From the NCBI RefSeq assembly GCF_011040385.1, contig NZ_JAAIKB010000006.1:186001-250000 (forward strand): a stretch of 64,000 nucleotides of DNA, written 5' to 3'. Shown one piece after another: positions 1 through 64,000 of the stretch (its first letter is position 1; every line of letters begins with the position of its first letter). This DNA is from Falsiroseomonas algicola. GTDB lineage: Bacteria > Pseudomonadota > Alphaproteobacteria > Acetobacterales > Acetobacteraceae. Made by a program: the position numbers and the translations under genes. Below the pieces are notes generated by a model. It was given only the letters and a program-made list of their open reading frames with translations, was not told the DNA's origin and ran no database searches.

Positions 1-244
1 CGCCGACCAGGCCCAGGATGAGGAAGGCGAGCCAATGGTCCACCGCCGCCACATGCGCACTGGCCGCCATGCCGAGCGCCCAGCCGATCACCGGCGTCAC
101 CGCCTCCACCGCGCCGAAGACGAGCCCGGTGCGCAGCGCCTCCGTGAATCGCGGCCGTTCCAGCGCGGCGCCCTTGCCGATGGCCGCGGCGAAGGCATCG
201 ACGGACATGCCCATGGCCAGGGCGAGGGTGGTCATCGGCGACAT
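1..244 (-). CDS. mntP: Manganese efflux pump MntP, partial (C-terminus outside window)
   Basis: Read on the minus strand from an ATG at 244, the first 81 codons match the N-terminal half of MntP (UPF0059). They include the opening [15 protein letters not shown], with the conserved membrane aspartate, followed by the [21 protein letters not shown] stretch typical of the family. MntP is an inner-membrane Mn(II) exporter of about 190 residues and six helices; the remaining helices run off the window edge. A second ATG nine bases further in (235) would also fit. No yybP-ykoY riboswitch is visible in the 69 bases upstream, so its control cannot be read here. Confidence 0.88.
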
Positions 245-313
245 GGTCGGGCACTCCCCCTCGCGGTGAGGCGCCCCACTAGCGACACATGAACAGCTAT
301 TCAAGTGTCGATA

Positions 314-1897
314 TCAGCTTGACAGAATCATCCCCGCCGCCTTGTGCGCCACCGCCAGCACCGTCGCGTTGATGTTGCAGACCGGGATGTCCGGGAAGAC
401 CGAGGCATCCACCACCCGCAGCCCCGCCACGCCGCGAAGCCTGAGCGCGGGGTCGAGCGGCGCGCCCGTCCCCTCCCCGCCCATGCGCACGGTGCAGGAG
501 GGGTGGTAGACGGTGCCGCCCGTCTCGGCCGCGAAAGCGGCCAGTTCCTCGTCGGATTGCAGGGCGGCGCCGGGGCGGAGTTCCCCGGCCACGATGCCCC
601 GCAGCGGCTCCGCCGCCATCCAGCGCCGCGCCAGCCGGATGCCCCGCACCACCGCCGCCCGGTCCTCCGGCGCCGTCAGGAAGCGGGGCGCGATGACGGG
701 CGCGCGGGCGGGGTCGGGGGAGGCCAAGGTGACCTGGCCGCGCGACAGCGGCCGGCATTGCCAGGCGCCGAGCGTCAGCCCGGGCTCCGGGTCCGGCACG
801 CCGATCCGGCCATCTTCCCAGGAGACGGGGCCGCCATTGAGCTGGATGTCCGGCGCCTCCAGCCCCGGCAGCGTTTTCGCGAAGACGCCGACCATGCCGG
901 GCGACCAGGTCAGCACGCCATCGCCCCGCAGCGCCCAGCGCGCCAGTTCCAGCGCGAGGCGCGGCCAGGCGATGCGGCGGTTCGCGGACCAGCGATGGTC
1001 GGTCAGCCGCCAGGTCATGCGGGCGATGTAGTGGTCCTGGAGGTTCCGGCCGATGCCCGGGATGTCCCGCGCCACCTCGATCCCGTGGTCCCGCAGATGC
1101 TCCGCGGGGCCGAGGCCAGAGAGCATGAGCAGATGCGGCGATCCGATCGCGCCGGCGCTCAGGATCACCTCCCGCCGCGCGGAGAGGATGGTCTCGACGC
1201 CGCCGCGCCGGATCGCGACGCCGGTGGCGCGGCCTTCCAAGAGCACAATGCGGAGCGCCAAGGCGTTGTCGAACAGCGCCACGCCGCGCGCCAGCGCCGG
1301 CCGCAGGAAGGCACTGGCCGCGGAATGCCGCCTGCGCCCCTGGCGGGTCTGCTGAAATGTGGAAAATCCCTCGCGCACAGGGCCGTTCATGTCGCGCGGC
1401 GTCGGCAGGCCGATGGCGGCCGCGGCGTCGCGCAGCTTCTCGACCAGCGGCGGCACTTCCGCGAGATGCTCGACGGCAAGCGCCCCGTCACGGCCGCGAT
1501 GGGCGCCCTGCTCCTCCGCCCGCTCATAGGCGGCGAAATGGGGCGCGAGGTCGGCCCAGGACCAGCCCGCGCAGCCCTTCTGCGCCCAGAGGTCATAATC
1601 CGAGGGATCGCCCCAGACATGGCCGAGCCCGTTGATCGCGGACGACCCGCCCAGCACCCGGCCGCGCGGATAATCCAGGGCCCGGTTGCCCGTGGCGGCG
1701 TCCGGCGCGGTGGCGAAGCCCCAGGTCAGGGTGGGATGCGCCAGGATGCGCGCATAGCCCGCCGGGATGTGCAGCCAGGGATGCCGGTCCCGGCCACCGG
1801 CCTCGATCACCGCGACCGAAGCGCCCCTTGCCGAAAGGCGGTCCGCCAGCAGGCAGCCCGCGCTGCCCGCGCCCACGATGACGTAGTCGAAGATCAT
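314..1897 (-). CDS. GMC family FAD-dependent oxidoreductase (choline/alcohol dehydrogenase-like)
   Basis: 527 residues, the usual length for glucose-methanol-choline oxidoreductases. The N-terminal dinucleotide fold VIVGAGSAGCLLA (residues 6-18) binds FAD. The first GMC signature is at about 79-96 (GRVLGGSSAING), the second near 250 (GAIGSPHLLMLSGLGP). The C-terminal VYHPSCTVRMG and the later NINATVLAVAHKAA region hold the catalytic His and Asn expected in the family. It probably oxidises an alcohol in the cytoplasm. The substrate cannot be read from sequence, so betA is not assigned. It lies 74 bp downstream of the LysR gene in the same direction. Confidence 0.9.
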   Translation of the reverse strand: MIFDYVIVGAGSAGCLLADRLSARGASVAVIEAGGRDRHPWLHIPAGYARILAHPTLTWGFATAPDAATGNRALDYPRGRVLGGSSAINGLGHVWGDPSDYDLWAQKGCAGWSWADLAPHFAAYERAEEQGAHRGRDGALAVEHLAEVPPLVEKLRDAAAAIGLPTPRDMNGPVREGFSTFQQTRQGRRRHSAASAFLRPALARGVALFDNALALRIVLLEGRATGVAIRRGGVETILSARREVILSAGAIGSPHLLMLSGLGPAEHLRDHGIEVARDIPGIGRNLQDHYIARMTWRLTDHRWSANRRIAWPRLALELARWALRGDGVLTWSPGMVGVFAKTLPGLEAPDIQLNGGPVSWEDGRIGVPDPEPGLTLGAWQCRPLSRGQVTLASPDPARAPVIAPRFLTAPEDRAAVVRGIRLARRWMAAEPLRGIVAGELRPGAALQSDEELAAFAAETGGTVYHPSCTVRMGGEGTGAPLDPALRLRGVAGLRVVDASVFPDIPVCNINATVLAVAHKAAGMILSS

Positions 1898-1971
1898 GGC
1901 TGCCCCACCGATTCAGGCCTCCGGGTGCTCGGCGGCGGACGCCGCCTGCGCCCTCCGGCCATCGGTGGGAT

Positions 1972-2904
1972 TCACGCCCCCACGCCCGGCACCGGCCCCA
2001 CCTCCCGCGCCACGCTCAGCAGCAGGCGGCGCAGCCAGGCATGGCCGGGATCGGCCTCGAAGCGGCGGTGGAAGACGAGGCTGAGGCGCGTGTGGTTCAG
2101 CTCCACCGGGCAGGGCCGCAGCACCAGCCCATGCGTCTCCGCCAGGCGCTGCGCCAGGCGCCCCGACAACGACATCACCATGTCCGTGCGCATCAGGATG
2201 TCCGGCACCGCGCCGAGATGCGCGACCACGGCGCCGAGCCGGCGCGGATGCCCGGCCTCCGTCAGCGGCCCGTCCAGCGCGCCGTCGCGCGACCCGTTGG
2301 CGGAATGCAGGAGGTGCGGGAAGGCGGTGAAGCGCTCCAGCGTCATCGGCCCCTCCGCCAGCGGATGGCCGGGCCGCACCAGCGTCAGGAAGCCCTCCGG
2401 CAGCAGCCGCACGCGGGTGTAGAGGGCGGGCGGTTCCGGCAGCACGGCGATCGCCATCTCCGCCGTGCCGGCCTCCAGGATCTCCATCGCATTGGTGCGG
2501 TCGGCATGCCGCACGGCGACCAGCGCGCGCGGCGCGTCCTTCGCCATGATCTCCAGCAGCGGTGGCACCAGCACGCTCTCCGCATATTCGCTCAGCGCCA
2601 GCGTGAAGACGCGGTCGGTGGTCGCGGGGTCGAAGGGCGCGTGATCGGCCAGCGTGGTGCGCAGCGTGTCCAGCACCTGGGCAACGGGGCCTTCCAGCGA
2701 AAGGGCCAGCGCGGTCGGCTCCACCCCGCCGGGACGGCGCAGGAACAGCTCGTCCTTCAGCGCCGTGCGCAACCGCGACAGCGCGTTCGACACCGCGGGC
2801 TGGGAGAGGTTCAGCTTCTCCGCCGCGCGGGTCACATGCCTCTCCCGCGCCACCGCATCGAAGACACGCAGCAGGTTCAGGTCGAGGTTCTGCAGATCGG
2901 CCAA
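1972..2904 (-). CDS. LysR-family transcriptional regulator
   Basis: 310 residues. The N-terminal winged helix-turn-helix (about residues 6-65: LDLNLLRVFDAVARERHVTRAAEKL then LSQPAVSNALSRLR) is textbook LysR. The rest is a periplasmic-binding-protein-like effector domain. The closest flavour is the NodD/PcpR-like group (ELFLRRPGGVEPT). It is divergent from the DoxX gene at 3033, and the shared spacer holds a perfect T-N11-A dyad 9 bp from its start codon. Autoregulation and control of doxX are therefore likely; control of the downstream GMC gene is also possible. Confidence 0.93.
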   Translation of the reverse strand: MADLQNLDLNLLRVFDAVARERHVTRAAEKLNLSQPAVSNALSRLRTALKDELFLRRPGGVEPTALALSLEGPVAQVLDTLRTTLADHAPFDPATTDRVFTLALSEYAESVLVPPLLEIMAKDAPRALVAVRHADRTNAMEILEAGTAEMAIAVLPEPPALYTRVRLLPEGFLTLVRPGHPLAEGPMTLERFTAFPHLLHSANGSRDGALDGPLTEAGHPRRLGAVVAHLGAVPDILMRTDMVMSLSGRLAQRLAETHGLVLRPCPVELNHTRLSLVFHRRFEADPGHAWLRRLLLSVAREVGPVPGVGA

Positions 2905-2912
2905 GTCGCCAC

Positions 2913-2939
2913 CCCATCATTCGTCGCGGTGATGATGGG
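2913..2939. promoter_or_regulatory. LysR-type operator (T-N11-A dyad)
   Basis: CCCATCAT (2913-2920) is followed after exactly 11 bases by its inverted copy ATGATGGG (2932-2939), giving the ATCAT-N11-ATGAT arrangement expected of a LysR-type regulator box. It sits between the LysR start at 2904 and the DoxX start at 3033. Seen directly; the assignment to this regulator is inference from position. Confidence 0.75.
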
Positions 2940-3032
2940 TGTTCCGTACCGCTGTTGGAAGGGCGGGCCGTTGCGGGACCATACAGGGCGCCAAGAGGGG
3001 TGCCTGACGCGCCCCGCACGGAGACCACCACG

Positions 3033-3470
3033 ATGTTCACCGACACCCGCACCACCACCCCCTATGCCGCCGCGCTGCTGCGCGTGACGCTGGGCGTGGC
3101 GTTCCTGGCCCATGGCCTGCTGCTGAAGATCATGACCTTCGGCCTGGCGGGCACGATGGGCTATTTCGGCTCCATCGGCTATCCGCCGATCCTCGGCGCC
3201 GTCGTCGCCATCGCGGAGACCGCGGCGGGCATCGCGCTGATCGCCGGCGTCTGGACCCGCCTCGTCAGCATCGCCGCGCTGCCGATCATGATCGGCGCCA
3301 CGATCCAGCACGCCGGCCAGGGCTGGGTGTTCAGCGCCCCGGGCGGTGGCTGGGAATTCCCGGCCATGTGGACGGTGCTGCTGCTGGTCCAGGCGGGGCT
3401 CGGCGCTGGCGCCTTCGCCCTCGACGTGAACCGCCTGCTCGGCCGCGGTGCGGTCGAAGCCCGGGCCTGA
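3033..3470 (+). CDS. DoxX family inner-membrane protein
   Basis: 145 residues from the ATG at 3033. An in-frame upstream extension to 2955 would run through the LysR operator and is rejected. Four hydrophobic segments (about 15-32, 48-70, 74-92, 105-128) and the opening AALLRVTLGVAFLAHGLLLKI match the DoxX/SURF4-like family. Members are small quinone- or redox-linked membrane proteins, often of undefined role. It is divergent from a LysR regulator and probably under its control. Confidence 0.85.
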   Translation: MFTDTRTTTPYAAALLRVTLGVAFLAHGLLLKIMTFGLAGTMGYFGSIGYPPILGAVVAIAETAAGIALIAGVWTRLVSIAALPIMIGATIQHAGQGWVFSAPGGGWEFPAMWTVLLLVQAGLGAGAFALDVNRLLGRGAVEARA

Positions 3471-3474
3471 ACGA

Positions 3475-3501
3475 CACCCCCGGGGGGCGACCCCCGGGGG
3501 C
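3475..3501. terminator. GC hairpin between convergent doxX and dut
   Basis: CCCCCGGGGG-type inverted repeats follow the doxX stop and precede the dut stop on the other strand. There is no T-run, so it may be a weak bidirectional or rho-assisted terminator. Confidence 0.4.
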
Positions 3502-3509
3502 TCCTGCGT

Positions 3510-3971
3510 CTAGCCGCCCGTGGATCCGAAGCCGCCCGCGCCGCGCGCGGAGACGGTCGTGAACTCCTCCACCACCCGGAAGGCCGGCCGCAGCACCGGC
3601 ACGAAGACCATCTGCGCGAAACGCTCGCCGGGTTCCAGCACGATCGGCTCGCTGCCCGGCCCGTTGCGGTTCCAGCAGCTGACCATGATGGGGCCCATGT
3701 AGTCGGGGTCGATCAAGCCCACGAGGTTGCCCAGCACCAGGCCGCGCTTGTGCCCCATGCCCGATCGCGGCAGCACCAGCGCCGCCATCCCCGAATCCGC
3801 CATGTGCACCGCGATGCCGGAGGAGACGAGCACGGGCGCGGCCCCTGGCATGATCGTCAAGGGCGCGTCGAGGCAGGCCATCAGATCCACCGCCGCCGCC
3901 ATCTCGCTCTGGTAGCGCGGCAGGCCCCATTCGGCGAGCCGCGCATCCAGCACCTTCAGTTCCACATCCAT
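3510..3971 (-). CDS. dut: Deoxyuridine 5'-triphosphate nucleotidohydrolase
   Basis: 153 residues, normal for the homotrimeric dUTPase. It hydrolyses dUTP to dUMP and pyrophosphate, keeping uracil out of DNA and feeding dTMP synthesis. Motifs in order: AAAVDLMA (motif 1), PRSGMGHKRG (motif 2), GLIDPDYMGPIMVSCWN (motif 3, with the base-binding Tyr and catalytic Asp), GERFAQMVF (motif 4) and the C-terminal lid RGAGGFGSTG (motif 5). In many alphaproteobacteria dut directly follows coaBC. Here about 4.2 kb of other genes lie between them. Confidence 0.96.
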   Translation of the reverse strand: MDVELKVLDARLAEWGLPRYQSEMAAAVDLMACLDAPLTIMPGAAPVLVSSGIAVHMADSGMAALVLPRSGMGHKRGLVLGNLVGLIDPDYMGPIMVSCWNRNGPGSEPIVLEPGERFAQMVFVPVLRPAFRVVEEFTTVSARGAGGFGSTGG

Positions 3972-4042
3972 CCGTCAGCCGTCCCGGTTCAAGACGGGCG
4001 GAGTTGAGCAGCAAGGCGCCGCCAAGACCAGGGCGCGCGCGG

Positions 4043-5323
4043 TCACGCCGCCTCCGCCTCCGCATCCACCTCGGGATGCAGCGCGGTGCCGACGGGCACG
4101 GCCGGGGCGATGGCGAAGCTGCCCTTCTCCTCCGGCGGCGGCGCCGGGCGTTGGCGCATGCGCCACAGACCCCAGCCCAGCACCAGCGCCTGCGCGGCCG
4201 CCATCGCCACCGCCAGCCCCATGGCGCCGGCTGCCGACATGGCGGCGCCCGACAAGATGGGCCCGAGCGTCGCGCCCAACCCCTGCAGCACCAGCAGCCC
4301 GCCGGCAGCGGAGACATAGTCGCCGGGCTGCACCGTATCGTTCACATGCGCGGCGACGATGCCGTAGGTCGGCATGACGCTGGCGCCGAAGATCGCGGCG
4401 CAGGCGCAGATCACGATCAGCCCCGCATCCGCCGGAATCATGTTCACCAGCAGCGGCAGCACGATGGCCGCGACGCCGGCCATGGAGACGGCGACGATGC
4501 GCCGGTCCATGCGGTCCGACAGCCGCCCCATCGGCCAGGACATCAGGAAGCCGCCCAGCGTGGCGCTGGCCATGACGAAGGCGATGCCGCTGCCCTCCAT
4601 TCCGCCATTCGCCAGCAGCAGCGGCGCCAGCGCGAAGAAGCTCGCCGTGGTGAAGCCGCAGAGCGCCGCGGCCACCACGCCGAAGGGCGACCCGCGATAG
4701 AGGCCGATCAGGTCGATCCGCGCCTCCCCCACCGCATGCGCCGGCGCGCTGGCGCCGGAGACGGCGACGGGCACGAGGGCAAGCGAGATCAGCACGGCCA
4801 CGATGCAGAAGGCGGCGAAGCCCGCCGTATCCACCGTCGTCAGCAGCATCTGCCCGCCAATGCCCGCGACCAGCCCCGCCATGCCGTAGAGGCCCAGCAC
4901 GCGGCCGCGATTCTCCGCCGTGGCGGCGGCGTTCAGCCAGCTCTCCACCGTCATGAAGAGGCCGGCGAAGCAGAAGCCGGTCAGCGCGCGCGTCGCGATC
5001 CACGCAATCGGATGCATCACGAGCAGGTGCAGCAGCGCGGCGGTGGAGGCGATGGCGGCGAGTGCGGCGAAGGTACGCGTATGGCCGACGCGGCGGATCA
5101 ACGCGCCCGCGCGCAGCGACCCCGCGACGACACCGGCCCAGAAGGCGGCACCGACGAAGCCCACGATGGCCGCATCGAAGCCTTCGAGATTGCCGCGCAC
5201 GCCGAGCAGCGTGCCCTGCAGCGTGTTGCCCATCTGCATGCTGGCATAGCCCAGCAGCAGCGCGGCAAGGGTGGACATGACGGCGCCGAAGCTCGGCGCG
5301 GTGGTGGGGGAGGAAACCGACAT
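4043..5323 (-). CDS. MFS transporter, YcaD-like
   Basis: 426 residues with 12 hydrophobic segments. The opening helix AALLLGYASMQMGNTLQGTLLGVR and the loop GFCFAGLFMTVESWLNAAAT, followed by RGRVLGLYGM, resemble the YcaD subgroup of the major facilitator superfamily. The first cytoplasmic loop carries the MFS basic motif (RRVGHTRTFA). The substrate is unknown. The tail after the last helix is hydrophilic (RQRPAPPPEEKG). Confidence 0.85.
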   Translation of the reverse strand: MSVSSPTTAPSFGAVMSTLAALLLGYASMQMGNTLQGTLLGVRGNLEGFDAAIVGFVGAAFWAGVVAGSLRAGALIRRVGHTRTFAALAAIASTAALLHLLVMHPIAWIATRALTGFCFAGLFMTVESWLNAAATAENRGRVLGLYGMAGLVAGIGGQMLLTTVDTAGFAAFCIVAVLISLALVPVAVSGASAPAHAVGEARIDLIGLYRGSPFGVVAAALCGFTTASFFALAPLLLANGGMEGSGIAFVMASATLGGFLMSWPMGRLSDRMDRRIVAVSMAGVAAIVLPLLVNMIPADAGLIVICACAAIFGASVMPTYGIVAAHVNDTVQPGDYVSAAGGLLVLQGLGATLGPILSGAAMSAAGAMGLAVAMAAAQALVLGWGLWRMRQRPAPPPEEKGSFAIAPAVPVGTALHPEVDAEAEAA

Positions 5324-5384
5324 CAGTGAGTCCCGGAAGCCAACACACGCCCCGGTAACCGCCCTCAGCCGGATCGGTTCCCCC

Positions 5385-6944
5385 TCACCTCACGGCTTCG
5401 TAATCGAGCCCCCGCGCCAGCCAGCACCCGACCGTGACCCCCGCGACGCGCCCCGCGGCATCGCGGCGGAAGGCCAGCGTCCAGTCCCCCGGCGGCGTGT
5501 GGTCCAGCGCGCGCGGGCAGGGCAGCGCCCAGAGGTCGGGGCCGATCGGCTCCAGCTGCTCCATCCGCCCCTGGCCAAGGAAGCCGCCGAAGCCGCCCTG
5601 CATCGCGCCGCCGGCATCCACCACGCAAAGCGTCGCATCGAGTTCGGCGCAGCGATACTCACCCGCGATATCGGTCGCGGCCTCGCCGGGACGCGTAACC
5701 AGCAGCGACACCTGGTTCTCCTGCGGGCGCTCCATCCGCAGGCCCTGCGGCGTCATCATGAGGCGCGTGCGGCCGTTGTCGGCGCTGCCATCCTCCCGCA
5801 ACTCCAGCCGCTCCGCGGAATGGCCGAAGCGCAGGCGCAGCAGGCCGGGGGCCGCTTCGTCGATGCGGGCGGAGAGCCCGGTCTCCGGGTCCTGGTAGGC
5901 ACCCAGCCAGGCGGGCGCCGGGCGCGGGACGGGCGCAGGCCGCGCCTCCCCCAGCACGGCGGCCACGGCATCCAGCGCCGCGGCGGCCGCATCCGTCAGG
6001 TGGTTCAGCATCACGACGACGGAAAGCCGCTCCGCCGCGAGATGCAGCCGATGGCTGCGCCAGCCCCGCAGCGCACCGCCATGGCCCGTCGTCGCGCGCC
6101 CGAATTCCCGCCCGCGGCCGAGACCGAAGCCGTAGGGTGCAGGGGCACCGCCGTCGAAGGCGACGGGGGCGGAGAGGCGGTTGTAGAGGCCGTCCGGATC
6201 GTCGCGCGCCGCGTCGATGAAGCGCTCCCAGGCGATCATGTCATCCAGGCTCGCGCCGAGCCCGGCATCGCCGGTCCAGAGGATGTTGTTGCGCGCCGGC
6301 ACGAAACCCGTCGCCACCGAGCCTTCATAGCCTTCCGTCCCGTCCGGCATGGCGCGCGTATCGGCGGCGAGGAAGGCGGTGTGCATGCCCGCGCGGTCGA
6401 AGACATGGGTGCGCAGCAATTCGGAAAAACCGCGGCCGGTGACATCCTCCAGCGCGTCGGAAATCAGCCGGAAATTCTGGTTGACGTAGGAGTAGCGCGT
6501 GCCGGGCGCGAAGTGCAGGGATTGCGTGGCGCCGATGACGCGCGTGGCCTCCGCATCCCCGAAGGGCGCCTCGGCCGGCGAGCCGTGCAGCATCGCGACG
6601 GCCCAGTAGTCCCGCAGCCCCGACTGGTTGTGCGCGAGGTGCCGCACCGACGGCATGGCACCCAGCAGACGCGGCAGCCGCGCACGGATGGCGGGTGCCA
6701 GCGCCTCCGGATCCGGCAGCGCGGCCAGCATCGCCGCGCAGGTGAACTGCTTGGTGATGGAGCAGATCCGGAACAGGCTGCGCGGCGTGAAGGGGATGCG
6801 CCGTTCGGCATGGGCGTAGCCCCAGGCATGGCGCGCCAGCACCTCGCCCTGCCGCAGCACGGCGATGGCGCCGCCCGGGCCGGGGTAGCGGCGCGGCAGC
6901 GCGGCCAGCAGCGCATCGAGGCGCGCGGCAAGGTCCTGTGCCAT
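5385..6944 (-). CDS. dap: Serine hydrolase of the D-aminopeptidase / class C beta-lactamase family
   Basis: 519 residues, matching the ~520 of D-aminopeptidase (DAP, EC 3.4.11.19). The penicillin-recognising triad is present: Ser62 and Lys65 in SITK, Tyr154 in YVN, and HGG near 288 as the third motif. The C-terminal half carries the two small beta-barrel domains of DAP, including the loop (around HTPPGDWTLAFRRDAAG) that reaches the active site. DAP releases N-terminal D-residues. Its start is only 7 bp after the flavin reductase stop, so the two are co-transcribed. The substrate remains an inference from family. Confidence 0.82.
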   Translation of the reverse strand: MAQDLAARLDALLAALPRRYPGPGGAIAVLRQGEVLARHAWGYAHAERRIPFTPRSLFRICSITKQFTCAAMLAALPDPEALAPAIRARLPRLLGAMPSVRHLAHNQSGLRDYWAVAMLHGSPAEAPFGDAEATRVIGATQSLHFAPGTRYSYVNQNFRLISDALEDVTGRGFSELLRTHVFDRAGMHTAFLAADTRAMPDGTEGYEGSVATGFVPARNNILWTGDAGLGASLDDMIAWERFIDAARDDPDGLYNRLSAPVAFDGGAPAPYGFGLGRGREFGRATTGHGGALRGWRSHRLHLAAERLSVVVMLNHLTDAAAAALDAVAAVLGEARPAPVPRPAPAWLGAYQDPETGLSARIDEAAPGLLRLRFGHSAERLELREDGSADNGRTRLMMTPQGLRMERPQENQVSLLVTRPGEAATDIAGEYRCAELDATLCVVDAGGAMQGGFGGFLGQGRMEQLEPIGPDLWALPCPRALDHTPPGDWTLAFRRDAAGRVAGVTVGCWLARGLDYEAVR

Positions 6945-6951
6945 GCGGCGG

Positions 6952-7464
6952 TCAGACCGTGCGGTAGGCGCGGTTGAAGTAGAGCAGCGGCGCCGCCTCC
7001 GGCAGCGTCTCCACCGCCAGCACCTGGCAGAACAGCACGCTGTGGGTGCCGACCTCGGTGACCTGCGCGATGCGGCAGTCGAAATTCACCACCGCGCCGC
7101 GCAGCACCGGCGCGCCCGTCACCAGCCTTGCCCATTCCCCCAGCGCGAAGCGGTCCGCCAGCGTGCCGCTGCTGCTGCCGAAGGCGGTCGACAGCGCCTG
7201 CTGCCCCGCGGCCAGCGTGTTCACGCAGACCACGCCATTGGCGCGCACGACGGGTGTGGCGGAGCCGTTCCGCCGCACGCAGACCAGCAGCGTCGCCGGA
7301 TCATCCGTCACGCTGGTGACGGCGGAGGCGGTGAAGCCGCCCTGCCCGGCCGGCCCATCGGTGGTCACTAGGTTCACCGCCGCGGCCAGCAGCGCCATGC
7401 CGCCGCGGAATTGCTTCTGGTCCACGGGCGCCATCGCTTCGAGGGCAGTCGCGTCAGACGGCAT
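6952..7464 (-). CDS. Flavin reductase family protein (HpaC/RutF-like)
   Basis: 170 residues of the FMN-binding split-barrel fold: an N-terminal FRGGMALLAAAVNLVTTDG strand pair, GFTASAVTSVTDDPATLLVCVRRN, VCVNTLAAGQQALSTAF and a C-terminal PLLYFNRAYRTV. Such proteins use NAD(P)H to supply reduced flavin to two-component monooxygenases. The likely client is not next door. The HpaB-type hydroxylase at 19430-20890 has no reductase in its own cluster, so this is a plausible distant partner (inference). First gene of a two-gene unit with the DAP-like hydrolase. Confidence 0.87.
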   Translation of the reverse strand: MPSDATALEAMAPVDQKQFRGGMALLAAAVNLVTTDGPAGQGGFTASAVTSVTDDPATLLVCVRRNGSATPVVRANGVVCVNTLAAGQQALSTAFGSSSGTLADRFALGEWARLVTGAPVLRGAVVNFDCRIAQVTEVGTHSVLFCQVLAVETLPEAAPLLYFNRAYRTV

Positions 7465-7723
7465 GCGGGGCGGGCCCAGGGCGGGAAGCGGCGGGGATCA
7501 TCCGGGGGAATCCTTGTTGCGCGTCGCAGATGGGGGCCAGGATACGCACTGACGAGCCCCGGTCCATGCTTCCCCGTGACGGCCGGGGCCGGGAACGGCG
7601 GCGCCGATGCGCGGCACGGATATCATCTACCAGCCCGACGGCCCGGTCGCGGTGGATGATGCCCCGTGATCGGGTGAAGTTGCGACGCGAGAGTTGGCGC
7701 ATGATTGCCGGAGGGACGGAGCG

Positions 7724-8077
7724 ATGCGAATCCATGTTGCGCTGTTACTCGCCTTGGCAGGCTGCGCCGCCCAGGAGCCTCAGGTCTCTGTCGCGCGGGA
7801 GGGGCGGACTGGCGACATGGAGCACCGGGTCGAATATCGCCGAAATCACCAGATTGTATTCACCGCAAGGCGAACGGGTCATGCGCCCGACGAGGCTGTC
7901 TTCCAGGATCAGTGCCGCACAGACGCTGCCGCTCTCGCAGCGCCAGAGGCGCGCCGTCTCGTCGTCAATCCTGGCATGGACACGGAGCGGATGACGCAAT
8001 CAGTCCGGAAGAATTTCCTGACTGGCGCGCTCACCTGCACGGTGACAATTCCTATTCTCAATTACGCTATCCCATGA
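7724..8077 (+). CDS. Small lipoprotein of unknown function
   Basis: 117 residues from the ATG at 7724, chosen because a strong GGAGGGACGGAG ribosome site sits just upstream and because it places a lipoprotein signal at the N-terminus (MRIHVALLLALAGC, lipobox L-A-G-C, lipidated Cys14). The mature part has two cysteines (in FQDQC and LTC) that could form a disulfide and no domain I recognise. Its codon use looks less GC-biased than its neighbours, which hints at a different origin or weak constraint. Confidence 0.65.
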   Translation: MRIHVALLLALAGCAAQEPQVSVAREGRTGDMEHRVEYRRNHQIVFTARRTGHAPDEAVFQDQCRTDAAALAAPEARRLVVNPGMDTERMTQSVRKNFLTGALTCTVTIPILNYAIP

Positions 8078-8205
8078 CTTGGCGCGGCGGCATGGCGGTT
8101 CGCCATCACGCCGCCGCGGCCCTTCGGCCAGGTGCTGACGGGCTTGGCTGTCCGTGCTGACCCATCGCCAGGTTGTGGGGCCGGTCCGCCCAGCCCGTAA
8201 ACGGT

Positions 8206-9381
8206 TCAGCCCAGCGCCTCCGCGACCCGCACGGCGAGGCGCTTCGCCACCTCCTCCTTCGGCATGCGCGGCCAATCCTCGACGCCGGCTTCGGTGACCA
8301 GGTGCACGGCATTCTCTGCGCCGCCCATCACGTCGCCGGAGACATCGTTCGCCACGATCCAGTCGCAGCCCTTGCGCAGCCGCTTGGCGGTGGCGTGCTC
8401 CACCACCTTCTCCGTCTCCGCCGCGAAGCCCACCACCAGCCGCGGTCGTTTCGTGGCGTGCTGCGCCACGGTCGCCAGGATGTCGGGGTTCAGCGCCAGG
8501 CGGATCTCGGGCGGCGGCGCGCCGGGTTCCTTCTTGATCTTCTGCGTCGGCGCCGCTTCGGGCCGGAAATCCGCGACGGCGGCGGCGAAGATCGCGGCAT
8601 CGGCGGGCAGCGCCGCCTCCACCGCCGCCAGCATGTCCCGCGCGCTCTCGATGCGCCTGACCGTGACGCCGGTGGGATCGGGCTGGCTGACCGGGCCGCT
8701 CACCAGCGTGACGCGCGCGCCGAGGGCCGCCAGCGCGGCCGCGATGGCATGGCCCTGCTTGCCGCTGCTGCGGTTGGCGATGTAGCGGACAGGATCGATC
8801 GCTTCCTGCGTCGGCCCGCTGGTGACGATGACGTGCCGCCCCTTCAGCGGACCATCGCGCAGAATGGACTCGATGGTCGCCGCCAGCGCCGCGGGCTCCA
8901 CGAGACGCCCGGGGCCGCTTTCCGGCTCCGCCATCGCGCCTTCCTCCGGCCCCGCCACGGCGACGCCGCGCGAGCGCAGCGCAGCCATGTTCGCCACCGT
9001 CGCCGGATGCGCCCACATGGCCGGGTTCATCGCCGGCGCCACCAGCACGGGCGCCCGCGTCGCCAGCAGCACCGTGCCGGCCAGGTCATCGGCCAGCCCG
9101 TTCGCCATCCGCGCGATCATGTTGGCCGAGGCCGGCGCGACGACGACGAGGTCCGGCCAGCGCGCGAGCCGGATATGGCCGATCTCCGCCTCCGCGGCCC
9201 AGAGGTCGTCATGCACCCGCGCGCCGGAGATGCCAGCCAGCGCCTCCTTCGTCACGAAGCGCGCGCCGCCGGCGGTGAGGATGGGAGAGACCTCATGCCC
9301 CGCCTTGCGCAGCAGCCGCGTCAGTTCCAGCGCCTTGTAGGCGGCGACGCTGCCGGAGACGATCAGGAGGATGCGGGACAT
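8206..9381 (-). CDS. coaBC: Bifunctional phosphopantothenoylcysteine decarboxylase / phosphopantothenate-cysteine ligase
   Basis: 391 residues, normal length. The N-terminal CoaC half (MSRILLIVSGSVAAYKA, then PASANMIARMANGLADDL and PAMNPAMW) is the FMN-dependent decarboxylase. The C-terminal CoaB half (TSGPTQEAIDPVRYIANRSSGKQG near 190) adds cysteine to 4'-phosphopantothenate using CTP. Together they perform two successive steps of coenzyme A synthesis. The ATG at 9381 overlaps the stop of the thioesterase gene by one base (TGATG), so translation is coupled. The order ubiE-thioesterase-coaBC lacks the ubiB usually found between ubiE and coaBC. Confidence 0.95.
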   Translation of the reverse strand: MSRILLIVSGSVAAYKALELTRLLRKAGHEVSPILTAGGARFVTKEALAGISGARVHDDLWAAEAEIGHIRLARWPDLVVVAPASANMIARMANGLADDLAGTVLLATRAPVLVAPAMNPAMWAHPATVANMAALRSRGVAVAGPEEGAMAEPESGPGRLVEPAALAATIESILRDGPLKGRHVIVTSGPTQEAIDPVRYIANRSSGKQGHAIAAALAALGARVTLVSGPVSQPDPTGVTVRRIESARDMLAAVEAALPADAAIFAAAVADFRPEAAPTQKIKKEPGAPPPEIRLALNPDILATVAQHATKRPRLVVGFAAETEKVVEHATAKRLRKGCDWIVANDVSGDVMGGAENAVHLVTEAGVEDWPRMPKEEVAKRLAVRVAEALG

Positions 9382-9815
9382 CAGCGGGGCTCCGGGGCGG
9401 CCTGCATCATGGTAGCGGTCATGGTGGCCACCAGCACCTCCTTCGCCCCCGCGTCGCGGGCGAAGACGTCGGCGCGGCAGAAGCTGAGCGTGCGTCCGGG
9501 CTTCACCACCTCGCCCCGCGCCACCACGGCGATGCCGCTGGCGGGGCGCAGGAAGCTGGTCTTGAACTCCACGCTCAGCACCTCCGCTCCCTCCGGCATC
9601 AGGGACAGCGCGGCGAAGCCGCAGGCATTGTCGGCCAGCGTGGTCAGCACGCCGGCATGGAACAGGCCGTGATGCTGGGTCAGGTCGTCGCGGAAGGCGC
9701 ATTCGATCGCGCAGCGCCCCGCGGACAGTTCCACCATCCGCGCGCCCAGATTGCGCATGAAGCCCTGCCGCGCGAAGGCGGCACGGACCCGCGCCTCCGC
9801 TTCTACAGCCGCCAT
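9381..9815 (-). CDS. PaaI family hotdog thioesterase
   Basis: 144 residues with the single hotdog domain of the PaaI/YigI type. The signature HHGLFHAGVLTTLADNACGFAAL carries the conserved His-Gly-Gly/Ala-x3-Thr/Asp pattern of the active site, and VEFKTSFLRPASG is the long central strand. It would hydrolyse acyl- or aroyl-CoA thioesters. Its start overlaps the 3' end of ubiE by 13 bp and its stop overlaps the coaBC start, so it is embedded in the ubiE-coaBC operon at the place where ubiB usually stands. Confidence 0.88.
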   Translation of the reverse strand: MAAVEAEARVRAAFARQGFMRNLGARMVELSAGRCAIECAFRDDLTQHHGLFHAGVLTTLADNACGFAALSLMPEGAEVLSVEFKTSFLRPASGIAVVARGEVVKPGRTLSFCRADVFARDAGAKEVLVATMTATMMQAAPEPR

Positions 9816-10540
9816 CCCGTATGGATCGCGACGATCCCGCCGGAGAGGTTGCGGTAGGCCACCCGTTCCAGCCCCGCGCCGCGCATCATCTCGCAGAGCG
9901 TCTCCTGGTCCGGGAAGCGGCGGATGCTCTCCGCCAGGTACTCGTAGCTGTCACGGTCCTTGGCGACGCGCGCGCCGATCTCCGGCAGCACCTTGAAGGA
10001 CCAGGTGTCGTAAATGGAGGCCAGCGGCGCGATCTCGACGCGCGAGAACTCGAGGCAATGGAAGCGCCCACCCGGCCGCAGCACGCGCCGCGCTTCCCGC
10101 AGCACCGCGTCCTTGTCGGTGCAGTTGCGCAGGCCGAAGGCGATGGAGATCTTCTCCACGCTGCGGTCCGGCAGCGGGATATGCTCGGCATCCACCACCG
10201 CGTAGTCCAGCCCATCCACGATGCCGCGGTCCAGCGCCCGCTTCTGCGCGACCTCCAGCATGGCGGGGTTCACATCGGTCAGGATCACGCGCTTGGCGCC
10301 GCCGGCCAGCGCGCCGAAGGCGATGTCGCCCGTGCCGCCCGCGAGGTCCAGCAGCGTCTCCCGCTTCGACGCGCCGATGGCGTTGACGAAGATGCGCTTC
10401 CAGATCCGGTGGATGCCGAGCGACATGAGGTCGTTCATGAGGTCGTAGCGCGGGGCCACGCTCTCGAACACCTGGCGGACCAGGCTGGCCTTTTGGTCGC
10501 GGGGAACCTCGCGGAACCCGAAATCGGTCGTGTCGGTCAT
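9803..10540 (-). CDS. ubiE: Demethylmenaquinone/2-methoxy-6-polyprenylbenzoquinol C-methyltransferase
   Basis: 245 residues from the ATG at 10540. Longer in-frame extensions run into the mutM region and are rejected. SAM-binding motif I is LDLAGGTGDIAFG, followed by ILTDVNPAMLEVA. The UbiE signatures are YDLMNDLMSLGIHRIWKR near the start and RVLRPGGRFHCLEFS in the middle. It methylates the C2 position of the ubiquinone precursor ring at the inner face of the membrane. It is divergent from mutM across a 126-bp spacer. Confidence 0.96.
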   Translation of the reverse strand: MTDTTDFGFREVPRDQKASLVRQVFESVAPRYDLMNDLMSLGIHRIWKRIFVNAIGASKRETLLDLAGGTGDIAFGALAGGAKRVILTDVNPAMLEVAQKRALDRGIVDGLDYAVVDAEHIPLPDRSVEKISIAFGLRNCTDKDAVLREARRVLRPGGRFHCLEFSRVEIAPLASIYDTWSFKVLPEIGARVAKDRDSYEYLAESIRRFPDQETLCEMMRGAGLERVAYRNLSGGIVAIHTGWRL

Positions 10541-10666
10541 CACCCCACCTTGCCACCCGCACCGCCCACCGGCAATCAACGCCCCCGGGCGCCCTGACAC
10601 CAAGCGCCGCCCGCACCATGTCGAGCGCCCCGCCGCGCCACCCGACCGCGGCAGCACGGAGAAAAG

Positions 10667-11566
10667 ATGCCGGAATTGCCGGAGGTGGAGACGGTGATGA
10701 GGGGGCTGGCGGCCGTGTTGCAAGGCCGCCGGATCATCCGTGCCGAGACCACCCGCCCCGACCTCCGCTGGCCCTTCCCGGACAGGCTCGGGGAGAGGCT
10801 GACAGGGGCGCGCGTCACCGGGTTCCGGCGGCGGGGCAAGTACATGCTCGCGCGGCTCGATACGGCGGAGAGCCTGCTGATCCATCTCGGCATGTCCGGC
10901 CGCATGGTGGCGCGGCCGGTGGAAGGCCCACCCGTGCCCTGGATGGGCCCGACAGGGCGCTTCTCCGATGCCCGCGGCCATAACGGGCCACCGGAGGCGC
11001 ATGAGCATCTGTTCATGGAGACGGAGGACGGCACGCGGATCGGCTTCGTCGATCCCCGCCGCTTCGGCTGCGTGGATTTGATGCCGACGGCGGAGGAGGA
11101 TCGCCACAAGCTGCTGGACGGCATGGGGCCGGAGCCGCTGGAGGCCGATTTCACCCCCGCCGCCCTCTCCGCCGCGCTGGCGGGGAAGAAGACGCCCATC
11201 AAGGCCGCGCTGCTGGACCAGGCCGTGGTGGCGGGGCTCGGCAACATCTACGTCGCGGAGGCGCTGTTCCGCGCCGGCATCTCCCCCCGGCGCCTGGCGC
11301 AGACGGTGGCGGGCGCGCGGGCGGCGAAGCTGGTGCCGGCCATCAAGGCGGTGCTGGAGGAGGCGATCGGCGCCGGCGGCTCCTCGCTGCGGGACTATGT
11401 CCGGGCCGATGGCGAACTCGGCCGGTTCCAGGATCGCTTCGCCGTCTATGACCGCGAAGGCCAGCCCTGCCCGCTGTGCCCGGGGCCGGGGAGCGGCTGC
11501 GCCGGCGTGGCGCGCATCGTCCAGTCCGGGCGCAGCACCTTCTATTGCGGCAAGACGCAGCGTTGA
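10667..11566 (+). CDS. mutM: Formamidopyrimidine-DNA glycosylase (Fpg)
   Basis: 299 residues, somewhat longer than the usual ~270. It removes oxidised purines such as 8-oxoguanine and nicks the abasic site. The N-terminal MPELPEVE carries the catalytic proline and glutamate, RRRGKYM the conserved lysine, and [17 protein letters not shown] the helix-two-turn-helix. The C-terminal zinc finger is unusual: cysteines stand at 268, 271, 278 and 294, and the canonical last ligand (position 297) is threonine. An extra region around residues 86-100 ([14 protein letters not shown]) accounts for part of the length. Confidence 0.95.
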
Positions 11567-11618
11567 GGCACCGGCCGCGCTGCGCTACCCCTTGGGGCGT
11601 ACAAGGGAGCGACGCCGC

Positions 11619-12395
11619 ATGGCCCATGAGATGATCCTGGTCGAGACCCAAGGCCGCGTCGGCGTCATCACGCTGAACCGGCCCCAGGCGCTGAACGCGC
11701 TCTGCGACCAGCTGATGACGGAACTCGGCGACGCGCTGCGAACCTTCGATGCCGATCCGGCCGTGGGCGCCATCGTCATCACCGGCAGCCAGAAGGCCTT
11801 TGCCGCCGGCGCCGACATCAAGGAGATGAAGGACCGCGCCTATCCCGGCGTCTATTTCGACGACTTCATCGGCAAGCGCTGGGAAACGGTCTTGACCATC
11901 CAGAAGCCGGTCATCGCGGCGGTGGCGGGCTTCGCGCTGGGCGGCGGCTGCGAGCTCGCCATGATGTGCGACCTGATCTTGGCCGCGGACAATGCGAAGT
12001 TCGGCCAGCCGGAGATCAACCTCGGCATCATCCCGGGCGCCGGCGGCACTCAGCGCCTGGTGCGGTCCATCGGCAAGTCCAAGGCGATGGAGATGATCCT
12101 GACCGGCCGCATGATGGATGCGCAGGAGGCGGAGCGCGCCAACCTCGTCTGCCGCATCGTGCCCGTGGCCGACCTGGTCGCGGAAGCCGTGAAGATGGGC
12201 GAGAAGATCGCGAGCCTCTCCGCACCCTCCGTCGCCATGGCGAAGGAAGCGGTGAACGTGGCCTATGAGACCACGCTGCGGGAGGGCGTGCGCTTCGAAC
12301 GCCGCCTGTTCCTCAGCCTGTTTTCAACGGAAGACCAGAAGGAAGGCATGGCCGCCTTCGCGGAGAAGCGGAAGCCGTCCTTCACCAACCGCTAA
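11619..12395 (+). CDS. Enoyl-CoA hydratase
   Basis: 258 residues, crotonase fold. The oxyanion-hole segments are [11 protein letters not shown] (about 62-72) and [13 protein letters not shown] (about 108-120). The two catalytic glutamates lie in GGGCELAM and in [19 protein letters not shown]. It hydrates trans-2-enoyl-CoA in beta-oxidation. The start at 11619 follows AAGGGAG at a good distance; the longer frame upstream overlaps mutM and is not used. The echA-rpsT-dnaA order is common in alphaproteobacteria. Confidence 0.93.
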
Positions 12396-12459
12396 CCGGA
12401 ACCACCGCGGTTGCGCCTGCTTCGTGACCGCCCTGTTGCCCCCGCGTGACGCCCGTCCA

Positions 12460-12489
12460 TTGACTCAGGCGACATGCGGGGGATAGAAA
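12460..12489 (+). promoter_or_regulatory. Candidate sigma-70-type promoter of rpsT
   Basis: TTGACT (12460-12465) and TAGAAA (12484-12489) are separated by 18 bases, about 70 bp before the rpsT start. The match is moderate at -10. No other candidate of this quality lies in the 162-bp gap. Confidence 0.45.
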
Positions 12490-12557
12490 CCGCGCCTTCG
12501 CCGAAGGGTCCGCCCGGAGGCTCCCGAAACATCTCGACTGGTCAGATACAGCAACCC

Positions 12558-12836
12558 ATGGCGAACACGGCCTCCGCGCGGAAGCGCATCCGTCAGACCG
12601 AGAAGCGCACGGAGCGCAACCGCGCCCGCAAGTCGCGCGTCCGCACCTTCCTCCGCAAGGTCGAGCAGGCGATCGCCGGCGGCGACAAGGCGGCGGCGGC
12701 GACGGCGTTCCAGGCGGCGCAGCCCGAACTGCAGCGCGCGGCGGGCAAGGGCGTCTTCCACGCCAACACCATCGCCCGCAAGCTGTCGCGCCTCTCCTCG
12801 CGCATCAAGGCCCTCGGCGCTTCCGCCCAGGCCTGA
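12558..12836 (+). CDS. rpsT: 30S ribosomal protein S20
   Basis: 92 residues. The N-terminal [22 protein letters not shown] and the three-helix basic body ([34 protein letters not shown]) are diagnostic of S20, which binds the 5' domain of 16S rRNA early in 30S assembly. The in-frame upstream extension to 12474 covers the likely promoter and 5' leader and is not used. It is followed by a palindrome that probably ends transcription. Confidence 0.97.
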
Positions 12837-12849
12837 CGCCCGCTCCGGC

Positions 12850-12871
12850 GGGCCGTTGCCAGCAACGGCCC
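12850..12871 (+). terminator. Palindrome after rpsT
   Basis: GGGCCGTTGC and GCAACGGCCC form a perfect 10-base inverted repeat with a 2-base centre, 14 bp after the rpsT stop. No T-run follows, so it may need Rho or act as an mRNA 3' stabiliser. Confidence 0.5.
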
Positions 12872-13126
12872 ACCATCGCGGCGTGCTTTCGACATCACGC
12901 ATAGACCAACCCGGCGGCGCGCCATGAAAGCGCCGGCTGTCGGGCGTTTTGTCGTGGTCTCATTCTTGTGCTGCAAACTGAATACTTTCACCCTGACCAT
13001 CGTGACTTGGTCGAGGTGCAGTAATCATTTGCGTGGGTCGAGCGGGGCGCGGTAGCTTCGGGGAAGCAGGGTGCATCCCCCCGGATACAGCGCCACTGCC
13101 CCCCATGGCGGGTCCTCCGCAGCACG

Positions 13127-13135
13127 TTGTTCACA
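13127..13135 (+). promoter_or_regulatory. DnaA-box-like 9-mer upstream of dnaA
   Basis: TTGTTCACA differs from the consensus TTATCCACA at two positions and lies 36 bp before the dnaA start. A single weak box there would suit autoregulation of dnaA. Evidence is limited to this match. Confidence 0.3.
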
Positions 13136-13170
13136 TCGACATTGCCCGCGAGGGCCCATGAGGTTGGCAG

Positions 13171-14697
13171 GTGCGTCCTATGGAGAATGCGGTCGGTCCG
13201 TCGTCTCCGCCCCCCCCGGCTCAGCTGGCGGAGGTATGGGCGCGCATCCGCGGCCGGCTGCGTGAGGAAGTCGGCGAGGTCGAATACCGGACCTGGCTGC
13301 GCCAGATGACGCTGTCCGCCATCCAGGGCGAGGAAGCGGTCGTTCTTCTGCCGACTCGCTTCCTGCGCGACTGGGTGCGCGGCCATTACGGCGACCGGCT
13401 GCGCGCGCTGTGGCAGGCGGAAGTGCCCTCCATCCGCCGCATCGATTTCCGCGTGACGCCCGAACCCCGTGCCGCCGACGTGGCCCCCGCCGCGCTGCCC
13501 GCCACGGCCGAGGCTTCCCGCCAGCCGCCGCGCCCCGCGCCGCTGCGCGCGCCCGAAGCCGTGGAAGCGCCCGCCGGCCTGGCGGAGCCGCTCGGCCGCC
13601 CCGCGCCGGCGCCAGCCCCCGCCGCGGAGCCGCGCAATCCCGACCCGCGCGGCGACTGGTCCGCGCCACTCGACCCGCGCTTCACCTTCGACACCTTCGT
13701 CGTCGGCAAGCCCAATGAATTCGCCTATGCCTGCGCCCGCCGCGTGGCGGAAAAGCCGGCCAGCCCGGGCTTCAACCCGCTCTTCCTCTACGGCGGCGTG
13801 GGCCTGGGCAAGACCCACCTGATGCACGCCGCCGCCTGGGCCATCCGCGACTCCGGCGTGGCCGAGGGCCGCCCGCCGCTCTCCGTCGCCTACATGTCGG
13901 CGGAGAAGTTCATGTACCGCTTCATCGCGGCACTGCGGTCCCAGTCCACCATGGAATTCAAGGAAAGCCTGCGCAGCGTCGATGTCCTGCTGATCGACGA
14001 CCTGCAATTCCTGATCGGCAAGGACAATACCCAGGAAGAATTCTTCCATACGTTCAACGCCCTGGTCGATGCCGGCAAGCAGATCATCGTGAGCGCGGAC
14101 AAATCGCCCTCCGACCTCTCGGGCATCGAGGATCGCCTCCGCACCCGCCTTGGCTGCGGGATGGTGGCCGACCTGCACGCGACGACCTACGAACTCCGCA
14201 TCTCCATCCTGCAGGCCAAGGCGCAGAGCCAGGGCGTACCGGTGCCGCCCAAGGTGATGGAATTTCTCGCCCACAAGATCACCTCCAACGTGCGGGAACT
14301 CGAAGGCGCGCTGAACCGCCTGATCGCCCACGCCAACCTCTTCGGCCGGCCCGTCACGCTGGAAGGCGCGCAGGAGGTGCTGCACGACATCCTCCGCGCC
14401 CATGACCGCCGCGTGACGATCGAGGAGATCCAGAAGCGCGTGGCGGAACACTACAATATCCGCCTGACCGACATGTCCTCCCCCCGCCGCGCCCGCAACG
14501 TGGCCCGGCCCCGCCAGGTGGCGATGTACCTGGCCAAGCAGCTCACCAGCCGGTCCCTGCCGGAAATCGGCCGCCGATTCGGCGGACGGGACCACACCAC
14601 GGTGATGCATGCGGTCAGCCGCGTGGCGGAGCTGATGCAGGCGGACAGCGCCTTCGCCGAAGACGTGGAACTGCTGCGGCGGATGCTGGAGACCTGA
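13171..14697 (+). CDS. dnaA: Chromosomal replication initiator protein DnaA
   Basis: 508 residues from GTG at 13171, which has GAGG seven bases upstream; the ATG three codons later (13180) is an alternative. Domain I (about 15-80, EVWARIRGRLREEVGEVEYRTWLRQM) contacts other initiation proteins. A Pro/Ala-rich linker follows. Domain III is an AAA+ ATPase with Walker A GGVGLGKTHL and Walker B LLIDDLQFL. Domain IV carries the DnaA signature GGRDHTTVMHAVSRV, which reads DnaA boxes. It melts the origin to start replication. It is followed by a hairpin repeat shared with a convergent gene. Confidence 0.97.
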   Translation: MRPMENAVGPSSPPPPAQLAEVWARIRGRLREEVGEVEYRTWLRQMTLSAIQGEEAVVLLPTRFLRDWVRGHYGDRLRALWQAEVPSIRRIDFRVTPEPRAADVAPAALPATAEASRQPPRPAPLRAPEAVEAPAGLAEPLGRPAPAPAPAAEPRNPDPRGDWSAPLDPRFTFDTFVVGKPNEFAYACARRVAEKPASPGFNPLFLYGGVGLGKTHLMHAAAWAIRDSGVAEGRPPLSVAYMSAEKFMYRFIAALRSQSTMEFKESLRSVDVLLIDDLQFLIGKDNTQEEFFHTFNALVDAGKQIIVSADKSPSDLSGIEDRLRTRLGCGMVADLHATTYELRISILQAKAQSQGVPVPPKVMEFLAHKITSNVRELEGALNRLIAHANLFGRPVTLEGAQEVLHDILRAHDRRVTIEEIQKRVAEHYNIRLTDMSSPRRARNVARPRQVAMYLAKQLTSRSLPEIGRRFGGRDHTTVMHAVSRVAELMQADSAFAEDVELLRRMLET

Positions 14698-14704
14698 GGC
14701 GCCC

Positions 14705-14775
14705 GGCGCTTGAGCGCCTGGAAGACTCCAGGGGCTCTGCCCCTGGAACCCCGGCAGGAGGCAGCGGCCTCCTGC
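14705..14775 (+). repeat. Hairpin cluster R1 after dnaA (TCT/AGCG-loop family)
   Basis: Three successive hairpins: GGCGCT/AGCGCC (14705-14718), TCCAGGGGC/GCCCCTGGA with loop TCT (14727-14747) and GCAGGAGGC/GCCTCCTGC with loop AGCG (14754-14775). The last two match the two-hairpin repeat seen complete at 55265 and 57273. The cluster lies between the convergent ends of dnaA and the DUF5591-like gene and probably ends transcription from both sides. Confidence 0.7.
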
Positions 14776-14782
14776 ACCACCA

Positions 14783-15793
14783 TCAACTGGCGCGGATTGC
14801 GGCCAAGAGGTCTTCCAGCAACTCGGGAAGGGCCAGGGGCGTGGCATCGCCGCCGCCGCGGCCGAAATGGCCGGCGGCCTCCGTGGTCGTCCTGCCGAGC
14901 CGCGCCGACAGCCGCACCAGCGCATCTTGGCACTGCTCCCGCGTCGGCAACGCGGTCAGGCGAAGGTCAACCGGCAGCAGGTCGTTGGCGCCGACCAGCG
15001 GCAGCCGCTCCGCCCCCACCTGGCGCTGCGCGACGATGCCATGGGCAGCGCGCTCCCTCTTCGCCACGACGAAGCTGCGATGCGTCAGCCCCGGCGCCAC
15101 CCAGCTGATGCGCCGCGTATAGACCCCCCCGAACCGCCCCAGCGCCTCCGCCACTACCCGCGCCATCTCGTTGTGCATGACGACATAGGCGCGCTTCTCG
15201 GCCGGCCCCCACTTCCACCGCGTGGCGCTCACGCGCGTGGCCGTATGGTCCTCCCGCCAGGGAGAGACGGCATTGCCCCGCTCCTCGAACAGGCCCGGAT
15301 CGTCATAGAGCACGGCGGGTGACGTCCCCCCGGGATAGGCCAGCATGTGCTCATAAGGCACCAGGCCCAGCGGCTCGCTGATCACGGCGCGATGGATGAC
15401 GATGCCATCGGGATGCAGCAGCGGCGCCAGGCTGAACAGCGCCTCCGGCTCCCCCTCCTCCCGCAGCCCCAGCAGCGTGGGATCGGCCGGCGCCATCGGC
15501 ACGAAGCCTGCCGCGATCAGCGCGGCATTGATGCGCTTGTGCTCGGTGGAGAGGATGTAGGGCTTCGTGCGCGTGCACGGCAGCAGCAGCAGCACGCGAT
15601 GCGGCACATCGGGCAGCACGGGATTGTAGTCCCGGCCGACGAAGTCGAACCATGCTTTGATGCGGGGATGCTGGAGGCTGTCCACATTGTCCTGCGGGCA
15701 GTACAGCGCCAGCGAGGGATCCAGGGTGAAAGGCGCGCGGAACTTCTGCGCGGATTCGCGCACGCGCGTGTCGCGGTCGTCGGTGGTGACCAT
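14783..15793 (-). CDS. DUF5591-like protein (archaeosine-synthase-related domain)
   Basis: 336 residues. The segment VLLLLPCTRTKPYILSTEHK (residues 67-86) resembles the LPCSxxKPY...S core of DUF5591. That domain is known from archaeal TgtA2/ArcS proteins acting in archaeosine tRNA modification and from scattered bacterial proteins. No PUA domain or TGT barrel is attached. The rest (PYEHMLAYPGGTSPAVLYDDPGLFEERGN, RISWVAPGLTHRSFVVAKRER) is unfamiliar. It starts 3 bp after the stop of the preceding minus-strand gene and so appears to be the last gene of the large catabolic operon. The function is unknown; the family call is from recall of the motif. Confidence 0.55.
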   Translation of the reverse strand: MVTTDDRDTRVRESAQKFRAPFTLDPSLALYCPQDNVDSLQHPRIKAWFDFVGRDYNPVLPDVPHRVLLLLPCTRTKPYILSTEHKRINAALIAAGFVPMAPADPTLLGLREEGEPEALFSLAPLLHPDGIVIHRAVISEPLGLVPYEHMLAYPGGTSPAVLYDDPGLFEERGNAVSPWREDHTATRVSATRWKWGPAEKRAYVVMHNEMARVVAEALGRFGGVYTRRISWVAPGLTHRSFVVAKRERAAHGIVAQRQVGAERLPLVGANDLLPVDLRLTALPTREQCQDALVRLSARLGRTTTEAAGHFGRGGGDATPLALPELLEDLLAAIRAS

Positions 15794-15796
15794 CGC

Positions 15797-16780
15797 TCAG
15801 GTCTCCAGCAGCGCAGCGGGGAACAGCTCTTCCGGTGCCAGGTCGCGCTTCAGCAGGCCCTCGTCGCGCATGTAGCGGATCAGCGTCGCGAAGACGTGGC
15901 GATTGGCCGCGAAGCCCGTGGACCAGAAATCCGCGCCCAGCACGCGCTCCGTCTCCTCGAGGTGCTGGACCAGGAAAGGCAGGCCGAAGGCGAGCGTGGC
16001 ACTGTCATGCAGCCGCAGCCGGGACTGGCGCTGCGATTCCGCGAAGGCATCGTAGAGCGCCCGCGGCAGCCAGGGATTGTCCTCGGCAATAGCCGTCTTC
16101 ACCGCCACCAGATGCATGGGCGGGAAGATGCGGGACCGCTGGAAGTAGTCGATCTCGGCGGCCATCGGATCGGCGAAGAGCCGCCCGACCTTGTCCGGCG
16201 CACTGAAGAAGCTGTCAGGCGCGCGGGCGGTGTAGATCGCGTCGATCTCGCCACTCTCCAGCATCTCGGACAGCGACTTGTCCGTCACATGCTCGATGGT
16301 GACACCGGGCGGATAGTCCTGCGGATGATCCTCGCCCGCGCGGGCCGCGTTCAGCCCGGCATTCACGTAGATCGGCGCGGCGACGGGAAGGTCGTAGAAC
16401 TCCGCGAAGATGCCGCGCAGCCACACCGCCGCCGCCATGTCCCACACCATGGCGCCGACGCGCCTGCCCGCCAGGTCGGCCGGCTTCGTCAGCCCCTTCG
16501 CCTTGTTCACATAGACGCAGGAGAAGCGGAAATGGCGGGAGGGGAAGACGGGGATGCCGACATAGTCCTGCCGGGGCCGATCGAAATGCCGCAGCCAGGT
16601 GGCGATGGGGAATTCGCAGCAATCGAATTGATGGGTCGTCATCTGCAAATTGAACAGCGGCTGCAGCGCCATGACGGTCGTCTCCGCCACGACGCCCGCG
16701 ATCGGCACGCGGCCTTCCGCCAGCGCGCGGGCGCGGTCGCAATCGGAAACGCCGATGGTCAGGCGAAGCGGCGAAGTCAT
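15797..16780 (-). CDS. 4,5-dihydroxyphthalate decarboxylase-family / binding-protein-like protein
   Basis: 327 residues with the type-II periplasmic-binding fold: LRLTIGVSDCDRARALAEGRV, FDCCEFPIATWLRHF, YVGIPVFPSRHFRFSCVYVN, then KPADLAGRRVGAMVWDMAAAVWLRGIFAEF. This is the pattern of the family annotated as 4,5-dihydroxyphthalate decarboxylase, many members of which are probably binding proteins. There is no signal peptide, which argues for a cytoplasmic enzyme or sensor rather than an importer component. Its ATG overlaps the preceding amidohydrolase stop by 4 nt. Confidence 0.78.
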   Translation of the reverse strand: MTSPLRLTIGVSDCDRARALAEGRVPIAGVVAETTVMALQPLFNLQMTTHQFDCCEFPIATWLRHFDRPRQDYVGIPVFPSRHFRFSCVYVNKAKGLTKPADLAGRRVGAMVWDMAAAVWLRGIFAEFYDLPVAAPIYVNAGLNAARAGEDHPQDYPPGVTIEHVTDKSLSEMLESGEIDAIYTARAPDSFFSAPDKVGRLFADPMAAEIDYFQRSRIFPPMHLVAVKTAIAEDNPWLPRALYDAFAESQRQSRLRLHDSATLAFGLPFLVQHLEETERVLGADFWSTGFAANRHVFATLIRYMRDEGLLKRDLAPEELFPAALLET

Positions 16781-18264
16781 GCGAGGCTGCTCTCCACGGG
16801 GATCTTGCGCGCGAAGGGCAGTGCGGCGCGGCCCTCCCGCTCGGCATAGGCGACGACATGCGGCTCCAGCCGCGCGGCCAGGGCGCGAGAGGGCGCGAGC
16901 CGCTCCATCAACTCCGCCAGCGCATCGCGCGCGCGGTCGCGCAGCGTCGCGGCGACGGGGGCGAGGCAGCGCCCCTCGACCACCACCTGCCGGCCGCCGA
17001 CGAAGACTTCCCTGACGCTGCCAGCGGTATTGCAGGTCACGGCCTGGTTCGCCGCGTCATGCAGCGGCACGAATGCGCGGTGGCCGAGGTCGAGCAGCGC
17101 GAGATCCGCCGGCGCGCCTTCCGCGATCCGCCCGCCCTCAATGCTGAGCACGGCGGCGCCGCCTTCCGTCGCCATGCGCAGCACATCCGCCGCCGCCAGC
17201 CATTCCTCGCGCGGCACGTCGCGGATGCGGGAGAGGTGCGAGGCCAGCCGCATCGCCTCCGCCATGTCGAGGCTGTCCGCGGAATTGCAGCCATCCGTGC
17301 CGAGCCCGACCGTGATGCCACGCGCGCGCATCGCGGCGACGGAAGCGACGCCGGCGCCGAGCCGCATATTGCTCGCCGGCATATGCGCCACCGTGGCACC
17401 ATGCGCCGCCAGCAGGTCCAGCTCCGCCGCTTCCAGCCACACCGCATGCGCCGCCGTGAAATGAGGGCCCAGCAGCCCGAGGCGCGCGATGTGATGCACC
17501 GGACCCATGCCCCAGAGCCTGCGCGCCACCAGCGCCTGCAGCTTCGATTCCGCGATATGCATGTGCAGACGCAGGCCTCGCGAGGCCGCGAGGTCCCGGC
17601 ACCCCGTCACGAAGTCATCCGTGCAGTGATGCGGGATGGTCGGCGCCAGGGCGAAGCTGATGCCAGAAGGTGGCGTGACGCTGGCGAAGGCGTCGCGCAG
17701 CGCGGCGAGGGTCTGCGCGGCCGGCGCCAGGCGGAAGGCGCTGGCCTGCGCGCGCAGATCGTCGGGCAGCGTATCGAGGAACCCGGGCAGCACCTCGAAC
17801 AGCGCGCGATCCGCCACCATCGGCGCGACCACGGCCCGCATGCCCGCTTCCGCATAGGCGGCAGCGACCGTGGCCAGGCCTTCCGCACTCGGGCCGGGGA
17901 ATTCGAAGAACAGGTCGTAGCAGGCGGTGCAGCCGGCCTCGAGCATCTCCACCGCGCCCAGCAGCGTGGAAATCCGGATGGTCTCCGCATCCCGCCGCCC
18001 GCCCATCCAGGCGCCATTGGTCAGCGAGGATTCCAGCATCCACCGATCCGCCACCCCTTTCATGAGGGTGGCGTGCCCGTGGGTATGCGCGTTCACCAGG
18101 CCCGGCAGCACCAGGCGATCGCTGGCATCGAAGCGGGGGACGTCCTTCGGCCCCTCGCCCGGCGCCAGCACCGCCGCGATGTGGCCATCCCGCAGCAGCA
18201 GGTCCCGCGGCGCCGCGCTGGCGCCGTCCCAGACCAGCCCGCCCGTGACCAGCAGCACCGTCAC
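16777..18264 (-). CDS. Trz/Atz-type amidohydrolase (cytosine/guanine deaminase-like)
   Basis: 495 residues. Metal-binding motifs of the amidohydrolase superfamily are in order: LVNAHTHGHATLMKG (HxH, about 58-60), HMHIAESK, FTAAHAVWL and GLGTDGCNSADSLDMAEAMRLASH (the catalytic Asp). The N-terminal and C-terminal segments form the usual small beta domain (LALLDLGHRAFVPLHDAANQAV, VREVFVGGRQVV). This subgroup deaminates or dechlorinates N-heterocycles such as triazines, cytosine or oxidised purines. It is coupled by 4-nt overlaps to genes on both sides. Confidence 0.88.
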   Translation of the reverse strand: MTVLLVTGGLVWDGASAAPRDLLLRDGHIAAVLAPGEGPKDVPRFDASDRLVLPGLVNAHTHGHATLMKGVADRWMLESSLTNGAWMGGRRDAETIRISTLLGAVEMLEAGCTACYDLFFEFPGPSAEGLATVAAAYAEAGMRAVVAPMVADRALFEVLPGFLDTLPDDLRAQASAFRLAPAAQTLAALRDAFASVTPPSGISFALAPTIPHHCTDDFVTGCRDLAASRGLRLHMHIAESKLQALVARRLWGMGPVHHIARLGLLGPHFTAAHAVWLEAAELDLLAAHGATVAHMPASNMRLGAGVASVAAMRARGITVGLGTDGCNSADSLDMAEAMRLASHLSRIRDVPREEWLAAADVLRMATEGGAAVLSIEGGRIAEGAPADLALLDLGHRAFVPLHDAANQAVTCNTAGSVREVFVGGRQVVVEGRCLAPVAATLRDRARDALAELMERLAPSRALAARLEPHVVAYAEREGRAALPFARKIPVESSLA

Positions 18265-19433
18265 GCCAGCGCGGGCGCCAGCGCTTCCGCCGCCGCCAGC
18301 AGCATCGCGTCCTGGTAGGGCGCGGCCACCAGCGACAGGCCGAAGGGAATGCCGTCCAGCGTGCCCGCCGGGACGTTCACCTGCGGCAGGCGGCAGAGGC
18401 TCGCGATGCAGGTCAGCGCCAGCGTGTTGTCGCGGAAGGCGAATTGCGCGGAGACCGGGGCATCGCGCAGCGGCGGCAGGTCATGCGCCGTCGGGATCAC
18501 CAGGATGCCGTCATGGCCGAGCAGCGCGCGGATATGCGCCGAGAGTGTCTCCCGCCGCACCCAGGCCGCCGCGATATCCGCCTGCGGCACGGTGGAGGCC
18601 AGCGCGATGCGGTCCCGCACCGCTGGGCTCAGCCGCCGCCCCGGCGCCGTCGCCCAGCTGCCATGAGTCGCCCAGAGTTCGCCGAGTTGCAGCGGCTTGA
18701 AGGTCTCCAGCCACCAGGTGTGGCCCCATTCGCCATAGGCGCGCACGGCCTGCATCGGCCCGAGCTTCGCCGCCGCATCGCGCATCACATCCTGCAGCGG
18801 CGGCACGGGAATGGCGAAGGCATCCTCCGCGAAGAGCAGCCGCGGCGTCGTGGCCGGCGCGTCGCCGAAGAACAGCGAGCCCACCTTCCGCAGCAGGCCC
18901 GCATCGCGCGCGAACCAGCCCACCGTGTCGATGCTCGGCGCCATCGGCATCAGCCCCGCGGTGGAGACGCGGCCATGGGAGGTGCGGATGCCGAAGACGC
19001 CGCAGAAGCTGGACGGCACGCGGACGGAACCGCCGGTATCCGTGCCGAAGGCGAAATCGCAGAAGCCACCGGCCACCGCGACGACGGAGCCGGAGGAGGA
19101 GCCGCCCGGCACGCGATCCGGCACCACCGGGTTGATCGGCGCGCCGTAATGCGGGTTCTCCCCGAACAGGCCGCAGGCGATCTCATCCGTATGCGTCTTG
19201 CCGATCATCGTCGCACCGGCGGCGAGCGCCGGCAGCAGCGCGCTGGCCGTGGTGGCAGAAGGCGGCGTCTGCTCCACGCGGTCGGGGTTGCCCCAGCCGC
19301 TGACGGTGCCCGCCACGTCGAACAGATCCTTCACCGCGAAGGTGAGGCCCGCGAGCTGCCCCTCCGCCGCGCCTTCCACCCGCACATCGCCATGCGCGAC
19401 GAAGGCGGAGGCCCTGATCTGCGCCGGCGTCAT
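18261..19433 (-). CDS. Amidase (amidase signature family)
   Basis: 390 residues from the ATG at 19433, which overlaps the stop of the HpaB-like gene (ATGA). The Ser-cisSer-Lys triad is visible: Lys35 in FAVKDLFDV, the Ser112-114 run in GGSSSGS, and nucleophile Ser136 in GTDTGGSVRVP. It is shorter than the ~460-residue norm and resembles the AtzF/allophanate-hydrolase and indoleacetamide-hydrolase-like short amidases. It hydrolyses an amide to acid plus ammonia in the cytoplasm. The context suggests it acts on a ring-opened intermediate. Confidence 0.9.
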   Translation of the reverse strand: MTPAQIRASAFVAHGDVRVEGAAEGQLAGLTFAVKDLFDVAGTVSGWGNPDRVEQTPPSATTASALLPALAAGATMIGKTHTDEIACGLFGENPHYGAPINPVVPDRVPGGSSSGSVVAVAGGFCDFAFGTDTGGSVRVPSSFCGVFGIRTSHGRVSTAGLMPMAPSIDTVGWFARDAGLLRKVGSLFFGDAPATTPRLLFAEDAFAIPVPPLQDVMRDAAAKLGPMQAVRAYGEWGHTWWLETFKPLQLGELWATHGSWATAPGRRLSPAVRDRIALASTVPQADIAAAWVRRETLSAHIRALLGHDGILVIPTAHDLPPLRDAPVSAQFAFRDNTLALTCIASLCRLPQVNVPAGTLDGIPFGLSLVAAPYQDAMLLAAAEALAPALA

Positions 19434-20890
19434 TCCGCCGCCGCCTTGGCATCCGGGCGGTCGAGCCCGTAGCTGTCCATGAAGCCCTGCACCATGGCCT
19501 TCGGTCCTGTCCAATCGTGGAAGCGGTAGGAATTGCCGCGGATGGCGAATTGCGGACCGGAGTAGAACATCTCGTATTGCAGGTGTCGCGACCCGAATTC
19601 GGACCCGATCGCGTCCCAGGCCAGCTTCATCAGCTTCACCCGTTCCTCGCTGCCCGCCACGGGCGAACGCTGGCTGGCCTGGATGATGCGCTCCACCTCC
19701 CCGCCATCAAAGTCGGCGGCGGAGGATGGCACCATGACGAGCCCGCCACCCGACAGGCCGCGGATCGCCTCGATGAATTCCGGATAGATGGTCTGCGCCA
19801 GCACCTGCGCCGAGACCAGCAGCCGCCGGTCCGGCACGAAGGTCCCATGAAAATCCTCGCCCTGCGCTTCCATGGCGACGACCATCGCCTCGATGCTGCT
19901 GGCCTTGGCGGCGAGCAGGCCGAGCGTCTCCCGCGTCTGGGGGAAGCCGAGGATGCCGTTCGTCTCCGCGATGCGATGCGCAAGACCCAGCAGGAAGCGC
20001 AGCTTGACGGAGAGCCGAACGATGCATTGGTAGTTCTGCATCACATGCGCCCGCGTCTCATGCCACTGGGCCTGCATCATCCGCAGGTCACGATGGACGA
20101 AGACGCGGTCCCAGGGGATCTTCACATCCTCGAAGAAGACGACGGCGTCATTCTCGTCGAAGCGGGCGGAGAGCGGGTAGTCGAAGACAGAACTCGCCGC
20201 GGCCTCATAGCTCCGGCGCGACAGAAGCTTGATGCCCCTGGTCGCCATGGGCATGACAGCGGTGAAGGCATAGGGCTCGTCGCCCGGCATCAGCGCCACG
20301 ATGCCGGACACCATCAGCTCATTCGCCATCACGCCGGCGGTCGCCAGCATCTTGGCGCCACGGATGGTGATGCCGCCCGCATCCTCGTCCACGATGCGCG
20401 CCACCAGGTCGCCGCCCGGCTGGTCCTTCGCTTGGCGGGACTTGTCGGCCTGCGGGTTGATGATGACGTAGCCGATCCAGTGGTCGGCGCGTCGCGCTTC
20501 CTCGAAATAGGCAGCGAGCGCCGCGCCGCCGCGCGCCTCATAGGCGTGGCGGCCGGCCATGAAGCCCACGAAGGTGGAGGCGACGTGGTCGGGGCTGCGG
20601 CCCATCATGCCGCAGCTGCGCGCCGCGATGCGCTCCATCGCCACGCGCCGCTTCACGAGCTCCGCGTGGTTGCGCGGCATCATCCAGGCGAAACCGCTGC
20701 GCGTGCCGTCGCCGAGGTCGAAGGTCATGCCATCGGGGTCCTCGGCCTGCAGGTCATAGAGAGAGGCGGCGGAGGCGACGGCGCCGGCGAAGGCAGCGTC
20801 CGTCGTCACATCCGCAACCCGACGCCCATCGATGAAGATGGTGCGCGCGTCGCGCAGGCTGCGCAGATGGGCGGCGCCGTCCTTCACCAT
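19430..20890 (-). CDS. 4-hydroxyphenylacetate 3-hydroxylase (HpaB)-family flavin monooxygenase
   Basis: 486 residues, right for the large FADH2-dependent component of two-component aromatic hydroxylases. Recognisable segments are FIDGRRVADVTTDAAFAG at the N-terminus, HWIGYVIINPQADKSRQ, IPWDRVFVHRD, and the C-terminal FGSRHLQYEMFYSGPQF, followed by RGNSYRFHDW. HpaB-type enzymes hydroxylate phenols, pyrrole-2-carboxylate or other small aromatics and need a flavin reductase, which is absent from this operon. It overlaps the FAD-monooxygenase gene by 7 bp and the amidase by 4 bp. Confidence 0.9.
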   Translation of the reverse strand: MVKDGAAHLRSLRDARTIFIDGRRVADVTTDAAFAGAVASAASLYDLQAEDPDGMTFDLGDGTRSGFAWMMPRNHAELVKRRVAMERIAARSCGMMGRSPDHVASTFVGFMAGRHAYEARGGAALAAYFEEARRADHWIGYVIINPQADKSRQAKDQPGGDLVARIVDEDAGGITIRGAKMLATAGVMANELMVSGIVALMPGDEPYAFTAVMPMATRGIKLLSRRSYEAAASSVFDYPLSARFDENDAVVFFEDVKIPWDRVFVHRDLRMMQAQWHETRAHVMQNYQCIVRLSVKLRFLLGLAHRIAETNGILGFPQTRETLGLLAAKASSIEAMVVAMEAQGEDFHGTFVPDRRLLVSAQVLAQTIYPEFIEAIRGLSGGGLVMVPSSAADFDGGEVERIIQASQRSPVAGSEERVKLMKLAWDAIGSEFGSRHLQYEMFYSGPQFAIRGNSYRFHDWTGPKAMVQGFMDSYGLDRPDAKAAAE

Positions 20891-22347
20891 GGGCGTGTCC
20901 CTTCCGATGCCAGGGTCAGGTCAACCAACTCGCGTTCCTCATAGGCAACCAGCGCGGCGTGGTCCGCCTCCGCCTGGTCCAGGAACAGGTCGCGCGTGAT
21001 GCCGCGCGCGATGCGATCGACGGTCGGCCGTAGCGTGGAGATGCCGCCCGAGGAGGCCGTGCTGGCCATGGCGGCGAAGGAGGAGGAACGCAGCCGCGCG
21101 AGCCAGGGCGCGCTGCCCGCGACGCGTTCGGTGAAGGCGAAATCGCCGGTGAGGTAGGGGAAGGCGCCGAGCGCGGCATCCTCCTCCCCCGCCGGCGGCG
21201 CGAAGCGATCCCGCCACCGCGCGAGATGCGGCGCGGCCGCGGCCAGTTCCGGCCGCAGCGCGGGTTCCACCACCAGCCCCGTGCCGACGATGAGGAAATC
21301 CGCCGGGACGGCACGGTGCGGCGTCTCCACCACGATCGCATCGCCTTCCATCCGCAGCGCGCGAATCGGCGCGCCGAGGTGCAGGTGAAAACCCGCATGC
21401 AGCGCACATCGGGAAAAGGTTTCCTGCGGCGGCGGCTGGTTCATCGCGAAGATGGTCCGCATGAAGCGCCACTTCAGCGCATCCGGCAGGTCCGCGAAGT
21501 GGTTCAGGAAGCCTGCGAATTCCATCCAGCGATAGGGATTCACCGCCGGCAGTTGCGGCCGGCGCGCCAGCAGATCGACGCGCGCCGCGCCATGTTCCAG
21601 CGCCATTGCCGCATTGTCGAAGGCCGAGGCCCCCGCGCCCAGCACCGCCACGCGCTTCCCCGCGAGCCGCGCGAAGTCGATCGCCTCCGCCGTATGGGCG
21701 TAGCGGCCCGCCGGCAGCGCCGCCGCAACCATCGCCGGCACCTGCCAGGCCCCGGCGCCATCCACCCCTGTCGCCAGCACCACGTGCCGCGCCAGCCACC
21801 GCGCCCGCGCGCCATCGTCGCGCTCCGCCGTGACGGCAAGCAAATCATCCGCCTCCGGCGCCACCGCATCGACGCGCCAGCCCGCCTCCACCGGCAGCGC
21901 CAGCATGCCCTGCAGCCAGTCGAGATAGGCCTGCCAGACGTCGCGCGGGATTTTCGTGAGAGCCGCCCAGGCGGCCTCGCCATACCGCGCCTCGAACCAG
22001 GCGCGGACGGAGAGCGAGGGCATGCCGAGTTCCGGCCCCGTCACATGCTTCGGCGTCCGCAGCGTGTGCATGCGGGCGAAGCGCAGCCAGATGCCGGCGG
22101 GGGCGCCGGCCTCCAGCACCTCGGTATTCGTGACGCGCGCGCGCCGCAGCGCGAAGGACAGCGCGAGCCCGCATTGCCCACCACCAACCACGACCACATC
22201 CCGCACGCCATCGCCGCGCGGCCGCACCCAGTCCCGCGCGGGATAGGCCAGCGTCTGCAGCTCCCACGCCACGCGATCCGCCAGCGCGGCGAGTCGCGCC
22301 TCGGCATCCGGCAGCGGCATCAGGGGGTGAAGGGGCAGCGCATCCAT
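20884..22347 (-). CDS. FAD/NAD(P)-dependent monooxygenase-like protein, paralog 2
   Basis: 487 residues from the ATG at 22347. Two Rossmann motifs are seen: VVVGGGQCGLALSFAL (FAD) and VAVLGAGASAFDNAA (NADPH). Between them lies the family-specific stretch FARMHTLRTPKHVTGPELG. The protein matches the one at 28356-29798 nearly end to end, including the N-terminal helix before the first Rossmann fold (TLAYPARDWVRP versus LTAYPAVPWVAP). The flavin-containing-monooxygenase fold is clear, the reaction is not; N- or Baeyer-Villiger-type oxygenation is possible. Confidence 0.86.
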   Translation of the reverse strand: MDALPLHPLMPLPDAEARLAALADRVAWELQTLAYPARDWVRPRGDGVRDVVVVGGGQCGLALSFALRRARVTNTEVLEAGAPAGIWLRFARMHTLRTPKHVTGPELGMPSLSVRAWFEARYGEAAWAALTKIPRDVWQAYLDWLQGMLALPVEAGWRVDAVAPEADDLLAVTAERDDGARARWLARHVVLATGVDGAGAWQVPAMVAAALPAGRYAHTAEAIDFARLAGKRVAVLGAGASAFDNAAMALEHGAARVDLLARRPQLPAVNPYRWMEFAGFLNHFADLPDALKWRFMRTIFAMNQPPPQETFSRCALHAGFHLHLGAPIRALRMEGDAIVVETPHRAVPADFLIVGTGLVVEPALRPELAAAAPHLARWRDRFAPPAGEEDAALGAFPYLTGDFAFTERVAGSAPWLARLRSSSFAAMASTASSGGISTLRPTVDRIARGITRDLFLDQAEADHAALVAYEERELVDLTLASEGTRPW

Positions 22348-22488
22348 GGGTGGCGGATCAGGTCCTGGCGACGGTGGCACGGCCGCGCATCCCCTGCGGG
22401 ATGCCGCCACGCGATGTCGCCCAGGCCCGTTTCTCCGGCTCACCAGGGCGACGGATGTCTAGCATGGCGGCCTGCGGGCGCGAAGACA

Positions 22489-23262
22489 TCACGAGGCCTG
22501 GCCGAACCACTTCTGGTCCAGCCCCGGCAGGAAGCCATCCGCCTGCATCGCGGCCAGGTGCCGGTTGATCTCCGCCATCAGCGCCGTATCGGCGTGCCGC
22601 GTGTTGATGCCGACGTCGCGCGCATCCCACACAGGCGAGACGCCGAGCCGCACGCGGGCATTGCGTGCGATGTTCCAGCGCAGCACGGGCTGCGTGTTCA
22701 CCACCGCCTCCACCCGCCCCACCACCAGGTCCTGCAGCGCCAGCGGGAATTCGTTGTAGACGCGGATCTCCTTCACGCTGTTGGCGTGGTTCTGCCGCAC
22801 GAACTGCTCGCCCGAGGTGCCGACCTGCACGCCGACGATGCGCCCCGCCAGGTCTTCCGGCCGGTCGATCGCGAGCCCCGGGCGATAGCCCGCGGCGATG
22901 CCGGTCTTGTAGTAGGGGGTGGAGAAGGCGATGCGCTCCGCGCGCTCCGCGGTCCAGGCCATCGCCGTGATCAGGCAGTCCACGCGGCCGGAGGTGAGGC
23001 CCGCGATCAGCCCCGCGAAGGCGATCACCTGCCACTGGATGCGCAGCCCCATGCGCTTGCTGAGTTCCTCGCCGAGATCGACGTCATAGCCCGTGAGGCG
23101 CCCATTCTCCATGAACTCGAAGGGCGGGAAGGCGCCGCCATTGCCGACCACCAGCACGCCGGCGGCGCGCGCCTTGGCGAGCGTGTCACCCTCCTGCGCG
23201 AGCGCGGGCGTCGCGAGCGTCGTCGCCAGCAGCGCGCGGCGCGTGATGCGGATGCGGTCCAT
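22489..23262 (-). CDS. Polar amino-acid-type ABC transporter substrate-binding protein
   Basis: 257 residues from the ATG at 23262, preferred because a GGGGGA ribosome site precedes it. An ATG six codons earlier (23280) would overlap the ATPase stop by ATGA. The N-terminus RRALLATTLATPALA is a twin-arginine-like signal peptide. The mature protein is a type-II binding protein: GVLVVGNGGAFPPFEFMENGRLTGYDVDLGEEL, then AWTAERAERIAFSTPYYKTG. It binds a small polar ligand in the periplasm for the permease at 25288 and the ATPase at 23277. Confidence 0.9.
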   Translation of the reverse strand: MDRIRITRRALLATTLATPALAQEGDTLAKARAAGVLVVGNGGAFPPFEFMENGRLTGYDVDLGEELSKRMGLRIQWQVIAFAGLIAGLTSGRVDCLITAMAWTAERAERIAFSTPYYKTGIAAGYRPGLAIDRPEDLAGRIVGVQVGTSGEQFVRQNHANSVKEIRVYNEFPLALQDLVVGRVEAVVNTQPVLRWNIARNARVRLGVSPVWDARDVGINTRHADTALMAEINRHLAAMQADGFLPGLDQKWFGQAS

Positions 23263-23276
23263 CGTCCCAGTCCCCC

Positions 23277-24047
23277 TCATGCCTCGATCGATTCAGGCCG
23301 CAGCACGCGGCCCAGGAATTCCCGCGTCCGCGCTTCCCGCGGTCGCCCCAGCACTTCGGCAGGTGGCCCCTGTTCCACGACCAGCCCGCCATCCATGAAG
23401 ATGACGCGGTCCGCGGCTTCCCGCGCGAAGCCCATCTCATGCGTGACGACGAGCATGGTCATGCCCTCCGCCGCCAGGCCGCGCATCACCGCCAGCACTT
23501 CGCCGACCAGTTCGGGGTCGAGGGCGGAGGTCACCTCGTCGAACAGCATCACCTCCGGCTGCATGGCCAGCGCGCGGGCGATGGCGACGCGCTGCTGCTG
23601 CCCGCCGGAGAGGTCCGCCGGATAGGCACCCGCCTTGTGTGCCAGCCCGACCCGCGCCAGCAGCGCCCGCGCCTCCGCCTCCACCACGGCGCGCGGCCGC
23701 TTCAGCACCTGCACCGGCGCCTCCATGACATTGGCCAGCGCCGTCATGTGCGGGAACAGGTTGAATTGCTGGAAGACGATGCCGATGCGGCGCCGCGCCA
23801 GCGTCATCTGGCGTTCCGGGATGCGCGCGCCGCCGCTGCCCCAGCCGATATGCTGGCCGGCGACGATCACCTCCCCGCTCTCGAAGGGCTCCAGCCCGTT
23901 CAGGCATTGCAGCAGCGTCGATTTCCCGCTGCCGGAGGGGCCGATGACGCAGACCGTCTCGCCCTTCGCCACCGTCAGGTCCACGCCGCGCAGCACCGGC
24001 GTCGCGCCATAGGATTTGTGCAGGTTGCGGACGGCAATGACGCTCAT
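23277..24047 (-). CDS. Polar amino-acid-type ABC transporter ATP-binding protein
   Basis: 256 residues from the ATG at 24047. Walker A is GPSGSGKST, the Q-loop [11 protein letters not shown], the signature [15 protein letters not shown], Walker [12 protein letters not shown] and the H-loop VTHEMGFA. The length and the [17 protein letters not shown] segment are those of GlnQ/HisP-type ATPases. It is flanked by 4-nt overlaps with the amidohydrolase upstream and near-contact with the binding protein downstream. Confidence 0.94.
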
Positions 24048-25303
24048 GGCAGCGCCGCCAAAGCCGGCGGTACCAACGCGCCATCGCGCATCAGGAAGTC
24101 GCCTTCCCGCAGCACATGCCGCAGGTCGCGCGGCCGCGCCGCCAGCAGCAGCCGCGTCACGATCTCGTCGGGCTTGGCACCGGCGAAGGCGGCGGCGCGG
24201 AGGTCGAAGGCAATCACATCCGCCCGCGCGCCCGCCACCAGCCTGTGCCCGCCCGTCGCCATCGACAGCGTCTGTTCGGGCGTCGGCCATTCCGCATCGG
24301 GGCGACCGGCGCGCGGCAGCAGCATGGCGAATTTCGCGGCCTCCAGCATGTCCTGCGTATCGTTGCTGCCGGGGCCGTCGGAGCCCACGCGCAGCCGCAC
24401 GCCGCGCGCCAGCCCGCGCGCCACGGGCGCGATCCCGCTGCCGAGGCGAAGGTTCGCCAGCGGGTTGTGCACCATGGTCGTGCCCTGCGCCGCCATGCGG
24501 TCCAGCTCCGCATCCCCGAGATGGACGCAATGCGCGTATTCCACATGGGCGCCCGCCAGGCCGAGGCCTTCCAGCCAGGCCACCGGATCATCGCCCCCCG
24601 CACGGGCGCGGCAATCCACCGCATCCTTCGCGGTCTCGCAGAGATGGAGATGCACGAAGGCGCCATGCCGCTCCGCCAGCCGCGCGACCCCGCGTAGCAG
24701 ATCATCGCTGCATCGCTGCGGGGCGGAGGGGCCGAGCCCCACCGTCGCCCCCGGCGGTGGATCGCGCAGCAGCGCCTCCGCGACTGCCAATGCTTCCGCC
24801 GTGCTCGGCGGCGTGAAGCTGGCCGACGGCGAGGGCAGGTCGCGAAGCATCATGGCGACGCGCGCGCGGATGCCGCCCTCCGCCCAGGCGCTGGCCGCGG
24901 CGGCCACGCTCTTCACGCTCGGCGGGATCTGGCGGAAATGGTCGGTGACCTGCACGGCGCCGCCGCGGATCGCCTCCGCGCAGCTGATCAGGATCGCCTG
25001 GCGGATGCGCGCAGCCGGCAGCGCATCCTGGCCGTCCGCGTATTCCACCGCGAGCCAGTCATCCAGCCGCGCCATCGGCGCGCGGCCCCGCGCCAGCGCC
25101 TCCGGCGAATGGGTATGGGCGTTGACGAAGGCGGGCAGCAGCAGGAGGTGCGCGGCCTCGACGGTCGCCGCACCGTCAGCCGGTCCTTCCGCCACCACGC
25201 CATCGCGCAGCAGCAGATCCACGCCCGCCACCGGCGCCCAGTCATCGCCACCGCGCAGCAGCGTAGCGCCCTTGAACAGCAGAGCGCTCACGCCACCCTC
25301 CAT
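24044..25303 (-). CDS. Trz/Atz-type amidohydrolase, second in the operon
   Basis: 419 residues. Amidohydrolase motifs: [15 protein letters not shown] (HxH), [17 protein letters not shown] and [24 protein letters not shown] (catalytic Asp). It is shorter than its partner at 16777 and only distantly similar. Placement inside the ABC transporter genes suggests it acts on the imported compound or an early product. It overlaps the permease by 16 bp and the ATPase by 4 bp. Confidence 0.87.
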
Positions 25304-25941
25304 CGGGATTCCAGCCGCGCCACCAGCCAGACCAGCGGCAGGGTCATCATCAGGTACATCAGCGCGACGCCGGCGAAGGGGCTGAAGGTATTGGCCTGCC
25401 AGGTCATGATGTCCGTGCCCGCGCGCAGCAGGTCCGGAATCGCGATGACGCTCACTAGCGCCGTGTTCTTCAAGAGCGTGATCGCCTCATTCCCGATCGG
25501 CGGCAGCACGCGGCGCAGCGCCTGGGGCAGCACGATCCGCCGCATCGCCAGCGCCCATCCCATGCCGAGCGACCGCGCCGCGCGCATCTGCCCGCGATCG
25601 ATGGACTGGATCCCCGCCCGCACGATCTCCGTCACATAGGCGCCATTGGTCAGCGACAGCGCCAGGATCGCGACCGTCTTCGCCTCCAGCAGCAGGCCGA
25701 GCGACGGCAGGCCGTAGTAGAAGAACAGCATGGTCACCAGCAGCGGCACGCCCCGCAGCAGGGTCACGCAGGCCAGCGCAAAGGCGTTCAGGGCCACGAT
25801 GCCGGAGACGCGCGCGAGCCCGCCCATCAGCCCCAGCACGAGGCCCCCGCAGATCGAGACGAAGGCCAGCTCCGCCGTCGTCGCCGCGCCGCGCGCCAAG
25901 GCGGGCAGGCTCTCGACGAAGAGGCTCCATTCGAAATCCAT
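25288..25941 (-). CDS. Polar amino-acid-type ABC transporter permease
   Basis: 217 residues, HisM/GlnP family. The N-terminal GAATTAELAFVSICGGLVLG, the VTLLRGVPLLVTMLFFYYGLP element and the EAA loop ARSLGMGWALAMRRIVLPQALR (coupling helix) are characteristic. Five hydrophobic segments are seen. Only one permease is present, so the channel is probably a homodimer. Confidence 0.93.
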   Translation of the reverse strand: MDFEWSLFVESLPALARGAATTAELAFVSICGGLVLGLMGGLARVSGIVALNAFALACVTLLRGVPLLVTMLFFYYGLPSLGLLLEAKTVAILALSLTNGAYVTEIVRAGIQSIDRGQMRAARSLGMGWALAMRRIVLPQALRRVLPPIGNEAITLLKNTALVSVIAIPDLLRAGTDIMTWQANTFSPFAGVALMYLMMTLPLVWLVARLESRWRVA

Positions 25942-25944
25942 GCC

Positions 25945-26817
25945 CTACAGCACCGTTGCCGCATGGCGCGCGATGTCGCCGGGCCGGCAGAGCCAGATAT
26001 CATCCCGGGCCGCGGCAATATGGGCCAAGACGCGGCGGAGGTGCTTCAGCCGGAAGGCATGCCCGACGAGGAAGGGATGCAGAGACAGGTTGAAGGTCAG
26101 CGGCCATTTCCGCGAGAGCCGCAATTGCTCCTCGAACTGGTCGATCAGCGCATCCGCCCAGACGGAGGGTGGCCACTTGGCCGCATGCAGCACGGGAATG
26201 TCGTTGGTCGGCTTCGAATAGGGGACCGTGACCAGCGATCCACCGCCCCGCGTCGCCAGCCGCGTCGGCTGGTCGTCATGCGTCCAGTCCATGACGTAGT
26301 CGAAGCCCGCCTCCGCCAGCAGATCCGGCGTGACATGCGTCTCCGCCACCCAGGGGCCCATCCAGCCGCGCGGGGCCGCGCCCTCCTCGACGGCGATGCG
26401 CGCGCGGCATGTCGCGATCATCGCGCGCTCCGTCGCCTCATCCATGTCGGATTGCCGCTCCGCATTGGTGCGGCCATGGCCCACCACCTCGTCGCCCCGT
26501 GCGCGGAAGGCTTCGGCGACGGGCGGGCAGAGGTCGTAGATCGCCGTGTTCATCAGCGCCGCCGCCGGCAGCGCGAACTCATCCAGCGCGTCGAGCAGGT
26601 TCCAGACACCGACGCGGTTGCCCCAGTCGCGGAAGCCGTAATTCTGCACATCGGGCTCGGGCAGCGGATTGACCAGCGGAATGCCCATCCCCTCCGCGAA
26701 GGGAAACGCCTCCAGATTGACGGCGATGAAGACCGCGAGCCGCCTGCCGCCCGGCCAATCCCAGGCCGGGCGCCGCGCGATCGCGGAGTAGGGATAGCGC
26801 CCGTGGTCGCGCATCAC
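25945..26817 (-). CDS. Polysaccharide deacetylase family protein (PuuE/allantoinase-like)
   Basis: 290 residues of the NodB-fold type. The motif VFIAVNLEAFPFAEG stands where the catalytic Asp-Asp pair normally lies (the family's DxE), VGHGRTNAERQSDMDEATER is the H-box region, and FNLSLHPFLVGHAFR the C-terminal His. This pattern is that of the cytoplasmic PuuE group, whose founding members are metal-independent allantoinases, not of cell-wall deacetylases. With a ureidoglycolate lyase two genes away, a ureide or cyclic-amide substrate is likely (inference). Confidence 0.84.
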   Translation of the reverse strand: MMRDHGRYPYSAIARRPAWDWPGGRRLAVFIAVNLEAFPFAEGMGIPLVNPLPEPDVQNYGFRDWGNRVGVWNLLDALDEFALPAAALMNTAIYDLCPPVAEAFRARGDEVVGHGRTNAERQSDMDEATERAMIATCRARIAVEEGAAPRGWMGPWVAETHVTPDLLAEAGFDYVMDWTHDDQPTRLATRGGGSLVTVPYSKPTNDIPVLHAAKWPPSVWADALIDQFEEQLRLSRKWPLTFNLSLHPFLVGHAFRLKHLRRVLAHIAAARDDIWLCRPGDIARHAATVL

Positions 26818-27842
26818 GCGCGCATGGCCGGCAGCATCCGCTCCGCCGCCGGCGGCAGGAAGTCGGTCAGCATGAAGGACGATGCCGCGGGCGGGTTGGG
26901 CACGGCGAAGCTCTCCGCCATGGCGGCCACCATCGCCGTCGCGCGCGCGCCATCGACATGGCCGACGCCGTGCTGCGCGACCGTCGGCGTCAGCACCGCC
27001 TCCCGCATGATGAAGCGCATCCGCTCCGTCTCCAGCGGCACGTCGGCCAGCGGCTCCCGCGCCTGCACGGCGGCGATGGCGGCAGCGGGGTCGTTCAGCG
27101 CGTCGCGCAGCCCGGCGATGGTGGCGCGCACGAAGCCCCTCACCATCGCGGGCTCCCGCTGCGCCAGCTCCGCCGGCAGCAGCAGCGCATTGCCGTAGAT
27201 GTCGACGCCATGCGCGTTGAAGCCGAACATGCGGATATCGGCCTCCCGCGCGCCCAGCGCCCGCAGGTTGAAGAAGGCGCCGGAGACGAAGGCGGTGATG
27301 GCATCAGCCTCTCCCCGCATCAGCATCGGCTCGCGGATCGGCGGCGCGACGGTGATCCAGGTGACGGAATCCGCGGGGATGCCATTCGCACGCGCGAAGG
27401 CCGGGAACAGCACGCGGCCGCTGTCGCCCGCCGGCGCCGCGATACGCTTGCCCCGCAGGTCGGACGGCTTCTCGATCCCCCGCCCCGCCAGCGTGATCAC
27501 GCCGGCCAGAGTGCGGTCGAAATACTGGAAGGCGTTGACGATGGCGCGGCCGGGATTCTCGGCATTGTGCTTCACCACCGCGCCCGGATCGCCGAAGCCG
27601 ATATCGGCCACGCCTGCCGCCACCTTGGTGACCACATCGCCCGACCCGAAGCCGCGCTGGATGGCGACGTTCAGCCCCTCCCGCGCGAAATGGCCGCGCT
27701 CGGCCGCCAGGAACCAGGCGGCGTGGTAGCCCTGCGGCGTCCAGTCCAGCATCAGTCGGATGGCACGCGGCTGCGCGATCGCGGGCGCGGCCACCAGGCC
27801 GGCACCGATCCCCAGCAAGGCACGACGGGTCAGGCGGGTCAT
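26814..27842 (-). CDS. NMT1/THI5-like ABC transporter substrate-binding protein
   Basis: 342 residues from the ATG at 27842. It has a twin-arginine-like signal (TRRALLGIGAGLVAAPAIA), then IRLMLDWTPQGYHAAWFLAAERGHFAREGLNV, the classic NMT1/SsuA-like start, and GFGSGDVVTKVAAGVADIGFGDPG. Relatives bind pyrimidine precursors, sulfonates or taurine. No permease or ATPase of the matching class is in the operon, so it either uses a transporter elsewhere or serves another purpose. 4-nt overlap with the deacetylase gene. Confidence 0.9.
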   Translation of the reverse strand: MTRLTRRALLGIGAGLVAAPAIAQPRAIRLMLDWTPQGYHAAWFLAAERGHFAREGLNVAIQRGFGSGDVVTKVAAGVADIGFGDPGAVVKHNAENPGRAIVNAFQYFDRTLAGVITLAGRGIEKPSDLRGKRIAAPAGDSGRVLFPAFARANGIPADSVTWITVAPPIREPMLMRGEADAITAFVSGAFFNLRALGAREADIRMFGFNAHGVDIYGNALLLPAELAQREPAMVRGFVRATIAGLRDALNDPAAAIAAVQAREPLADVPLETERMRFIMREAVLTPTVAQHGVGHVDGARATAMVAAMAESFAVPNPPAASSFMLTDFLPPAAERMLPAMRA

Positions 27843-27855
27843 GCAGGGCGCTCCC

Positions 27856-28359
27856 TCAGGGCGTGATCGCGAAGGCGATGCCGAATTCGGTGTCGAGGCG
27901 GACGGTGTGGTGATCCACCTCATTCGTGTCGGCGAGTTCGAGATTGAGGAAATCCTGCGTCTCCGCCTCGAAGAACGGCCCCGCGTGCCAGGTGCCGCGA
28001 TGGAGCGCGAGCGCCTTGTCGCCGGGGATGCGGAAGATGCGGATCGCCGCCGGGTCGGGCTTCGCATCGGGCAGGTCCGCATCGATCGGCGGCGCCAGCC
28101 CGATGAACCACTCGCCGCCCATCGTCGCCGCCAGGCACTGCGTCACGCGGGTGTGGCGCGTGATGCCGCGCACCAGCAGCGGGCGCTGCCGCAGCCGCAT
28201 GATGTAGAGCCGCGGCGTGCCGCGCCCGAGTTCCAGCCTGGCATCGGCATCGCCGAAGGGCGTGCCGTCCTCGCCGGCCTCGATCAGCGTGCCGAAGGGC
28301 GCGATGGCCTCCGGCGTCGCCATCTCCGGCACGACGGCGGTGATTCGGACGTCGCTCAT
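27856..28359 (-). CDS. Ureidoglycolate lyase family protein
   Basis: 167 residues, normal for AllA-type ureidoglycolate lyase (cupin fold). It splits ureidoglycolate into glyoxylate and urea. Supporting segments: PFGTLIEAGEDGTPFGDADARLELGRG at the start, TRHTRVTQCLAATMGGEWFIGLAPP, IRIFRIPGDKALALHRGTWHAGPFF (metal-binding His region) and FLNLELADTNEVDHHTV at the end. It implies that the pathway ends in a ureidoglycolate-like compound. ATGA overlap with the monooxygenase-like gene upstream. Confidence 0.9.
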   Translation of the reverse strand: MSDVRITAVVPEMATPEAIAPFGTLIEAGEDGTPFGDADARLELGRGTPRLYIMRLRQRPLLVRGITRHTRVTQCLAATMGGEWFIGLAPPIDADLPDAKPDPAAIRIFRIPGDKALALHRGTWHAGPFFEAETQDFLNLELADTNEVDHHTVRLDTEFGIAFAITP

Positions 28360-29798
28360 GCGGCTTCGGTCTCCGGCAGGACGAAGGGGGACAGTTCGGC
28401 GTGCTCGCCGCCCAGGAACCAGGCCCAGTCGCTTTCCTGCTGGTCCAGGAAGAGCCGGCGCTTCACGCCCTCCACCAGGCGCGGCGCCACGTATTTCATC
28501 GCGCTGATGGAGGCCGCGACGGGGCCCAGGCTGAGCGAGGCGTTGTTGGTGATGGTGAAGACGCGGCCGAGCCAGGGTGCCGCGCCCGGCATGCGTTCGG
28601 TGAAGCCGCCGAAGCGGTCGAGGTAGGGCTGGCGCGCCAGCCGCGCATCCGCCTGTTCCGGCGGCGGCGTGAAGCGGTCCCTCCACAGCGCGGCATGCGG
28701 CAGCAGGGCCGCGTATTCGGGTTTCAGCGCCATGTCGCTCAGGAAGCCGGTCGCGATGATCAGCCGATCATGGACGAGGCGCTTGCCGCCCCCCTCCACG
28801 ATGATCTCGCTGCCTGTCCAGCGCACCTGGTCCCAGGGCATGCCCAGGCGCAGCCGGAAGCCGGGCTGTGCCATCGCGGCATCGAAGGTGGGCTGCGGCG
28901 GCGGCTGGCCGATCTGCCGCAGTCGTGTCGCATAGGCCCATTTCGCGGCATCCGGCAGGTCGACGTAATGCGCGAGGTGCCCCGCGCTTTCCATCCAGCG
29001 CCGCGGATTGTCGCGCGGCAGATCGGGCCGCCGGACGCAGACTTCGGCGCGCGCCGCACCGGCCTGCAGCGCCGCGATCGCGACATCGAAGGCCGTCGCC
29101 CCCGCGCCCAGCACGCCGACCCTTTCCCCCGCGAAGGCGCCGAGGTCGAGGATGTCATTCGCATGCACCACGCGGCCGGCCGGCACGGCGCGGGCGATGG
29201 CATCGGGAATGGCGTAGCCGCCCGCGCCGCCGGTGCCCGTCGCCATCACCAGGCTGCGGGCATGGCGCAGGATCGGGCCTTCCGGCGTGTCGAAGAGCAG
29301 CGCGATCATCGTGCCCTCGGCGGCGGGCTGCATCTCCCGCAGCCGCCAGCCATTCAGCACCGGCAGGTCCAGCACGCGGCGGAACCAGGCGAGGTAGGCG
29401 GCCCAGGCGGTGCGGGGGATGCGATACATCGCCTCCCACGCCGCCTCGCCATGCTGCGCTTCCCACCAGGCGCGGAAGGTCAGGGAGGGCAGGCCGCATT
29501 CGGGGCCGGCCAGGTCCTTCGGCGTGCGCAGCATCGTCATGCGCGCGAAGCTGAGCCAGGGGCCTTCCAGGCCATCCCGCGCCGCGTCGAAGACGGCGAT
29601 GCGCGTCACGCGCTCCCGCTTCAGCAGCCCGGCCAGCGCCAGGCCGTATTGCCCGCCGCCGATGATGGCGCAGTCCAGCGCCTCCGCCCCATCGGGCGCC
29701 GTCAGCGGCGCCACCCAGGGAACGGCCGGATAGGCAGTCAGCGCGAGCTCGCGCGCCACCAGGCGCTCCAGCGCGGGCAGGTCTTGGGCACAGGTCAT
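28356..29798 (-). CDS. FAD/NAD(P)-dependent monooxygenase-like protein, paralog 1 (first gene of operon)
   Basis: 480 residues. FAD fold CAIIGGGQYGLALAGLL near 42, family stretch FARMTMLRTPKDLAGPECG near 87, and a second nucleotide fold VGVLGAGATAFDVAIAAL. It is similar over its full length to the product of 20884-22347. Two members in one operon suggest two related oxygenation steps or a heteromer. It is the first gene of the minus-strand series, and the 366 bp upstream hold a dyad that may be an operator. Confidence 0.86.
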   Translation of the reverse strand: MTCAQDLPALERLVARELALTAYPAVPWVAPLTAPDGAEALDCAIIGGGQYGLALAGLLKRERVTRIAVFDAARDGLEGPWLSFARMTMLRTPKDLAGPECGLPSLTFRAWWEAQHGEAAWEAMYRIPRTAWAAYLAWFRRVLDLPVLNGWRLREMQPAAEGTMIALLFDTPEGPILRHARSLVMATGTGGAGGYAIPDAIARAVPAGRVVHANDILDLGAFAGERVGVLGAGATAFDVAIAALQAGAARAEVCVRRPDLPRDNPRRWMESAGHLAHYVDLPDAAKWAYATRLRQIGQPPPQPTFDAAMAQPGFRLRLGMPWDQVRWTGSEIIVEGGGKRLVHDRLIIATGFLSDMALKPEYAALLPHAALWRDRFTPPPEQADARLARQPYLDRFGGFTERMPGAAPWLGRVFTITNNASLSLGPVAASISAMKYVAPRLVEGVKRRLFLDQQESDWAWFLGGEHAELSPFVLPETEAA

Positions 29799-30164
29799 GG
29801 CAACTCCGCCAGGGCTCGGGGCAGGCTTGCGGGAAGGCTGCGATCAGGGTGCGGGACACCCACCGCGCGTCCCGCAGCGGGACGCGACGGCCACGGGATC
29901 AGGCCGTTGGTCGCCACCGCCCGCGCGCCCGGGCCAGCCCATGGGCGCGCGCCGGCCGGCCAGGGCGCCGGGGGCGGCCTGCGGCGGGGCGGACGGAAAG
30001 GGGCGGCCAGGATGCCATGGGCTGCGCTTGGCAAACCGCATGCCAGGGCATGGAGCGGGCTTCATCCGCCAGCCCGGCCGGCACGGCGCCCGCGCCTGCC
30101 CGATCCGCGGGCAGTGCCTGCCACCGTTGCGTCCTTGCGCGCCGCATGAGCATTCTTCGCGCGC
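29799..30164. other. Divergent spacer between the catabolic operon and the ECF sigma gene (366 bp)
   Basis: No gene of its own is convincing here; reading frames on both strands are GC-driven. It contains GCGGGAC/GTCCCGC repeats at 29851-29885, described separately. It must hold the promoters for both directions, but I cannot point to clear -35/-10 boxes. Confidence 0.5.
29851..29885. promoter_or_regulatory. Candidate operator upstream of the catabolic operon
   Basis: GCGGGAC (29851-29857), its inverse GTCCCGC (29869-29875) and GCGGGAC again (29877-29883) form nested dyads; the inner one (29867-29885) has 9-base arms around one base. It lies 53-87 bp before the first operon ATG, where an activator or repressor site would stand. 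No regulator gene belongs to the operon itself. Confidence 0.35.
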
Positions 30165-30704
30165 ATGGATGCCGTGACCGACCTTTCCCCGCTGCTCTCC
30201 GCCGTCGCGCGGGGGGACAGGCATGCGCTGCGCGCGATCTATGAACGGCAATCCGTTCGCCTCTTCGGCGTGGCCAATGCCATCCTGCGGGACCGCGACG
30301 CGGCGGCCGATGCGCTGCAGGACGCCTTCCTGAAGATCGCTCGCCGTGCGGACCAGTTCGACCCCGCCCGGGGGTCGGCGGAATCCTGGCTCGCCGCCAT
30401 CGTGCGCTACGCGGCGCTCGACATGGCGCGCGCCCGGGGGCGGGAGATCCCGACGGATGATCCAGGCCTCGGCGACACGCCGGTGGAGGCCGATGCGCTG
30501 GATCGCATCGCCGCCCAATCCGAAGGCGTGCGCCTGCGGGAATGCCTCTCCTCGCTGGAGGAGCGGAACCGCCGCGGCATCGTCCTCGCCTTTGTGCATG
30601 GCCTGTCCCACGCCCAGATCGCCGCCCAGCTCGAACTGCCGCTCGGCACGGTGAAGGCCTGGATCCGGCGCGGCCTCCTGCGGCTGCGGGAGTGCCTGGC
30701 ATGA
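30165..30704 (+). CDS. ECF-type RNA polymerase sigma factor
   Basis: 179 residues. Region 2 (AIYERQSVRLFGVANAILRDRDAAADALQDAFLKIARRADQFDP) and region 4 (ECLSSLEERNRRGIVLAFVHGLSHAQIAAQLELPLGTVKAWIRRGLLRLR) are complete, with no extra C-terminal domain. The short Shine-Dalgarno-poor leader suggests weak or leaderless initiation. The next gene overlaps it by ATGA and encodes an anti-sigma of the RskA type, so activity is set by that partner. Confidence 0.94.
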   Translation: MDAVTDLSPLLSAVARGDRHALRAIYERQSVRLFGVANAILRDRDAAADALQDAFLKIARRADQFDPARGSAESWLAAIVRYAALDMARARGREIPTDDPGLGDTPVEADALDRIAAQSEGVRLRECLSSLEERNRRGIVLAFVHGLSHAQIAAQLELPLGTVKAWIRRGLLRLRECLA

Positions 30705-31396
30705 GCGGCCGCCCGATGACCGCCGAGGAGCGCGACGCCCTCGCCGCCGAATACGTGCTCGGCACGCTGGAGGCGCGGGAGGCCGCTTCCGTCGCCGCCG
30801 CCCTGCCCGTCGATCCCGCCCTGGCAGGCGCGGTCGCGTCCTGGGAAGCGAAGCTCGCGCCGCTCGCCGCCCTTGCCCCGCCCGAGGCCCCGCCGCCCGA
30901 CCTCTGGGCGCGAATCGCGGCGGCGCTGGACCCCACGCCGCCGGCCCCTTCCCTGTCCTGGTGGCGCCGCCTGCTCGACCCCTGGCGGGCGGGGGCCATC
31001 GGCGCCACCGCCGTCGCCGCCGGCCTTGCCGCCCTGATGGTCCTTCGCCCGGCGCCGGAGCCGCGGCTGATGACCGTGCTGCTGACGGATCGCGAACAGC
31101 CGGCCTGGCTGGTGGAGGCCGACCAGGCCGGCATCCGCCTCGCCTCGCTCAACACCCGCCCGGCCCCGCCGGACCGCGTGCTGGAACTGTGGGCGCTGCC
31201 GCAGGGGGAGACGGCGCCGACCTCGCTCGGCCTCATCCCCGCCGATGGGCGCATCACCGTCCGCCCCGCGACGATCCGCCCGAGCCCGGGGATGCTGATC
31301 GAGATCACGCTGGAGCCGCCGGGGGGGTCGCCGATTGGCCGCCCGACCGGCCCGATCCAGTTCATCGGCCGCCTCGCGCCGGCCACGGGTTCGTGA
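30701..31396 (+). CDS. RskA-like membrane anti-sigma factor
   Basis: 231 residues. The N-terminal DALAAEYVLGTLEAREAASV...PALAGAVASWEAKLAPLA is the sigma-binding helical domain of the RskA family. One membrane span follows (about 100-118, GAIGATAVAAGLAALMVL). The periplasmic part (VLELWALPQGETAPTSLGLIPADGR) is the RskA C-terminal domain. It holds the ECF sigma at the membrane until a signal triggers proteolysis. There is no zinc-binding HxxxCxxC motif. Confidence 0.88.
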   Translation: MSGRPMTAEERDALAAEYVLGTLEAREAASVAAALPVDPALAGAVASWEAKLAPLAALAPPEAPPPDLWARIAAALDPTPPAPSLSWWRRLLDPWRAGAIGATAVAAGLAALMVLRPAPEPRLMTVLLTDREQPAWLVEADQAGIRLASLNTRPAPPDRVLELWALPQGETAPTSLGLIPADGRITVRPATIRPSPGMLIEITLEPPGGSPIGRPTGPIQFIGRLAPATGS

Positions 31397-31455
31397 TCGG
31401 TTTTCTTCCGTAGTCGCTGCGTCCGGTAGCGCGCCGGCTCCGTAACGCCGTCAGT

Positions 31456-31472
31456 GGGGCCCGCCGGGCCCC
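31456..31472 (+). terminator. Hairpin between anti-sigma and DUF4394 genes
   Basis: GGGGCCC and GGGCCCC enclose a 3-base loop. There is no T-run, so it may be a processing or partial termination site that separates the two expression levels. Confidence 0.4.
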
Positions 31473-31494
31473 GAGACGGCCACGGAGAAACGCG

Positions 31495-32313
31495 ATGTCC
31501 CTCAGCTTCCGCCACGCCCTGCTCGCCACCGCGCTGGTCGCGGCCGCCGCAGCCCCCGCCGGCGCCACCACGCTGATCGGCCTGACCGCCGAGAACAGCC
31601 TGGTCCGCATCGATGGGGAGACGCGCCGCGCCAGCGCCCCCGTCCGCATCAGCGGCGCCGAGGGCCGCGTCATCGGCATCGACCAGCGCCCTCAGGATGG
31701 CCGCCTCTATGGGGTCACGGATCGCAGCCAGATCGTCACCATCGATCCCGCGACCGGCCGCGCCACGCAGGTCTCCCGCCTCAACATGCCCTTCGATGGC
31801 GGCGGCCGCGCCGTGGTCGATTTCAACCCGGTCGCCAACCGCCTGCGGCTGATGGGCATGAACGGCACGAACTTCCGCGTGAACGTCGATAGCGGCGAAG
31901 TCGTGCGCGACGGCACGCTGAAGTACGGCGAGGGGGCGAATGCCGGGACTCAGCCCCGCATCACCGCCGGCGCCTACACCAACAGCGTCGCGCCGCCCGC
32001 CAATGCCCCGGCGGCCGGCCAGCCCGGCGCGCCGACCACGGCGCTCTACACGCTCGACACCCTGCTCGGCAGCTTCAACCTGCAGGCGCCGCCGAATGAC
32101 GGCGTGCAGCAATCCCGCGGCATGGTCGGCATGACGCTGCCCGCCAGCACGGCCTTCGACATCCTGACCGATGCGCAGGGCACCAATACCGGCTTCGTCC
32201 TGGCCGGCGGCACGCTGCACACGATCGACCTCACCAATGGCCGCCTGACGGCGACCGGCGCGGTCAGCGGCCTCGGCCAGGCCGATGTGATCGACATCGC
32301 CGCGATGCGGTGA
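31495..32313 (+). CDS. DUF4394 domain-containing secreted protein
   Basis: 272 residues. The N-terminal signal peptide is SLSFRHALLATALVAAAAAPAGA. The mature part TTLIGLTAENSLVRID, IGIDQRPQDGRLYGVTDRSQIVTIDPATG and VVDFNPVANRLRLMGMNGTNFRVN is the DUF4394 beta-propeller-like fold. The biochemical role is unknown. The sigma/anti-sigma/DUF4394 order suggests this exported protein is the main target or effector of the ECF system (inference). A perfect 14-bp stem follows its stop. Confidence 0.87.
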   Translation: MSLSFRHALLATALVAAAAAPAGATTLIGLTAENSLVRIDGETRRASAPVRISGAEGRVIGIDQRPQDGRLYGVTDRSQIVTIDPATGRATQVSRLNMPFDGGGRAVVDFNPVANRLRLMGMNGTNFRVNVDSGEVVRDGTLKYGEGANAGTQPRITAGAYTNSVAPPANAPAAGQPGAPTTALYTLDTLLGSFNLQAPPNDGVQQSRGMVGMTLPASTAFDILTDAQGTNTGFVLAGGTLHTIDLTNGRLTATGAVSGLGQADVIDIAAMR

Positions 32314-32320
32314 CGGGGTC

Positions 32321-32361
32321 CCTCATGGCCGGCCACCCACCCACCCCGGCCGGCCATGAGG
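32321..32361 (+). terminator. Strong 14-bp stem-loop after the DUF4394 gene
   Basis: CCTCATGGCCGGCC (32321-32334) pairs perfectly with GGCCGGCCATGAGG (32348-32361) around a 13-base loop, 7 bp after the stop. No T-run follows. A terminator or mRNA 3'-end stabiliser is likely. Confidence 0.6.
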
Positions 32362-32462
32362 CGGGGGGCGCTGTCGTGAACGGGCAGGCGGAAGCGCGGG
32401 CCGGGGCAGCAATCCCGGCCTCGCCCCCATCAGAACGGCGAACGCTGCGCCGGCTTCGCCGC

Positions 32463-33713
32463 CTAGAACAGCGACAACTGCGCGGGCTTCGCCGCGCGGG
32501 CGAAGGCCGTCTCCGGCACCAGCAGCCCGCGCAGGCCCGGCATCTCCAGCCCCCGTGCCCGATGCCCGGGCAGCAGCACGAAGGGCAGCACCTTGGGCAG
32601 GCTGACGCGCAGTCGCGCCAGGTCCTCCGCCCGCACCAGGGTGTGGCGCCGCGCGGCGATGATGCGATCCACCGTCTTGGCCCCCAGCCCCGGCACGCGC
32701 AGCAGCGCCTCCCGCGGCGCGGTATTCACATCCACCGGGAAGTGCTCCCGGTGCTTCAGCGCCCAGGCGGTCTTGGGATCGAGTTCGAGGTCCAGCATGC
32801 CGCCCTGGCCGCCGGCCAGGATCTCCTCCCGCGAGAAGCCGTAGAAGCGCAGCAGCCAATCCGCCTGATAGAGCCGGTGTTCCCGCACCAGCGGCGGCGC
32901 GATGGGCGGCAGCAGGCGCGACGCGTCGGGGATAGGCGAATAGGCGGAGTAGTAGACGCGCCGCATCCGGTAGCCCGCATAGAGGTCCGTCGCCGTGCCG
33001 AGGATCACGCCATCATCCGCCCCATCGGCGCCGACGATCATCTGCGTGGATTGCCCCGCCGGGGCGAAACGCGGCGGCCGGGCGCGGCGCGCGGTCTTCA
33101 CCGCCTCCTCCCGCGCCTCAATCTTCCCGCGCAGCCCCGCCATCGCCAGGCGGATCCTGCGGAAATCCTTTTCGGGCGCCAGCGTGGTCAGGCTCTCCGC
33201 CTTGGGCAGCTCGACATTTATGGAAAGCCGGTCGGCGTGCCGCCCGGCCTCCTCCAGCAATTCGGGCGCCGCATCCGGGATGGTCTTCAGGTGGATGTAC
33301 CCCCGAAAACCGTGCTCCTCCCGCAGCGTGCGCGCCACCAGCACCAGCTGCTCCATCGTGTAGTCCGGCGACCGGATGATGCCGGAGGACAGGAACAGCC
33401 CCTCGATCGTGTTGCGCCGATAGAAGGCGAGCGTCAGATCCACCACCTCCCGCACCGTGAAGCGGGCGCGGCGGACGTTGGAGGAAGCGCGGTTCACGCA
33501 ATAGGCGCAGTCGAAGACGCAGGCATTGGTCAGCAGGATCTTGAGCAGCGAGATGCAGCGCCCGTCCGGCGCATAGGCATGGCAGATCCCCGACCCCTCC
33601 GTGCTGCCGAGCCCCCCTTTCAGGCTGTTCCGCTTGGCGGTGCCGGAGGAGGCGCAGGAGGCGTCATACTTCGCGGCATCGGCCAGGATCTCGAGCTTCT
33701 CGCGCAGCTCCAT
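32463..33713 (-). CDS. Putative DNA modification/repair radical SAM protein (TIGR03916-like)
   Basis: 416 residues. The radical SAM cluster motif is C65-x3-C69-x2-C72 (ACVFDCAYC), followed by NRASSNVRRARFTVREVV. Extra cysteines at 20, 44 and 53 (the last in APDGRCISLLK) are typical of this family. The C-terminus has a helix-hairpin-helix (PREALLRVPGLGAKTVDRIIAAR) that suggests DNA binding. Such proteins are usually beside a TIGR03915-type or UdgX-like partner. I find none next to it here. Annotated as repair-related by family; the activity is unproven. Confidence 0.9.
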   Translation of the reverse strand: MELREKLEILADAAKYDASCASSGTAKRNSLKGGLGSTEGSGICHAYAPDGRCISLLKILLTNACVFDCAYCVNRASSNVRRARFTVREVVDLTLAFYRRNTIEGLFLSSGIIRSPDYTMEQLVLVARTLREEHGFRGYIHLKTIPDAAPELLEEAGRHADRLSINVELPKAESLTTLAPEKDFRRIRLAMAGLRGKIEAREEAVKTARRARPPRFAPAGQSTQMIVGADGADDGVILGTATDLYAGYRMRRVYYSAYSPIPDASRLLPPIAPPLVREHRLYQADWLLRFYGFSREEILAGGQGGMLDLELDPKTAWALKHREHFPVDVNTAPREALLRVPGLGAKTVDRIIAARRHTLVRAEDLARLRVSLPKVLPFVLLPGHRARGLEMPGLRGLLVPETAFARAAKPAQLSLF

Positions 33714-33795
33714 GGGGTTCAGAATCCGAGAGGTTTCCGTTCATGTTATGTTCAAGACGGAAGCCCGCAAGGGGTCGGCGCGACCCGTTCCGGCG

Positions 33796-33975
33796 CTAGA
33801 CGCGCCAGCGCCGCCACATGGCGACCCAGGCGCCGACGCCGCCGACGAAGATCGTCGTCGCCACCGCCCAGACCAGCAGGATGAGGATCACCGCCCTCAC
33901 CGGCGATGGTCCGGTCATCATGGTCCCGGCGAGCCCGGCTGCCTCAGGCAGATGTTCGGCCGATGCACTTCGCAT
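33796..33975 (-). CDS. Small single-span membrane protein (59 aa)
   Basis: From an ATG at 33975 with a strong GGGAGGA ribosome site 8 bases upstream. The product has an N-terminal hydrophilic part, one confident membrane helix (VILILLVWAVATTIFVGGV) and a basic end (MWRRWRV) that would stay in the cytoplasm. No homology is recognised. It lies 82 bp upstream of the radical SAM gene start in the same direction and could share its transcript. Confidence 0.62.
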   Translation of the reverse strand: MRSASAEHLPEAAGLAGTMMTGPSPVRAVILILLVWAVATTIFVGGVGAWVAMWRRWRV

Positions 33976-34117
33976 GGATGTCCTCCCGCCCCGATTGCGG
34001 CAGTAACGCGGCTGCCCGGAAGTTCCCGCAAGGCGGTCGCATTCTTGTGATCATGCCGCGGACGTCATCCCGCGTTCTTTCCTGTCCGGACAAATCCTTT
34101 TGCGCAATGGTACGAGG

Positions 34118-34336
34118 ATGACCGGAGGCCACCCCGATCGCGAGCCCGTCGCGCCCGCAACGGCGCCGGCCTCGCTCGAATCGATTCTGGCCGAGTTGCG
34201 TCGCCTGGCGCTCGCGGCGCTGGATGGCGGCCATCCGCTCGCCGCCGCGCGCATCGCCGCGACGGCGGACCAGGTGGAGGCCGCCACCTGGCCCGCCCGC
34301 CCGCCGCGCCCGCATTACGGCGCGCGGCGGGCCTGA
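34118..34336 (+). CDS. Hypothetical small protein (72 aa)
   Basis: From the ATG at 34118; a TTG at 34100 would extend it by six residues. The middle part LESILAELRRLALAALDGGHPLAAARIAATADQVEAA is predicted to be two amphipathic helices. The ends are Pro/Arg rich. No family is recognised. It ends 1 bp before the convergent AraC gene. Codon positions show the high-GC third-position pattern, which supports coding. Confidence 0.45.
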   Translation: MTGGHPDREPVAPATAPASLESILAELRRLALAALDGGHPLAAARIAATADQVEAATWPARPPRPHYGARRA

Positions 34337-34337
34337 C

Positions 34338-35132
34338 CTACCGCCGCGCCGCGCCGGGCGTGATCCCGAAGGCCGCGCGGAACGCCGCGCCGAAGGCGGG
34401 CGCGCTGGCATAGCCGACCGCCGCCGCCGCCCGCGCCGGTGACTCCCCGCTGGCGAGGCGGGACGCCGCCTCCGCCAGCCGCAGTGTCTGCCGCCAGCGC
34501 GCGAAGCCCATCCCGGTCTCCGCCACGAAGAGCCGTTCCAGCGTGCGCGGGCTGGCGCCGGCCTCCCCGGCCCATTCCTCCAGCCGCCTCGGGCTTGCGG
34601 GGTCGCGGCGCAGCGCCTCCGCCAGGCGCTTCAGGCGGGGGTCGCGCGGTTCCGGCACCCGGAAGGGCAGCGCCGGCGCGCGGGCGATCTCGTCCAGGAT
34701 CAGCGCCGCCAGATGGCCACCGCGCCCGGCGGGATCCCATTCCAGCGGCTCCGCGCAGGCGGCCAGGATCAGTTCGCGCAGCAGGGAGGAGACGGCGAGC
34801 ACCGTCGCCTCCTCCGGCCCGGCCACCGCCGCATCCTCCCGCAGGAACAGGGCGCGCATGGCGACGCCACCTTCCGTCGCCACCCGATGGGGCTCCCGCG
34901 CCGGCATCCACAGCGCATGGCCGGGCGGCACGACGAAGCCCGCGGCGTCGGTCGCGATGCGCATGGTGCCGCGGGTGGCCCAGAGGAGCTGCGCGCGGTC
35001 ATGCGCATGCCTCGGCACCCCCTCCCCTTCCGCATAGTCGCGGGCGAAGGCGGCAAGCGGCCGGTCCACCCCATCCTGCGGCAGGTCGCGGCGCGGCGCG
35101 GGCTGCCCCGCAGAATGGCGGTTTGGCGACAT
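34338..35132 (-). CDS. AraC-family transcriptional regulator with N-terminal cupin
   Basis: 264 residues. The N-terminal cupin-like sensor domain (GVPRHAHDRAQLLWATRGTMRI, VVPPGHALWMPAREPH) and C-terminal double helix-turn-helix (RLEEWAGEAGASPRTLERLFVAETGMGFARWRQTLRLAEA, then AAAVGYASAPAFGAAFRAAFGITPGAARR) are clear. It is divergent from an MFS carrier 80 bp away, which is its likely target. Confidence 0.92.
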   Translation of the reverse strand: MSPNRHSAGQPAPRRDLPQDGVDRPLAAFARDYAEGEGVPRHAHDRAQLLWATRGTMRIATDAAGFVVPPGHALWMPAREPHRVATEGGVAMRALFLREDAAVAGPEEATVLAVSSLLRELILAACAEPLEWDPAGRGGHLAALILDEIARAPALPFRVPEPRDPRLKRLAEALRRDPASPRRLEEWAGEAGASPRTLERLFVAETGMGFARWRQTLRLAEAASRLASGESPARAAAAVGYASAPAFGAAFRAAFGITPGAARR

Positions 35133-35212
35133 GGGCTGTCGGGACGTCTCCTTCGCGCCAGCCTAGCATGACCCCCGGCAGGAGCAGCCTGCGAAACTGT
35201 GGGAACGGCATC

Positions 35213-36454
35213 ATGGACGCGGCTCGGCGCACGATCTGGTTCATCAACGCGGCGCATATCTTCACCCATTACGGGCTGCTGATCCTGGCCACCGCGGTGC
35301 TCGGCATCGTGCTGCAGGAACCCGAGGTCTTCGGCACCGGCTACGGCCCGATCGTGGCGCTCGGCACCGGCATGTTCGTGGTCTATGGCATGGGGTCGCT
35401 GCCCATGGGCGCGCTGGCGGACCGCTTCGGCCGCCCGGCGCTGATGGCGGCCTTCTTCCTCGGCACCGGCGCCTCGATGGCCGCGGCCGGCTTCGCGACG
35501 GGGCCGGTCACCCTGGCCCTGGCGCTCGGCTTCATGGGGGCCTTCAGCGCCATCTACCACCCGATCGGCACCGCCATGCTGGTGGATGCGGCCGGGGATA
35601 AGGTGGGCCGCGCCATGGGCATCAACGGCGTCTTCGGCAATGCGGGCGTGGCGCTGGCCCCGGCCGTCACGGCCTTCCTCGCGGCGGCCCTCGGCTGGCG
35701 CTGGGCCTTCATCATCCCCGGCGCGCTCTGCCTGGCCGTCGGCCTGCTCTATCTGCGCGAAGGGCCGGAGGACAGCGCCAAGACCAAGGCCGCGGGCAAG
35801 CCCTTCCCGGAGATCCCGCCCGCCATCGTCCGCCGCGCGGTCATCGTGCTGATGAGCCTCGCCGCCGTCAGCGGCTTCATCTTCAACGCCTTCACCATCC
35901 TGCTGCCGAAGCTGATGGAGGAGCGCCTCGCCAATTCGCCGGAGCTGCTGCCGGTGGTCGGCATGCTGGCCTTCCTCGCCATCATCTGCGGCGGCATCAC
36001 GCAGCTCACGGTCGGGCGGCTGATCGACCGCAACACGCTGAAGCGCGTCTTCCTGCCGCTCGCCTGCGTGCCGCTGCCGGGGCTCGCCCTGCTCTCCTTC
36101 CTCGAGGGCTGGGCGGTGCTGCCCGTGGCCGGCCTGCTGGCGGCGGCCATCTTCGGCCAGGTCACGGTGAACGAGACGATGACCGCCCGCTATGTCGGCC
36201 CGAAGCTCCGCACGCGCCTCTATTCCATCCGCTTCTTCGTGGGCTTCCTCGGTGCCGCGGCGGCGAGCCCTGTCATCGCCTGGCTGCACGGCACCGCGGG
36301 CGGGCTCGGCAGCGTGCTGCTGGTGCTCTCAGCCTTCGGGGGCGTGACCTTCGTCTGCGCGCTCGCCTTCCCCGACCGGCGGGAGGAGCTGGCGCCGGAA
36401 CTCTGGGCGCGGGCGCCGGAAGCGCCGCGCGGGCTTCCGCAGGCTGCAGAATAG
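35213..36454 (+). CDS. MFS transporter
   Basis: 413 residues from the ATG at 35213. Twelve hydrophobic segments, with the first-loop motif GALADRFGRPALMAA and the second-half equivalent GRLIDRNTLKRVF. The start helix INAAHIFTHYGLLILATAVLGI resembles fosmidomycin-resistance/Fsr-like efflux carriers, but the substrate is unknown. Very probably controlled by the divergent AraC-type regulator. The longer in-frame extension upstream is antisense to that gene and is rejected. Confidence 0.9.
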   Translation: MDAARRTIWFINAAHIFTHYGLLILATAVLGIVLQEPEVFGTGYGPIVALGTGMFVVYGMGSLPMGALADRFGRPALMAAFFLGTGASMAAAGFATGPVTLALALGFMGAFSAIYHPIGTAMLVDAAGDKVGRAMGINGVFGNAGVALAPAVTAFLAAALGWRWAFIIPGALCLAVGLLYLREGPEDSAKTKAAGKPFPEIPPAIVRRAVIVLMSLAAVSGFIFNAFTILLPKLMEERLANSPELLPVVGMLAFLAIICGGITQLTVGRLIDRNTLKRVFLPLACVPLPGLALLSFLEGWAVLPVAGLLAAAIFGQVTVNETMTARYVGPKLRTRLYSIRFFVGFLGAAAASPVIAWLHGTAGGLGSVLLVLSAFGGVTFVCALAFPDRREELAPELWARAPEAPRGLPQAAE

Positions 36455-36456
36455 CC

Positions 36457-37371
36457 CTACCCGAAATCCCGCGTCACCGGGCCGAGCCGGCTGCGCAGCC
36501 CATCGGCCACGCCCAGCGCGAAGGCCCTCAGCGCCGGCCACCCACCGCTAGCGCAGGCATGCAGCACCGACTGCGCCGCCATGGCCAGCGCGGCCCGGCA
36601 CTTCCAGGCCAGCGGTACCGAGGGCAGGCGCAGCATCGCCACCTGGTTCCGCGCATGAGTGTAGAGGCGGAAGGGCGGCTGCCGCGCCAGCCTCAGCCCC
36701 AGCAGCGGCACGCGCAGCACGCCCTGCCCCAGCCGGTGCGGCATGGGCACGGAGGACAGCATCCAGCAGGAATAGTGCCGCGCCCAGGCGCGCAGGCACC
36801 ATTCGATGTCCACCGCATCGATGAAGAAATCCTCTCGGAAGCCGCCCACCGCCTCGAAGGCCGCGAGGTCGATGAGCGAGCCGGAGGAGATGACGAATTC
36901 CAGCGGCACCGCCCCCGCGGCCGGCACCGCGCCGCCCCGGCGGAAGCAGCGCGGCGCCTTGCAGCCGCAGCCCCGCGCCGCCACCGGCAGCGGCCCCACC
37001 ACGGCGGGGCATTCACCGGCCGCGATCAACCTCGCCCGCGCCTCGCACAGGGCCGGGGCCATGGAAGGCAGGGGCGACGAATCCTGGTCCAGCAGCAGCA
37101 GCGCCGAGAAGCCATCCGCACGCGCCATCGCCGCCATGCGGTTGTAGGCGGTGCCGAGGCCGAGATTCGTGCCATCGTTCAGCAGCACCGCCGGCCGCGG
37201 CCAGGGCCTGTCCACCACGGCGCGCGTGGCGGGCGACAGCGGCGCGTTCAGGAACAGGTAGATACGCCCGACGCTGTCCTGCAGCGAGGCCAGCGATGCC
37301 TCCAGCAGCGCTGGCGCCGGGTGGAACAGCACGATCCCGGCGGCCAGGCCCGCATCGAGCGGCGCGCTCAC
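36457..37371 (-). CDS. Rhamnosyltransferase-like family 2 glycosyltransferase
   Basis: 304 residues from a GTG at 37371 that overlaps the stop of the upstream glycosyltransferase (GTGA). AGIVLFHPAPALLEASLASL opens the GT2 fold, NDGTNLGLGTAYNRMAAMA is the sugar-nucleotide site and LLLDQDSSPLPSM the DxD-like metal site. FREDFFIDAVDIEWCLRAWARHY is the acceptor-binding region seen in RfbF/WbbL rhamnosyltransferases. A C-terminal hydrophobic segment follows. It acts in cell-surface polysaccharide synthesis. Confidence 0.87.
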   Translation of the reverse strand: MSAPLDAGLAAGIVLFHPAPALLEASLASLQDSVGRIYLFLNAPLSPATRAVVDRPWPRPAVLLNDGTNLGLGTAYNRMAAMARADGFSALLLLDQDSSPLPSMAPALCEARARLIAAGECPAVVGPLPVAARGCGCKAPRCFRRGGAVPAAGAVPLEFVISSGSLIDLAAFEAVGGFREDFFIDAVDIEWCLRAWARHYSCWMLSSVPMPHRLGQGVLRVPLLGLRLARQPPFRLYTHARNQVAMLRLPSVPLAWKCRAALAMAAQSVLHACASGGWPALRAFALGVADGLRSRLGPVTRDFG

Positions 37372-39302
37372 GCGACACCCCCCCGGGACCACTCGAAGCC
37401 GCTGCCCGCGGCGTGCGTCATGCAGGCCGCGAGGACCTGGAGATTGGGGTTCTGGAAGGGATCGGCGGCCAGGGCCTCCGCCCATCGCTGGCGCATCACC
37501 GCGCGCGCCGCCTCCAGCGCAGCGGCAGCCTCCACCGGCGCCGCCGGCAGGGCTTCCATCACGCCGCGATGCATCAGCATGGCGAAGGGCGTGTGAAGCA
37601 CGCGCATCCCGCGCCATTGCAGCCGCAGGCAGAGATCGACGTCATGCAGCGCATGCGGCAGCGACTCTTCGTCGAAGCCGCCCGCGGCCTGGAACACCGC
37701 GCGCCGCAGCATCATCACGGCGCCGGAGACGGCGGAGACCTGCCGCGTCAGCGCCAGCAGCCCGCCCGGCCCGACATCGCCCGCCATCGCGCCCGGCGCC
37801 ACCGGCCGGACCACCGCCGTCGGGTCCAGGGCAAAGCCGGCATGCAGCAATCTTCCGTCCCGACCCATCAGCTTGGCGCCCACCGCGCCCACGGGCTGGC
37901 GAAGGGCCTGGCTGGCCAGTTCCCCCACCCAGTAGGGCGACAGCACATCCGCCGCCTCGTCCAGCATCAGCAGCAGAGATCCCCGCGCCTCCGCCGCCGC
38001 CAGGTTCAGTGCCGCGGCGCGGCCTGTGCCCGGCGGCACCTCCAGCCAGCGGAGGCGGGCATCGAGCGGGCGGAACGGACCGCTCCCCGGCCCCGCCGGC
38101 GGCGCGGCCACGATCATCTCCAGCTCCGCCCAGTTGGTCCGCCGCAGCACGCCATCCGCGCAGTCGGGCAGCCGCCCGCCCACCGGCATCGTCACCAGCA
38201 CGCTGACCAGCGGCCGCGGCTGCGCCACCGGATAGACGACGCGATGCCAGCCGGGCGCCAGCGGCGCGGGCTGCAACACCACGCCGACCTCCCCCGCCGA
38301 GGCCAGGCTCTCCATCACCGCGGCGCGGGAGGTGCGGACGCAGCGCGCGGCCTCCCGCTTCGAATAGCTGCCCTGCGTAGGCTGGCGCCAATGGTAGAGG
38401 ATGCGCGTGATGTGGTGGATCCGCGCCGGCATCGTCGCCGCCGAGGCGCGCAGCGCCAGGTCATGGTCCTGGCTACCGTTGAAGCCGGGCCGCAAGCCGC
38501 CGATCCGGCGCAGCAGCCGCGTCGAATAGACGCCGAGATGGCTCACCAGATTCTGCGCCCGCAGCAGCTCCGGATCGAAATCGGGTTTGAAGTAGGGCGC
38601 GAAGCGCCGGCCCTGGCCGTCGATTTTGTCCTCGTCGGAATAGGCGATGTCGAGGTCCGGGTGCCGCCGGATCAGCGCCGCCACCTCATGCAGCGCGCGC
38701 GCCGGCAGCAGGTCGTCATGGTCCATCAGCAGCACGTGGTCGCCGCGCGCCATGCCGATCGCATCATTGGTCGCGCGGGCGATATGGCCGTTGCGCGTGC
38801 GCCGCCGCCAGCGGATGCGCGGATCCACCGCGGCCATCTCCGACAGCAGCGCCTCTACATGGCTCGATGGCGAGGCATCGTCGACCACGCAGAGCTCCCA
38901 ATGCGGCCAGGTCTGCGCCTTCAGGGACGCGATCGCCTGCCGCAGCAGCGCGGGCGGGGTCTCATAGGCCGGCATCACGATGGACAGCAGCGGCGGGTTG
39001 CGGCCCGCCAGCGCCTCCTGGCGCATCGCCTGCGCCTCGGCGTCGGACAGCGTGTCGTGCTCCTCGATCCAGCGCTGGTAGCCCAGCGCATCGGCTGTCG
39101 GCAGCGCGTGCAGATAGGGGCGCAGCAGCGGCAGCGCCGGGCCGGCCAGGCCGCGCAGCCCGGCGCGCAGGCCGGGATGCCGGCGCAGCTCGCCCATCAC
39201 CGCGGCGGCGATGCGGGCGACCGGCCGGGGGGCGGGCCGAGGAAGGGGGAAGGGCTTGGGCGTGGTCATCACCGGGTCCGCCATGTGGTCTGGCGGCAAC
39301 AT
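37368..39302 (-). CDS. Two-domain family 2 glycosyltransferase
   Basis: 644 residues; the start could be at 39302 or at MADPV (39284). The first GT2 domain starts near 105 (LLSIVMPAYETPPALLRQAIASLKAQTWPHWELCVVDDASP), with LLMDHDDLL as its DxD. A second, more degenerate domain starts near 345 (PLVSVLVTMPVGGRL) with LLMLDEAADVLSP in place of the DxD and ALHDVDLCLRLQWRGMRVL at its end. Tandem GT2 proteins of this kind extend O-antigen or surface glycans. Its promoter region holds twin palindromes shared with the divergent DUF6502 gene. Confidence 0.88.
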   Translation of the reverse strand: MLPPDHMADPVMTTPKPFPLPRPAPRPVARIAAAVMGELRRHPGLRAGLRGLAGPALPLLRPYLHALPTADALGYQRWIEEHDTLSDAEAQAMRQEALAGRNPPLLSIVMPAYETPPALLRQAIASLKAQTWPHWELCVVDDASPSSHVEALLSEMAAVDPRIRWRRRTRNGHIARATNDAIGMARGDHVLLMDHDDLLPARALHEVAALIRRHPDLDIAYSDEDKIDGQGRRFAPYFKPDFDPELLRAQNLVSHLGVYSTRLLRRIGGLRPGFNGSQDHDLALRASAATMPARIHHITRILYHWRQPTQGSYSKREAARCVRTSRAAVMESLASAGEVGVVLQPAPLAPGWHRVVYPVAQPRPLVSVLVTMPVGGRLPDCADGVLRRTNWAELEMIVAAPPAGPGSGPFRPLDARLRWLEVPPGTGRAAALNLAAAEARGSLLLMLDEAADVLSPYWVGELASQALRQPVGAVGAKLMGRDGRLLHAGFALDPTAVVRPVAPGAMAGDVGPGGLLALTRQVSAVSGAVMMLRRAVFQAAGGFDEESLPHALHDVDLCLRLQWRGMRVLHTPFAMLMHRGVMEALPAAPVEAAAALEAARAVMRQRWAEALAADPFQNPNLQVLAACMTHAAGSGFEWSRGGVA

Positions 39303-39305
39303 AAT

Positions 39306-39352
39306 GTGGGAAAATTTCCCACGTCAATCGTGTGGGCTGATTTCCCACGTCA
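39306..39352. promoter_or_regulatory. Twin palindromic operators between glycosyltransferase and DUF6502 genes
   Basis: GTGGGAAAATTTCCCAC (39306-39322) is a perfect palindrome around one A. GTGGGCTGATTTCCCAC (39332-39348) repeats its outer arms. Each is followed by GTCA, so ATTTCCCACGTCA occurs twice, 26 bp apart. The spacing puts both on nearly the same face after 2.5 helical turns. Such a pair in a divergent spacer is a strong candidate for a repressor site. Confidence 0.7.
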
Positions 39353-39392
39353 CGACGTGTTACGCTGCCTGACACCGCGAAGCGCCCGATCC

Positions 39393-40235
39393 GTGTCCGA
39401 CCTTCCCGCACCACCCGCAGCTCCGGCCCTGCTGCGCCCGCTGGCCCGGCTGCTGCGCCCCCTGCTGCGCCTGATGATCCGCGCCGGGCTCACCTGGCCG
39501 GTCTTCGCCGACCTCGTGCGCGGCCTCTATGTCCAGGTGGCGGCGGAGGAGATCGCGAGCGCGGCCGCGCGTACCGACAGCCGGCTCAGCCTGATGACGG
39601 GCGTGCACCGGAAGGAAATCCGGCGGCTCCGCGAACAGCCGCCGGAGGCGCCCGACCTGCCCCCGGTCGTGACCCTGCACAGCCAGCTGGTCGCGCGCTG
39701 GCTTGGCCTGCCTGCCTTCAGCGATGCGGCGGGGCGGCCGCTCCCCCTGCCCCGCACCTCGGCGGCGGGCGAGCCTTCCTTCGACGCGCTGGTCAGCGCG
39801 GTGACCCGGGATGTGCGCCCGCGCGCGGTGCTGGATGAATGGCTGGCCCAGGGCGTGGTGCGGCTGGATGCGGGGGACCGCGCCGTGCTGCAGGAAGCGG
39901 CCTTCGTGCCGCGGCCGGGGACGGAGGCGCAGCTGCACTACTTCGCCCGCAACCTGCATGACCACCTGGCCGCCGCCACCGCCAATGTCGCCGGCGCGCA
40001 GCCGGCCTTCCTGGAACGCGCCGTGCACTACGATGGCCTGCCGCCCGCGATCGCCGAGCGCATGGAAGCGCTGGGCCGCGCCGCGGTGGACCGCATGCTG
40101 GTCGAGGTGAACCGGGAGGTCCTGGCGATGCTGGACGGCCAGCCGGAACCACCGCCCGGCACGCCGACGCGCCGCGTCAACCTCGGCGTCTATCTCTACA
40201 CCGAGGCCGAGACGCCGCCGGAGCGCCGGGGATGA
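39393..40235 (+). CDS. DUF6502 family protein
   Basis: 280 residues from a GTG at 39393; a GTG at 39357 would add twelve residues. The N-terminus ALLRPLARLLRPLLRLMIRAGLTWPVFADLVRGLYVQVAAEE, then RLSLMTGVHRKEIRRLRE, is the DUF6502 pattern. The second part looks like a helix-turn-helix reading head, so a DNA-binding regulator is plausible (inference). It is translationally coupled (ATGA) to the DUF5666 lipoprotein gene and starts directly beside the twin palindromes. Confidence 0.78.
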   Translation: MSDLPAPPAAPALLRPLARLLRPLLRLMIRAGLTWPVFADLVRGLYVQVAAEEIASAAARTDSRLSLMTGVHRKEIRRLREQPPEAPDLPPVVTLHSQLVARWLGLPAFSDAAGRPLPLPRTSAAGEPSFDALVSAVTRDVRPRAVLDEWLAQGVVRLDAGDRAVLQEAAFVPRPGTEAQLHYFARNLHDHLAAATANVAGAQPAFLERAVHYDGLPPAIAERMEALGRAAVDRMLVEVNREVLAMLDGQPEPPPGTPTRRVNLGVYLYTEAETPPERRG

Positions 40236-41545
40236 GGCGCCTCGCCTTCCTGCTGCCGCTGCTGCTGGCCGCCGCCTGCGCGCCGCCGCCGCCGTCGCAC
40301 CCGTCCTGCCGGATCGGGCCCGATGACGGCGCGCCCCTCGCCGCCGGTGATCGCGGCATCGGCGGCACCGGCCGGCCGGCGGCGCTGGCGGGGGGCGATC
40401 GCGGCATCGGCGGCACGGGCGTTATCGGCGTCGTCACCGGCTTCGCCAGCATCTGTGTCAACGGCATTGCTGTGGAGCACGACAGCCACGGCCGCCCGGT
40501 GCCCCGCGATGGCGGCTTCGGGCCCGAGGCGCCGCTCCGCGCCGGCCAGGTCGTGGTGATCCGCGCGGCGGGCGAGGGCGCCGTGCTGCGGGCCGAACAG
40601 GTCGCGGTGCGGCAGGAGGTGGTCGGACCCGTCACCGCGACCCGCCCGGGCGGGCTGGTCGTGGCCGGCCGGCCCCTCGCCTTCGCCCCGGCGCTCCGCG
40701 GCGGCCAGGACTGGGCGCCCGGCACCTGGATCGCCGTCAGCGGCCTGGCGCGGCCGGATGGCGTGATCGAGGCAACACGCATCGACCCCGCAGAACCGGG
40801 CCGCGCCCTGCTGCGCGGCGTGGTGGAGCGGGATGCGGCGGGGCTGCGGATCGGCCCCGTGCGGCTGGAGGCGGGTGGTACCGGCGGCCTCGTGATCGGT
40901 GTGCCGGTCGTCGCCACCGGGACCTGGCATGATGGCAGGCTGCGGCTGGACGGGATCGAGCCCGACCTGACCCTGGTCGATCCGCTCCGCCGCTTCGGGC
41001 CGGAGACGCGCCGCCTGCTGGTGGAGGCCTTTGTCGGCGGCAGTGAAGGCCTGCGGCTCGGCCCAGGGGGCGCGGTGCTTGCGGCGGATGCAGCGCTCGG
41101 TCTCTCGGCGGATGCCGCGCTCCGCCCCATGGCCGAAGCCCGCCGCCTGGTGGTGGAAGCGACGCGCCAGGCAGATGGCGGGTTCCGGGCCATCGCGGCC
41201 ATGCCGCCGCCCGCGATGTCAGACGGCGATGGTGGTCCCGCCGGTCCCGGTCCCGCCAGCCCTATGGGCGCGCCGCCCGGTGCCGCGCCGCCCGGTGCCG
41301 CGCCGCCGGGGGCTGGCTTCGCGAACCCGGGCGCTTCGGCTGGTGGCCCGGGAGGCCCTCCAGGCATTGGCGACAGCGGTCCTGGTGGCGGTCCGAGCGG
41401 TGGCCCTGCTGGCGGACCCGGTGCCGGCCCAGGTGGCGGCCCAGGTAGTGGTCCGGGTGGCGGGCCCGGTGGCGGTGCTGGGAGTGGTCCCGGCGGCGGT
41501 GGGCCCGGCGGCGGTGGTCCCGGGGGTGGCCACGGCGGCCGCTGA
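40232..41545 (+). CDS. DUF5666 domain lipoprotein with Gly/Pro-rich tail
   Basis: 437 residues. Lipoprotein signal MRRLAFLLPLLLAAAC, then a duplicated GDRGIGGTG segment (residues 39-63) and several repeated OB-like DUF5666 units (GVVTGFASICVNGIAVE; GPVTATRPGGLVVAGRPLAF; LLRGVVERDAAGLRIGPVRL). The last ~95 residues are low-complexity Gly/Pro (GAAPPGAAPPG, then GPGGGPGSGPGG-like runs), reminiscent of a collagen-like or cell-wall-spanning tail. It is coupled to DUF6502. Function unknown. Confidence 0.8.
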   Translation: MRRLAFLLPLLLAAACAPPPPSHPSCRIGPDDGAPLAAGDRGIGGTGRPAALAGGDRGIGGTGVIGVVTGFASICVNGIAVEHDSHGRPVPRDGGFGPEAPLRAGQVVVIRAAGEGAVLRAEQVAVRQEVVGPVTATRPGGLVVAGRPLAFAPALRGGQDWAPGTWIAVSGLARPDGVIEATRIDPAEPGRALLRGVVERDAAGLRIGPVRLEAGGTGGLVIGVPVVATGTWHDGRLRLDGIEPDLTLVDPLRRFGPETRRLLVEAFVGGSEGLRLGPGGAVLAADAALGLSADAALRPMAEARRLVVEATRQADGGFRAIAAMPPPAMSDGDGGPAGPGPASPMGAPPGAAPPGAAPPGAGFANPGASAGGPGGPPGIGDSGPGGGPSGGPAGGPGAGPGGGPGSGPGGGPGGGAGSGPGGGGPGGGGPGGGHGGR

Positions 41546-41904
41546 CACCGCCAAAAACCCTTTCCGCTGGCCTTTCGCCCCCTTCCATGCCATAGCCCCG
41601 CCCGGGCCGGTCCCCTGGCGGGGCCCCGGCCTTCGCTGCGATGGCAGCGGATGCACCGAGGATGGGCCGTTCCCGGATGGGAGGATGACGGCGCCTCCGG
41701 CCACATGGGCGGCCTTCCCACTGCGCGACAACGCGGTGGGCCCTCCGCCTTCCCATGCCGCCCGAGTCGCCGACCATCCCTGTCCGACTGGACAGGAACG
41801 ACACCGCGCGCATCCGTCTTCCACGCATTCAGCCGTCCGCGGGCAGCCCCGCGGGCGGTGTCATGACGTGGCCTCGCATCCGGCGGGGCCGAGAAGGACG
41901 ACGC
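41546..41904 (+). other. Spacer upstream of pnp (359 bp)
   Basis: It contains one terminator-like hairpin for the previous gene (41595-41624) and an unassigned pnp leader. No rpsO gene and no convincing small gene are present. Confidence 0.5.
41595..41624 (+). terminator. Hairpin after the DUF5666 gene
   Basis: GCCCCGCC (41595-41602) and GGCGGGGC (41617-41624) pair perfectly around 14 bases, about 50 bp after the stop. No T-run. Confidence 0.45.
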
Positions 41905-44160
41905 ATGTTCGACAAATACTTCCGCAAGGACATCTCCTGGGGCGGCCAGCTGCTGACGCTGGAGACCGGGAAGATCGCCCGCCAGGCGGATGGCGCCGTG
42001 ATGGCGCGGCTCGGTGACACCATCGTGCTCTGCACCGTGGTCGGCGCCCGCAGCGTGAAGCCCGGCCAGGACTTCTTCCCGCTGACCGTGAACTACCAGG
42101 AGAAGGCCTTCGCCGCGGGCAAGATCCCCGGCGGCTTCTTCAAGCGCGAGGGCCGGCCCTCCGAATCCGAGACGCTGATCTCCCGCCTCATCGACCGCCC
42201 GCTGCGCCCCCTCTTCCCCGAGGGCTTCCGCAACGAGGTGCAGGTGATCGCGACGGTCCTGTCGCATGACCTCGAGAACAACCCGGACATCGTGGCGCTC
42301 GTCGGCTGTTCCGCCGCGCTGACGCTCTCCGGCATCCCCTTCTTCGGCCCGGTCGGCGCCGCCCGCGTGGCGTATATCGACGGCCAGTACGTGCTGAACC
42401 CGACCGCGGCCCAGATGGCGCAGAGCGCGCTCGACCTCGTCGTCGCCGGCACCGCCGAAGGCGTGCTGATGGTGGAGTCAGAGGCGAAGGAACTGTCCGA
42501 GGACGTGATGCTCGGCGCCGTCGAGTTCGGCCACAAGTCCTTCCAGCCGGTCATCCAGGGCATCATCGAGCTGGCCGAGGTGGCCGCCAAGGACGCCTGG
42601 GCCCTGCCGGAGGAAAGCGAGGCCGCCAGGACGCTGAAGGCCCGCATCGCCGAACTCGGCCGCGCGCCGATGGCCGAGGCCTACAAGATCGTCGAGAAGC
42701 TGGCCCGCCAGAACGCCGTCTCCGCCGCCAAGAAGGCCGTGGTCGCGCAGCTGGAGGCCGAGGGCCTCGATGCCGGCGCCGCCAAGGGCCTGCTGAAGGA
42801 ACTGGAGGCCGACGTCGTCCGCAACGCCATCCTGGACACGGGGCTGCGCATCGACGGCCGCGACACCAAGACGGTCCGCCCCATCGTGGCCGAGGTCGGC
42901 ATCCTGCCGCGCGCCCACGGCTCCGCCCTCTTCACCCGCGGCGAGACGCAGGCCTTCTGCGTCGCCACGCTGGGCACCGGGCAGGATGAACAGATCATCG
43001 ACGCCCTCGCGGGCGAGTACCGCGAGAACTTCATGCTGCACTACAACTTCCCTCCCTATTCCGTGAACGAGACGGGGCGCATGGGCTCCCCGGGCCGGCG
43101 CGAGATCGGCCACGGCAAGCTCGCCTGGCGCGCGATCCACCCGCTGCTGCCGGAGAAGGAGAAGTTCCCCTACACGCTGCGCGTGGTCAGCGAGATCACG
43201 GAGTCCAACGGCTCCTCCTCCATGGCGACGGTCTGCGGCACCTCGCTCGCGCTGATGGACGCCGGCACGCCGCTGAAGCGCCCCTGCGCCGGCATCGCCA
43301 TGGGCCTGATCAAGGAGGATCGCGGCTTCGCCGTGCTCTCCGACATCCTGGGTGACGAAGACCACCTGGGCGACATGGACTTCAAGGTGGCGGGCAGCGA
43401 GGCGGGCATCACCGCGCTGCAGATGGACATCAAGATCACGTCCATCACCTTCGACATCATGAAGATCGCCCTCGGCCAGGCGAAGGATGGCCGCCTGCAC
43501 ATCCTGGGCGAGATGGCCAAGGGCCTCAGCGGTGCGCGCGGCGACGTGGCGGCCACCGCGCCCCGCATCACCGTGATCAACATCAACAAGGACAAGATCC
43601 GCGACGTCATCGGCAGCGGCGGCAAGGTGATCCGCGAGATCACGGAGCAGACGGGCTGCAAGATCGACATCGAGGATGACGGCACCATCAAGGTCGCCGC
43701 CACCAGCATCGAGGCCGCGCAGAAGGCGATCGACTGGATCCAGGGCATCGTGGCGGAGCCGGAGATCGGCAAGATCTACAACGGCAAGGTCGTGAAGACC
43801 GCCGAATTCGGCGCCTTCGTGAACTTCCTCGGTGCCAAGGACGGCCTGGTCCACATCTCCGAACTGGCCAATGAGCGCGTCCAGAAGACCACCGACGTGG
43901 TCAAGGACGGCGACCAGGTGAAGGTCAAGGTCATCGGCTTCGACGACCGCGGCAAGGTGAAGCTCTCCATGCGCGTGGTGGACCAGGCCACGGGCGCGGA
44001 CATCACGGAGCAGGTCGGCGCCCGCCGCCCGCGCGAGGAAGGCGAGGGTGGTGACCGTGGCGGCGATCGCGGTGACCGCGGCCCCCGCCGCGACCGTGAC
44101 CGCGGTGGCGAGCGCGGCTTCCGCCCGCGGCGCGAGGGCGGCGAGCACGGCGGCGACTGA
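41905..44160 (+). CDS. pnp: Polyribonucleotide nucleotidyltransferase (PNPase)
   Basis: 751 residues. Two RNase PH domains (the first from [27 protein letters not shown], the second from [17 protein letters not shown] with [17 protein letters not shown]), then a KH domain ([28 protein letters not shown]) and an S1 domain ([31 protein letters not shown]). The end is an Arg/Gly/Asp-rich disordered tail of about 45 residues. It degrades RNA 3' to 5' by phosphorolysis in the degradosome. The usual upstream partner rpsO is absent here. A hairpin with a short T-rich stretch follows. Confidence 0.97.
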
Positions 44161-44269
44161 CGCCAGACGGGGGCGCGGACCACGCTGGCGGTCCCGCTTC
44201 CGACCACTCTGCTCGGGTAATCCCGTGCCCCCTCTCCCATAGTGGGCCGGGACACGCCATATTAGCGAT

Positions 44270-44307
44270 CCACGGGACGTCTTCTTGGACGCCCCGTGGT
44301 TCGTTTA
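44270..44307 (+). terminator. Intrinsic terminator after pnp
   Basis: CCACGGG (44270-44276) pairs with CCCGTGG (44293-44299), extended inside by CGTC/GACG after one mismatch, and is followed by TTCGTTT. A plausible Rho-independent terminator about 110 bp after pnp. Confidence 0.65.
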
Positions 44308-44349
44308 TGACCACCCTTCCGTCTGAGACAGTCACCGGAGCCCAAAGCC

Positions 44350-45750
44350 TTGAAGGCTATCAACCCGATCCGCATGGGCGGCGTCGAAGTCCTGCCGCTG
44401 GTCGAAGGCGGCAAGGGCGTGGCGGTGTCCAACGGCGCCACCTGCGGCGGCTGGGCCTCCGGCGGCGGCGTCGGCACCTTTTCCGCCGTGAACGCCGACA
44501 GCTACGACGCCGACGGCAACGTCATCCGCCAGATCTACCACGGCCGCACGCGGCGCGAACGGCATGAGGAGCTGGTGGCCTACGGCATCGCCGGCGGCAT
44601 CGCCCAGGCGCGCGAAGCGCATGAACGCGCCGGCGGCCAGGGCCGCATCCACATGAACATCCTGTGGGAGATGGGCGGCGCCGAGCGCGTGGCGCGCGGC
44701 GTGCTGGAAGGCGCCAAGGGCCTGGTCCATGGCATCACCTGCGGCGCCGGCATGCCCTATCGCCTGGCCGACCTCGCCCGCGAATACGGCGTCCACTACT
44801 ACCCCATCATCTCCTCCGCCCGCGCCTTCTCCGCGCTGTGGAAGCGGTCCTACAACAAGCAGCGGGAGCTGCTGGGCGGCGTGGTCTATGAAGACCCCTG
44901 GCTGGCCGGCGGCCATAACGGCCTGTCCAACAGCGAGGACCCGAAGCGGCCGGAGGATCCCTATCCCCGCGTCCTCAAGCTGCGCCAGACGATGCGCGAA
45001 TTCGGCCTGCACGACGTGCCCATCATCATGGCCGGCGGCGTCTGGTGGCTGGAGGAATGGGAGCACTGGATCGACAGCGAGGAACTGGGACCCGTCGCCT
45101 TCCAGTTCGGCACCCGCCCGCTGCTGACGCAGGAAAGCCCGATCAGCGAGGAGTGGAAGACCCGCCTCCTCCAGCTGAAGGAGGGCGATGTGCTGCTGCA
45201 GCCCTTCAGCCCGACCGGCTTCTACTCCTCCGCCGTGCGCACCGAATTCCTGAACGAGCTGGAAGCGCGCAGCGAACGCCAGGTGGCCTACACGACCGAG
45301 CCCAACGAGGCCCATACCGCGCCGCTCGGCATCGGGCCGCGCAAGCGGCTGGTCTACCTGAAGCCGGACGACCTGCCCCGCGCGGAAGGCTATATCGCGT
45401 CCGGCTTCACCGAGGCGCTGCGCACCCCCGACGACACGCTGGTCTTCGAGACGCCGGCGGCGGCGCGGGAGATCCTGAAGGACCAGACGGACTGCATGGG
45501 CTGCCTGTCCCATTGCCGCTTCTCGAACTGGACGCAGGTGGAGCCCGACTTCACCACCGGCAAGAAGGCCGACCCGCGCAGCTTCTGCATCCAGAAGACG
45601 CTGCAGGACATCGCCCATGGCGGCAGGCTGGAACGGAACCTGATGTTCTCCGGCCACAACGCCTACCGCTTCGGCACCGACCCCTTCTACTCCAACGGCT
45701 TCGTGCCGACGGCGAAGCAGCTGGTCGAGCGGATCATGACGGGCCGCTGA
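44350..45750 (+). CDS. Nitronate monooxygenase-like FMN oxidoreductase with C-terminal Cys cluster
   Basis: 466 residues from a TTG at 44350 with GGAG nine bases upstream; no ATG fits. The NMO/2-nitropropane-dioxygenase barrel is recognised by NGATCGGWASGGGVGTFSAVN, GLVHGITCGAGMPYRLADLA, VPIIMAGGVWW and VAFQFGTRPLLTQES. It is about 120 residues longer than common NMOs. The added C-terminal part has four cysteines at 382, 385, 389 and 413 (DCMGCLSHC and later FCIQ), which looks like an iron-sulfur or zinc site. Substrate unknown. Confidence 0.83.
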   Translation: MKAINPIRMGGVEVLPLVEGGKGVAVSNGATCGGWASGGGVGTFSAVNADSYDADGNVIRQIYHGRTRRERHEELVAYGIAGGIAQAREAHERAGGQGRIHMNILWEMGGAERVARGVLEGAKGLVHGITCGAGMPYRLADLAREYGVHYYPIISSARAFSALWKRSYNKQRELLGGVVYEDPWLAGGHNGLSNSEDPKRPEDPYPRVLKLRQTMREFGLHDVPIIMAGGVWWLEEWEHWIDSEELGPVAFQFGTRPLLTQESPISEEWKTRLLQLKEGDVLLQPFSPTGFYSSAVRTEFLNELEARSERQVAYTTEPNEAHTAPLGIGPRKRLVYLKPDDLPRAEGYIASGFTEALRTPDDTLVFETPAAAREILKDQTDCMGCLSHCRFSNWTQVEPDFTTGKKADPRSFCIQKTLQDIAHGGRLERNLMFSGHNAYRFGTDPFYSNGFVPTAKQLVERIMTGR

Positions 45751-45850
45751 AGGCGGGCCGCCGAAACACTGTTTTCTTTATTGCAACGGTTTCACCGCGC
45801 CACGCCGGCGCGGTGACACCCGGACCCTCCCCCCTGTAGGTTGAGCCCGC

Positions 45851-45875
45851 GTCTGGGGCAAACTCGTCTGGGGCA
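45851..45875 (+). repeat. Direct repeat before the response regulator gene
   Basis: GTCTGGGGCA occurs at 45851-45860 and 45866-45875, fifteen bases apart, ending 9 bp before the start codon. It may be a binding site for the OmpR-type regulator itself or simply a small duplication. Confidence 0.45.
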
Positions 45876-45884
45876 CAGGGGACC

Positions 45885-46679
45885 ATGGCATCGCCGACCC
45901 GCATCGCGGTCGTGGAGGATGAAGCCGATCTGCGGGAGGTGGTCGTGGACTACCTCCGCCTGCAAGGTTTTGCCGTCTGCGCCTGCGCGGATGGCGCGGC
46001 GCTCGATGCCGCCCTCGCTGCCGGCCCGGTCGATGTGGTGCTGCTGGACCTGAACCTGCCGCGGGAAGGCGGGCTTTCCATCGCCCGGCGCCTCCGCGCC
46101 CTGCCCCGCCCGCCCGGCATCATCATGGTGACGGCGCTGGGCGAGACGGTGGACCGCATCGTGGGGCTGGAGATCGGCGCCGACGACTACATCGGCAAAC
46201 CCTTCGAATTGCGGGAGATGCTGGCGCGGCTCCGCAGCGTCCTTCGTCGCCGCGTGGCTGCGCCAATCGGTCAACCGCGCGTCGCGGCGCCGAGCGTGGC
46301 GCCGCGTCCCGCTATCCCCGCCGCGCCTGCGCCGCTCCCCGCGCCGGCAGCCCCGGCCGGCCGCACGCCGGATCTGCATTTCGGCGGCTTCACCCTCAGC
46401 CCGGATCGCCGCCGCCTGCTGGATCCGGGGCAGGAGGAAGTGCCGCTCACGACCATGGAGGTGGATCTCCTCCTTATCCTCGCGACCCATCCCGGCCAGG
46501 TGCTCTCGCGCGAAAGGCTGCTGGTGCTGGCGCATGGCAAGGATGTCGATCCGCTCGACCGCTCCATCGACGTCCGCATCACCCGGCTGCGCCGCAAACT
46601 GGAATCCGATCCCGCCAATCCGCGGCTGATCCGCACCATCCGCGGCCAGGGCTACGTCTTCACCCCCGATGGAGAGTGA
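45885..46679 (+). CDS. OmpR-family response regulator
   Basis: 264 residues. Receiver domain with acidic pocket EDEAD, phospho-acceptor Asp55 (LLDLNLPREGG) and Lys105 (IGKPF). Then a long Pro/Ala linker (about 125-155) and a winged-helix DNA-binding domain (LTTMEVDLLLILATHPGQVLSRERLL, RSIDVRITRLRRKLE, IRTIRGQGYVF). The kinase gene follows with an 11-bp overlap, so they form one two-component unit. The linker is unusually long for this family. Confidence 0.94.
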   Translation: MASPTRIAVVEDEADLREVVVDYLRLQGFAVCACADGAALDAALAAGPVDVVLLDLNLPREGGLSIARRLRALPRPPGIIMVTALGETVDRIVGLEIGADDYIGKPFELREMLARLRSVLRRRVAAPIGQPRVAAPSVAPRPAIPAAPAPLPAPAAPAGRTPDLHFGGFTLSPDRRRLLDPGQEEVPLTTMEVDLLLILATHPGQVLSRERLLVLAHGKDVDPLDRSIDVRITRLRRKLESDPANPRLIRTIRGQGYVFTPDGE

Positions 46680-48207
46680 GGCCTCCCTCCTCGCCCGGCT
46701 GACGGAGGCCGAGGCGCTGAAGCAGGGCGTGATCGACGCCGCGCTGGATGCCGTCATCACGGCCGACCGGGAGTGCCGCGTCATCGGCTGGAACGCCGCC
46801 GCGGAACGCATCTTCGGCCACCGGCGGGACGAGATCATGGGCCGCCCGATCGGCGACACCATCGTTCCCCCGCATCACCGCGCGGGGCATGAGGCGGGGC
46901 TCGCCCGCTACCACGCCACCGGCTGCCCCCATGTGCTCGGCCAGCGGCTGGAGATGGAGGCGATGCGCGCCGATGGCAGCGTCTTCCCCTGCGAGATGTC
47001 GATCCATGAGGTGAAGGCCGCCGGCCGCACCTTCTTCACCGCCTGGCTGCGCGACCTGACGCCGATACGGGATGCGGAGGCCGAACTGGCCCGCCAGCGC
47101 GAACGCCTGCACCAGACGGAGAAGATGTCGGCGCTCGGCAGCCTGCTGGCCGGCGTGGCGCATGAGCTGAACAATCCGCTGGCGGTCGTCGTCGCGCAGA
47201 CCACCATGCTGGAAGCGGTGGCGGAGGACCCGGCGGTGCGCGACCGTGCCGCGCGGATCCATGCCGCGGCCGCGCGCTGCGGGCGGATCGTGAAGACCTT
47301 CCTCGCCATGGTGCGCCAGCAGCCGCCGAGCCGCAGCGCCGTCGACCTCAACGCCACGCTGCGCGGCGCGCAGGAGCTGGTGGCCTATGGGCTGCGCAGC
47401 GCCGGCATCGCGGTGGAGCATGCGCTGGCGCCGGGGGTGCCCCGCATCCAGGCGGACCCGGACCAGCTGGGCCAGGTGGCGGTGAACCTGCTGGTCAACG
47501 CCCAGGCCGCGCTGGCGGACCAGCCGGAGCCCCGCCGCCTGCGCCTCGAGACCTTCGCCACCACCGATGGCGGCGCCGGCTTCGCGGTGGAGGATAACGG
47601 CCCCGGCGTGGCCGCCGCGATGCGGGAGCGGATCTTCGAGGCCTATGTGACCACCAAGCCGCTCGGTGCCGGCACCGGCCTCGGCCTCGCGGTCTGCCGC
47701 AACATCCTCGGCGCCCATGGCGGCACCATCGGGCTGGAGGAGGGCACCCTCGGCGGCGCCCGCTTCGTCGTCCGCCTGCCGCCGGGCGGCGGCACCACCG
47801 CCGCCGCGCCGCCCGAGGCCCCCCGCGCCGCGCCGCGCCGCCGCCTGCTGGTGGTGGATGACGAGCCCGAGGTGGGGGAGGCGCTGGCCGACCTGCTGGC
47901 GGTGCAGGGCGTGGCGGCGGAGGTGGTGACGGACATCCCCGCCGCCCTCGCCCGCCTGGCGCAGGGCGGGCTCGACGGCGTCTTCTGCGACCTCCGCATG
48001 CCCGGCGGTGGCGGCGGCGGCTTCTACCGCCGCGCCATCGCCGCCCATCCGGGGCTGCGCGGCCGCTTCTGCTTCGTTACCGGCGATACGGTGGCCGGCC
48101 CCGCCGCCGTGGCCGCGCTGGACCCCGACCAGCCACCGCCCGTGCTCGAGAAGCCCTTCGGCCCGGCGGAGGTGGCGACGGCGCTGGCCGCCATTGCCGC
48201 GCCGTAG
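46669..48207 (+). CDS. Hybrid sensor histidine kinase (PAS-HisKA-HATPase-REC)
   Basis: 512 residues without a membrane segment, hence a cytoplasmic sensor. PAS domain (about 20-130: VIDAALDAVITADRECRVIGWNAAAERIFG), H-box with His165 (GVAHELNNPLAVV), N-box (NLLVNAQAAL), G1 DNGPGV, F IFEAYVTTK, G2 GTGLGLAV. A receiver domain follows (LLVVDDEPEVGEALADLL, FCDLRMPGGGGGG, LEKPF). The phosphate may pass through its own receiver before or instead of the upstream response regulator. The signal is unknown. Confidence 0.93.
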   Translation: MESEASLLARLTEAEALKQGVIDAALDAVITADRECRVIGWNAAAERIFGHRRDEIMGRPIGDTIVPPHHRAGHEAGLARYHATGCPHVLGQRLEMEAMRADGSVFPCEMSIHEVKAAGRTFFTAWLRDLTPIRDAEAELARQRERLHQTEKMSALGSLLAGVAHELNNPLAVVVAQTTMLEAVAEDPAVRDRAARIHAAAARCGRIVKTFLAMVRQQPPSRSAVDLNATLRGAQELVAYGLRSAGIAVEHALAPGVPRIQADPDQLGQVAVNLLVNAQAALADQPEPRRLRLETFATTDGGAGFAVEDNGPGVAAAMRERIFEAYVTTKPLGAGTGLGLAVCRNILGAHGGTIGLEEGTLGGARFVVRLPPGGGTTAAAPPEAPRAAPRRRLLVVDDEPEVGEALADLLAVQGVAAEVVTDIPAALARLAQGGLDGVFCDLRMPGGGGGGFYRRAIAAHPGLRGRFCFVTGDTVAGPAAVAALDPDQPPPVLEKPFGPAEVATALAAIAAP

Positions 48208-48260
48208 GGGCGCGTTATACTAACGGCCCTTTCGCGTGACCGCTCAGGCCCCCCTCAGAC

Positions 48261-48375
48261 GCGTCGTGCCGCAGGCACGCCTTCGGCGTGACGCGGAAAC
48301 CTCCGGTTTCCTTGGCTTCGCGGCATATGCCGCGGCGCCGATTCGGGCGCTCGGACCGGTCAAGAGACCGGTCCG
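48261..48375. repeat. Hairpin-chain element A
   Basis: Successive hairpins: CGTGCC/GGCACG (48265-48279), CACGCC/GGCGTG (48276-48290), both enclosed by GCGTC/GACGC; GGAAACC/GGTTTCC (48295-48311); palindrome around GCATATGC (48319-48334); GCGCC/GGCGC (48335-48350); and CGGACCGGTC/GACCGGTCCG (48352-48375). The first 35 bases recur at 60822 (element B). It fills the gap between the kinase gene and the convergent oxidoreductase. Confidence 0.75.
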
Positions 48376-48379
48376 TTGA

Positions 48380-49498
48380 TTACTCGCTTAGCGCCGCCAT
48401 CGGGCTCCCGGTCTCCCGCCGCATGCCCATGCGCGCGATGCTGCCCCAGGCGCGGTCATATTGCGGCGGCGTCCGCGCGGCATCGACGCGGCCCAGCGCG
48501 ACCGCGGCGCGCATCGGCCAGTAGGGATCGCGCAGCGTGGCGCGGGCCAGCAGCACGAGGTCGGCCCTGCCCTCCGTCACGATGGCCTGGGCCTGCTCGG
48601 GCTCCGTGATCAGGCCGACGGCGGCCACCACCATGCCCGCACCCTGCTTCACCGCCTCCGCCCCCGGCACCTGGTAGCCCGGGCCGAGCACGATCTTCTG
48701 CTTCGGGTCGATGCCGCCGGAGGAGACGTCCATGCCGTCGATCCCCGCCGCCTTCAGGCGCTTCGCCAGCTCGATGGACTCATCCGTCGTCCAGCCGCCC
48801 TCGATCCAGTCGGTGTGGGAGATGCGGACCAGCAGGGGCAGCCCCTCCCCCACCGCCTCGCGCACCGCCTTCGCCACTGCCAGCGGCAGGCGCGTCCGGC
48901 CCTCGAAATCGCCGCCCCAGCGGTCGTTGCGCGTGTTGCTGATGGGGGAGAGGAACTGGTGCAGCAGATAGCCATGGGCGGCATGCAGCTCCACCAGCCC
49001 ATAGCCCGCGGCCACGGCGCGCCTGGCGGTCGCGGCGAAGAAACCCGGGATCGCCTCGATCTCCTCCGTCGTCATCATGGTGGGCGTGGCGAAGGCGCCC
49101 ATCGGGATGGCGGAGGGGGCCTTGATCTCCCAGCCCGGCTCGGCCGGCGCATCGTCCCAGGCCGGCGCGCGGCTGGCCTTGCGCCCGGCATGGCCGATCT
49201 GGATCGCCGGCACCGCGCCGGCATGGGCGATGGCGGCGGCGAGGCGCCGGTGCGCCGGAATCTGCGCATCCTCCCACAGACCGAGGTCGCCCGGCGTGAT
49301 GCGGCCGTCGGCGGTCACCGCGGTGGCCTCCGCCATCACCATCCCCGCGCCGCCGATGGCGCGCTGCAGCAGATGGGCCAGGTGCCAGTCGGTCGGGCGG
49401 CCATCCGGCCCGGCGCAATACTGGCACATCGGCGAGATGCCGATGCGGTTCGGCAGGGTGGTGTCGCGAAGCTGGAGGGGGGAGAAGAGGTCGGCCAT
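48380..49498 (-). CDS. NADH:flavin oxidoreductase (old yellow enzyme, YqjM-like)
   Basis: 372 residues from the ATG at 49498, which has GGAG nine bases upstream; 49507 is an alternative. LFSPLQLRDTTLPNRIGISPMCQY opens the OYE barrel and has the cysteine of the thermophilic/YqjM class. GYGLVELHAAHGYLLHQFLSPISNTRND carries the substrate-binding His pair, and GRADLVLLARATLRDP binds FMN phosphate. It reduces activated alkenes with NAD(P)H. Confidence 0.94.
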   Translation of the reverse strand: MADLFSPLQLRDTTLPNRIGISPMCQYCAGPDGRPTDWHLAHLLQRAIGGAGMVMAEATAVTADGRITPGDLGLWEDAQIPAHRRLAAAIAHAGAVPAIQIGHAGRKASRAPAWDDAPAEPGWEIKAPSAIPMGAFATPTMMTTEEIEAIPGFFAATARRAVAAGYGLVELHAAHGYLLHQFLSPISNTRNDRWGGDFEGRTRLPLAVAKAVREAVGEGLPLLVRISHTDWIEGGWTTDESIELAKRLKAAGIDGMDVSSGGIDPKQKIVLGPGYQVPGAEAVKQGAGMVVAAVGLITEPEQAQAIVTEGRADLVLLARATLRDPYWPMRAAVALGRVDAARTPPQYDRAWGSIARMGMRRETGSPMAALSE

Positions 49499-49569
49499 GC
49501 TGGTCATGCTCCGAGGCCCGGGAAGCGGGCGGCTTGCCCCAGGCATAGCCCCACCAATTCAGGGGTCAA

Positions 49570-50370
49570 TCAGGGCCCCGACCAGGGCGGCAGCCAGCCG
49601 AGACGGCTTTCCATCAGCAGCAGCAGCGGCCGCCGGCCCGGCGGTGCCGCCAGCAGGCGCCCATCCGGCCCGGCGGGGTAGATGGTCATCGTGACGGCAT
49701 CGAGGACATTGCCCCCCACCGCCCGCACCTCCCCCGGCGGCGTCTCCACCACGATGTCGCAATGCATCGCCCGCGCCCGCCCGGCCTCCGCCAGCCGTTC
49801 CGTCCAGTGCCGCAGCGGCGACGGGCCGCGGTCGAAGCAGAGGAGGTCGCCCGGCGCGGGCGCGCGTTCATCCGGCGCATGCGGGATGAAGGGCGCCTCG
49901 GCCGGGAAGCGGCGGGCGGTGGCGATCAGGCCATCGAGGTAGAAGGCATGGGTGGCGCTCGGCGGGAACTCCGCGGCATCGATGCCCGCGGCCCGGAACA
50001 CCCAGGAGATGAAGGCGGCCGACCAGTAGGGCGTGGACCACAGCGCCGCCCCCTCCGGCTGCCGGGCCAGCGCCGCGGCGTAGCGGCGGCGGTTCAGCGG
50101 GATGGCGCCGTGATCCTCCGGCACCGCCTGCCAATAGGCCATGACGCGCGGGAAGTTGCCGGGATCGGCCTCGCGCGCCGCCATCTCCTCCGCCGTGGTC
50201 CAGGCCGGGCGCGTCACCTCCCCCCAATCCCGCCACTCCGCCAGCGCGATCCGCACGACGCGCTGCGCGGCCGCGGGGGGGTAGGAGAGTGGCGGCGAGG
50301 GCGGCGCTTCCGGCGCGCCGGCGCAACCCGCCAGCAGGGCCAGCAGGCCGAGGGCTGGAAGTGACTTCAC
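49570..50370 (-). CDS. DUF2272 domain lipoprotein
   Basis: 266 residues. Lipoprotein signal MKSLPALGLLALLAGC. The DUF2272 region includes PYWSAAFISWVFRAAGI, FPPSATHAFYLDGLI, PAPGDLLCFDRG and MHCDIVVE, the pattern of a cysteine-peptidase-like (NlpC/CHAP-related) fold. In this copy the position expected to hold the nucleophilic Cys is a Ser/Ala (WSAAFISW), so activity is doubtful. It is coupled by ATGA to the unrecognised gene upstream. Confidence 0.83.
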   Translation of the reverse strand: MKSLPALGLLALLAGCAGAPEAPPSPPLSYPPAAAQRVVRIALAEWRDWGEVTRPAWTTAEEMAAREADPGNFPRVMAYWQAVPEDHGAIPLNRRRYAAALARQPEGAALWSTPYWSAAFISWVFRAAGIDAAEFPPSATHAFYLDGLIATARRFPAEAPFIPHAPDERAPAPGDLLCFDRGPSPLRHWTERLAEAGRARAMHCDIVVETPPGEVRAVGGNVLDAVTMTIYPAGPDGRLLAAPPGRRPLLLLMESRLGWLPPWSGP

Positions 50371-52250
50371 GCCGCCGGCGCCGCCGCCAGGCCCAGGATC
50401 ACCGCATCCGGCGCCATCAGCCCCAGCATGGCGGCGGCCTGGGTGGTCGGCTCCGTATCCCCGCCGAGGGGGGAGGGCATCACCACCAGCGTGCCGCCCT
50501 GCAGCCGGACCAGCGGACGCAGCAGCGCGATCGCATGGTGGTGCAACTCCTCCGCCTGGCCGATCGCTGCCGCGTCCAGCGCGCCGGGGGCCACCGTGGC
50601 GGCCAGCATCACCGCACCGGTCGCGCGCACCATCAGGGCCACGCCCTCCCCGTAGCGGAGTTCGGATTGCCGGGCGGCGCCGCCCACCAGCAACCCCTCC
50701 GCCTGCGCGCGTCGCGGCCCCGCCACCAGGTCCACCATGCCCGGCCGCACCGCGGCCAGCGCGGCCGCGATGGCCGGGGCGATCCGTGCGGGATCGAGTT
50801 GCGGCAAGGCGCGCGCCAGCGCCAGCAGCGCCATGGCCTGCACGGCCGGATCGGCCAGGCGACCGTCGCGGTCCCGGAACACCCCGTCATCGCCCTGCAG
50901 CGCCAGGATGCGTCCCGCAAGGTCGCCCAACGCCGTGGCGTGGCGGGGTTGTGCCTCCGCGCGCAGCCGCGCATCGACGCCGAGCGCGGCATGCGCGAGA
51001 TCCTCGAGCCCCGCCTCGCCATCCATCAGCCGGTCGAGATGCGCGTCGAACCACGCCGCCAGCGCCGCCCGCCGCGCCGCGGGGACCGGGTCCCGATACG
51101 CCTCGGCCGCAGCGAAAAGGAGATGGGTTCCGATGGCGTTGAGGGTGGCGCCCTGTGGCGGCAGGGGCTGCAGGTCCAGCCCGTCCGCGCCGGTCATCGC
51201 CATGGCCTGGGCGGCTTCCGGCGCCGTCAGGCCGCGGGAGAGGAAGCGGTCCTCCCGCACCACCAGCGTCTCTCCCGCCGCGAGGGACACCCCGCCATGC
51301 CGCAGCAGGACCCATTGCACCTGGCCCGGACGCAGCGCGGTCGCCCTGACATGCAGCACGCGGTCCGGATCGACCGGGCGGAGGTGCAGCGTCGCGCCAT
51401 CCGGCGGCCAGCCCTCGGGCGCGACCGCGACGTGGCTTGCCGGCCCCGCCGCCTGCCAGGTTTCGGTGCCGGCGCGGGAGGGTGGGGGAAGGCGGCGCCA
51501 GCCGGCGCCCTCCTGCACCACGCCTTCCGCGAAGCCGCTGTCGGACAGCCCGTCCAGCGCCGTCGTCAGCCGCACGCGACGCAGCGGGACGGCGGCAGTG
51601 AAGGTCACGGTGAGCCGCAGCAGGGGGGAGGCGCCGCTGATCGTGTAGGCGTAGCGGACCCGCCCGACTTCCACCCGGCGCGGCCGCAGCCAGCCGGCAC
51701 GGCCCATGACCCGGCTCTCGTGCCAGGCCACCACCGTCTCCCCTTCGCGATCCAGCCCGCAGGCCGTCACCGCCTCCTCCACATCCTCGCGGTGGGGACG
51801 CCAGCCGAGCTGGAACTCCACGTTGTTGCCGCCATGGGTGGCGGAGACCAGGGCGTCGAGCGGCCCGCGCGGGCGCTGGTGCAGCATGCCGATCGAGAGG
51901 TCGCCCCCGAAGGCGTCGAAGGGCGTCAGCACCAGCAGGTCGCGCGGATCCTCCTGCACCACCAGCAGCCCATGGCAGCCGAGGCGCCCGCAGGGTTCGG
52001 GTGCGTCCTCCATCGCCATGGCGAAGTCGATCGCCGCCGCGGCCAGGCCAGGCGCGGCGTCATGGATGTCGGGCATGGCCAGCGCTTCGGCGGCCCGCGC
52101 ATTGCCCGCGGCGGCGCAGAAGCTACCACCCGCCTCGCCTTCCGCCAGCGCCGTCAGCCGCCTGCCGTCCAGCGCCACGCTGCGCTCGATCGGCCCGCGG
52201 AACCAGGCGGCCAGGCGGTCGCGGTCGGTTGCGTGCAGCAGGTTGCGCAT
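50367..52250 (-). CDS. Unrecognised 627-aa protein
   Basis: Start at the ATG 52250; the frame continues upstream but runs antisense to the divergent oxidoreductase. No signal peptide or membrane span. The N-terminal half is rich in beta structure (GLLVVQEDPRDLLVLTPFDAFGGDLSIGML, VRYAYTISGASPLLRLTVTFTAAVPLRRVRLTT). The C-terminal ~250 residues are Ala/Leu-rich helices (LARALPQLDPARIAPAIAAALAAVRPGM) like an alpha-helical barrel of debranching or prenyltransferase type. I do not recognise the family and assign no function. It is coupled to the DUF2272 lipoprotein. Confidence 0.75.
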   Translation of the reverse strand: MRNLLHATDRDRLAAWFRGPIERSVALDGRRLTALAEGEAGGSFCAAAGNARAAEALAMPDIHDAAPGLAAAAIDFAMAMEDAPEPCGRLGCHGLLVVQEDPRDLLVLTPFDAFGGDLSIGMLHQRPRGPLDALVSATHGGNNVEFQLGWRPHREDVEEAVTACGLDREGETVVAWHESRVMGRAGWLRPRRVEVGRVRYAYTISGASPLLRLTVTFTAAVPLRRVRLTTALDGLSDSGFAEGVVQEGAGWRRLPPPSRAGTETWQAAGPASHVAVAPEGWPPDGATLHLRPVDPDRVLHVRATALRPGQVQWVLLRHGGVSLAAGETLVVREDRFLSRGLTAPEAAQAMAMTGADGLDLQPLPPQGATLNAIGTHLLFAAAEAYRDPVPAARRAALAAWFDAHLDRLMDGEAGLEDLAHAALGVDARLRAEAQPRHATALGDLAGRILALQGDDGVFRDRDGRLADPAVQAMALLALARALPQLDPARIAPAIAAALAAVRPGMVDLVAGPRRAQAEGLLVGGAARQSELRYGEGVALMVRATGAVMLAATVAPGALDAAAIGQAEELHHHAIALLRPLVRLQGGTLVVMPSPLGGDTEPTTQAAAMLGLMAPDAVILGLAAAPAA

Positions 52251-52361
52251 GGGCCTCCGCTTTCGGGTCTGGTGCCAGGATACCGCGCGGGCGCCCCGCG
52301 CGGAACAGCGGGCGGCGCCGAGGGCTGGGCCGCGCGACCCGATCCACCCTATCCTGCGGCG

Positions 52362-53807
52362 ATGGGCACGAATGACGGCGGCCGCCTCTTCTTCCGATCC
52401 GAGGTCTTCAGCCCCCGGGCGCGCGAGCGGCGGCGCGAGACCGGGCTGACGGTGCGGGAGGCGGCGCGGGACATCCCGGTCCACGCCGAATGCGACGTGC
52501 TGGTGGTGGGCGGCGGCCCCGCCGGCACCGCCGCCGCGGTGGCCGCCGCCCGCCTCGGCGCGCGCACCATCCTGCTGGAGCGCCACAACCACCTGGGTGG
52601 CCTGTCCACCGGCGGGCTCGTCGTGTGGATCGACCGCATGACGGGCTGGGACGGCAGCCTGCTGATCCAGGGCTTCGCCGCCGAATTGCTGGACCGCCTG
52701 CCGAAGGCCGTCGTGGCGGGCCCGCCGCCGGAGGCCTGGGGATCGCGCGATGCCGCGACGGCCGCCTGGTGGGCGCTGCGCACCGCCGCCTTCCACGGCA
52801 TCGTCACCCATTCGCCAACGGTCTGCCCGGAACACCTGAAGGCCGCGAGCCTGGAGATGGCCGCCGAGGCGGGCGTGGAGCTGCTGTTCCACGCCTGGGG
52901 CGCCGAGCCCATCCTGCGGGACGGCGCCGTCGCCGGCGCGATCTTCGAGAGCAAACAGGGCCGCCGCGCCGTGCTGGCGAAGGTGACCGTGGACGGCACG
53001 GGGGATGGCGACCTCTATGCCCGCGCCGGCGCCGCCTTCGCGGAGGATGTCGATACGCGCGACATCCACCACTGCATGAACACCTCCTGGACCTGGGGCG
53101 GCGTCGACATGCCGCGCTACCTCGCCTGGCGGGCGGAAAGCCCCGACGAATTCAGCGAGTTCATGCGCCGCGGCAAGGAAGCTGTCGGCTTCTTCGACAA
53201 GGCCTTCGCCAGCTGGCGGGACGACGTCGCGCTGTTCATGGGCCCGCGTCTCGCGGGCTATTCCGCCGTGATGGTCGATGATCTGGCGGAGGTGGAGGTC
53301 ATCTCCCACCGGCTGATGTTCCGGCACCTGGAGCGCTACCGCGCGGAGTGCCCGGGCTTCGAGCGCGCCTTCCCGATGCTGACGGCGCCGCAGCTCGGCG
53401 TCCGGCATGCGCGGCGGCTCGCCGGCGTCACGCCGGTGACGCGCGCCTGGTGGGATGGGCGGGTCTCGGCGGAGGAGATCGGCGTCTCGCCGAGCCTGGC
53501 GCCCGCCTTCCCGCCGGTCTCCGTGCCCTATGGCGCCATCGTCCCGGTGGCGCTGGACGGGCTGCTGGCGCCGGGCCGGCACCTCGCCTGCGATGCCACC
53601 AGCCATTCCTTCCTGCGGGAGATTCCGCAGTGCTGGCTGACCGGCCAGGCGGCGGGGGTCGGGGCCGCGCTGGCGGCGGCGCGGGGGGTCGCGCCGCGGG
53701 CGGTGCCGGTGGCCGACATCCAGGCCGCGCTGCGGTCCCAGGGCGCCCACCTGCGCATGGCGGCGGAAGGATCGGCCGCGCCATCCTTCGCGCTGCACAA
53801 TGACTGA
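52362..53807 (+). CDS. FAD-dependent oxidoreductase (FAD_oxidored family)
   Basis: 481 residues from the ATG at 52362. The dinucleotide fold CDVLVVGGGPAGTAAAVAAARLGARTILLERHNHLGG (about 48-84) is followed by LSTGGLVVWID, and the C-terminal PYGAIVPVALDGLLAPGRHLACDATSHSFLREIPQCWLTGQAAGVGAALAA is typical of the FAD_oxidored (PF12831-like) group. The substrate is unknown. It is divergent from the unrecognised 627-aa gene (111 bp apart) and followed by the candidate small RNA. Confidence 0.9.
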   Translation: MGTNDGGRLFFRSEVFSPRARERRRETGLTVREAARDIPVHAECDVLVVGGGPAGTAAAVAAARLGARTILLERHNHLGGLSTGGLVVWIDRMTGWDGSLLIQGFAAELLDRLPKAVVAGPPPEAWGSRDAATAAWWALRTAAFHGIVTHSPTVCPEHLKAASLEMAAEAGVELLFHAWGAEPILRDGAVAGAIFESKQGRRAVLAKVTVDGTGDGDLYARAGAAFAEDVDTRDIHHCMNTSWTWGGVDMPRYLAWRAESPDEFSEFMRRGKEAVGFFDKAFASWRDDVALFMGPRLAGYSAVMVDDLAEVEVISHRLMFRHLERYRAECPGFERAFPMLTAPQLGVRHARRLAGVTPVTRAWWDGRVSAEEIGVSPSLAPAFPPVSVPYGAIVPVALDGLLAPGRHLACDATSHSFLREIPQCWLTGQAAGVGAALAAARGVAPRAVPVADIQAALRSQGAHLRMAAEGSAAPSFALHND

Positions 53808-53839
53808 CCAAGGCTTCACCCAGGCGTCACGCTGCCGTG

Positions 53840-53961
53840 AGGACAAGTGGCGCAGATGGTAACGCGTCAAGGCATTGCCTCGACGTTTTCTCCCGGCGGT
53901 TCCGCGCATGGTGTGCGGACCATCCACTTCCCCGGCGCTGCAAGGCGCTGGGGCTTTTTTT
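53840..53961 (+). ncRNA. Candidate structured small RNA with own terminator
   Basis: An outer stem is formed by AAGTGG (53845-53850) with CCACTT (53924-53929), continued by ATGGT (53856-53860) with ACCAT (53919-53923) across a CGCAG bulge. Inside are two hairpins: 53861-53887 (GTC/GAC then AGGC/GCCT, loop ATT) and 53898-53921 (CCGCGC/GTGCGG core). Directly after comes a textbook intrinsic terminator. It does not match SRP RNA, tmRNA, RNase P RNA or a tRNA. Identity unknown; promoter not visible. Confidence 0.6.
53930..53961 (+). terminator. Rho-independent terminator of the candidate small RNA
   Basis: CCCCGGCGC (53930-53938) pairs with GCGCTGGGG (53945-53953), nine pairs with one G-U, loop TGCAAG, then C and seven T (53955-53961). 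This is one of the few canonical T-run terminators in the window. Confidence 0.88.
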
Positions 53962-54010
53962 GCCCCGGTGTCGTGCGGGGATTTCCTGCGGGACCGTGGC
54001 ATGGCTGCCA

Positions 54011-54060
54011 CTAAAATCAGCCGGATTCTAAAGCCGGTTTAGGGCCTTTAGGACGTTTAG
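54011..54060. repeat. CTAAA/TTTAG array
   Basis: CTAAA at 54011 and 54028, TTTAG at 54038, 54047 and 54056. The last three are exactly nine bases apart; 54028-54042 forms a palindrome around GCCGG. Such AT-containing words are rare in this GC-rich sequence. Confidence 0.55.
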
Positions 54061-54205
54061 CACCGATTTCATGGGGCGCTGCCGCCCGCCTGCACCGCCG
54101 GAAAACCTTGGCCGTGGCAGCGCGGCTACAGCGTGCGAAGGGCGCAATCCGGGCCAGGATGATCCGAACATAAAGCGAACGCCGGCGCGCCGCCAGCGGA
54201 ATCCG

Positions 54206-54481
54206 TCAGTCCAGCAGCGCCGCTTCCAGTGCCGCCTTCTCCGCCTCGTCCAGCGCCCGCCAGTCCCGCCCCTGCAGCCCCGCCGCCATCGCCCAGAGCA
54301 GGCTGCGCGACGGGTTGCCCCCCATGAAGCGCAGCCGGCGGAAGGCGCCCGCGGCGCCGATCGCGCGCAGGTCGCCCACCGTCTCGATCCCGGCATCGGC
54401 CAGCATCGCCGCGCTGCGCGGGCCGAGGTTGCGCAGCAGATGCACCCCGGCCCGATCCACCAGCGGCGCCGCGCTGGCCAT
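54206..54481 (-). CDS. TfoX/Sxy C-terminal domain protein
   Basis: 91 residues from the ATG at 54481. VHLLRNLGPRSAAMLADAGIETVGDLRAIGAAGAFRRLRF, then NPSRSLLWAMAAGLQGRDW, is the helix-hairpin-helix-like TfoX C-terminal domain, here on its own without the N-terminal TfoX domain. Stand-alone copies are common in proteobacteria and of unclear function; full-length TfoX/Sxy activates competence genes. It lies 11 bp after the RraA-like gene and is probably co-transcribed. Confidence 0.86.
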   Translation of the reverse strand: MASAAPLVDRAGVHLLRNLGPRSAAMLADAGIETVGDLRAIGAAGAFRRLRFMGGNPSRSLLWAMAAGLQGRDWRALDEAEKAALEAALLD

Positions 54482-54492
54482 GGCGTGGTGCC

Positions 54493-55215
54493 TCACCCGC
54501 GGCCGCGATCGGCCTCGTAGCGGGCCTTGGTCTCGGCATTGGGGGGATAGAGGCCGGGCAGCGGCAGGCCCTTCTCGACCTCCTTCATGATCCAGCCCTC
54601 CAGCCGTTCCTGCTCCACCGCGGCTTCCGTCACGGCATCCAGCAGCGCGGCCGGGATCACCACGGCGCCATCCTGGTCCGCCACGATGATGTCGCCCGGC
54701 ACCACGGTGACGCCACCGCAGCCGATCGTCTCCTGCCATCCCACGAAGTTCAGCGCGGCGACGGAGGCAGGGGCGACATAGCCCTGGCAGAAGACCGGCA
54801 GGCCGGTGCCGATCACGCCGGCACCGTCCCGCACCATGCCATCCGTCACCAAGCCGGCCACGCCCTTCTTCGCCATGCGGGCGCAGAGGATGTCGCCGAA
54901 GATGCCGGCCGCGGTATTGCCCATGGCATCGGCGACGGCGACGCAACCCTCCGGCATCTCCTCGATCGCCGCGCGGGTCGAGCGGGGAGAGGACCAGCTC
55001 TCCACCGTCGCCAGATCCTCCCGCGTCGGCGTGAAGCGCAGCGTGAAGGCGGGGCCCACGATCCGCTTCGCAGCCCCGGGGACGATCGGGCGGCTGCCGG
55101 CGATGTAGCAGAAGCGCACGCCCTTCTTGAGCAGGACCGTCGTCAGGGTGGCGGTGGTGACGCCCATCAGGGCGTCGCGCGTGGCGGGGTTCATGGGCGC
55201 GGCTCCGGCTGCCAT
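54493..55215 (-). CDS. RraA family protein
   Basis: 240 residues. RFCYIAGSRPIVPGAAKRIVGPAFTLRF, GCVAVADAMGNTAAGIFGDILCARMAKKGVAGLVTDGMVRD and VVPGDIIVADQDGAVVIPAALLDAV are the RraA fold with the Gly-x-x-Gly-Asp and Asp-Gly motifs used in HMG/oxaloacetate aldolases. Long alphaproteobacterial members like this are often labelled ribonuclease activity regulator. An aldolase or decarboxylase is at least as likely. An inner start at MNPAT (55194) is possible. Confidence 0.85.
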   Translation of the reverse strand: MAAGAAPMNPATRDALMGVTTATLTTVLLKKGVRFCYIAGSRPIVPGAAKRIVGPAFTLRFTPTREDLATVESWSSPRSTRAAIEEMPEGCVAVADAMGNTAAGIFGDILCARMAKKGVAGLVTDGMVRDGAGVIGTGLPVFCQGYVAPASVAALNFVGWQETIGCGGVTVVPGDIIVADQDGAVVIPAALLDAVTEAAVEQERLEGWIMKEVEKGLPLPGLYPPNAETKARYEADRGRG

Positions 55216-55264
55216 GGCAGAATACGCGGGCGCTTAAGCGCAGCGGCGCGCCCGCGTCCAGGCC

Positions 55265-55326
55265 GCAGGGGGCTGCCCGCCCCCTGCACCCCCGGCCAGG
55301 GTCGAAGGCGACCCTGGACCGCCGGG
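55265..55326. repeat. Two-hairpin element R2
   Basis: First hairpin GCAGGGGGC/GCCCCCTGC (55265-55287). Second: outer CCCGGC (55291-55296) with GCCGGG (55321-55326), inner CAGGGTCG with CGACCCTG (55297-55316), loop AAGG, and a GACC bulge (55317-55320). It lies just after the stop of the GH13 gene on the minus strand. Same architecture as R3. Confidence 0.75.
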
Positions 55327-55338
55327 TTCTGGCGCCGC

Positions 55339-56910
55339 CTACACCCGCGCCAGCGCCACGCCCCAGCCTGGCAGCACCTCGCCCGCCGCGCCGACCGGGC
55401 TGCCCGACAGCGCCGCGCCCCCCTGCAGGCCCGCCGGCACGGGCACCGGTTCGGGCGAGAGGTTGAACAGGCAGCGCACATGATCCGCCGCCTCCCGCCG
55501 CTCGAACCCCAGCAGCGGCGCCGGCAGGCCGAGCGGGTGGGACGCGCCCGCCACCAGCGCCAGGCTGGCGCGCCGCGTGGCCAGCAGCTCCCGCGTGAAG
55601 GCCAGCATGCTGCCGGGTTCCTGCTGCATGGAGACGGCGAGGTCGCGATGCGCCTCCGGCACCGGCAGCCAGGGACTGCCCGTCGTGAAACCGGCATGGG
55701 GCAGCGCAGCGTCCCAGGGCATCGGCGTGCGGGACCCGTCGCGGCCGGCGAAATCCGGCCAGAAGCTGATGCCGAAGGGGTCGCGCAGCGCCTCGAACGG
55801 CAATTCGGCCTCGGGCAGGCCAAGCTCCTCCCCCTGGTAGAGGCAGGCACTGCCGCGCAGGGTCAGCAGCAGCGCCATCAGCAGCCGCGTCACGGCGGGG
55901 TCGGGCGTGCCGGTCGGCGACCAGCGCGTGGCGGTGCGGACCACGTCATGGTTGCTGAAATTCCAGCAGGGCCAGCCCTCGGGGTGGGAGGCCGCCTCCA
56001 CCAGCGCCCGCGCCACGCCATGGTCGAAGCCGGCCCGCAGCGGCGCCAGCGTATAGGCCATGTGCAGCAGCCCCGGCGCCGTGGCGCGGGCTACCCGCGC
56101 ATGCGCGCCTGGCTGGGAGGACAATTCGCCCAGCAGCACCGCGCCGGCGGCATCGGCCTCCGCCCGGAAGCGCCGCAGGATGGCCGCCGTCCCTGGCCCC
56201 ATCATGTCGTGCTGGTGCAGCTGCAGGCCGAAGAGCTTGGCGGGTGGTTCGGGGCGCGGCGGCGCGGCCGGATTGTCCCGCAGCGCCTTGTCATGCGCCA
56301 CGAAATCCAGCGCATCCAGCCGGAAGCCATCGACGCCGCGATCCAGCCAGAAGCGCATCACCCCCGCCACGGCATCGAGCGTGTCGGGATCCTCCAGGTT
56401 CAGCGCCGGCTGCTCCGGCAGGAAGTGATGCAGGTAGTACTGTCGCCGCCGCGGCTCCCACCGCCAGGCCGGGCCGCCGAAGACGGAGAGCCAGTTGTTG
56501 GGCGGCGATCCATCCGCCTTCGCATCCGCCCAGACATAGCGATCCGCGAGCGGCCCATCCCGCCGCGCCCGGCTTTCCCGGAACCAGGCATGCGCCGTGC
56601 TGGTATGGCCCGTGACGAGGTCGAGCATGACCTTGAGGCCGCGCTCATGCGCGCCCGCGATCACGGCCTCGAGGTCCGCCAGCGTGCCGTATTGCGGATC
56701 CACCGCGCAGTGATCCGCCACGTCATAGCCGAAATCGGCCTGCGGCGAGGCATAGACCGGCGCCAGCCAGACGGCATCCACGCCAAGCCCCGCGACATGG
56801 TCCAGCCCCTGCAGGATGCCGCGCAGGTCGCCCACCCCGTCCCCGTCCGAATCCCGGAAGGACCGTGGGTAGACCTGGTAGATCACCGCGCCGCGCCACC
56901 ACTCGGTCAT
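55339..56910 (-). CDS. GH13 alpha-glucosidase / alpha-amylase family protein
   Basis: 523 residues from the ATG at 56910. WWRGAVIYQVYPRSFRDSDGDGVGDLRGI opens the barrel. Conserved regions: DLVTGHTS (region I), GFRLDALDF (region II, nucleophile Asp), LLGELSS (region III, acid/base Glu) and NHDVVR (region IV). YQGEELGLPE is typical of oligo-1,6-glucosidase/alpha-glucosidase-type members. Region I has Gly where most amylases have Asn. No signal peptide, so it acts on imported or internal maltosaccharides or trehalose-like glucosides. Confidence 0.92.
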   Translation of the reverse strand: MTEWWRGAVIYQVYPRSFRDSDGDGVGDLRGILQGLDHVAGLGVDAVWLAPVYASPQADFGYDVADHCAVDPQYGTLADLEAVIAGAHERGLKVMLDLVTGHTSTAHAWFRESRARRDGPLADRYVWADAKADGSPPNNWLSVFGGPAWRWEPRRRQYYLHHFLPEQPALNLEDPDTLDAVAGVMRFWLDRGVDGFRLDALDFVAHDKALRDNPAAPPRPEPPAKLFGLQLHQHDMMGPGTAAILRRFRAEADAAGAVLLGELSSQPGAHARVARATAPGLLHMAYTLAPLRAGFDHGVARALVEAASHPEGWPCWNFSNHDVVRTATRWSPTGTPDPAVTRLLMALLLTLRGSACLYQGEELGLPEAELPFEALRDPFGISFWPDFAGRDGSRTPMPWDAALPHAGFTTGSPWLPVPEAHRDLAVSMQQEPGSMLAFTRELLATRRASLALVAGASHPLGLPAPLLGFERREAADHVRCLFNLSPEPVPVPAGLQGGAALSGSPVGAAGEVLPGWGVALARV

Positions 56911-57016
56911 GCCGCCACTCCCGCCATTGCGCAGCCAGGAAGGCCCGGCACGCCCGAGGGTTCCCGCAACCGCCCGCCCTGGCGCCGCGTTGGCGATCCC
57001 CAGCCAGGAGGACGCC

Positions 57017-57268
57017 ATGGACGACAAGGACAGGATCGGCGAGGCCCGCGGGTCCGAGGACGCGCTGCGCCCCACGCTGCCGGGCGGCGAAAGGGTGCGG
57101 CCGGGGGAGAGCGGGGAGCACGCCGACGAGGCGGGCGACAACCGCGCCTCCGGCCAGATCGACGACCCGATCCATCCAGGGGAAGCCCAGCCGGGCGACA
57201 TGGTGGAGCAGGCGCAGCTGCGCGGCGGGCCGGTGGACATCTCGCCCGACCGGATCAAGCGGCGGTAG
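57017..57268 (+). CDS. Small acidic disordered protein (83 aa)
   Basis: Starts at the ATG 57017 behind an AGGAGG ribosome site five bases away, the best in the window. The sequence (DDKDRIGEARGSEDALRP, GESGEHADEAGDNRASGQIDDP, ending ISPDRIKRR) is strongly acidic, low in hydrophobics and probably unstructured. No family is recognised; stress-related or hydrophilin-like roles are possible. It is divergent from the GH13 gene and ends 5 bp before repeat R3. Confidence 0.7.
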   Translation: MDDKDRIGEARGSEDALRPTLPGGERVRPGESGEHADEAGDNRASGQIDDPIHPGEAQPGDMVEQAQLRGGPVDISPDRIKRR

Positions 57269-57272
57269 GCCC

Positions 57273-57331
57273 GCAGGGGGCTCTGCCCCCTGCACCCTCG
57301 CCAGGGTTCAGCGGAACCCTGGACCGCGAGG
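57273..57331. repeat. Two-hairpin element R3
   Basis: First hairpin GCAGGGGGC/GCCCCCTGC with loop TCT (57273-57293). Second: outer CCTCGC (57296-57301) with GCGAGG (57326-57331), inner CAGGGTTC with GAACCCTG (57302-57321), loop AGCG, and bulge GACC (57322-57325). It sits between two convergent gene ends and differs from R2 by compensating base pairs. Confidence 0.78.
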
Positions 57332-57332
57332 T

Positions 57333-57596
57333 TCAGGCCGGCGCCTTCCGCACCAGCCAGCGCCACACCCCGAACAGGTTCAGCGCCAGCAGCACCAGGT
57401 TCGTGAGCCCCAGCTGGCTCTCCTGCTCCAGTTGCGCCGAGGCGAGCCAGCACGCCGAGCCGCCCGACAGCAGCGCAAAACCCCAGCCCGTGGCGCGCCG
57501 GCCGAGATCGGCGGCGGTGGTGCCGGCCCCCGCGATGGTCAGGCCCGTCGCGGCCCATTTGAAGATGTCGGGCCAACTCGCCCCGCCGATCGCCAT
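57333..57596 (-). CDS. Small membrane protein of unknown function (87 aa)
   Basis: Three hydrophobic stretches: FKWAATGLTIAGAGTTAADL, GWGFALLSGGSACWLASA and LGLTNLVLLALNLFGVWRWL. The last resembles the final helix of small YgjV/PnuC-like or SemiSWEET-like proteins (LNLFGVWRW), but the evidence is thin. It stands alone between repeat R3 and the copper operon. Confidence 0.68.
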   Translation of the reverse strand: MAIGGASWPDIFKWAATGLTIAGAGTTAADLGRRATGWGFALLSGGSACWLASAQLEQESQLGLTNLVLLALNLFGVWRWLVRKAPA

Positions 57597-57654
57597 GCAC
57601 CGCGCCTCCCTGTCCGGGGGCGCGAACGCAGCAGGAACGGCGGCGTTGCGCGGC

Positions 57655-57849
57655 TCAGGCCGCCTTGTAGCCTTCCTCCGCGACGGCGGCGGCGACCTGC
57701 GCTTCCGTCAGCACCGTCTCCGCCGTGATCATCCCGGTCTCCAGCGCCACGGTCACCCGCGCGGCGGGGTCGAGCGCCTGGATCGCGCCCGTCACCGCCT
57801 TCACGCAATGGCCGCAGCTCATGCCCTCGACCTTCAGCGCCACCGTCAT
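57655..57849 (-). CDS. copZ: Copper chaperone (heavy-metal-associated domain protein)
   Basis: 64 residues forming one HMA domain. The copper site is GMSCGHC with Cys12 and Cys15. CopZ carries Cu(I) to the P-type ATPase and to the regulator. Its start overlaps the cueR stop by 4 nt, so copA-cueR-copZ form one tightly coupled operon. Confidence 0.93.
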   Translation of the reverse strand: MTVALKVEGMSCGHCVKAVTGAIQALDPAARVTVALETGMITAETVLTEAQVAAAVAEEGYKAA

Positions 57850-58238
57850 GCAGACTTGCCCTCCAGCTCATCGATGATCGGGCAGTCCGGCCGGTCATCG
57901 CCGGCGCAATGCTGCGCCAGGTGGCGCAGGCTGTCAGCCACCGCCCGCAGCGACGCGGCCTTGGCCTCCAGCGCCGTCACATGGTCCATCGCCAGGCGCT
58001 TCACGTCGCCACTCGCCCGCGACCGGTCGCGCCACAGCGCCAGCAGCTTGCGGATATCCTCCAGCGGAAAGGCCAGGTCCCGCGCATGGCGGATGAAGCG
58101 CAGCACCGCCACGTCCTGCGGCCCATAGCTGCGATAGCCATTCGCCCGGCGCGTGGCCGTGACCAGCCCGATCGATTCGTAGTGGCGGATCATCTTGGCC
58201 GAGACGCCGGAGCGGGCGGCCGCCTCCCCGATATTCAT
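57846..58238 (-). CDS. cueR: MerR-family copper-responsive regulator
   Basis: 130 residues from the ATG at 58238. [26 protein letters not shown] is the MerR winged-helix start, a long coiled-coil dimer helix follows, and the C-terminal [12 protein letters not shown] gives the Cys-x7-Cys metal loop of CueR. It twists the copA promoter into an active form when Cu(I) is bound. It lies inside the operon it controls rather than divergent. Confidence 0.92.
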
Positions 58239-60667
58239 GCCGCGGGGCCGGAGGGACGGCGCGGGGGGCCGGCTGGCTTCCACCGCGAGAGCAGCAGCGC
58301 GTTCGCCACCACCGAGACGGAGGACAGCGCCATGGCCGCCCCCGCCACCGGCGGAGAGAGCAAGCCCGCCGCCGCCAGCGGAATACCGAGCAGGTTGTAC
58401 CCGAAGGCCCATGACAGGTTCTCCTTGAGCTTGCGATAGGTTCGGCGGGTGATCTCGAGCGTGGCCGGCACCAGGCCCGGATCGCCCCGCATGAGGGTGA
58501 CGCCCGCCGCCGCGATCGCGACATCGGTCCCGGTGCCCATGGCGATGCCGAGATCCGCCGCGGCCAGCGCCGGTGCGTCGTTCACGCCATCGCCCACCAT
58601 GGCGACGCGCAATCCTTCCTGCCGCCAGGCCGCGACATGGCCGGCCTTGTCCTGCGGCAGCACCTCGGCCTCCACGCGGCCGATGCCGAGCCGCGCGGCG
58701 GCTTCCCCGGCGGCGGCGCGGTTGTCGCCGGACAGCATCGCGACCTCCAGGCCCATGCCCCTCAGTGCGGAGACGGCGGCGGTGGCGCCGGGCTTCGGCG
58801 CATCCTCGAAGGACAGCAGCGCCAGCACGCGCGCCGTGGCCGGGTCGATCAGCCAGGCGAGGCTGCGGCCCTGCGCGGCCTCGACCCGCGCGGTGGTCGC
58901 CAGCGCGCCGGGATCGGCGCCGGATTCCGCCAGCAGGCGCGGGCTGCCCAGCGCTAGGCGGCGGCCGGCGACCACGCCCTCCACGCCGCGGCCCGGCAGG
59001 GCGCGGAAGCCCTGCGCGGGGGCGGGCGTGGCGCCGAAGGCGGCCAGCACCGCGCGGGCCAGCGGATGCTCGCTGCCGGATTGCAGGGAGGCCGCCTGTG
59101 CGAGCGCCTCCGTGGGGTCGATGCCGTCCGCCGGATGCAGGGCGGCGAGCCGCGGCCTCCCCTCGGTCAGCGTGCCGGTCTTGTCGAAGGCAACGAACGA
59201 AATGCCCTGGGCGCGCTCGATCGCCTCCGCATCGCGGATCAGGATGCCGGCGCGCGCCGCCGCCCCGGTACCGGCCATGATGGCGGCGGGCGTCGCCAGG
59301 CCGAGCGCGCAGGGGCAGGCGATGACCAGCACGGCGACGGCGTTGAGCAACGCGGCCTCGAACCCCGCCCCCGCCAGCAGCCAGCCGAGCAGCGTGACGG
59401 CGGCGATGCCGATGACGACGGGCACGAAGATGGCGCTGACGCGATCGACCAGCTTCTGCACGGGGGCGCGGCTGGCCTGGGCGGCGGCGACGAGCGCCGC
59501 CACGCGGGCCAGCGTCGTGTCCGCGCCGATGGCGGTGGCGCGCAGCACCAGCCGGCCATCCAGCACCACCGTGCCGGTCGCGGCCCTGTCGCCGGGGCGC
59601 TTCTCGACGGGCCGGCTCTCCCCGGTCAGGGCGCTTTCGTCGATCCCGGCCTCGCCCTGTTCGATGACGGCGTCCACGGGGATGCGCTCCCCGGGGCGCA
59701 CGACGACGCGGTCGCCGAGTGCCAGCGCGGCGGCCGGCACCTCCTGCTCCTGCCCCTGCGCATCCAGCCGGCGGGCCGTGCGGGGGCGCAGGTCGAGCAG
59801 CGCGCGGATGGCGGCGCCGGTGCCGCGCTTGGCGCGGGCTTCCAGGTATTTGCCGACCAGGATGAAGAAGATGACGACGACGGCCGCCTCGAAATACAGC
59901 GCGTGGCTATGGCCACCGCCATGCTGGACCAGCAGCCAGAGGCTCATCAGGAAGGCGGAGAGGGTGCCGATGGAGACCAGCAGGTCCATGTTGCCGGTGC
60001 GGTTGCGCAGCGCCGCCCAGCCCGCGCGGAAGAAGCGCGCGCCGAGCCAGAACTGCACGGGGGTGGCCAGCGCCAGCTGCACCCAGCCATTCGGCATCCA
60101 GTCCTGGCCGAGCGGCATGCCGACCATGCCGACCAGGAAGGGCGCGGCGAGCAGCCCGGCCAGGACCAGGTCCCGCCGCTGGCGCGACAGCTTCGCGGCC
60201 TCCGGCGCGCCGTCATCCTCCTGCGTGGCTGTCAGCGCATAGCCGGCGCGGGACAGGGCCGCGGCCAGCGCTGCCTCCTCCACCCCCGCCAGGGCGCGGA
60301 TGGTCGCCTGGTCCGAGGCCAGGTTCACGCTGACGGAGAGCACGCCCGGCACCTTGCCCAGCGCGCGTTCCACGCGGCCGGCGCAGCTGGCGCAGGTCAT
60401 GCCCTCGATCCCGATCGTGCGTTCCTGTTCGGGCACCTGGTAGCCGGCGGCGCGGATCGCCTCGGCCAGGGCGGCGGGGGGCGCGGTGCCGGCGACCGTC
60501 GCGGTTTCCGAAGCCAGGTTCACGCTGGCGGCGGCGACGCCCGGCACCTGCGCCAGCGCGCGCTCCACCCGCCCGGCGCAGCTGGCGCAGGTCATCCCCT
60601 CCACGGGGAGGGACAGGGTCGGGGGCGGCGCGAGGGGGGCCTCGGGCATCGGGGGCTTCGGTTCCAT
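58235..60667 (-). CDS. copA: Cu(I)-exporting P1B-type ATPase
   Basis: 810 residues. Two N-terminal HMA domains with GMTCASC (Cys27/Cys30 and Cys92/Cys95), eight membrane helices, the transmembrane CPC in [13 protein letters not shown], phosphorylation site [18 protein letters not shown] (the His-Pro motif) and [16 protein letters not shown]. It pumps Cu(I) from the cytoplasm to the periplasm. An ATGA overlap joins it to cueR, and a CueR-type promoter lies just upstream. Confidence 0.97.
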
Positions 60668-60684
60668 GAGGCGAAGGTGGCGTC

Positions 60685-60705
60685 TCCCACAATGGGAGGG
60701 TCAAG
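60685..60705 (-). promoter_or_regulatory. CueR-type copper promoter of copA
   Basis: On the minus strand TTGACC (60705-60700) is followed at once by the dyad CTCCCATTGTGGGAG (60699-60685), then CACCTT as a weak -10 after a 19-bp spacer. The over-long spacer filled by a dyad is the hallmark of MerR/CueR promoters. Confidence 0.88.
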
Positions 60706-60763
60706 CACCCCGCCTCGATTTCCCCGAGATTGTCCGCTCTGGAAGGCGCCGGCCTTGATCTGG

Positions 60764-60808
60764 CTCATACCGACCGCCGCTTGCAGCGGCGGTCGGTATG
60801 AGTTTTTT
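60764..60808 (+). terminator. Perfect 18-bp stem intrinsic terminator with no gene upstream
   Basis: An 18-base arm (60764-60781, starting CTCATACCGACC) pairs without mismatch with 60785-60802 around the loop TGC and is followed by six T. It is oriented for plus-strand transcription, but the only upstream feature is the copA promoter reading the other way. It may end a short unannotated RNA. Confidence 0.82.
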
Positions 60809-60821
60809 GGTGCCCTCAAGT

Positions 60822-60950
60822 GCGTCGTGCCGAAGGCACGCCTGCGGCGTGACGCGGCCGCATCCGCGCGCTTGGCTCGCCGCACAGGCGGCGGGCGCCA
60901 TTCGGCGCCTCGGCGGCCGTTGGCCGCCGCCGGGCTCCCGATCGGCCGAT
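60822..60950. repeat. Hairpin-chain element B
   Basis: It starts with the same core as element A: CGTGCC/GGCACG (60826-60840), CACGCC/GGCGTG (60837-60851) within GCGTC/GACGC. Further hairpins are CGCGG/CCGCG (60853-60868), GCCGC/GCGGC (60879-60892), GGCGCC/GGCGCC (60894-60909), CGGCGGCC/GGCCGCCG (60911-60929) and ATCGGCCGAT (60941-60950). It lies upstream of the protease gene. Confidence 0.75.
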
Positions 60951-61002
60951 GGCCTCAGGGCCCGTTGACGCGGAACCGGGGGCGCCCGACATGGGCGGCG
61001 CC

Positions 61003-62007
61003 ATGCGCAACATTTCCTCAGCGATCCTGCTCTCCCTCGTCCTGGCGGCGCCCGCGGCGGCCCAGGCGCCGGCACCTCCGCAGACCGAGCCGGTCCGCAT
61101 CGTCAACCGCACGGGGCAGGAGGCGACGGCGCTGCATGCCGTGCGCAGCGGCCGGCCGGACTGGGGCAGCAATCTGCTGAACCGCGGCCCGCTGCCGACC
61201 AACGCCGCCTTCGCGCTGCGGGTGAACCAGGATGCGGGCTGCCGCTTCGACATCAGGATGGTCCTGGCCGATGGGCGGGAGGGGCTGATCCGCGACCGCG
61301 ACATCTGCGCGGAGACCCGGATCGAGATCGCGACCGCCGCCGCGCCCCTGCCCCCGGTGGCGCAGGCTCGCCCCAATCAGAACGCCCGACGCGTGAGTTC
61401 AGGGACCGGCTTCGTCGTCGCCCCCGACCGGGTGCTGACCAACCACCATGTCATCGAAGGCTGCGGCCGCATCCTGGCCCGCACCGCGGATGGCCGCTGG
61501 CTGGCGGCGACGGTGCAGGGCCAGGCGGATGCGCGGCTGGACCTGGCGCTGCTCGCGGTGCCGGGGAATCCTGGCCCGACCGTCGCCTTCCGCGGCACGC
61601 CCGCGATCCGGCGGGGGGAGAGCGTGGTGGCCTATGGTTTCCCGCTTTCCGGGCTGTTGTCCTCCGACCCCAAGCTGACGCGGGGCGAGATCAATGCGCT
61701 GGGTGGCATCGGCAATGACCAGACGCGCTTCCAGATCAGCGCGGAGGTGCAGCCCGGCAATTCCGGCGGGCCGCTGCTGGACATGCAGGGAAATGTGGTC
61801 GGCGTCGTCGTCGCCAAGCTCGACAACCGTCGCGTCCAGAACGTGGACAACGTGAATTTCGCGGTGAAGGGGGAGGCTGCCCAGGCCTTCCTGCGGCGGA
61901 ACAACCAGGAATTCCGCACGGCGGAGAGCCGCGGCGCCGATCGCAGCGCCGCCGATGTCGGCGACATCGCCCACCGCGCCACGGTCATGCTGCGCTGCGA
62001 GCCCTGA
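61003..62007 (+). CDS. Secreted trypsin-like serine protease
   Basis: 334 residues from the ATG at 61003 (an ATG at 60991 is an alternative). Signal peptide MRNISSAILLSLVLAAPAAAQA. A small N-terminal domain (VRIVNRTGQEATALHAVRSGRPDWGSNLLN) precedes the chymotrypsin-fold protease: GTGFVVAPDRVLTNHHVIEGC (His149), DARLDLALLAV (Asp180) and QPGNSGGPLLD (Ser254). No PDZ domain follows, unlike DegP. It acts in the periplasm or outside the cell. Confidence 0.9.
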   Translation: MRNISSAILLSLVLAAPAAAQAPAPPQTEPVRIVNRTGQEATALHAVRSGRPDWGSNLLNRGPLPTNAAFALRVNQDAGCRFDIRMVLADGREGLIRDRDICAETRIEIATAAAPLPPVAQARPNQNARRVSSGTGFVVAPDRVLTNHHVIEGCGRILARTADGRWLAATVQGQADARLDLALLAVPGNPGPTVAFRGTPAIRRGESVVAYGFPLSGLLSSDPKLTRGEINALGGIGNDQTRFQISAEVQPGNSGGPLLDMQGNVVGVVVAKLDNRRVQNVDNVNFAVKGEAAQAFLRRNNQEFRTAESRGADRSAADVGDIAHRATVMLRCEP

Positions 62008-62061
62008 CTTGAGACGGTCCAGGCCCGTCTCGGGCCCCTGGTCCCTTTGGGCGGATAGGGT

Positions 62062-62086
62062 CCGGGAAAGGCAGAGCCTTTCCCGG
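62062..62086. repeat. Hairpin R4 between convergent genes
   Basis: CCGGGAAAGGC/GCCTTTCCCGG, 11 pairs, loop AGA (TCT on the minus strand). Read on the minus strand it is followed by ACCC, as in R1 and R3, so it is taken as a member of the same family in opposite orientation. Probably a bidirectional terminator. Confidence 0.65.
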
Positions 62087-62088
62087 AA

Positions 62089-62766
62089 TCACGCATCCCC
62101 CTCCGCCGGAATCTCCACCCAGGCCCTGAACGCGTCGGAGGCCTGCACCTCCCCCGACGCGATCACCCCGCGCCACAGCCCCGCCGCGTGCACCACGTTG
62201 GGCAGCCCCGCCGGCTGCACCGTCAGGCACATCGCCTCCGCCATCCAGCGTTCCTCCACCCCCACCGCGTAGGCGGCGCGAAGGTAGCGCTGCACCCCCG
62301 CGGAATCCCGCCGCGCGGTGCAGGCGGCGAGCAGCGCCAAGGCGCGGCGTGACGGCGGCAGGGTGGGGGTCAGCGCCTCCAGCGCCGCCGCTTCCGCCGC
62401 CCCGGCGTCCCAGCCCGGCAGTTGCCCGGCCCAGCCCTCGGCGGCGAAGTCGAAGCGGGAGCGCGCCACGGCGAAGCCGGCGAGGCGGAGCGCGGCCTCC
62501 ACGCCCTCGATGCCCCCGCCCGCTTCCCTGTAGCGGCGCACGTGATGGCGCGCCGTCGCACTGCCGACCACGGCGGTGATGACCAGCCAGAGGAACTCCT
62601 TCTCCTCCGCCGGCAGGGCCACGGGCTGCAGGGCGAGGCGGCCATAGGCGGCCTCATAGGCTTCCGCGAAGTCGGGCGAGAGCAGGCGGAACAGGCCGTG
62701 ATGCGGCAGCAGGTAGCCGCGCTTCGCCCGCGCCGCCTGCAGCCCCGCGCGGAAGCTGTCGCTCAT
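62089..62766 (-). CDS. AhpD/carboxymuconolactone decarboxylase-like protein
   Basis: 225 residues from the ATG at 62766, overlapping the binding-protein stop (ATGA). EKEFLWLVITAVVGSATARHHVRRYREAG resembles the AhpD-like helical core, and LPPSRRALALLAACTARRDSAGVQRYLRAAYAVGV a second copy. The CxxC that defines active AhpD peroxidases is missing, so a different chemistry or only a structural role is likely. Family call moderate. Confidence 0.55.
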   Translation of the reverse strand: MSDSFRAGLQAARAKRGYLLPHHGLFRLLSPDFAEAYEAAYGRLALQPVALPAEEKEFLWLVITAVVGSATARHHVRRYREAGGGIEGVEAALRLAGFAVARSRFDFAAEGWAGQLPGWDAGAAEAAALEALTPTLPPSRRALALLAACTARRDSAGVQRYLRAAYAVGVEERWMAEAMCLTVQPAGLPNVVHAAGLWRGVIASGEVQASDAFRAWVEIPAEGDA

Positions 62767-63665
62767 CCGAAGGCCTCGGCGCGGATCGAGGGATCGAGGT
62801 AGCGCGCGGGATCGGTGAGCGCCTTGCCCGTGAAGTGGCTGCGCAGCCGCAGCACGGTGGCGAGGCCGGCCTCGCTGATCGACAGGTCGCGCGTGATGCC
62901 GCGGACGGGATCGAGCAGCGCGGTGACGGCGCGCGCCGCGACGGGGGGCGGCATCTTCGCGCCCTCGGCCAGGATGGCGGCGGCCTCCGCGTGGTCGGCA
63001 TCGAGCAGCGCGAGCGTTTCGCGAAATGCGCGGGCGAAGGCGACCAGCGCGGCGCGCTTCTCCGCCAGCACGCCGCGGCGCGATGCCGCGACGATGCCCT
63101 GGTAGGGGCCGACGACATCCTGCGCGCGGGCCAGGCGCAGGCAGCCCTTGGCCTCGGCCGCCAGGTCGAGCGGCGTGTTCAGCAGCGTCGCCTCCTGCGC
63201 GCCCTCGACCAGGGCCGCGAGGCGCTGCGCGCCGCCGCCGACGGCGACCCATTCCACCGCCTCGGCCACGCCGGCGCGGCCCAGCATCTCCCGCAGCACG
63301 AAGGCGAAGCCGGTGGTCATGGCATCGACCGCGACGCGCCGGCCGCGCAGCGCGGCGATGTCGGCGATGCCGGGCACCGCCATGACGTTCAGCATGCCGT
63401 CATCGACGCCGAGCCAGGCGACGAAATCGGCGGGGCCGGGCAGTTCCACCTCCCCCTGCCCCTCATCATAGGCGACGATGTTGTCCACCGCCGTCAGCGC
63501 CAGGTCGAAGCGGCCGGCGTAAAGATCGCTCGCCATCGCCTTGGAGTTGGGCGTGAGGGAGAGCGCGATCTCCAGCCCATGGCGCGCGAAGACGCCGTGC
63601 TTCGTGCCCGCCCAGAGCGCGAGGTTGGAGGCGCCGGCGAAAGCGACGACGTTCAAGGTCTGCAT
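62763..63665 (-). CDS. NMT1-like substrate-binding protein without signal peptide
   Basis: 300 residues. LNVVAFAGASNLALWAGTKHGVFARHGLEIALSLTPNSKAMASDLYAGRFDLALTAVDNIVAY is the start of an NMT1/SsuA-type binding protein, with AALRGRRVAVDAMTTGFAFVLREML after it. There is no export signal at the N-terminus, so it either stays in the cytoplasm as a sensor or enzyme or has a missed upstream start. Paired with the AhpD-like gene by ATGA overlap. Confidence 0.83.
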   Translation of the reverse strand: MQTLNVVAFAGASNLALWAGTKHGVFARHGLEIALSLTPNSKAMASDLYAGRFDLALTAVDNIVAYDEGQGEVELPGPADFVAWLGVDDGMLNVMAVPGIADIAALRGRRVAVDAMTTGFAFVLREMLGRAGVAEAVEWVAVGGGAQRLAALVEGAQEATLLNTPLDLAAEAKGCLRLARAQDVVGPYQGIVAASRRGVLAEKRAALVAFARAFRETLALLDADHAEAAAILAEGAKMPPPVAARAVTALLDPVRGITRDLSISEAGLATVLRLRSHFTGKALTDPARYLDPSIRAEAFG

Positions 63666-63678
63666 GAATCCCTCAACG

Positions 63679-63710
63679 AAAAAGGGCAGGGATGCGGTGC
63701 ACCCCTGCCC
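63679..63710 (-). terminator. Intrinsic terminator after the Bug/TctC gene
   Basis: On the minus strand GGGCAGGG (63710-63703) and CCCTGCCC (63691-63684) form an 8-bp stem with an 11-base loop, then five T. It lies 24 bp after the Bug gene stop and separates it from the binding-protein gene below. Confidence 0.85.
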
Positions 63711-63734
63711 GTGACGGTCGTCAGTCCGACACCC

Positions 63735-64000
63735 TCAATCCGCGAATTGGCCGGCCGCCTGCAGGATCGGGCGCCAGCGCGCGATCTCCGACACCAGATG
63801 CGCGCGGTGCACATCGGGGTTCTGGCGCTCCACCGGCTCCGGCGGGCTGCCGAGCTCATTCATGCGCGTCACCACGCGCTGATCGGCGAGTGCCGCGCGC
63901 AGCGCCTGGTTCAGGCGCATCACCACAGGCGTCGGCGTGCCCTTCGGCGCGTAGATGCCGTGCCAGATACCGATCTCGAAGCCCGGCAGCCCGGCCTGGC
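63735..64000 (-). CDS. Bug/TctC-family tripartite tricarboxylate transporter binding protein, partial (N-terminus outside window)
   Basis: The C-terminal 87 residues are visible: GFEIGIWHGIYAPKGTP, TPVVMRLNQALRAAL and ADQRVVTRMNELGSPPEPVERQNPDVHRAHLVSEIARWRPIL. The W-x-G-I-x-A-P-x-G-T-P segment is diagnostic of the Bug periplasmic binding proteins, which feed TctAB-type membrane partners or work as orphans. The start lies beyond the window. Confidence 0.88.
   Translation of the reverse strand, partial: QAGLPGFEIGIWHGIYAPKGTPTPVVMRLNQALRAALADQRVVTRMNELGSPPEPVERQNPDVHRAHLVSEIARWRPILQAAGQFAD

Follow-up and report, generated by a model that had tools for sequence, protein, structure and literature searches.

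The window, meaning the whole stretch of 64,000 nucleotides that was analysed, carries 14 open genes at positions 14783-29798, all on the minus strand and designated g1 to g14 (Table 1). Nine of the 13 junctions between them are overlaps of 1-16 nt each, with the other four showing gaps of 13, 3, 141 and 3 nt, which confirms an earlier note's description of 14 same-strand, mostly overlapping genes over 15 kb. The sole large gap separates module A (g1-g8) from module B (g9-g14). The same note had proposed seeking this gene set in other genomes, and gene order proved conserved at the loci of six relatives, four holding 13 or 14 of the window's 14 genes and the other two 12 and 9, so the grouping is not due to chance. 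In some relatives, the modules lie apart or in reversed order. The predicted operon is made of two transferable catabolic blocks, and the initial view of one operon with one linear pathway is too simple, because modules A and B also occur separately. Scanning for promoters returned 0 (0.6 in shuffles), while the terminator scan gave 4, with no excess over shuffles (4.0). The Rfam scan covered 19 sources, consisting of the window plus 18 of the 48 loci that carry a DUF5591 gene such as g14; it returned one tRNA and 0 riboswitches, and riboswitches were accordingly dropped as a ligand clue.

Table 1. Genes and intergenic feature of the predicted operon, with supporting matches.
Feature	Positions in window	Strand	Support
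g1, FMO-A, FAD/NAD(P) monooxygenase-like, 480 aa, module A	28356..29798	-	PF13454/PF13434 above cut-off
g2, AllA-like protein, 167 aa, module A	27856..28359	-	PF04115 34.5 vs cut-off 23 bits
g3, NMT1/SsuA-like binding protein	26814..27842	-	PF09084 126 bits
g4, PuuE-like protein, 289 aa, module A	25945..26814	-	TIGR03212 E 7.5e-25; PDB 3cl6 E 2.6e-17
g5, amino-acid type ABC permease	25288..25941	-	PF00528, TIGR01726 above cut-off
g6, Trz/Atz amidohydrolase, module A	24044..25303	-	PF01979 E 3.5e-37
g7, ABC ATPase	23277..24047	-	PF00005
g8, SBP_bac_3 binding protein, last of module A	22489..23280	-	PF00497 E 3.8e-34
141-nt gap between g8 and g9	22348..22488	-	module A/B border
g9, FMO-B, 487 aa, first gene of module B	20884..22347	-	PF13738/PF13434 above cut-off
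g10, HpaB-type flavin monooxygenase, oxygenase component	19430..20890	-	PF11794+PF03241
g11, short amidase	18261..19433	-	NF006169 433.6 vs cut-off 391
g12, Trz/Atz amidohydrolase	16777..18264	-	PF01979 E 1.6e-51
g13, 4,5-dihydroxyphthalate decarboxylase homologue	15797..16780	-	PDB 9jp7 E 8.7e-55, residues 4-326 of 327
g14, DUF5591/ArcS-core protein, motif PCTRTKPYILSTEH	14783..15793	-	PF17884 30.7 vs 26 bits

The amino-acid-type ABC importer described earlier is present in module A as a permease, an ATPase and an SBP_bac_3 protein, with a single permease gene. Of two extra binding-protein-like products, one stands, namely g3 (NMT1), which bears a Tat-like leader (read by eye) and whose homologue adjoins module B genes in several relatives; g13, by count the second, is a decarboxylase homologue. 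The designation of g4 as a PuuE-like deacetylase holds as far as its TIGR03212 match, which lies well under the curated PuuE equivalog cut-off (87.6 vs 424.6 bits). Similarly, the ureidoglycolate lyase is upheld by g2 at the level of PF04115, with the NCBIfam AllA equivalog cut-offs far from reached (best 32.7 vs 230 bits). Both Trz/Atz amidohydrolases, g6 and g12, were verified as Amidohydro_1 proteins.

In module B, the HpaB_N and HpaB domains of g10 substantiate an HpaB-type hydroxylase that scores below the NCBIfam HpaB equivalog cut-offs (277.6 vs 480.2 and 255.8 vs 885.2 bits). Residues R113, Y117 and H155 of E. coli HpaB are presumably those serving the substrate hydroxyl; in g10 orthologues the arginine is kept, Y117 is replaced by histidine in 28 of 31 rows and H155 by tyrosine in 29 of 31, the remainder being gaps. 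Solved structures were listed for 15 HpaB-type relatives, of which 13 go by the name of phenol hydroxylase and the other 2 by that of an isomerase or dehydratase acting on another acid; none of the names refers to an N-heterocycle. A flavin reductase gene is absent from the 14. The amidase g11 exceeds its NF006169 cut-off, as expected from the earlier description, and g12 is close to the 8-oxoguanine deaminase and N-ethylammeline chlorohydrolase models, reaching 230.9 bits with NF006055, below the cut-off of 532. No signal peptide is visible by eye in g13, and its full-length homology to 9jp7 led to rejection of a periplasmic binding protein. The g13 family is large, with five matches in the window genome, and to our knowledge one function is known for it.

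The final gene, g14, had previously been left unnamed. It encodes a protein of 336 aa, comprising a DUF5591 core with the ArcS motif PCX3KPYX2SX2H, a formula reportedly due to Phillips and colleagues in 2010, and no further domain was matched. The window's protein was aligned with those of 25 of the 48 loci; all 26 match PF17884 and the ArcS models and contain ArcS motif I, and 22 have motif II. The ArcS equivalog cut-offs lie well above the scores of g14 (29.6 vs 440 and 25.6 vs 600 bits). The structural model has a pLDDT of 92.8, its best fold match being AF0587 (2q07; E 0.014, TM 0.39), which is indicated by profile and fold alike. From profile and model together, g14 is predicted to be a free-standing relative of archaeosine synthase, the archaeal enzyme modifying preQ0 in tRNA, and this kinship therefore offers a concrete, preQ0-type substrate to test. 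No paper on DUF5591 emerged from the literature search.

A peptide-pattern scan yielded 132 stretches, 50 of them confirmed as DUF5591 loci and 48 distinct, and a list drawn in this way is not exhaustive. At least three of six partner genes occur at 32 of these loci, all six at 15 and none at 15, counts that are conditional on g14 and in which a missing partner can reflect a short contig; g13 is present at 33. Because 15 loci are without any partner, several of these lying on short contigs (one example is 6 kb), the role of g14 is not tied to module B alone. Linkage of module B extends across Acetobacteraceae, Kaistia, Bosea, Bradyrhizobium, Martelella, Ciceribacter, Mesorhizobium, Pseudooceanicola and Parvibaculum. 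The reverse test, covering 119 relatives, found HpaB matches of at least 75% in 11 genomes and g13 matches of at least 80% in the same 11, both on the contig of the module B locus in each. In relatives, genes were called with a codon model built from the 14 window genes, making starts and small genes approximate.

Kaistia-type loci hold further partners: flavin reductase c10, present at 11 of 48 loci (10 being module B loci), Trz protein c8, present at 15 of 48, whose single scanned member reaches 603 bits with the 8-oxoguanine deaminase model (cut-off 532), an aminotransferase and an aldehyde dehydrogenase. An NMT1/THI5-like binding protein, c12, is also among the partners. On a Rhizobium plasmid, adenosine deaminase (above cut-off), cytidine-deaminase-type and biuret-amidohydrolase-like proteins are encoded no more than approximately 16 kb from g14; a search of plasmids for annotated relatives gave one DUF5591 record, with generic labels for the FMO and g13 relatives among the matches listed. 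In one genome (G367, L078/L079), the DUF5591 gene has urate-pathway genes nearby (read by eye).

The two paralogous FAD monooxygenase-like genes are corroborated by Pfam (PF13454, PF13434, PF13738). In a tree of 68 distinct FMO proteins, taken from 80 passing score and length and including 15 rows without a group, g1 lies in its own clade of 12 rows (100/100) and g9 in its own clade of 31 rows (100/99); L044 and L068 carry HIU hydrolase yet fall outside the 10 labelled rows. The FMO locus survey took 26 loci, one of which (L040) had no gene calls, and among the 25 other loci with a called FMO, 12 also hold HIU hydrolase (5-hydroxyisourate hydrolase). The corresponding 12 genomes, eleven from the window's family and one (G104) from another, were picked because their FMO locus holds HIU hydrolase cluster d1, with PF00576 confirmed at 12 places. 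Searches for PuuD and uricase found neither in any of the 12. In the window's genus, the 11 genomes covered were those with module genes, out of 15. Names for d5 (an OHCU-type decarboxylase), d2 (allantoate amidohydrolase) and the L079 and L139 urate genes were assigned by eye. Judged from this gene context, the family of g1 and g9 looks like the urate hydroxylase of these 12 genomes. The earlier note's remark that urate oxidase and HpxO are missing is thus misleading, because both FMOs belong to an HIU-hydrolase-linked family. Its conclusion that the operon is not the ordinary urate route stands, since PuuD is encoded next to HIU hydrolase outside the operon in the window genome (G000:C11), whose two PF00576 genes are on C11 and C22. 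The searches for PuuD, uricase and PF00576 led to rejection of a plain urate route. Among the 14 operon proteins, there is no family match to HIU hydrolase (PF00576) or OHCU decarboxylase, and none to RutA or RutB, in agreement with the exclusion of the Rut pathway.

A catabolic system for an N-heterocycle, as first proposed, is the best reading, and its description as new is in keeping with full-text literature searches, in which no paper describing the gene set was found. We place at even chances the explanation that the joined modules degrade a purine-like heterocycle, meaning a fused or substituted pyrimidine, along a urate-like route with other enzymes, most likely an oxidative route acting on a purine-like ring with a side group, the substrate being putative. 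Gene content, homologies, module structure and conservation are observed, and the substrate, the step order and every single reaction are proposed from homology. Uptake would proceed through the importer g5, g7 and g8, perhaps with g3. Together, g14 and amidase g11 may turn a side group (nitrile, amidine or amide) into a carboxylate, next to which g10 would hydroxylate the ring, allowing g13 to remove the carboxylate non-oxidatively in the manner of 4,5-dihydroxyphthalate decarboxylase. Ring amino groups would be taken off by g12 and g6, and a ring carbon hydroxylated by the urate-hydroxylase-like g9 and g1. PuuE-like proteins (g4, and a second one in relatives) would then open a hydantoin-like ring, with g2 splitting a ureido acid to glyoxylate and urea or a relative. 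Modules A and B need not share one substrate.

Two unrelated pathways, co-transcribed by chance in one genus, would account for the separability of the modules and for a genome (G019) that has g1 and g4 (L065) with a best HpaB match of 28%. This is an unlikely explanation, as A and B are adjacent in two different orders (L062 and the window) and the module B genes of Parvibaculum L099 have as neighbours an AllA-like gene (49%) and an FMO that the tree puts next to the module A clade (90/86). The substrate could instead be an ordinary purine in oxidised or methylated form, such as 8-oxoguanine or methylurates, on a variant urate route, consistent with the c8 member above the 8-oxoguanine deaminase cut-off, the urate-linked FMO family and the PuuE-like and AllA-like genes. 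However, c8 is absent from the window operon, PuuD and two HIU hydrolases lie elsewhere in the genome, and a urate route has no known step for HpaB, the decarboxylase homologue or g14, rendering this quite improbable. For a pterin or folate fragment, or a hydroxypyridine-type acid, the probability is lower still: an HpaB relative (52%) at L138 lies near a Mo-hydroxylase trio and FAD monooxygenase (both by eye), together with relatives of the DUF1185 and amidohydrolase proteins, as in N-heteroaromatic routes, but none of the module's genes was recognised as specific to pterins or pyridines. Least probable is catabolism of the thiamin pyrimidine, with an aminomethyl-type side chain oxidised to a carboxylate and then decarboxylated. 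The NMT1/THI5-like proteins g3 and c12 and the aminotransferase and aldehyde dehydrogenase of relatives would fit; NMT1 proteins, however, have many ligands, the 19 sources contain 0 TPP riboswitches, and the urate-like FMOs, PuuE, AllA and the ArcS-core protein are left unexplained.

A special case of the purine-like explanation, and the boldest one giving every core gene a step, is that module B degrades 7-deazaguanines (preQ0, preQ1, 7-carboxy-7-deazaguanine or queuine, as bases, nucleosides or nucleotides) from tRNA turnover, a possibility we regard as rather doubtful. Here g14 would act on the nitrile (7-cyano) or amidine group and g11 on the amide, leading to a 7-carboxylate, which in relatives the aminotransferase and aldehyde dehydrogenase would form from an aminomethyl group. 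HpaB would hydroxylate pyrrole C8, a reaction not expected from an enzyme of the xanthine-dehydrogenase type, and g13 would strip the 7-carboxylate before deamination, C5 hydroxylation and urate-like ring opening. The conserved motifs, the profile and fold pointing to AF0587, the short g14 without another matched domain and the guanine-type deaminase c8 argue in favour, although the ArcS link draws mainly on a pair of short motifs and on a fold score that is modest. According to excerpts of PMC11298593, T. kodakarensis ArcS uses the preQ0 nucleoside, with a 5'-phosphate raising the rate, yet the free preQ0 base is not a substrate and the Km for the 5'-phosphate nucleoside is termed very large; an excerpt of PMC6884629 suggests DpdC-like hydrolysis for phage ArcS homologues. 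Against the proposal, the aminotransferase and aldehyde dehydrogenase lie outside the window operon, the Rfam scan of the 19 sources gave no preQ1 riboswitch, and no queuosine transporter or nucleosidase came to notice among the genes of the loci.

The analysis defines a conserved, uncharacterised catabolic module of six to seven genes, spanning several groups of Alphaproteobacteria. A member of the ArcS core family is found in a metabolic operon, providing a testable small-molecule role for bacterial DUF5591 proteins, and the FMO family is pointed to as the urate hydroxylase where HIU hydrolase is present and PuuD and uricase are absent. If 7-deazaguanines were the substrate, the module would serve to break down queuosine-type bases; among the matches listed in the literature search, none concerns 7-deazaguanine catabolism, judged by title and opening of the abstract.

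Compared with known systems, g14 shares with archaeosine synthase (DUF5591) the first motif and the AF0587 fold match, with the second motif in most relatives, but it is bacterial, short and stand-alone, has no matched TGT-like or PUA domain and sits in a catabolic operon. Similarly, g10 has both Pfam domains of 4-hydroxyphenylacetate 3-monooxygenase HpaB, and a flavin reductase gene accompanies 10 of 32 module B loci, whereas its scores fall below equivalog level and the Y117 and H155 pocket positions are histidine and tyrosine in every orthologue with letters there. The likeness to the phthalate pathway is confined to the full-length homology of g13; its partners are of N-heterocycle type, and no ring-hydroxylating phthalate dioxygenase is among the 14 proteins. 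With oxidative urate degradation (PuuD/HpxO/HpyO, HIU hydrolase, OHCU decarboxylase, PuuE, AllA), the operon has in common an FMO family that occurs in HIU hydrolase loci of other genomes and the PuuE-like, AllA-like and deaminase-type proteins, while dispensing with HIU hydrolase and OHCU decarboxylase and adding HpaB, a dihydroxyphthalate decarboxylase homologue, an amidase and an ArcS-core protein.

The valuable finding in this region is a conserved, uncharacterised and, by prediction, catabolic module with a bacterial protein built on an archaeosine synthase (ArcS) core. It forms the second part (module B, genes g9-g14) of an array of 14 genes, all on the minus strand and spanning 29798 to 14783 in a window of 72% GC (G000:C66:186001-250000) whose closest relatives with a name are Roseomonas/Falsiroseomonas. 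The earlier note described this array largely correctly. Of its 13 junctions, 9 overlap by 1-16 nt and the remaining four are gaps of 13, 3, 141 and 3 nt, the 141-nt gap marking the border with module A (g1-g8). The note's interpretation is right in part, and the identities of g13 and g14 weigh most in its correction. No regulator gene lies among g1-g14; the sigma-factor gene upstream is common to seven loci, the window included.

Features flanking the operon
Feature	Coordinates	Position and orientation	Basis
Enoyl-CoA hydratase gene	11397-12395	beyond dnaA, downstream, convergent with operon	family scans
dnaA	13171-14697	downstream neighbour, convergent with operon	family scans
ECF-type sigma factor, RskA-type anti-sigma factor and DUF4394 protein	30165-32313	upstream, divergent from operon	
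Radical SAM protein	32463-33713		above TIGR03916 cut-off (model title 'putative DNA modification/repair')

The g14 product matches DUF5591 (30.7 vs 26 bits) over 30 residues containing PCTRTKPYILSTEH. When the window protein was aligned with 25 of the 48 relatives, all 26 proteins matched PF17884 and both ArcS models, with motif I present in 26/26 and motif II in 22/26. The alignment profile finds AF0587 (PDB 2q07) at E 0.0013; a further collinear segment of the match falls under threshold. The AlphaFold model (mean pLDDT 92.8) ranks 2q07 first in Foldseek (probability 1.00, E 0.014, TM 0.39), the second-ranked match having a probability of 0.12. The score is far under the ArcS equivalog cut-off (29.6 vs 440 bits). 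On its motifs and fold, g14 is regarded, with modest confidence, as a stand-alone ArcS-core protein. The g13 product matched no model in Pfam and NCBIfam scans, and its full-length match is 4,5-dihydroxyphthalate decarboxylase 9jp7 (E 8.7e-55).

A peptide-pattern scan of the genome contig collection with the g14 alignment yielded 48 loci, in which partners were scored by preset identity thresholds. FMO-B (the FAD monooxygenase-like protein of g9) occurs in 31, HpaB in 30, amidase in 31, PuuE2 (a second PuuE-like protein) in 22, TrzA in 21 and g13 in 33, these being frequencies given g14, since g14 selected the loci. All six partners occur in 15 loci, three or more in 32 and none in 15. In the reverse direction, among 119 relatives, HpaB (75-100% identity) is found in 11 genomes and g13 (80-100%) in the identical 11, the next-best homologues reaching 56% and 37%, respectively. 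Module B is rare, as g14 was detected in 4/385 genomes of the class, one weakly (E 3e-4).

Of the partnerless loci, five are alphaproteobacterial and the others come from Actinomycetota, Chloroflexi and unnamed bacteria; two of the 15 are 6-kb contigs, and several have isochorismatase-type (8), amidohydrolase c19 (8), DUF1989 (7), DUF1185 (5) or hydantoinase-like (4) neighbours. DUF5591 in L115, L119-L122 and L124-L129, which come from Actinomycetota, Chloroflexi, unnamed bacteria and, in two cases, Alphaproteobacteria, is often accompanied not by module B but by isochorismatase, amidohydrolase, hydantoinase-like, DUF1185 and DUF1989 genes. Separately, at 8902-12327 of L138 an HpaB homologue (52%) adjoins relatives of the DUF1185 (58%) and amidohydrolase (66%) proteins of DUF5591 loci, although the fetched sequence itself shows no DUF5591.

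Loci of the Kaistia type also encode a flavin reductase, a class III aminotransferase, an aldehyde dehydrogenase, a polysaccharide deacetylase, arylmalonate-decarboxylase/EutA-like, CobW and histone-deacetylase-type proteins, an AraC regulator and a further Trz protein, of which the one member scanned exceeds the 8-oxoguanine deaminase cut-off; the window operon lacks all of them. Five loci (L097, L098, L100, L103, L104) carry a small Cys-containing protein (clusters c46/c62, 89-106 aa among the loci listed) between the polysaccharide deacetylase (c16) and CobW (c17), and a Pfam scan of one member matched no family.

Arrangement in relatives was compared by tblastn of the 14 genes against 40 loci, plus gene calling. 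The A-B order of the window recurs in G013, G006, G004, G008, G003 and G001, where 13, 14, 13, 12, 9 and 13 of these genes, respectively, are present, and is reversed in G007. Separate contigs carry the two modules in G010, G011 and G014. In the first two genomes they are truly apart, because other genes flank both; the G014 contigs are short, at 17 and 20 kb, and there g4 and g6 adjoin module B. Module B of G007, G010 and G014 includes PuuE2 (27-29% identity to g4), a gene that the window's array lacks, and the stretch fetched from G019 retains g1 and g4 without other operon genes. Modules A and B may each serve a different compound.

Residues R113, Y117 and H155 of E. coli HpaB are substrate-hydroxyl residues of its pocket. 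Among g10 orthologues the R113 position is unchanged, Y117 is replaced by H (28/31 rows) and H155 by Y (29/31 rows), in every orthologue with letters there; the predicted g10 pocket is altered in a conserved manner. The FMO, deaminase and PuuE/AllA homologies point to a purine-like substrate, and a route for such a ring, with a putative step for each core gene, draws on homology, conservation and linkage and has about an even chance of being correct. Catabolism of 7-deazaguanine by module B, suggested by g14 and by chemistry, is improbable. A pyrrole carbon would suit a flavin monooxygenase more than a molybdenum hydroxylase, and a carboxylate next to the hydroxylated position would fit decarboxylation; however, free preQ0 base is not a substrate of ArcS from T. 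kodakarensis (PMC11298593), no riboswitch was seen in a scan of the window and 18 of the 48 loci, and deazaguanine genes were not recognised among the genes identified.

Urate oxidation is among the closest known counterparts of the proposed purine-like route. Across 25 FMO loci, including two more paralogues from the window genome and one from a congener, the family shares its locus with 5-hydroxyisourate (HIU) hydrolase in 12, from other genera (L037, L039, L042, L044-L048, L066, L068, L072, L073). Of these 12 genomes, 11 belong to the window's family and one to another. HIU hydrolase is present and PuuD and uricase are both absent in 12/12, making the HIU-linked FMO a candidate urate hydroxylase. 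PuuD occurs in all 11 genomes tested from the window's genus; in the window genome it adjoins HIU hydrolase on contig C11, close to an allantoate-amidohydrolase-like gene named by eye. In the FMO tree, module A and module B proteins each form one clade (100/100 and 100/99), with the HIU-linked FMOs together on one side (82/83). The g1 and g9 products are read as relatives of a urate hydroxylase, perhaps HpyO (an enzyme described in PMC4562309), recruited to another ring.
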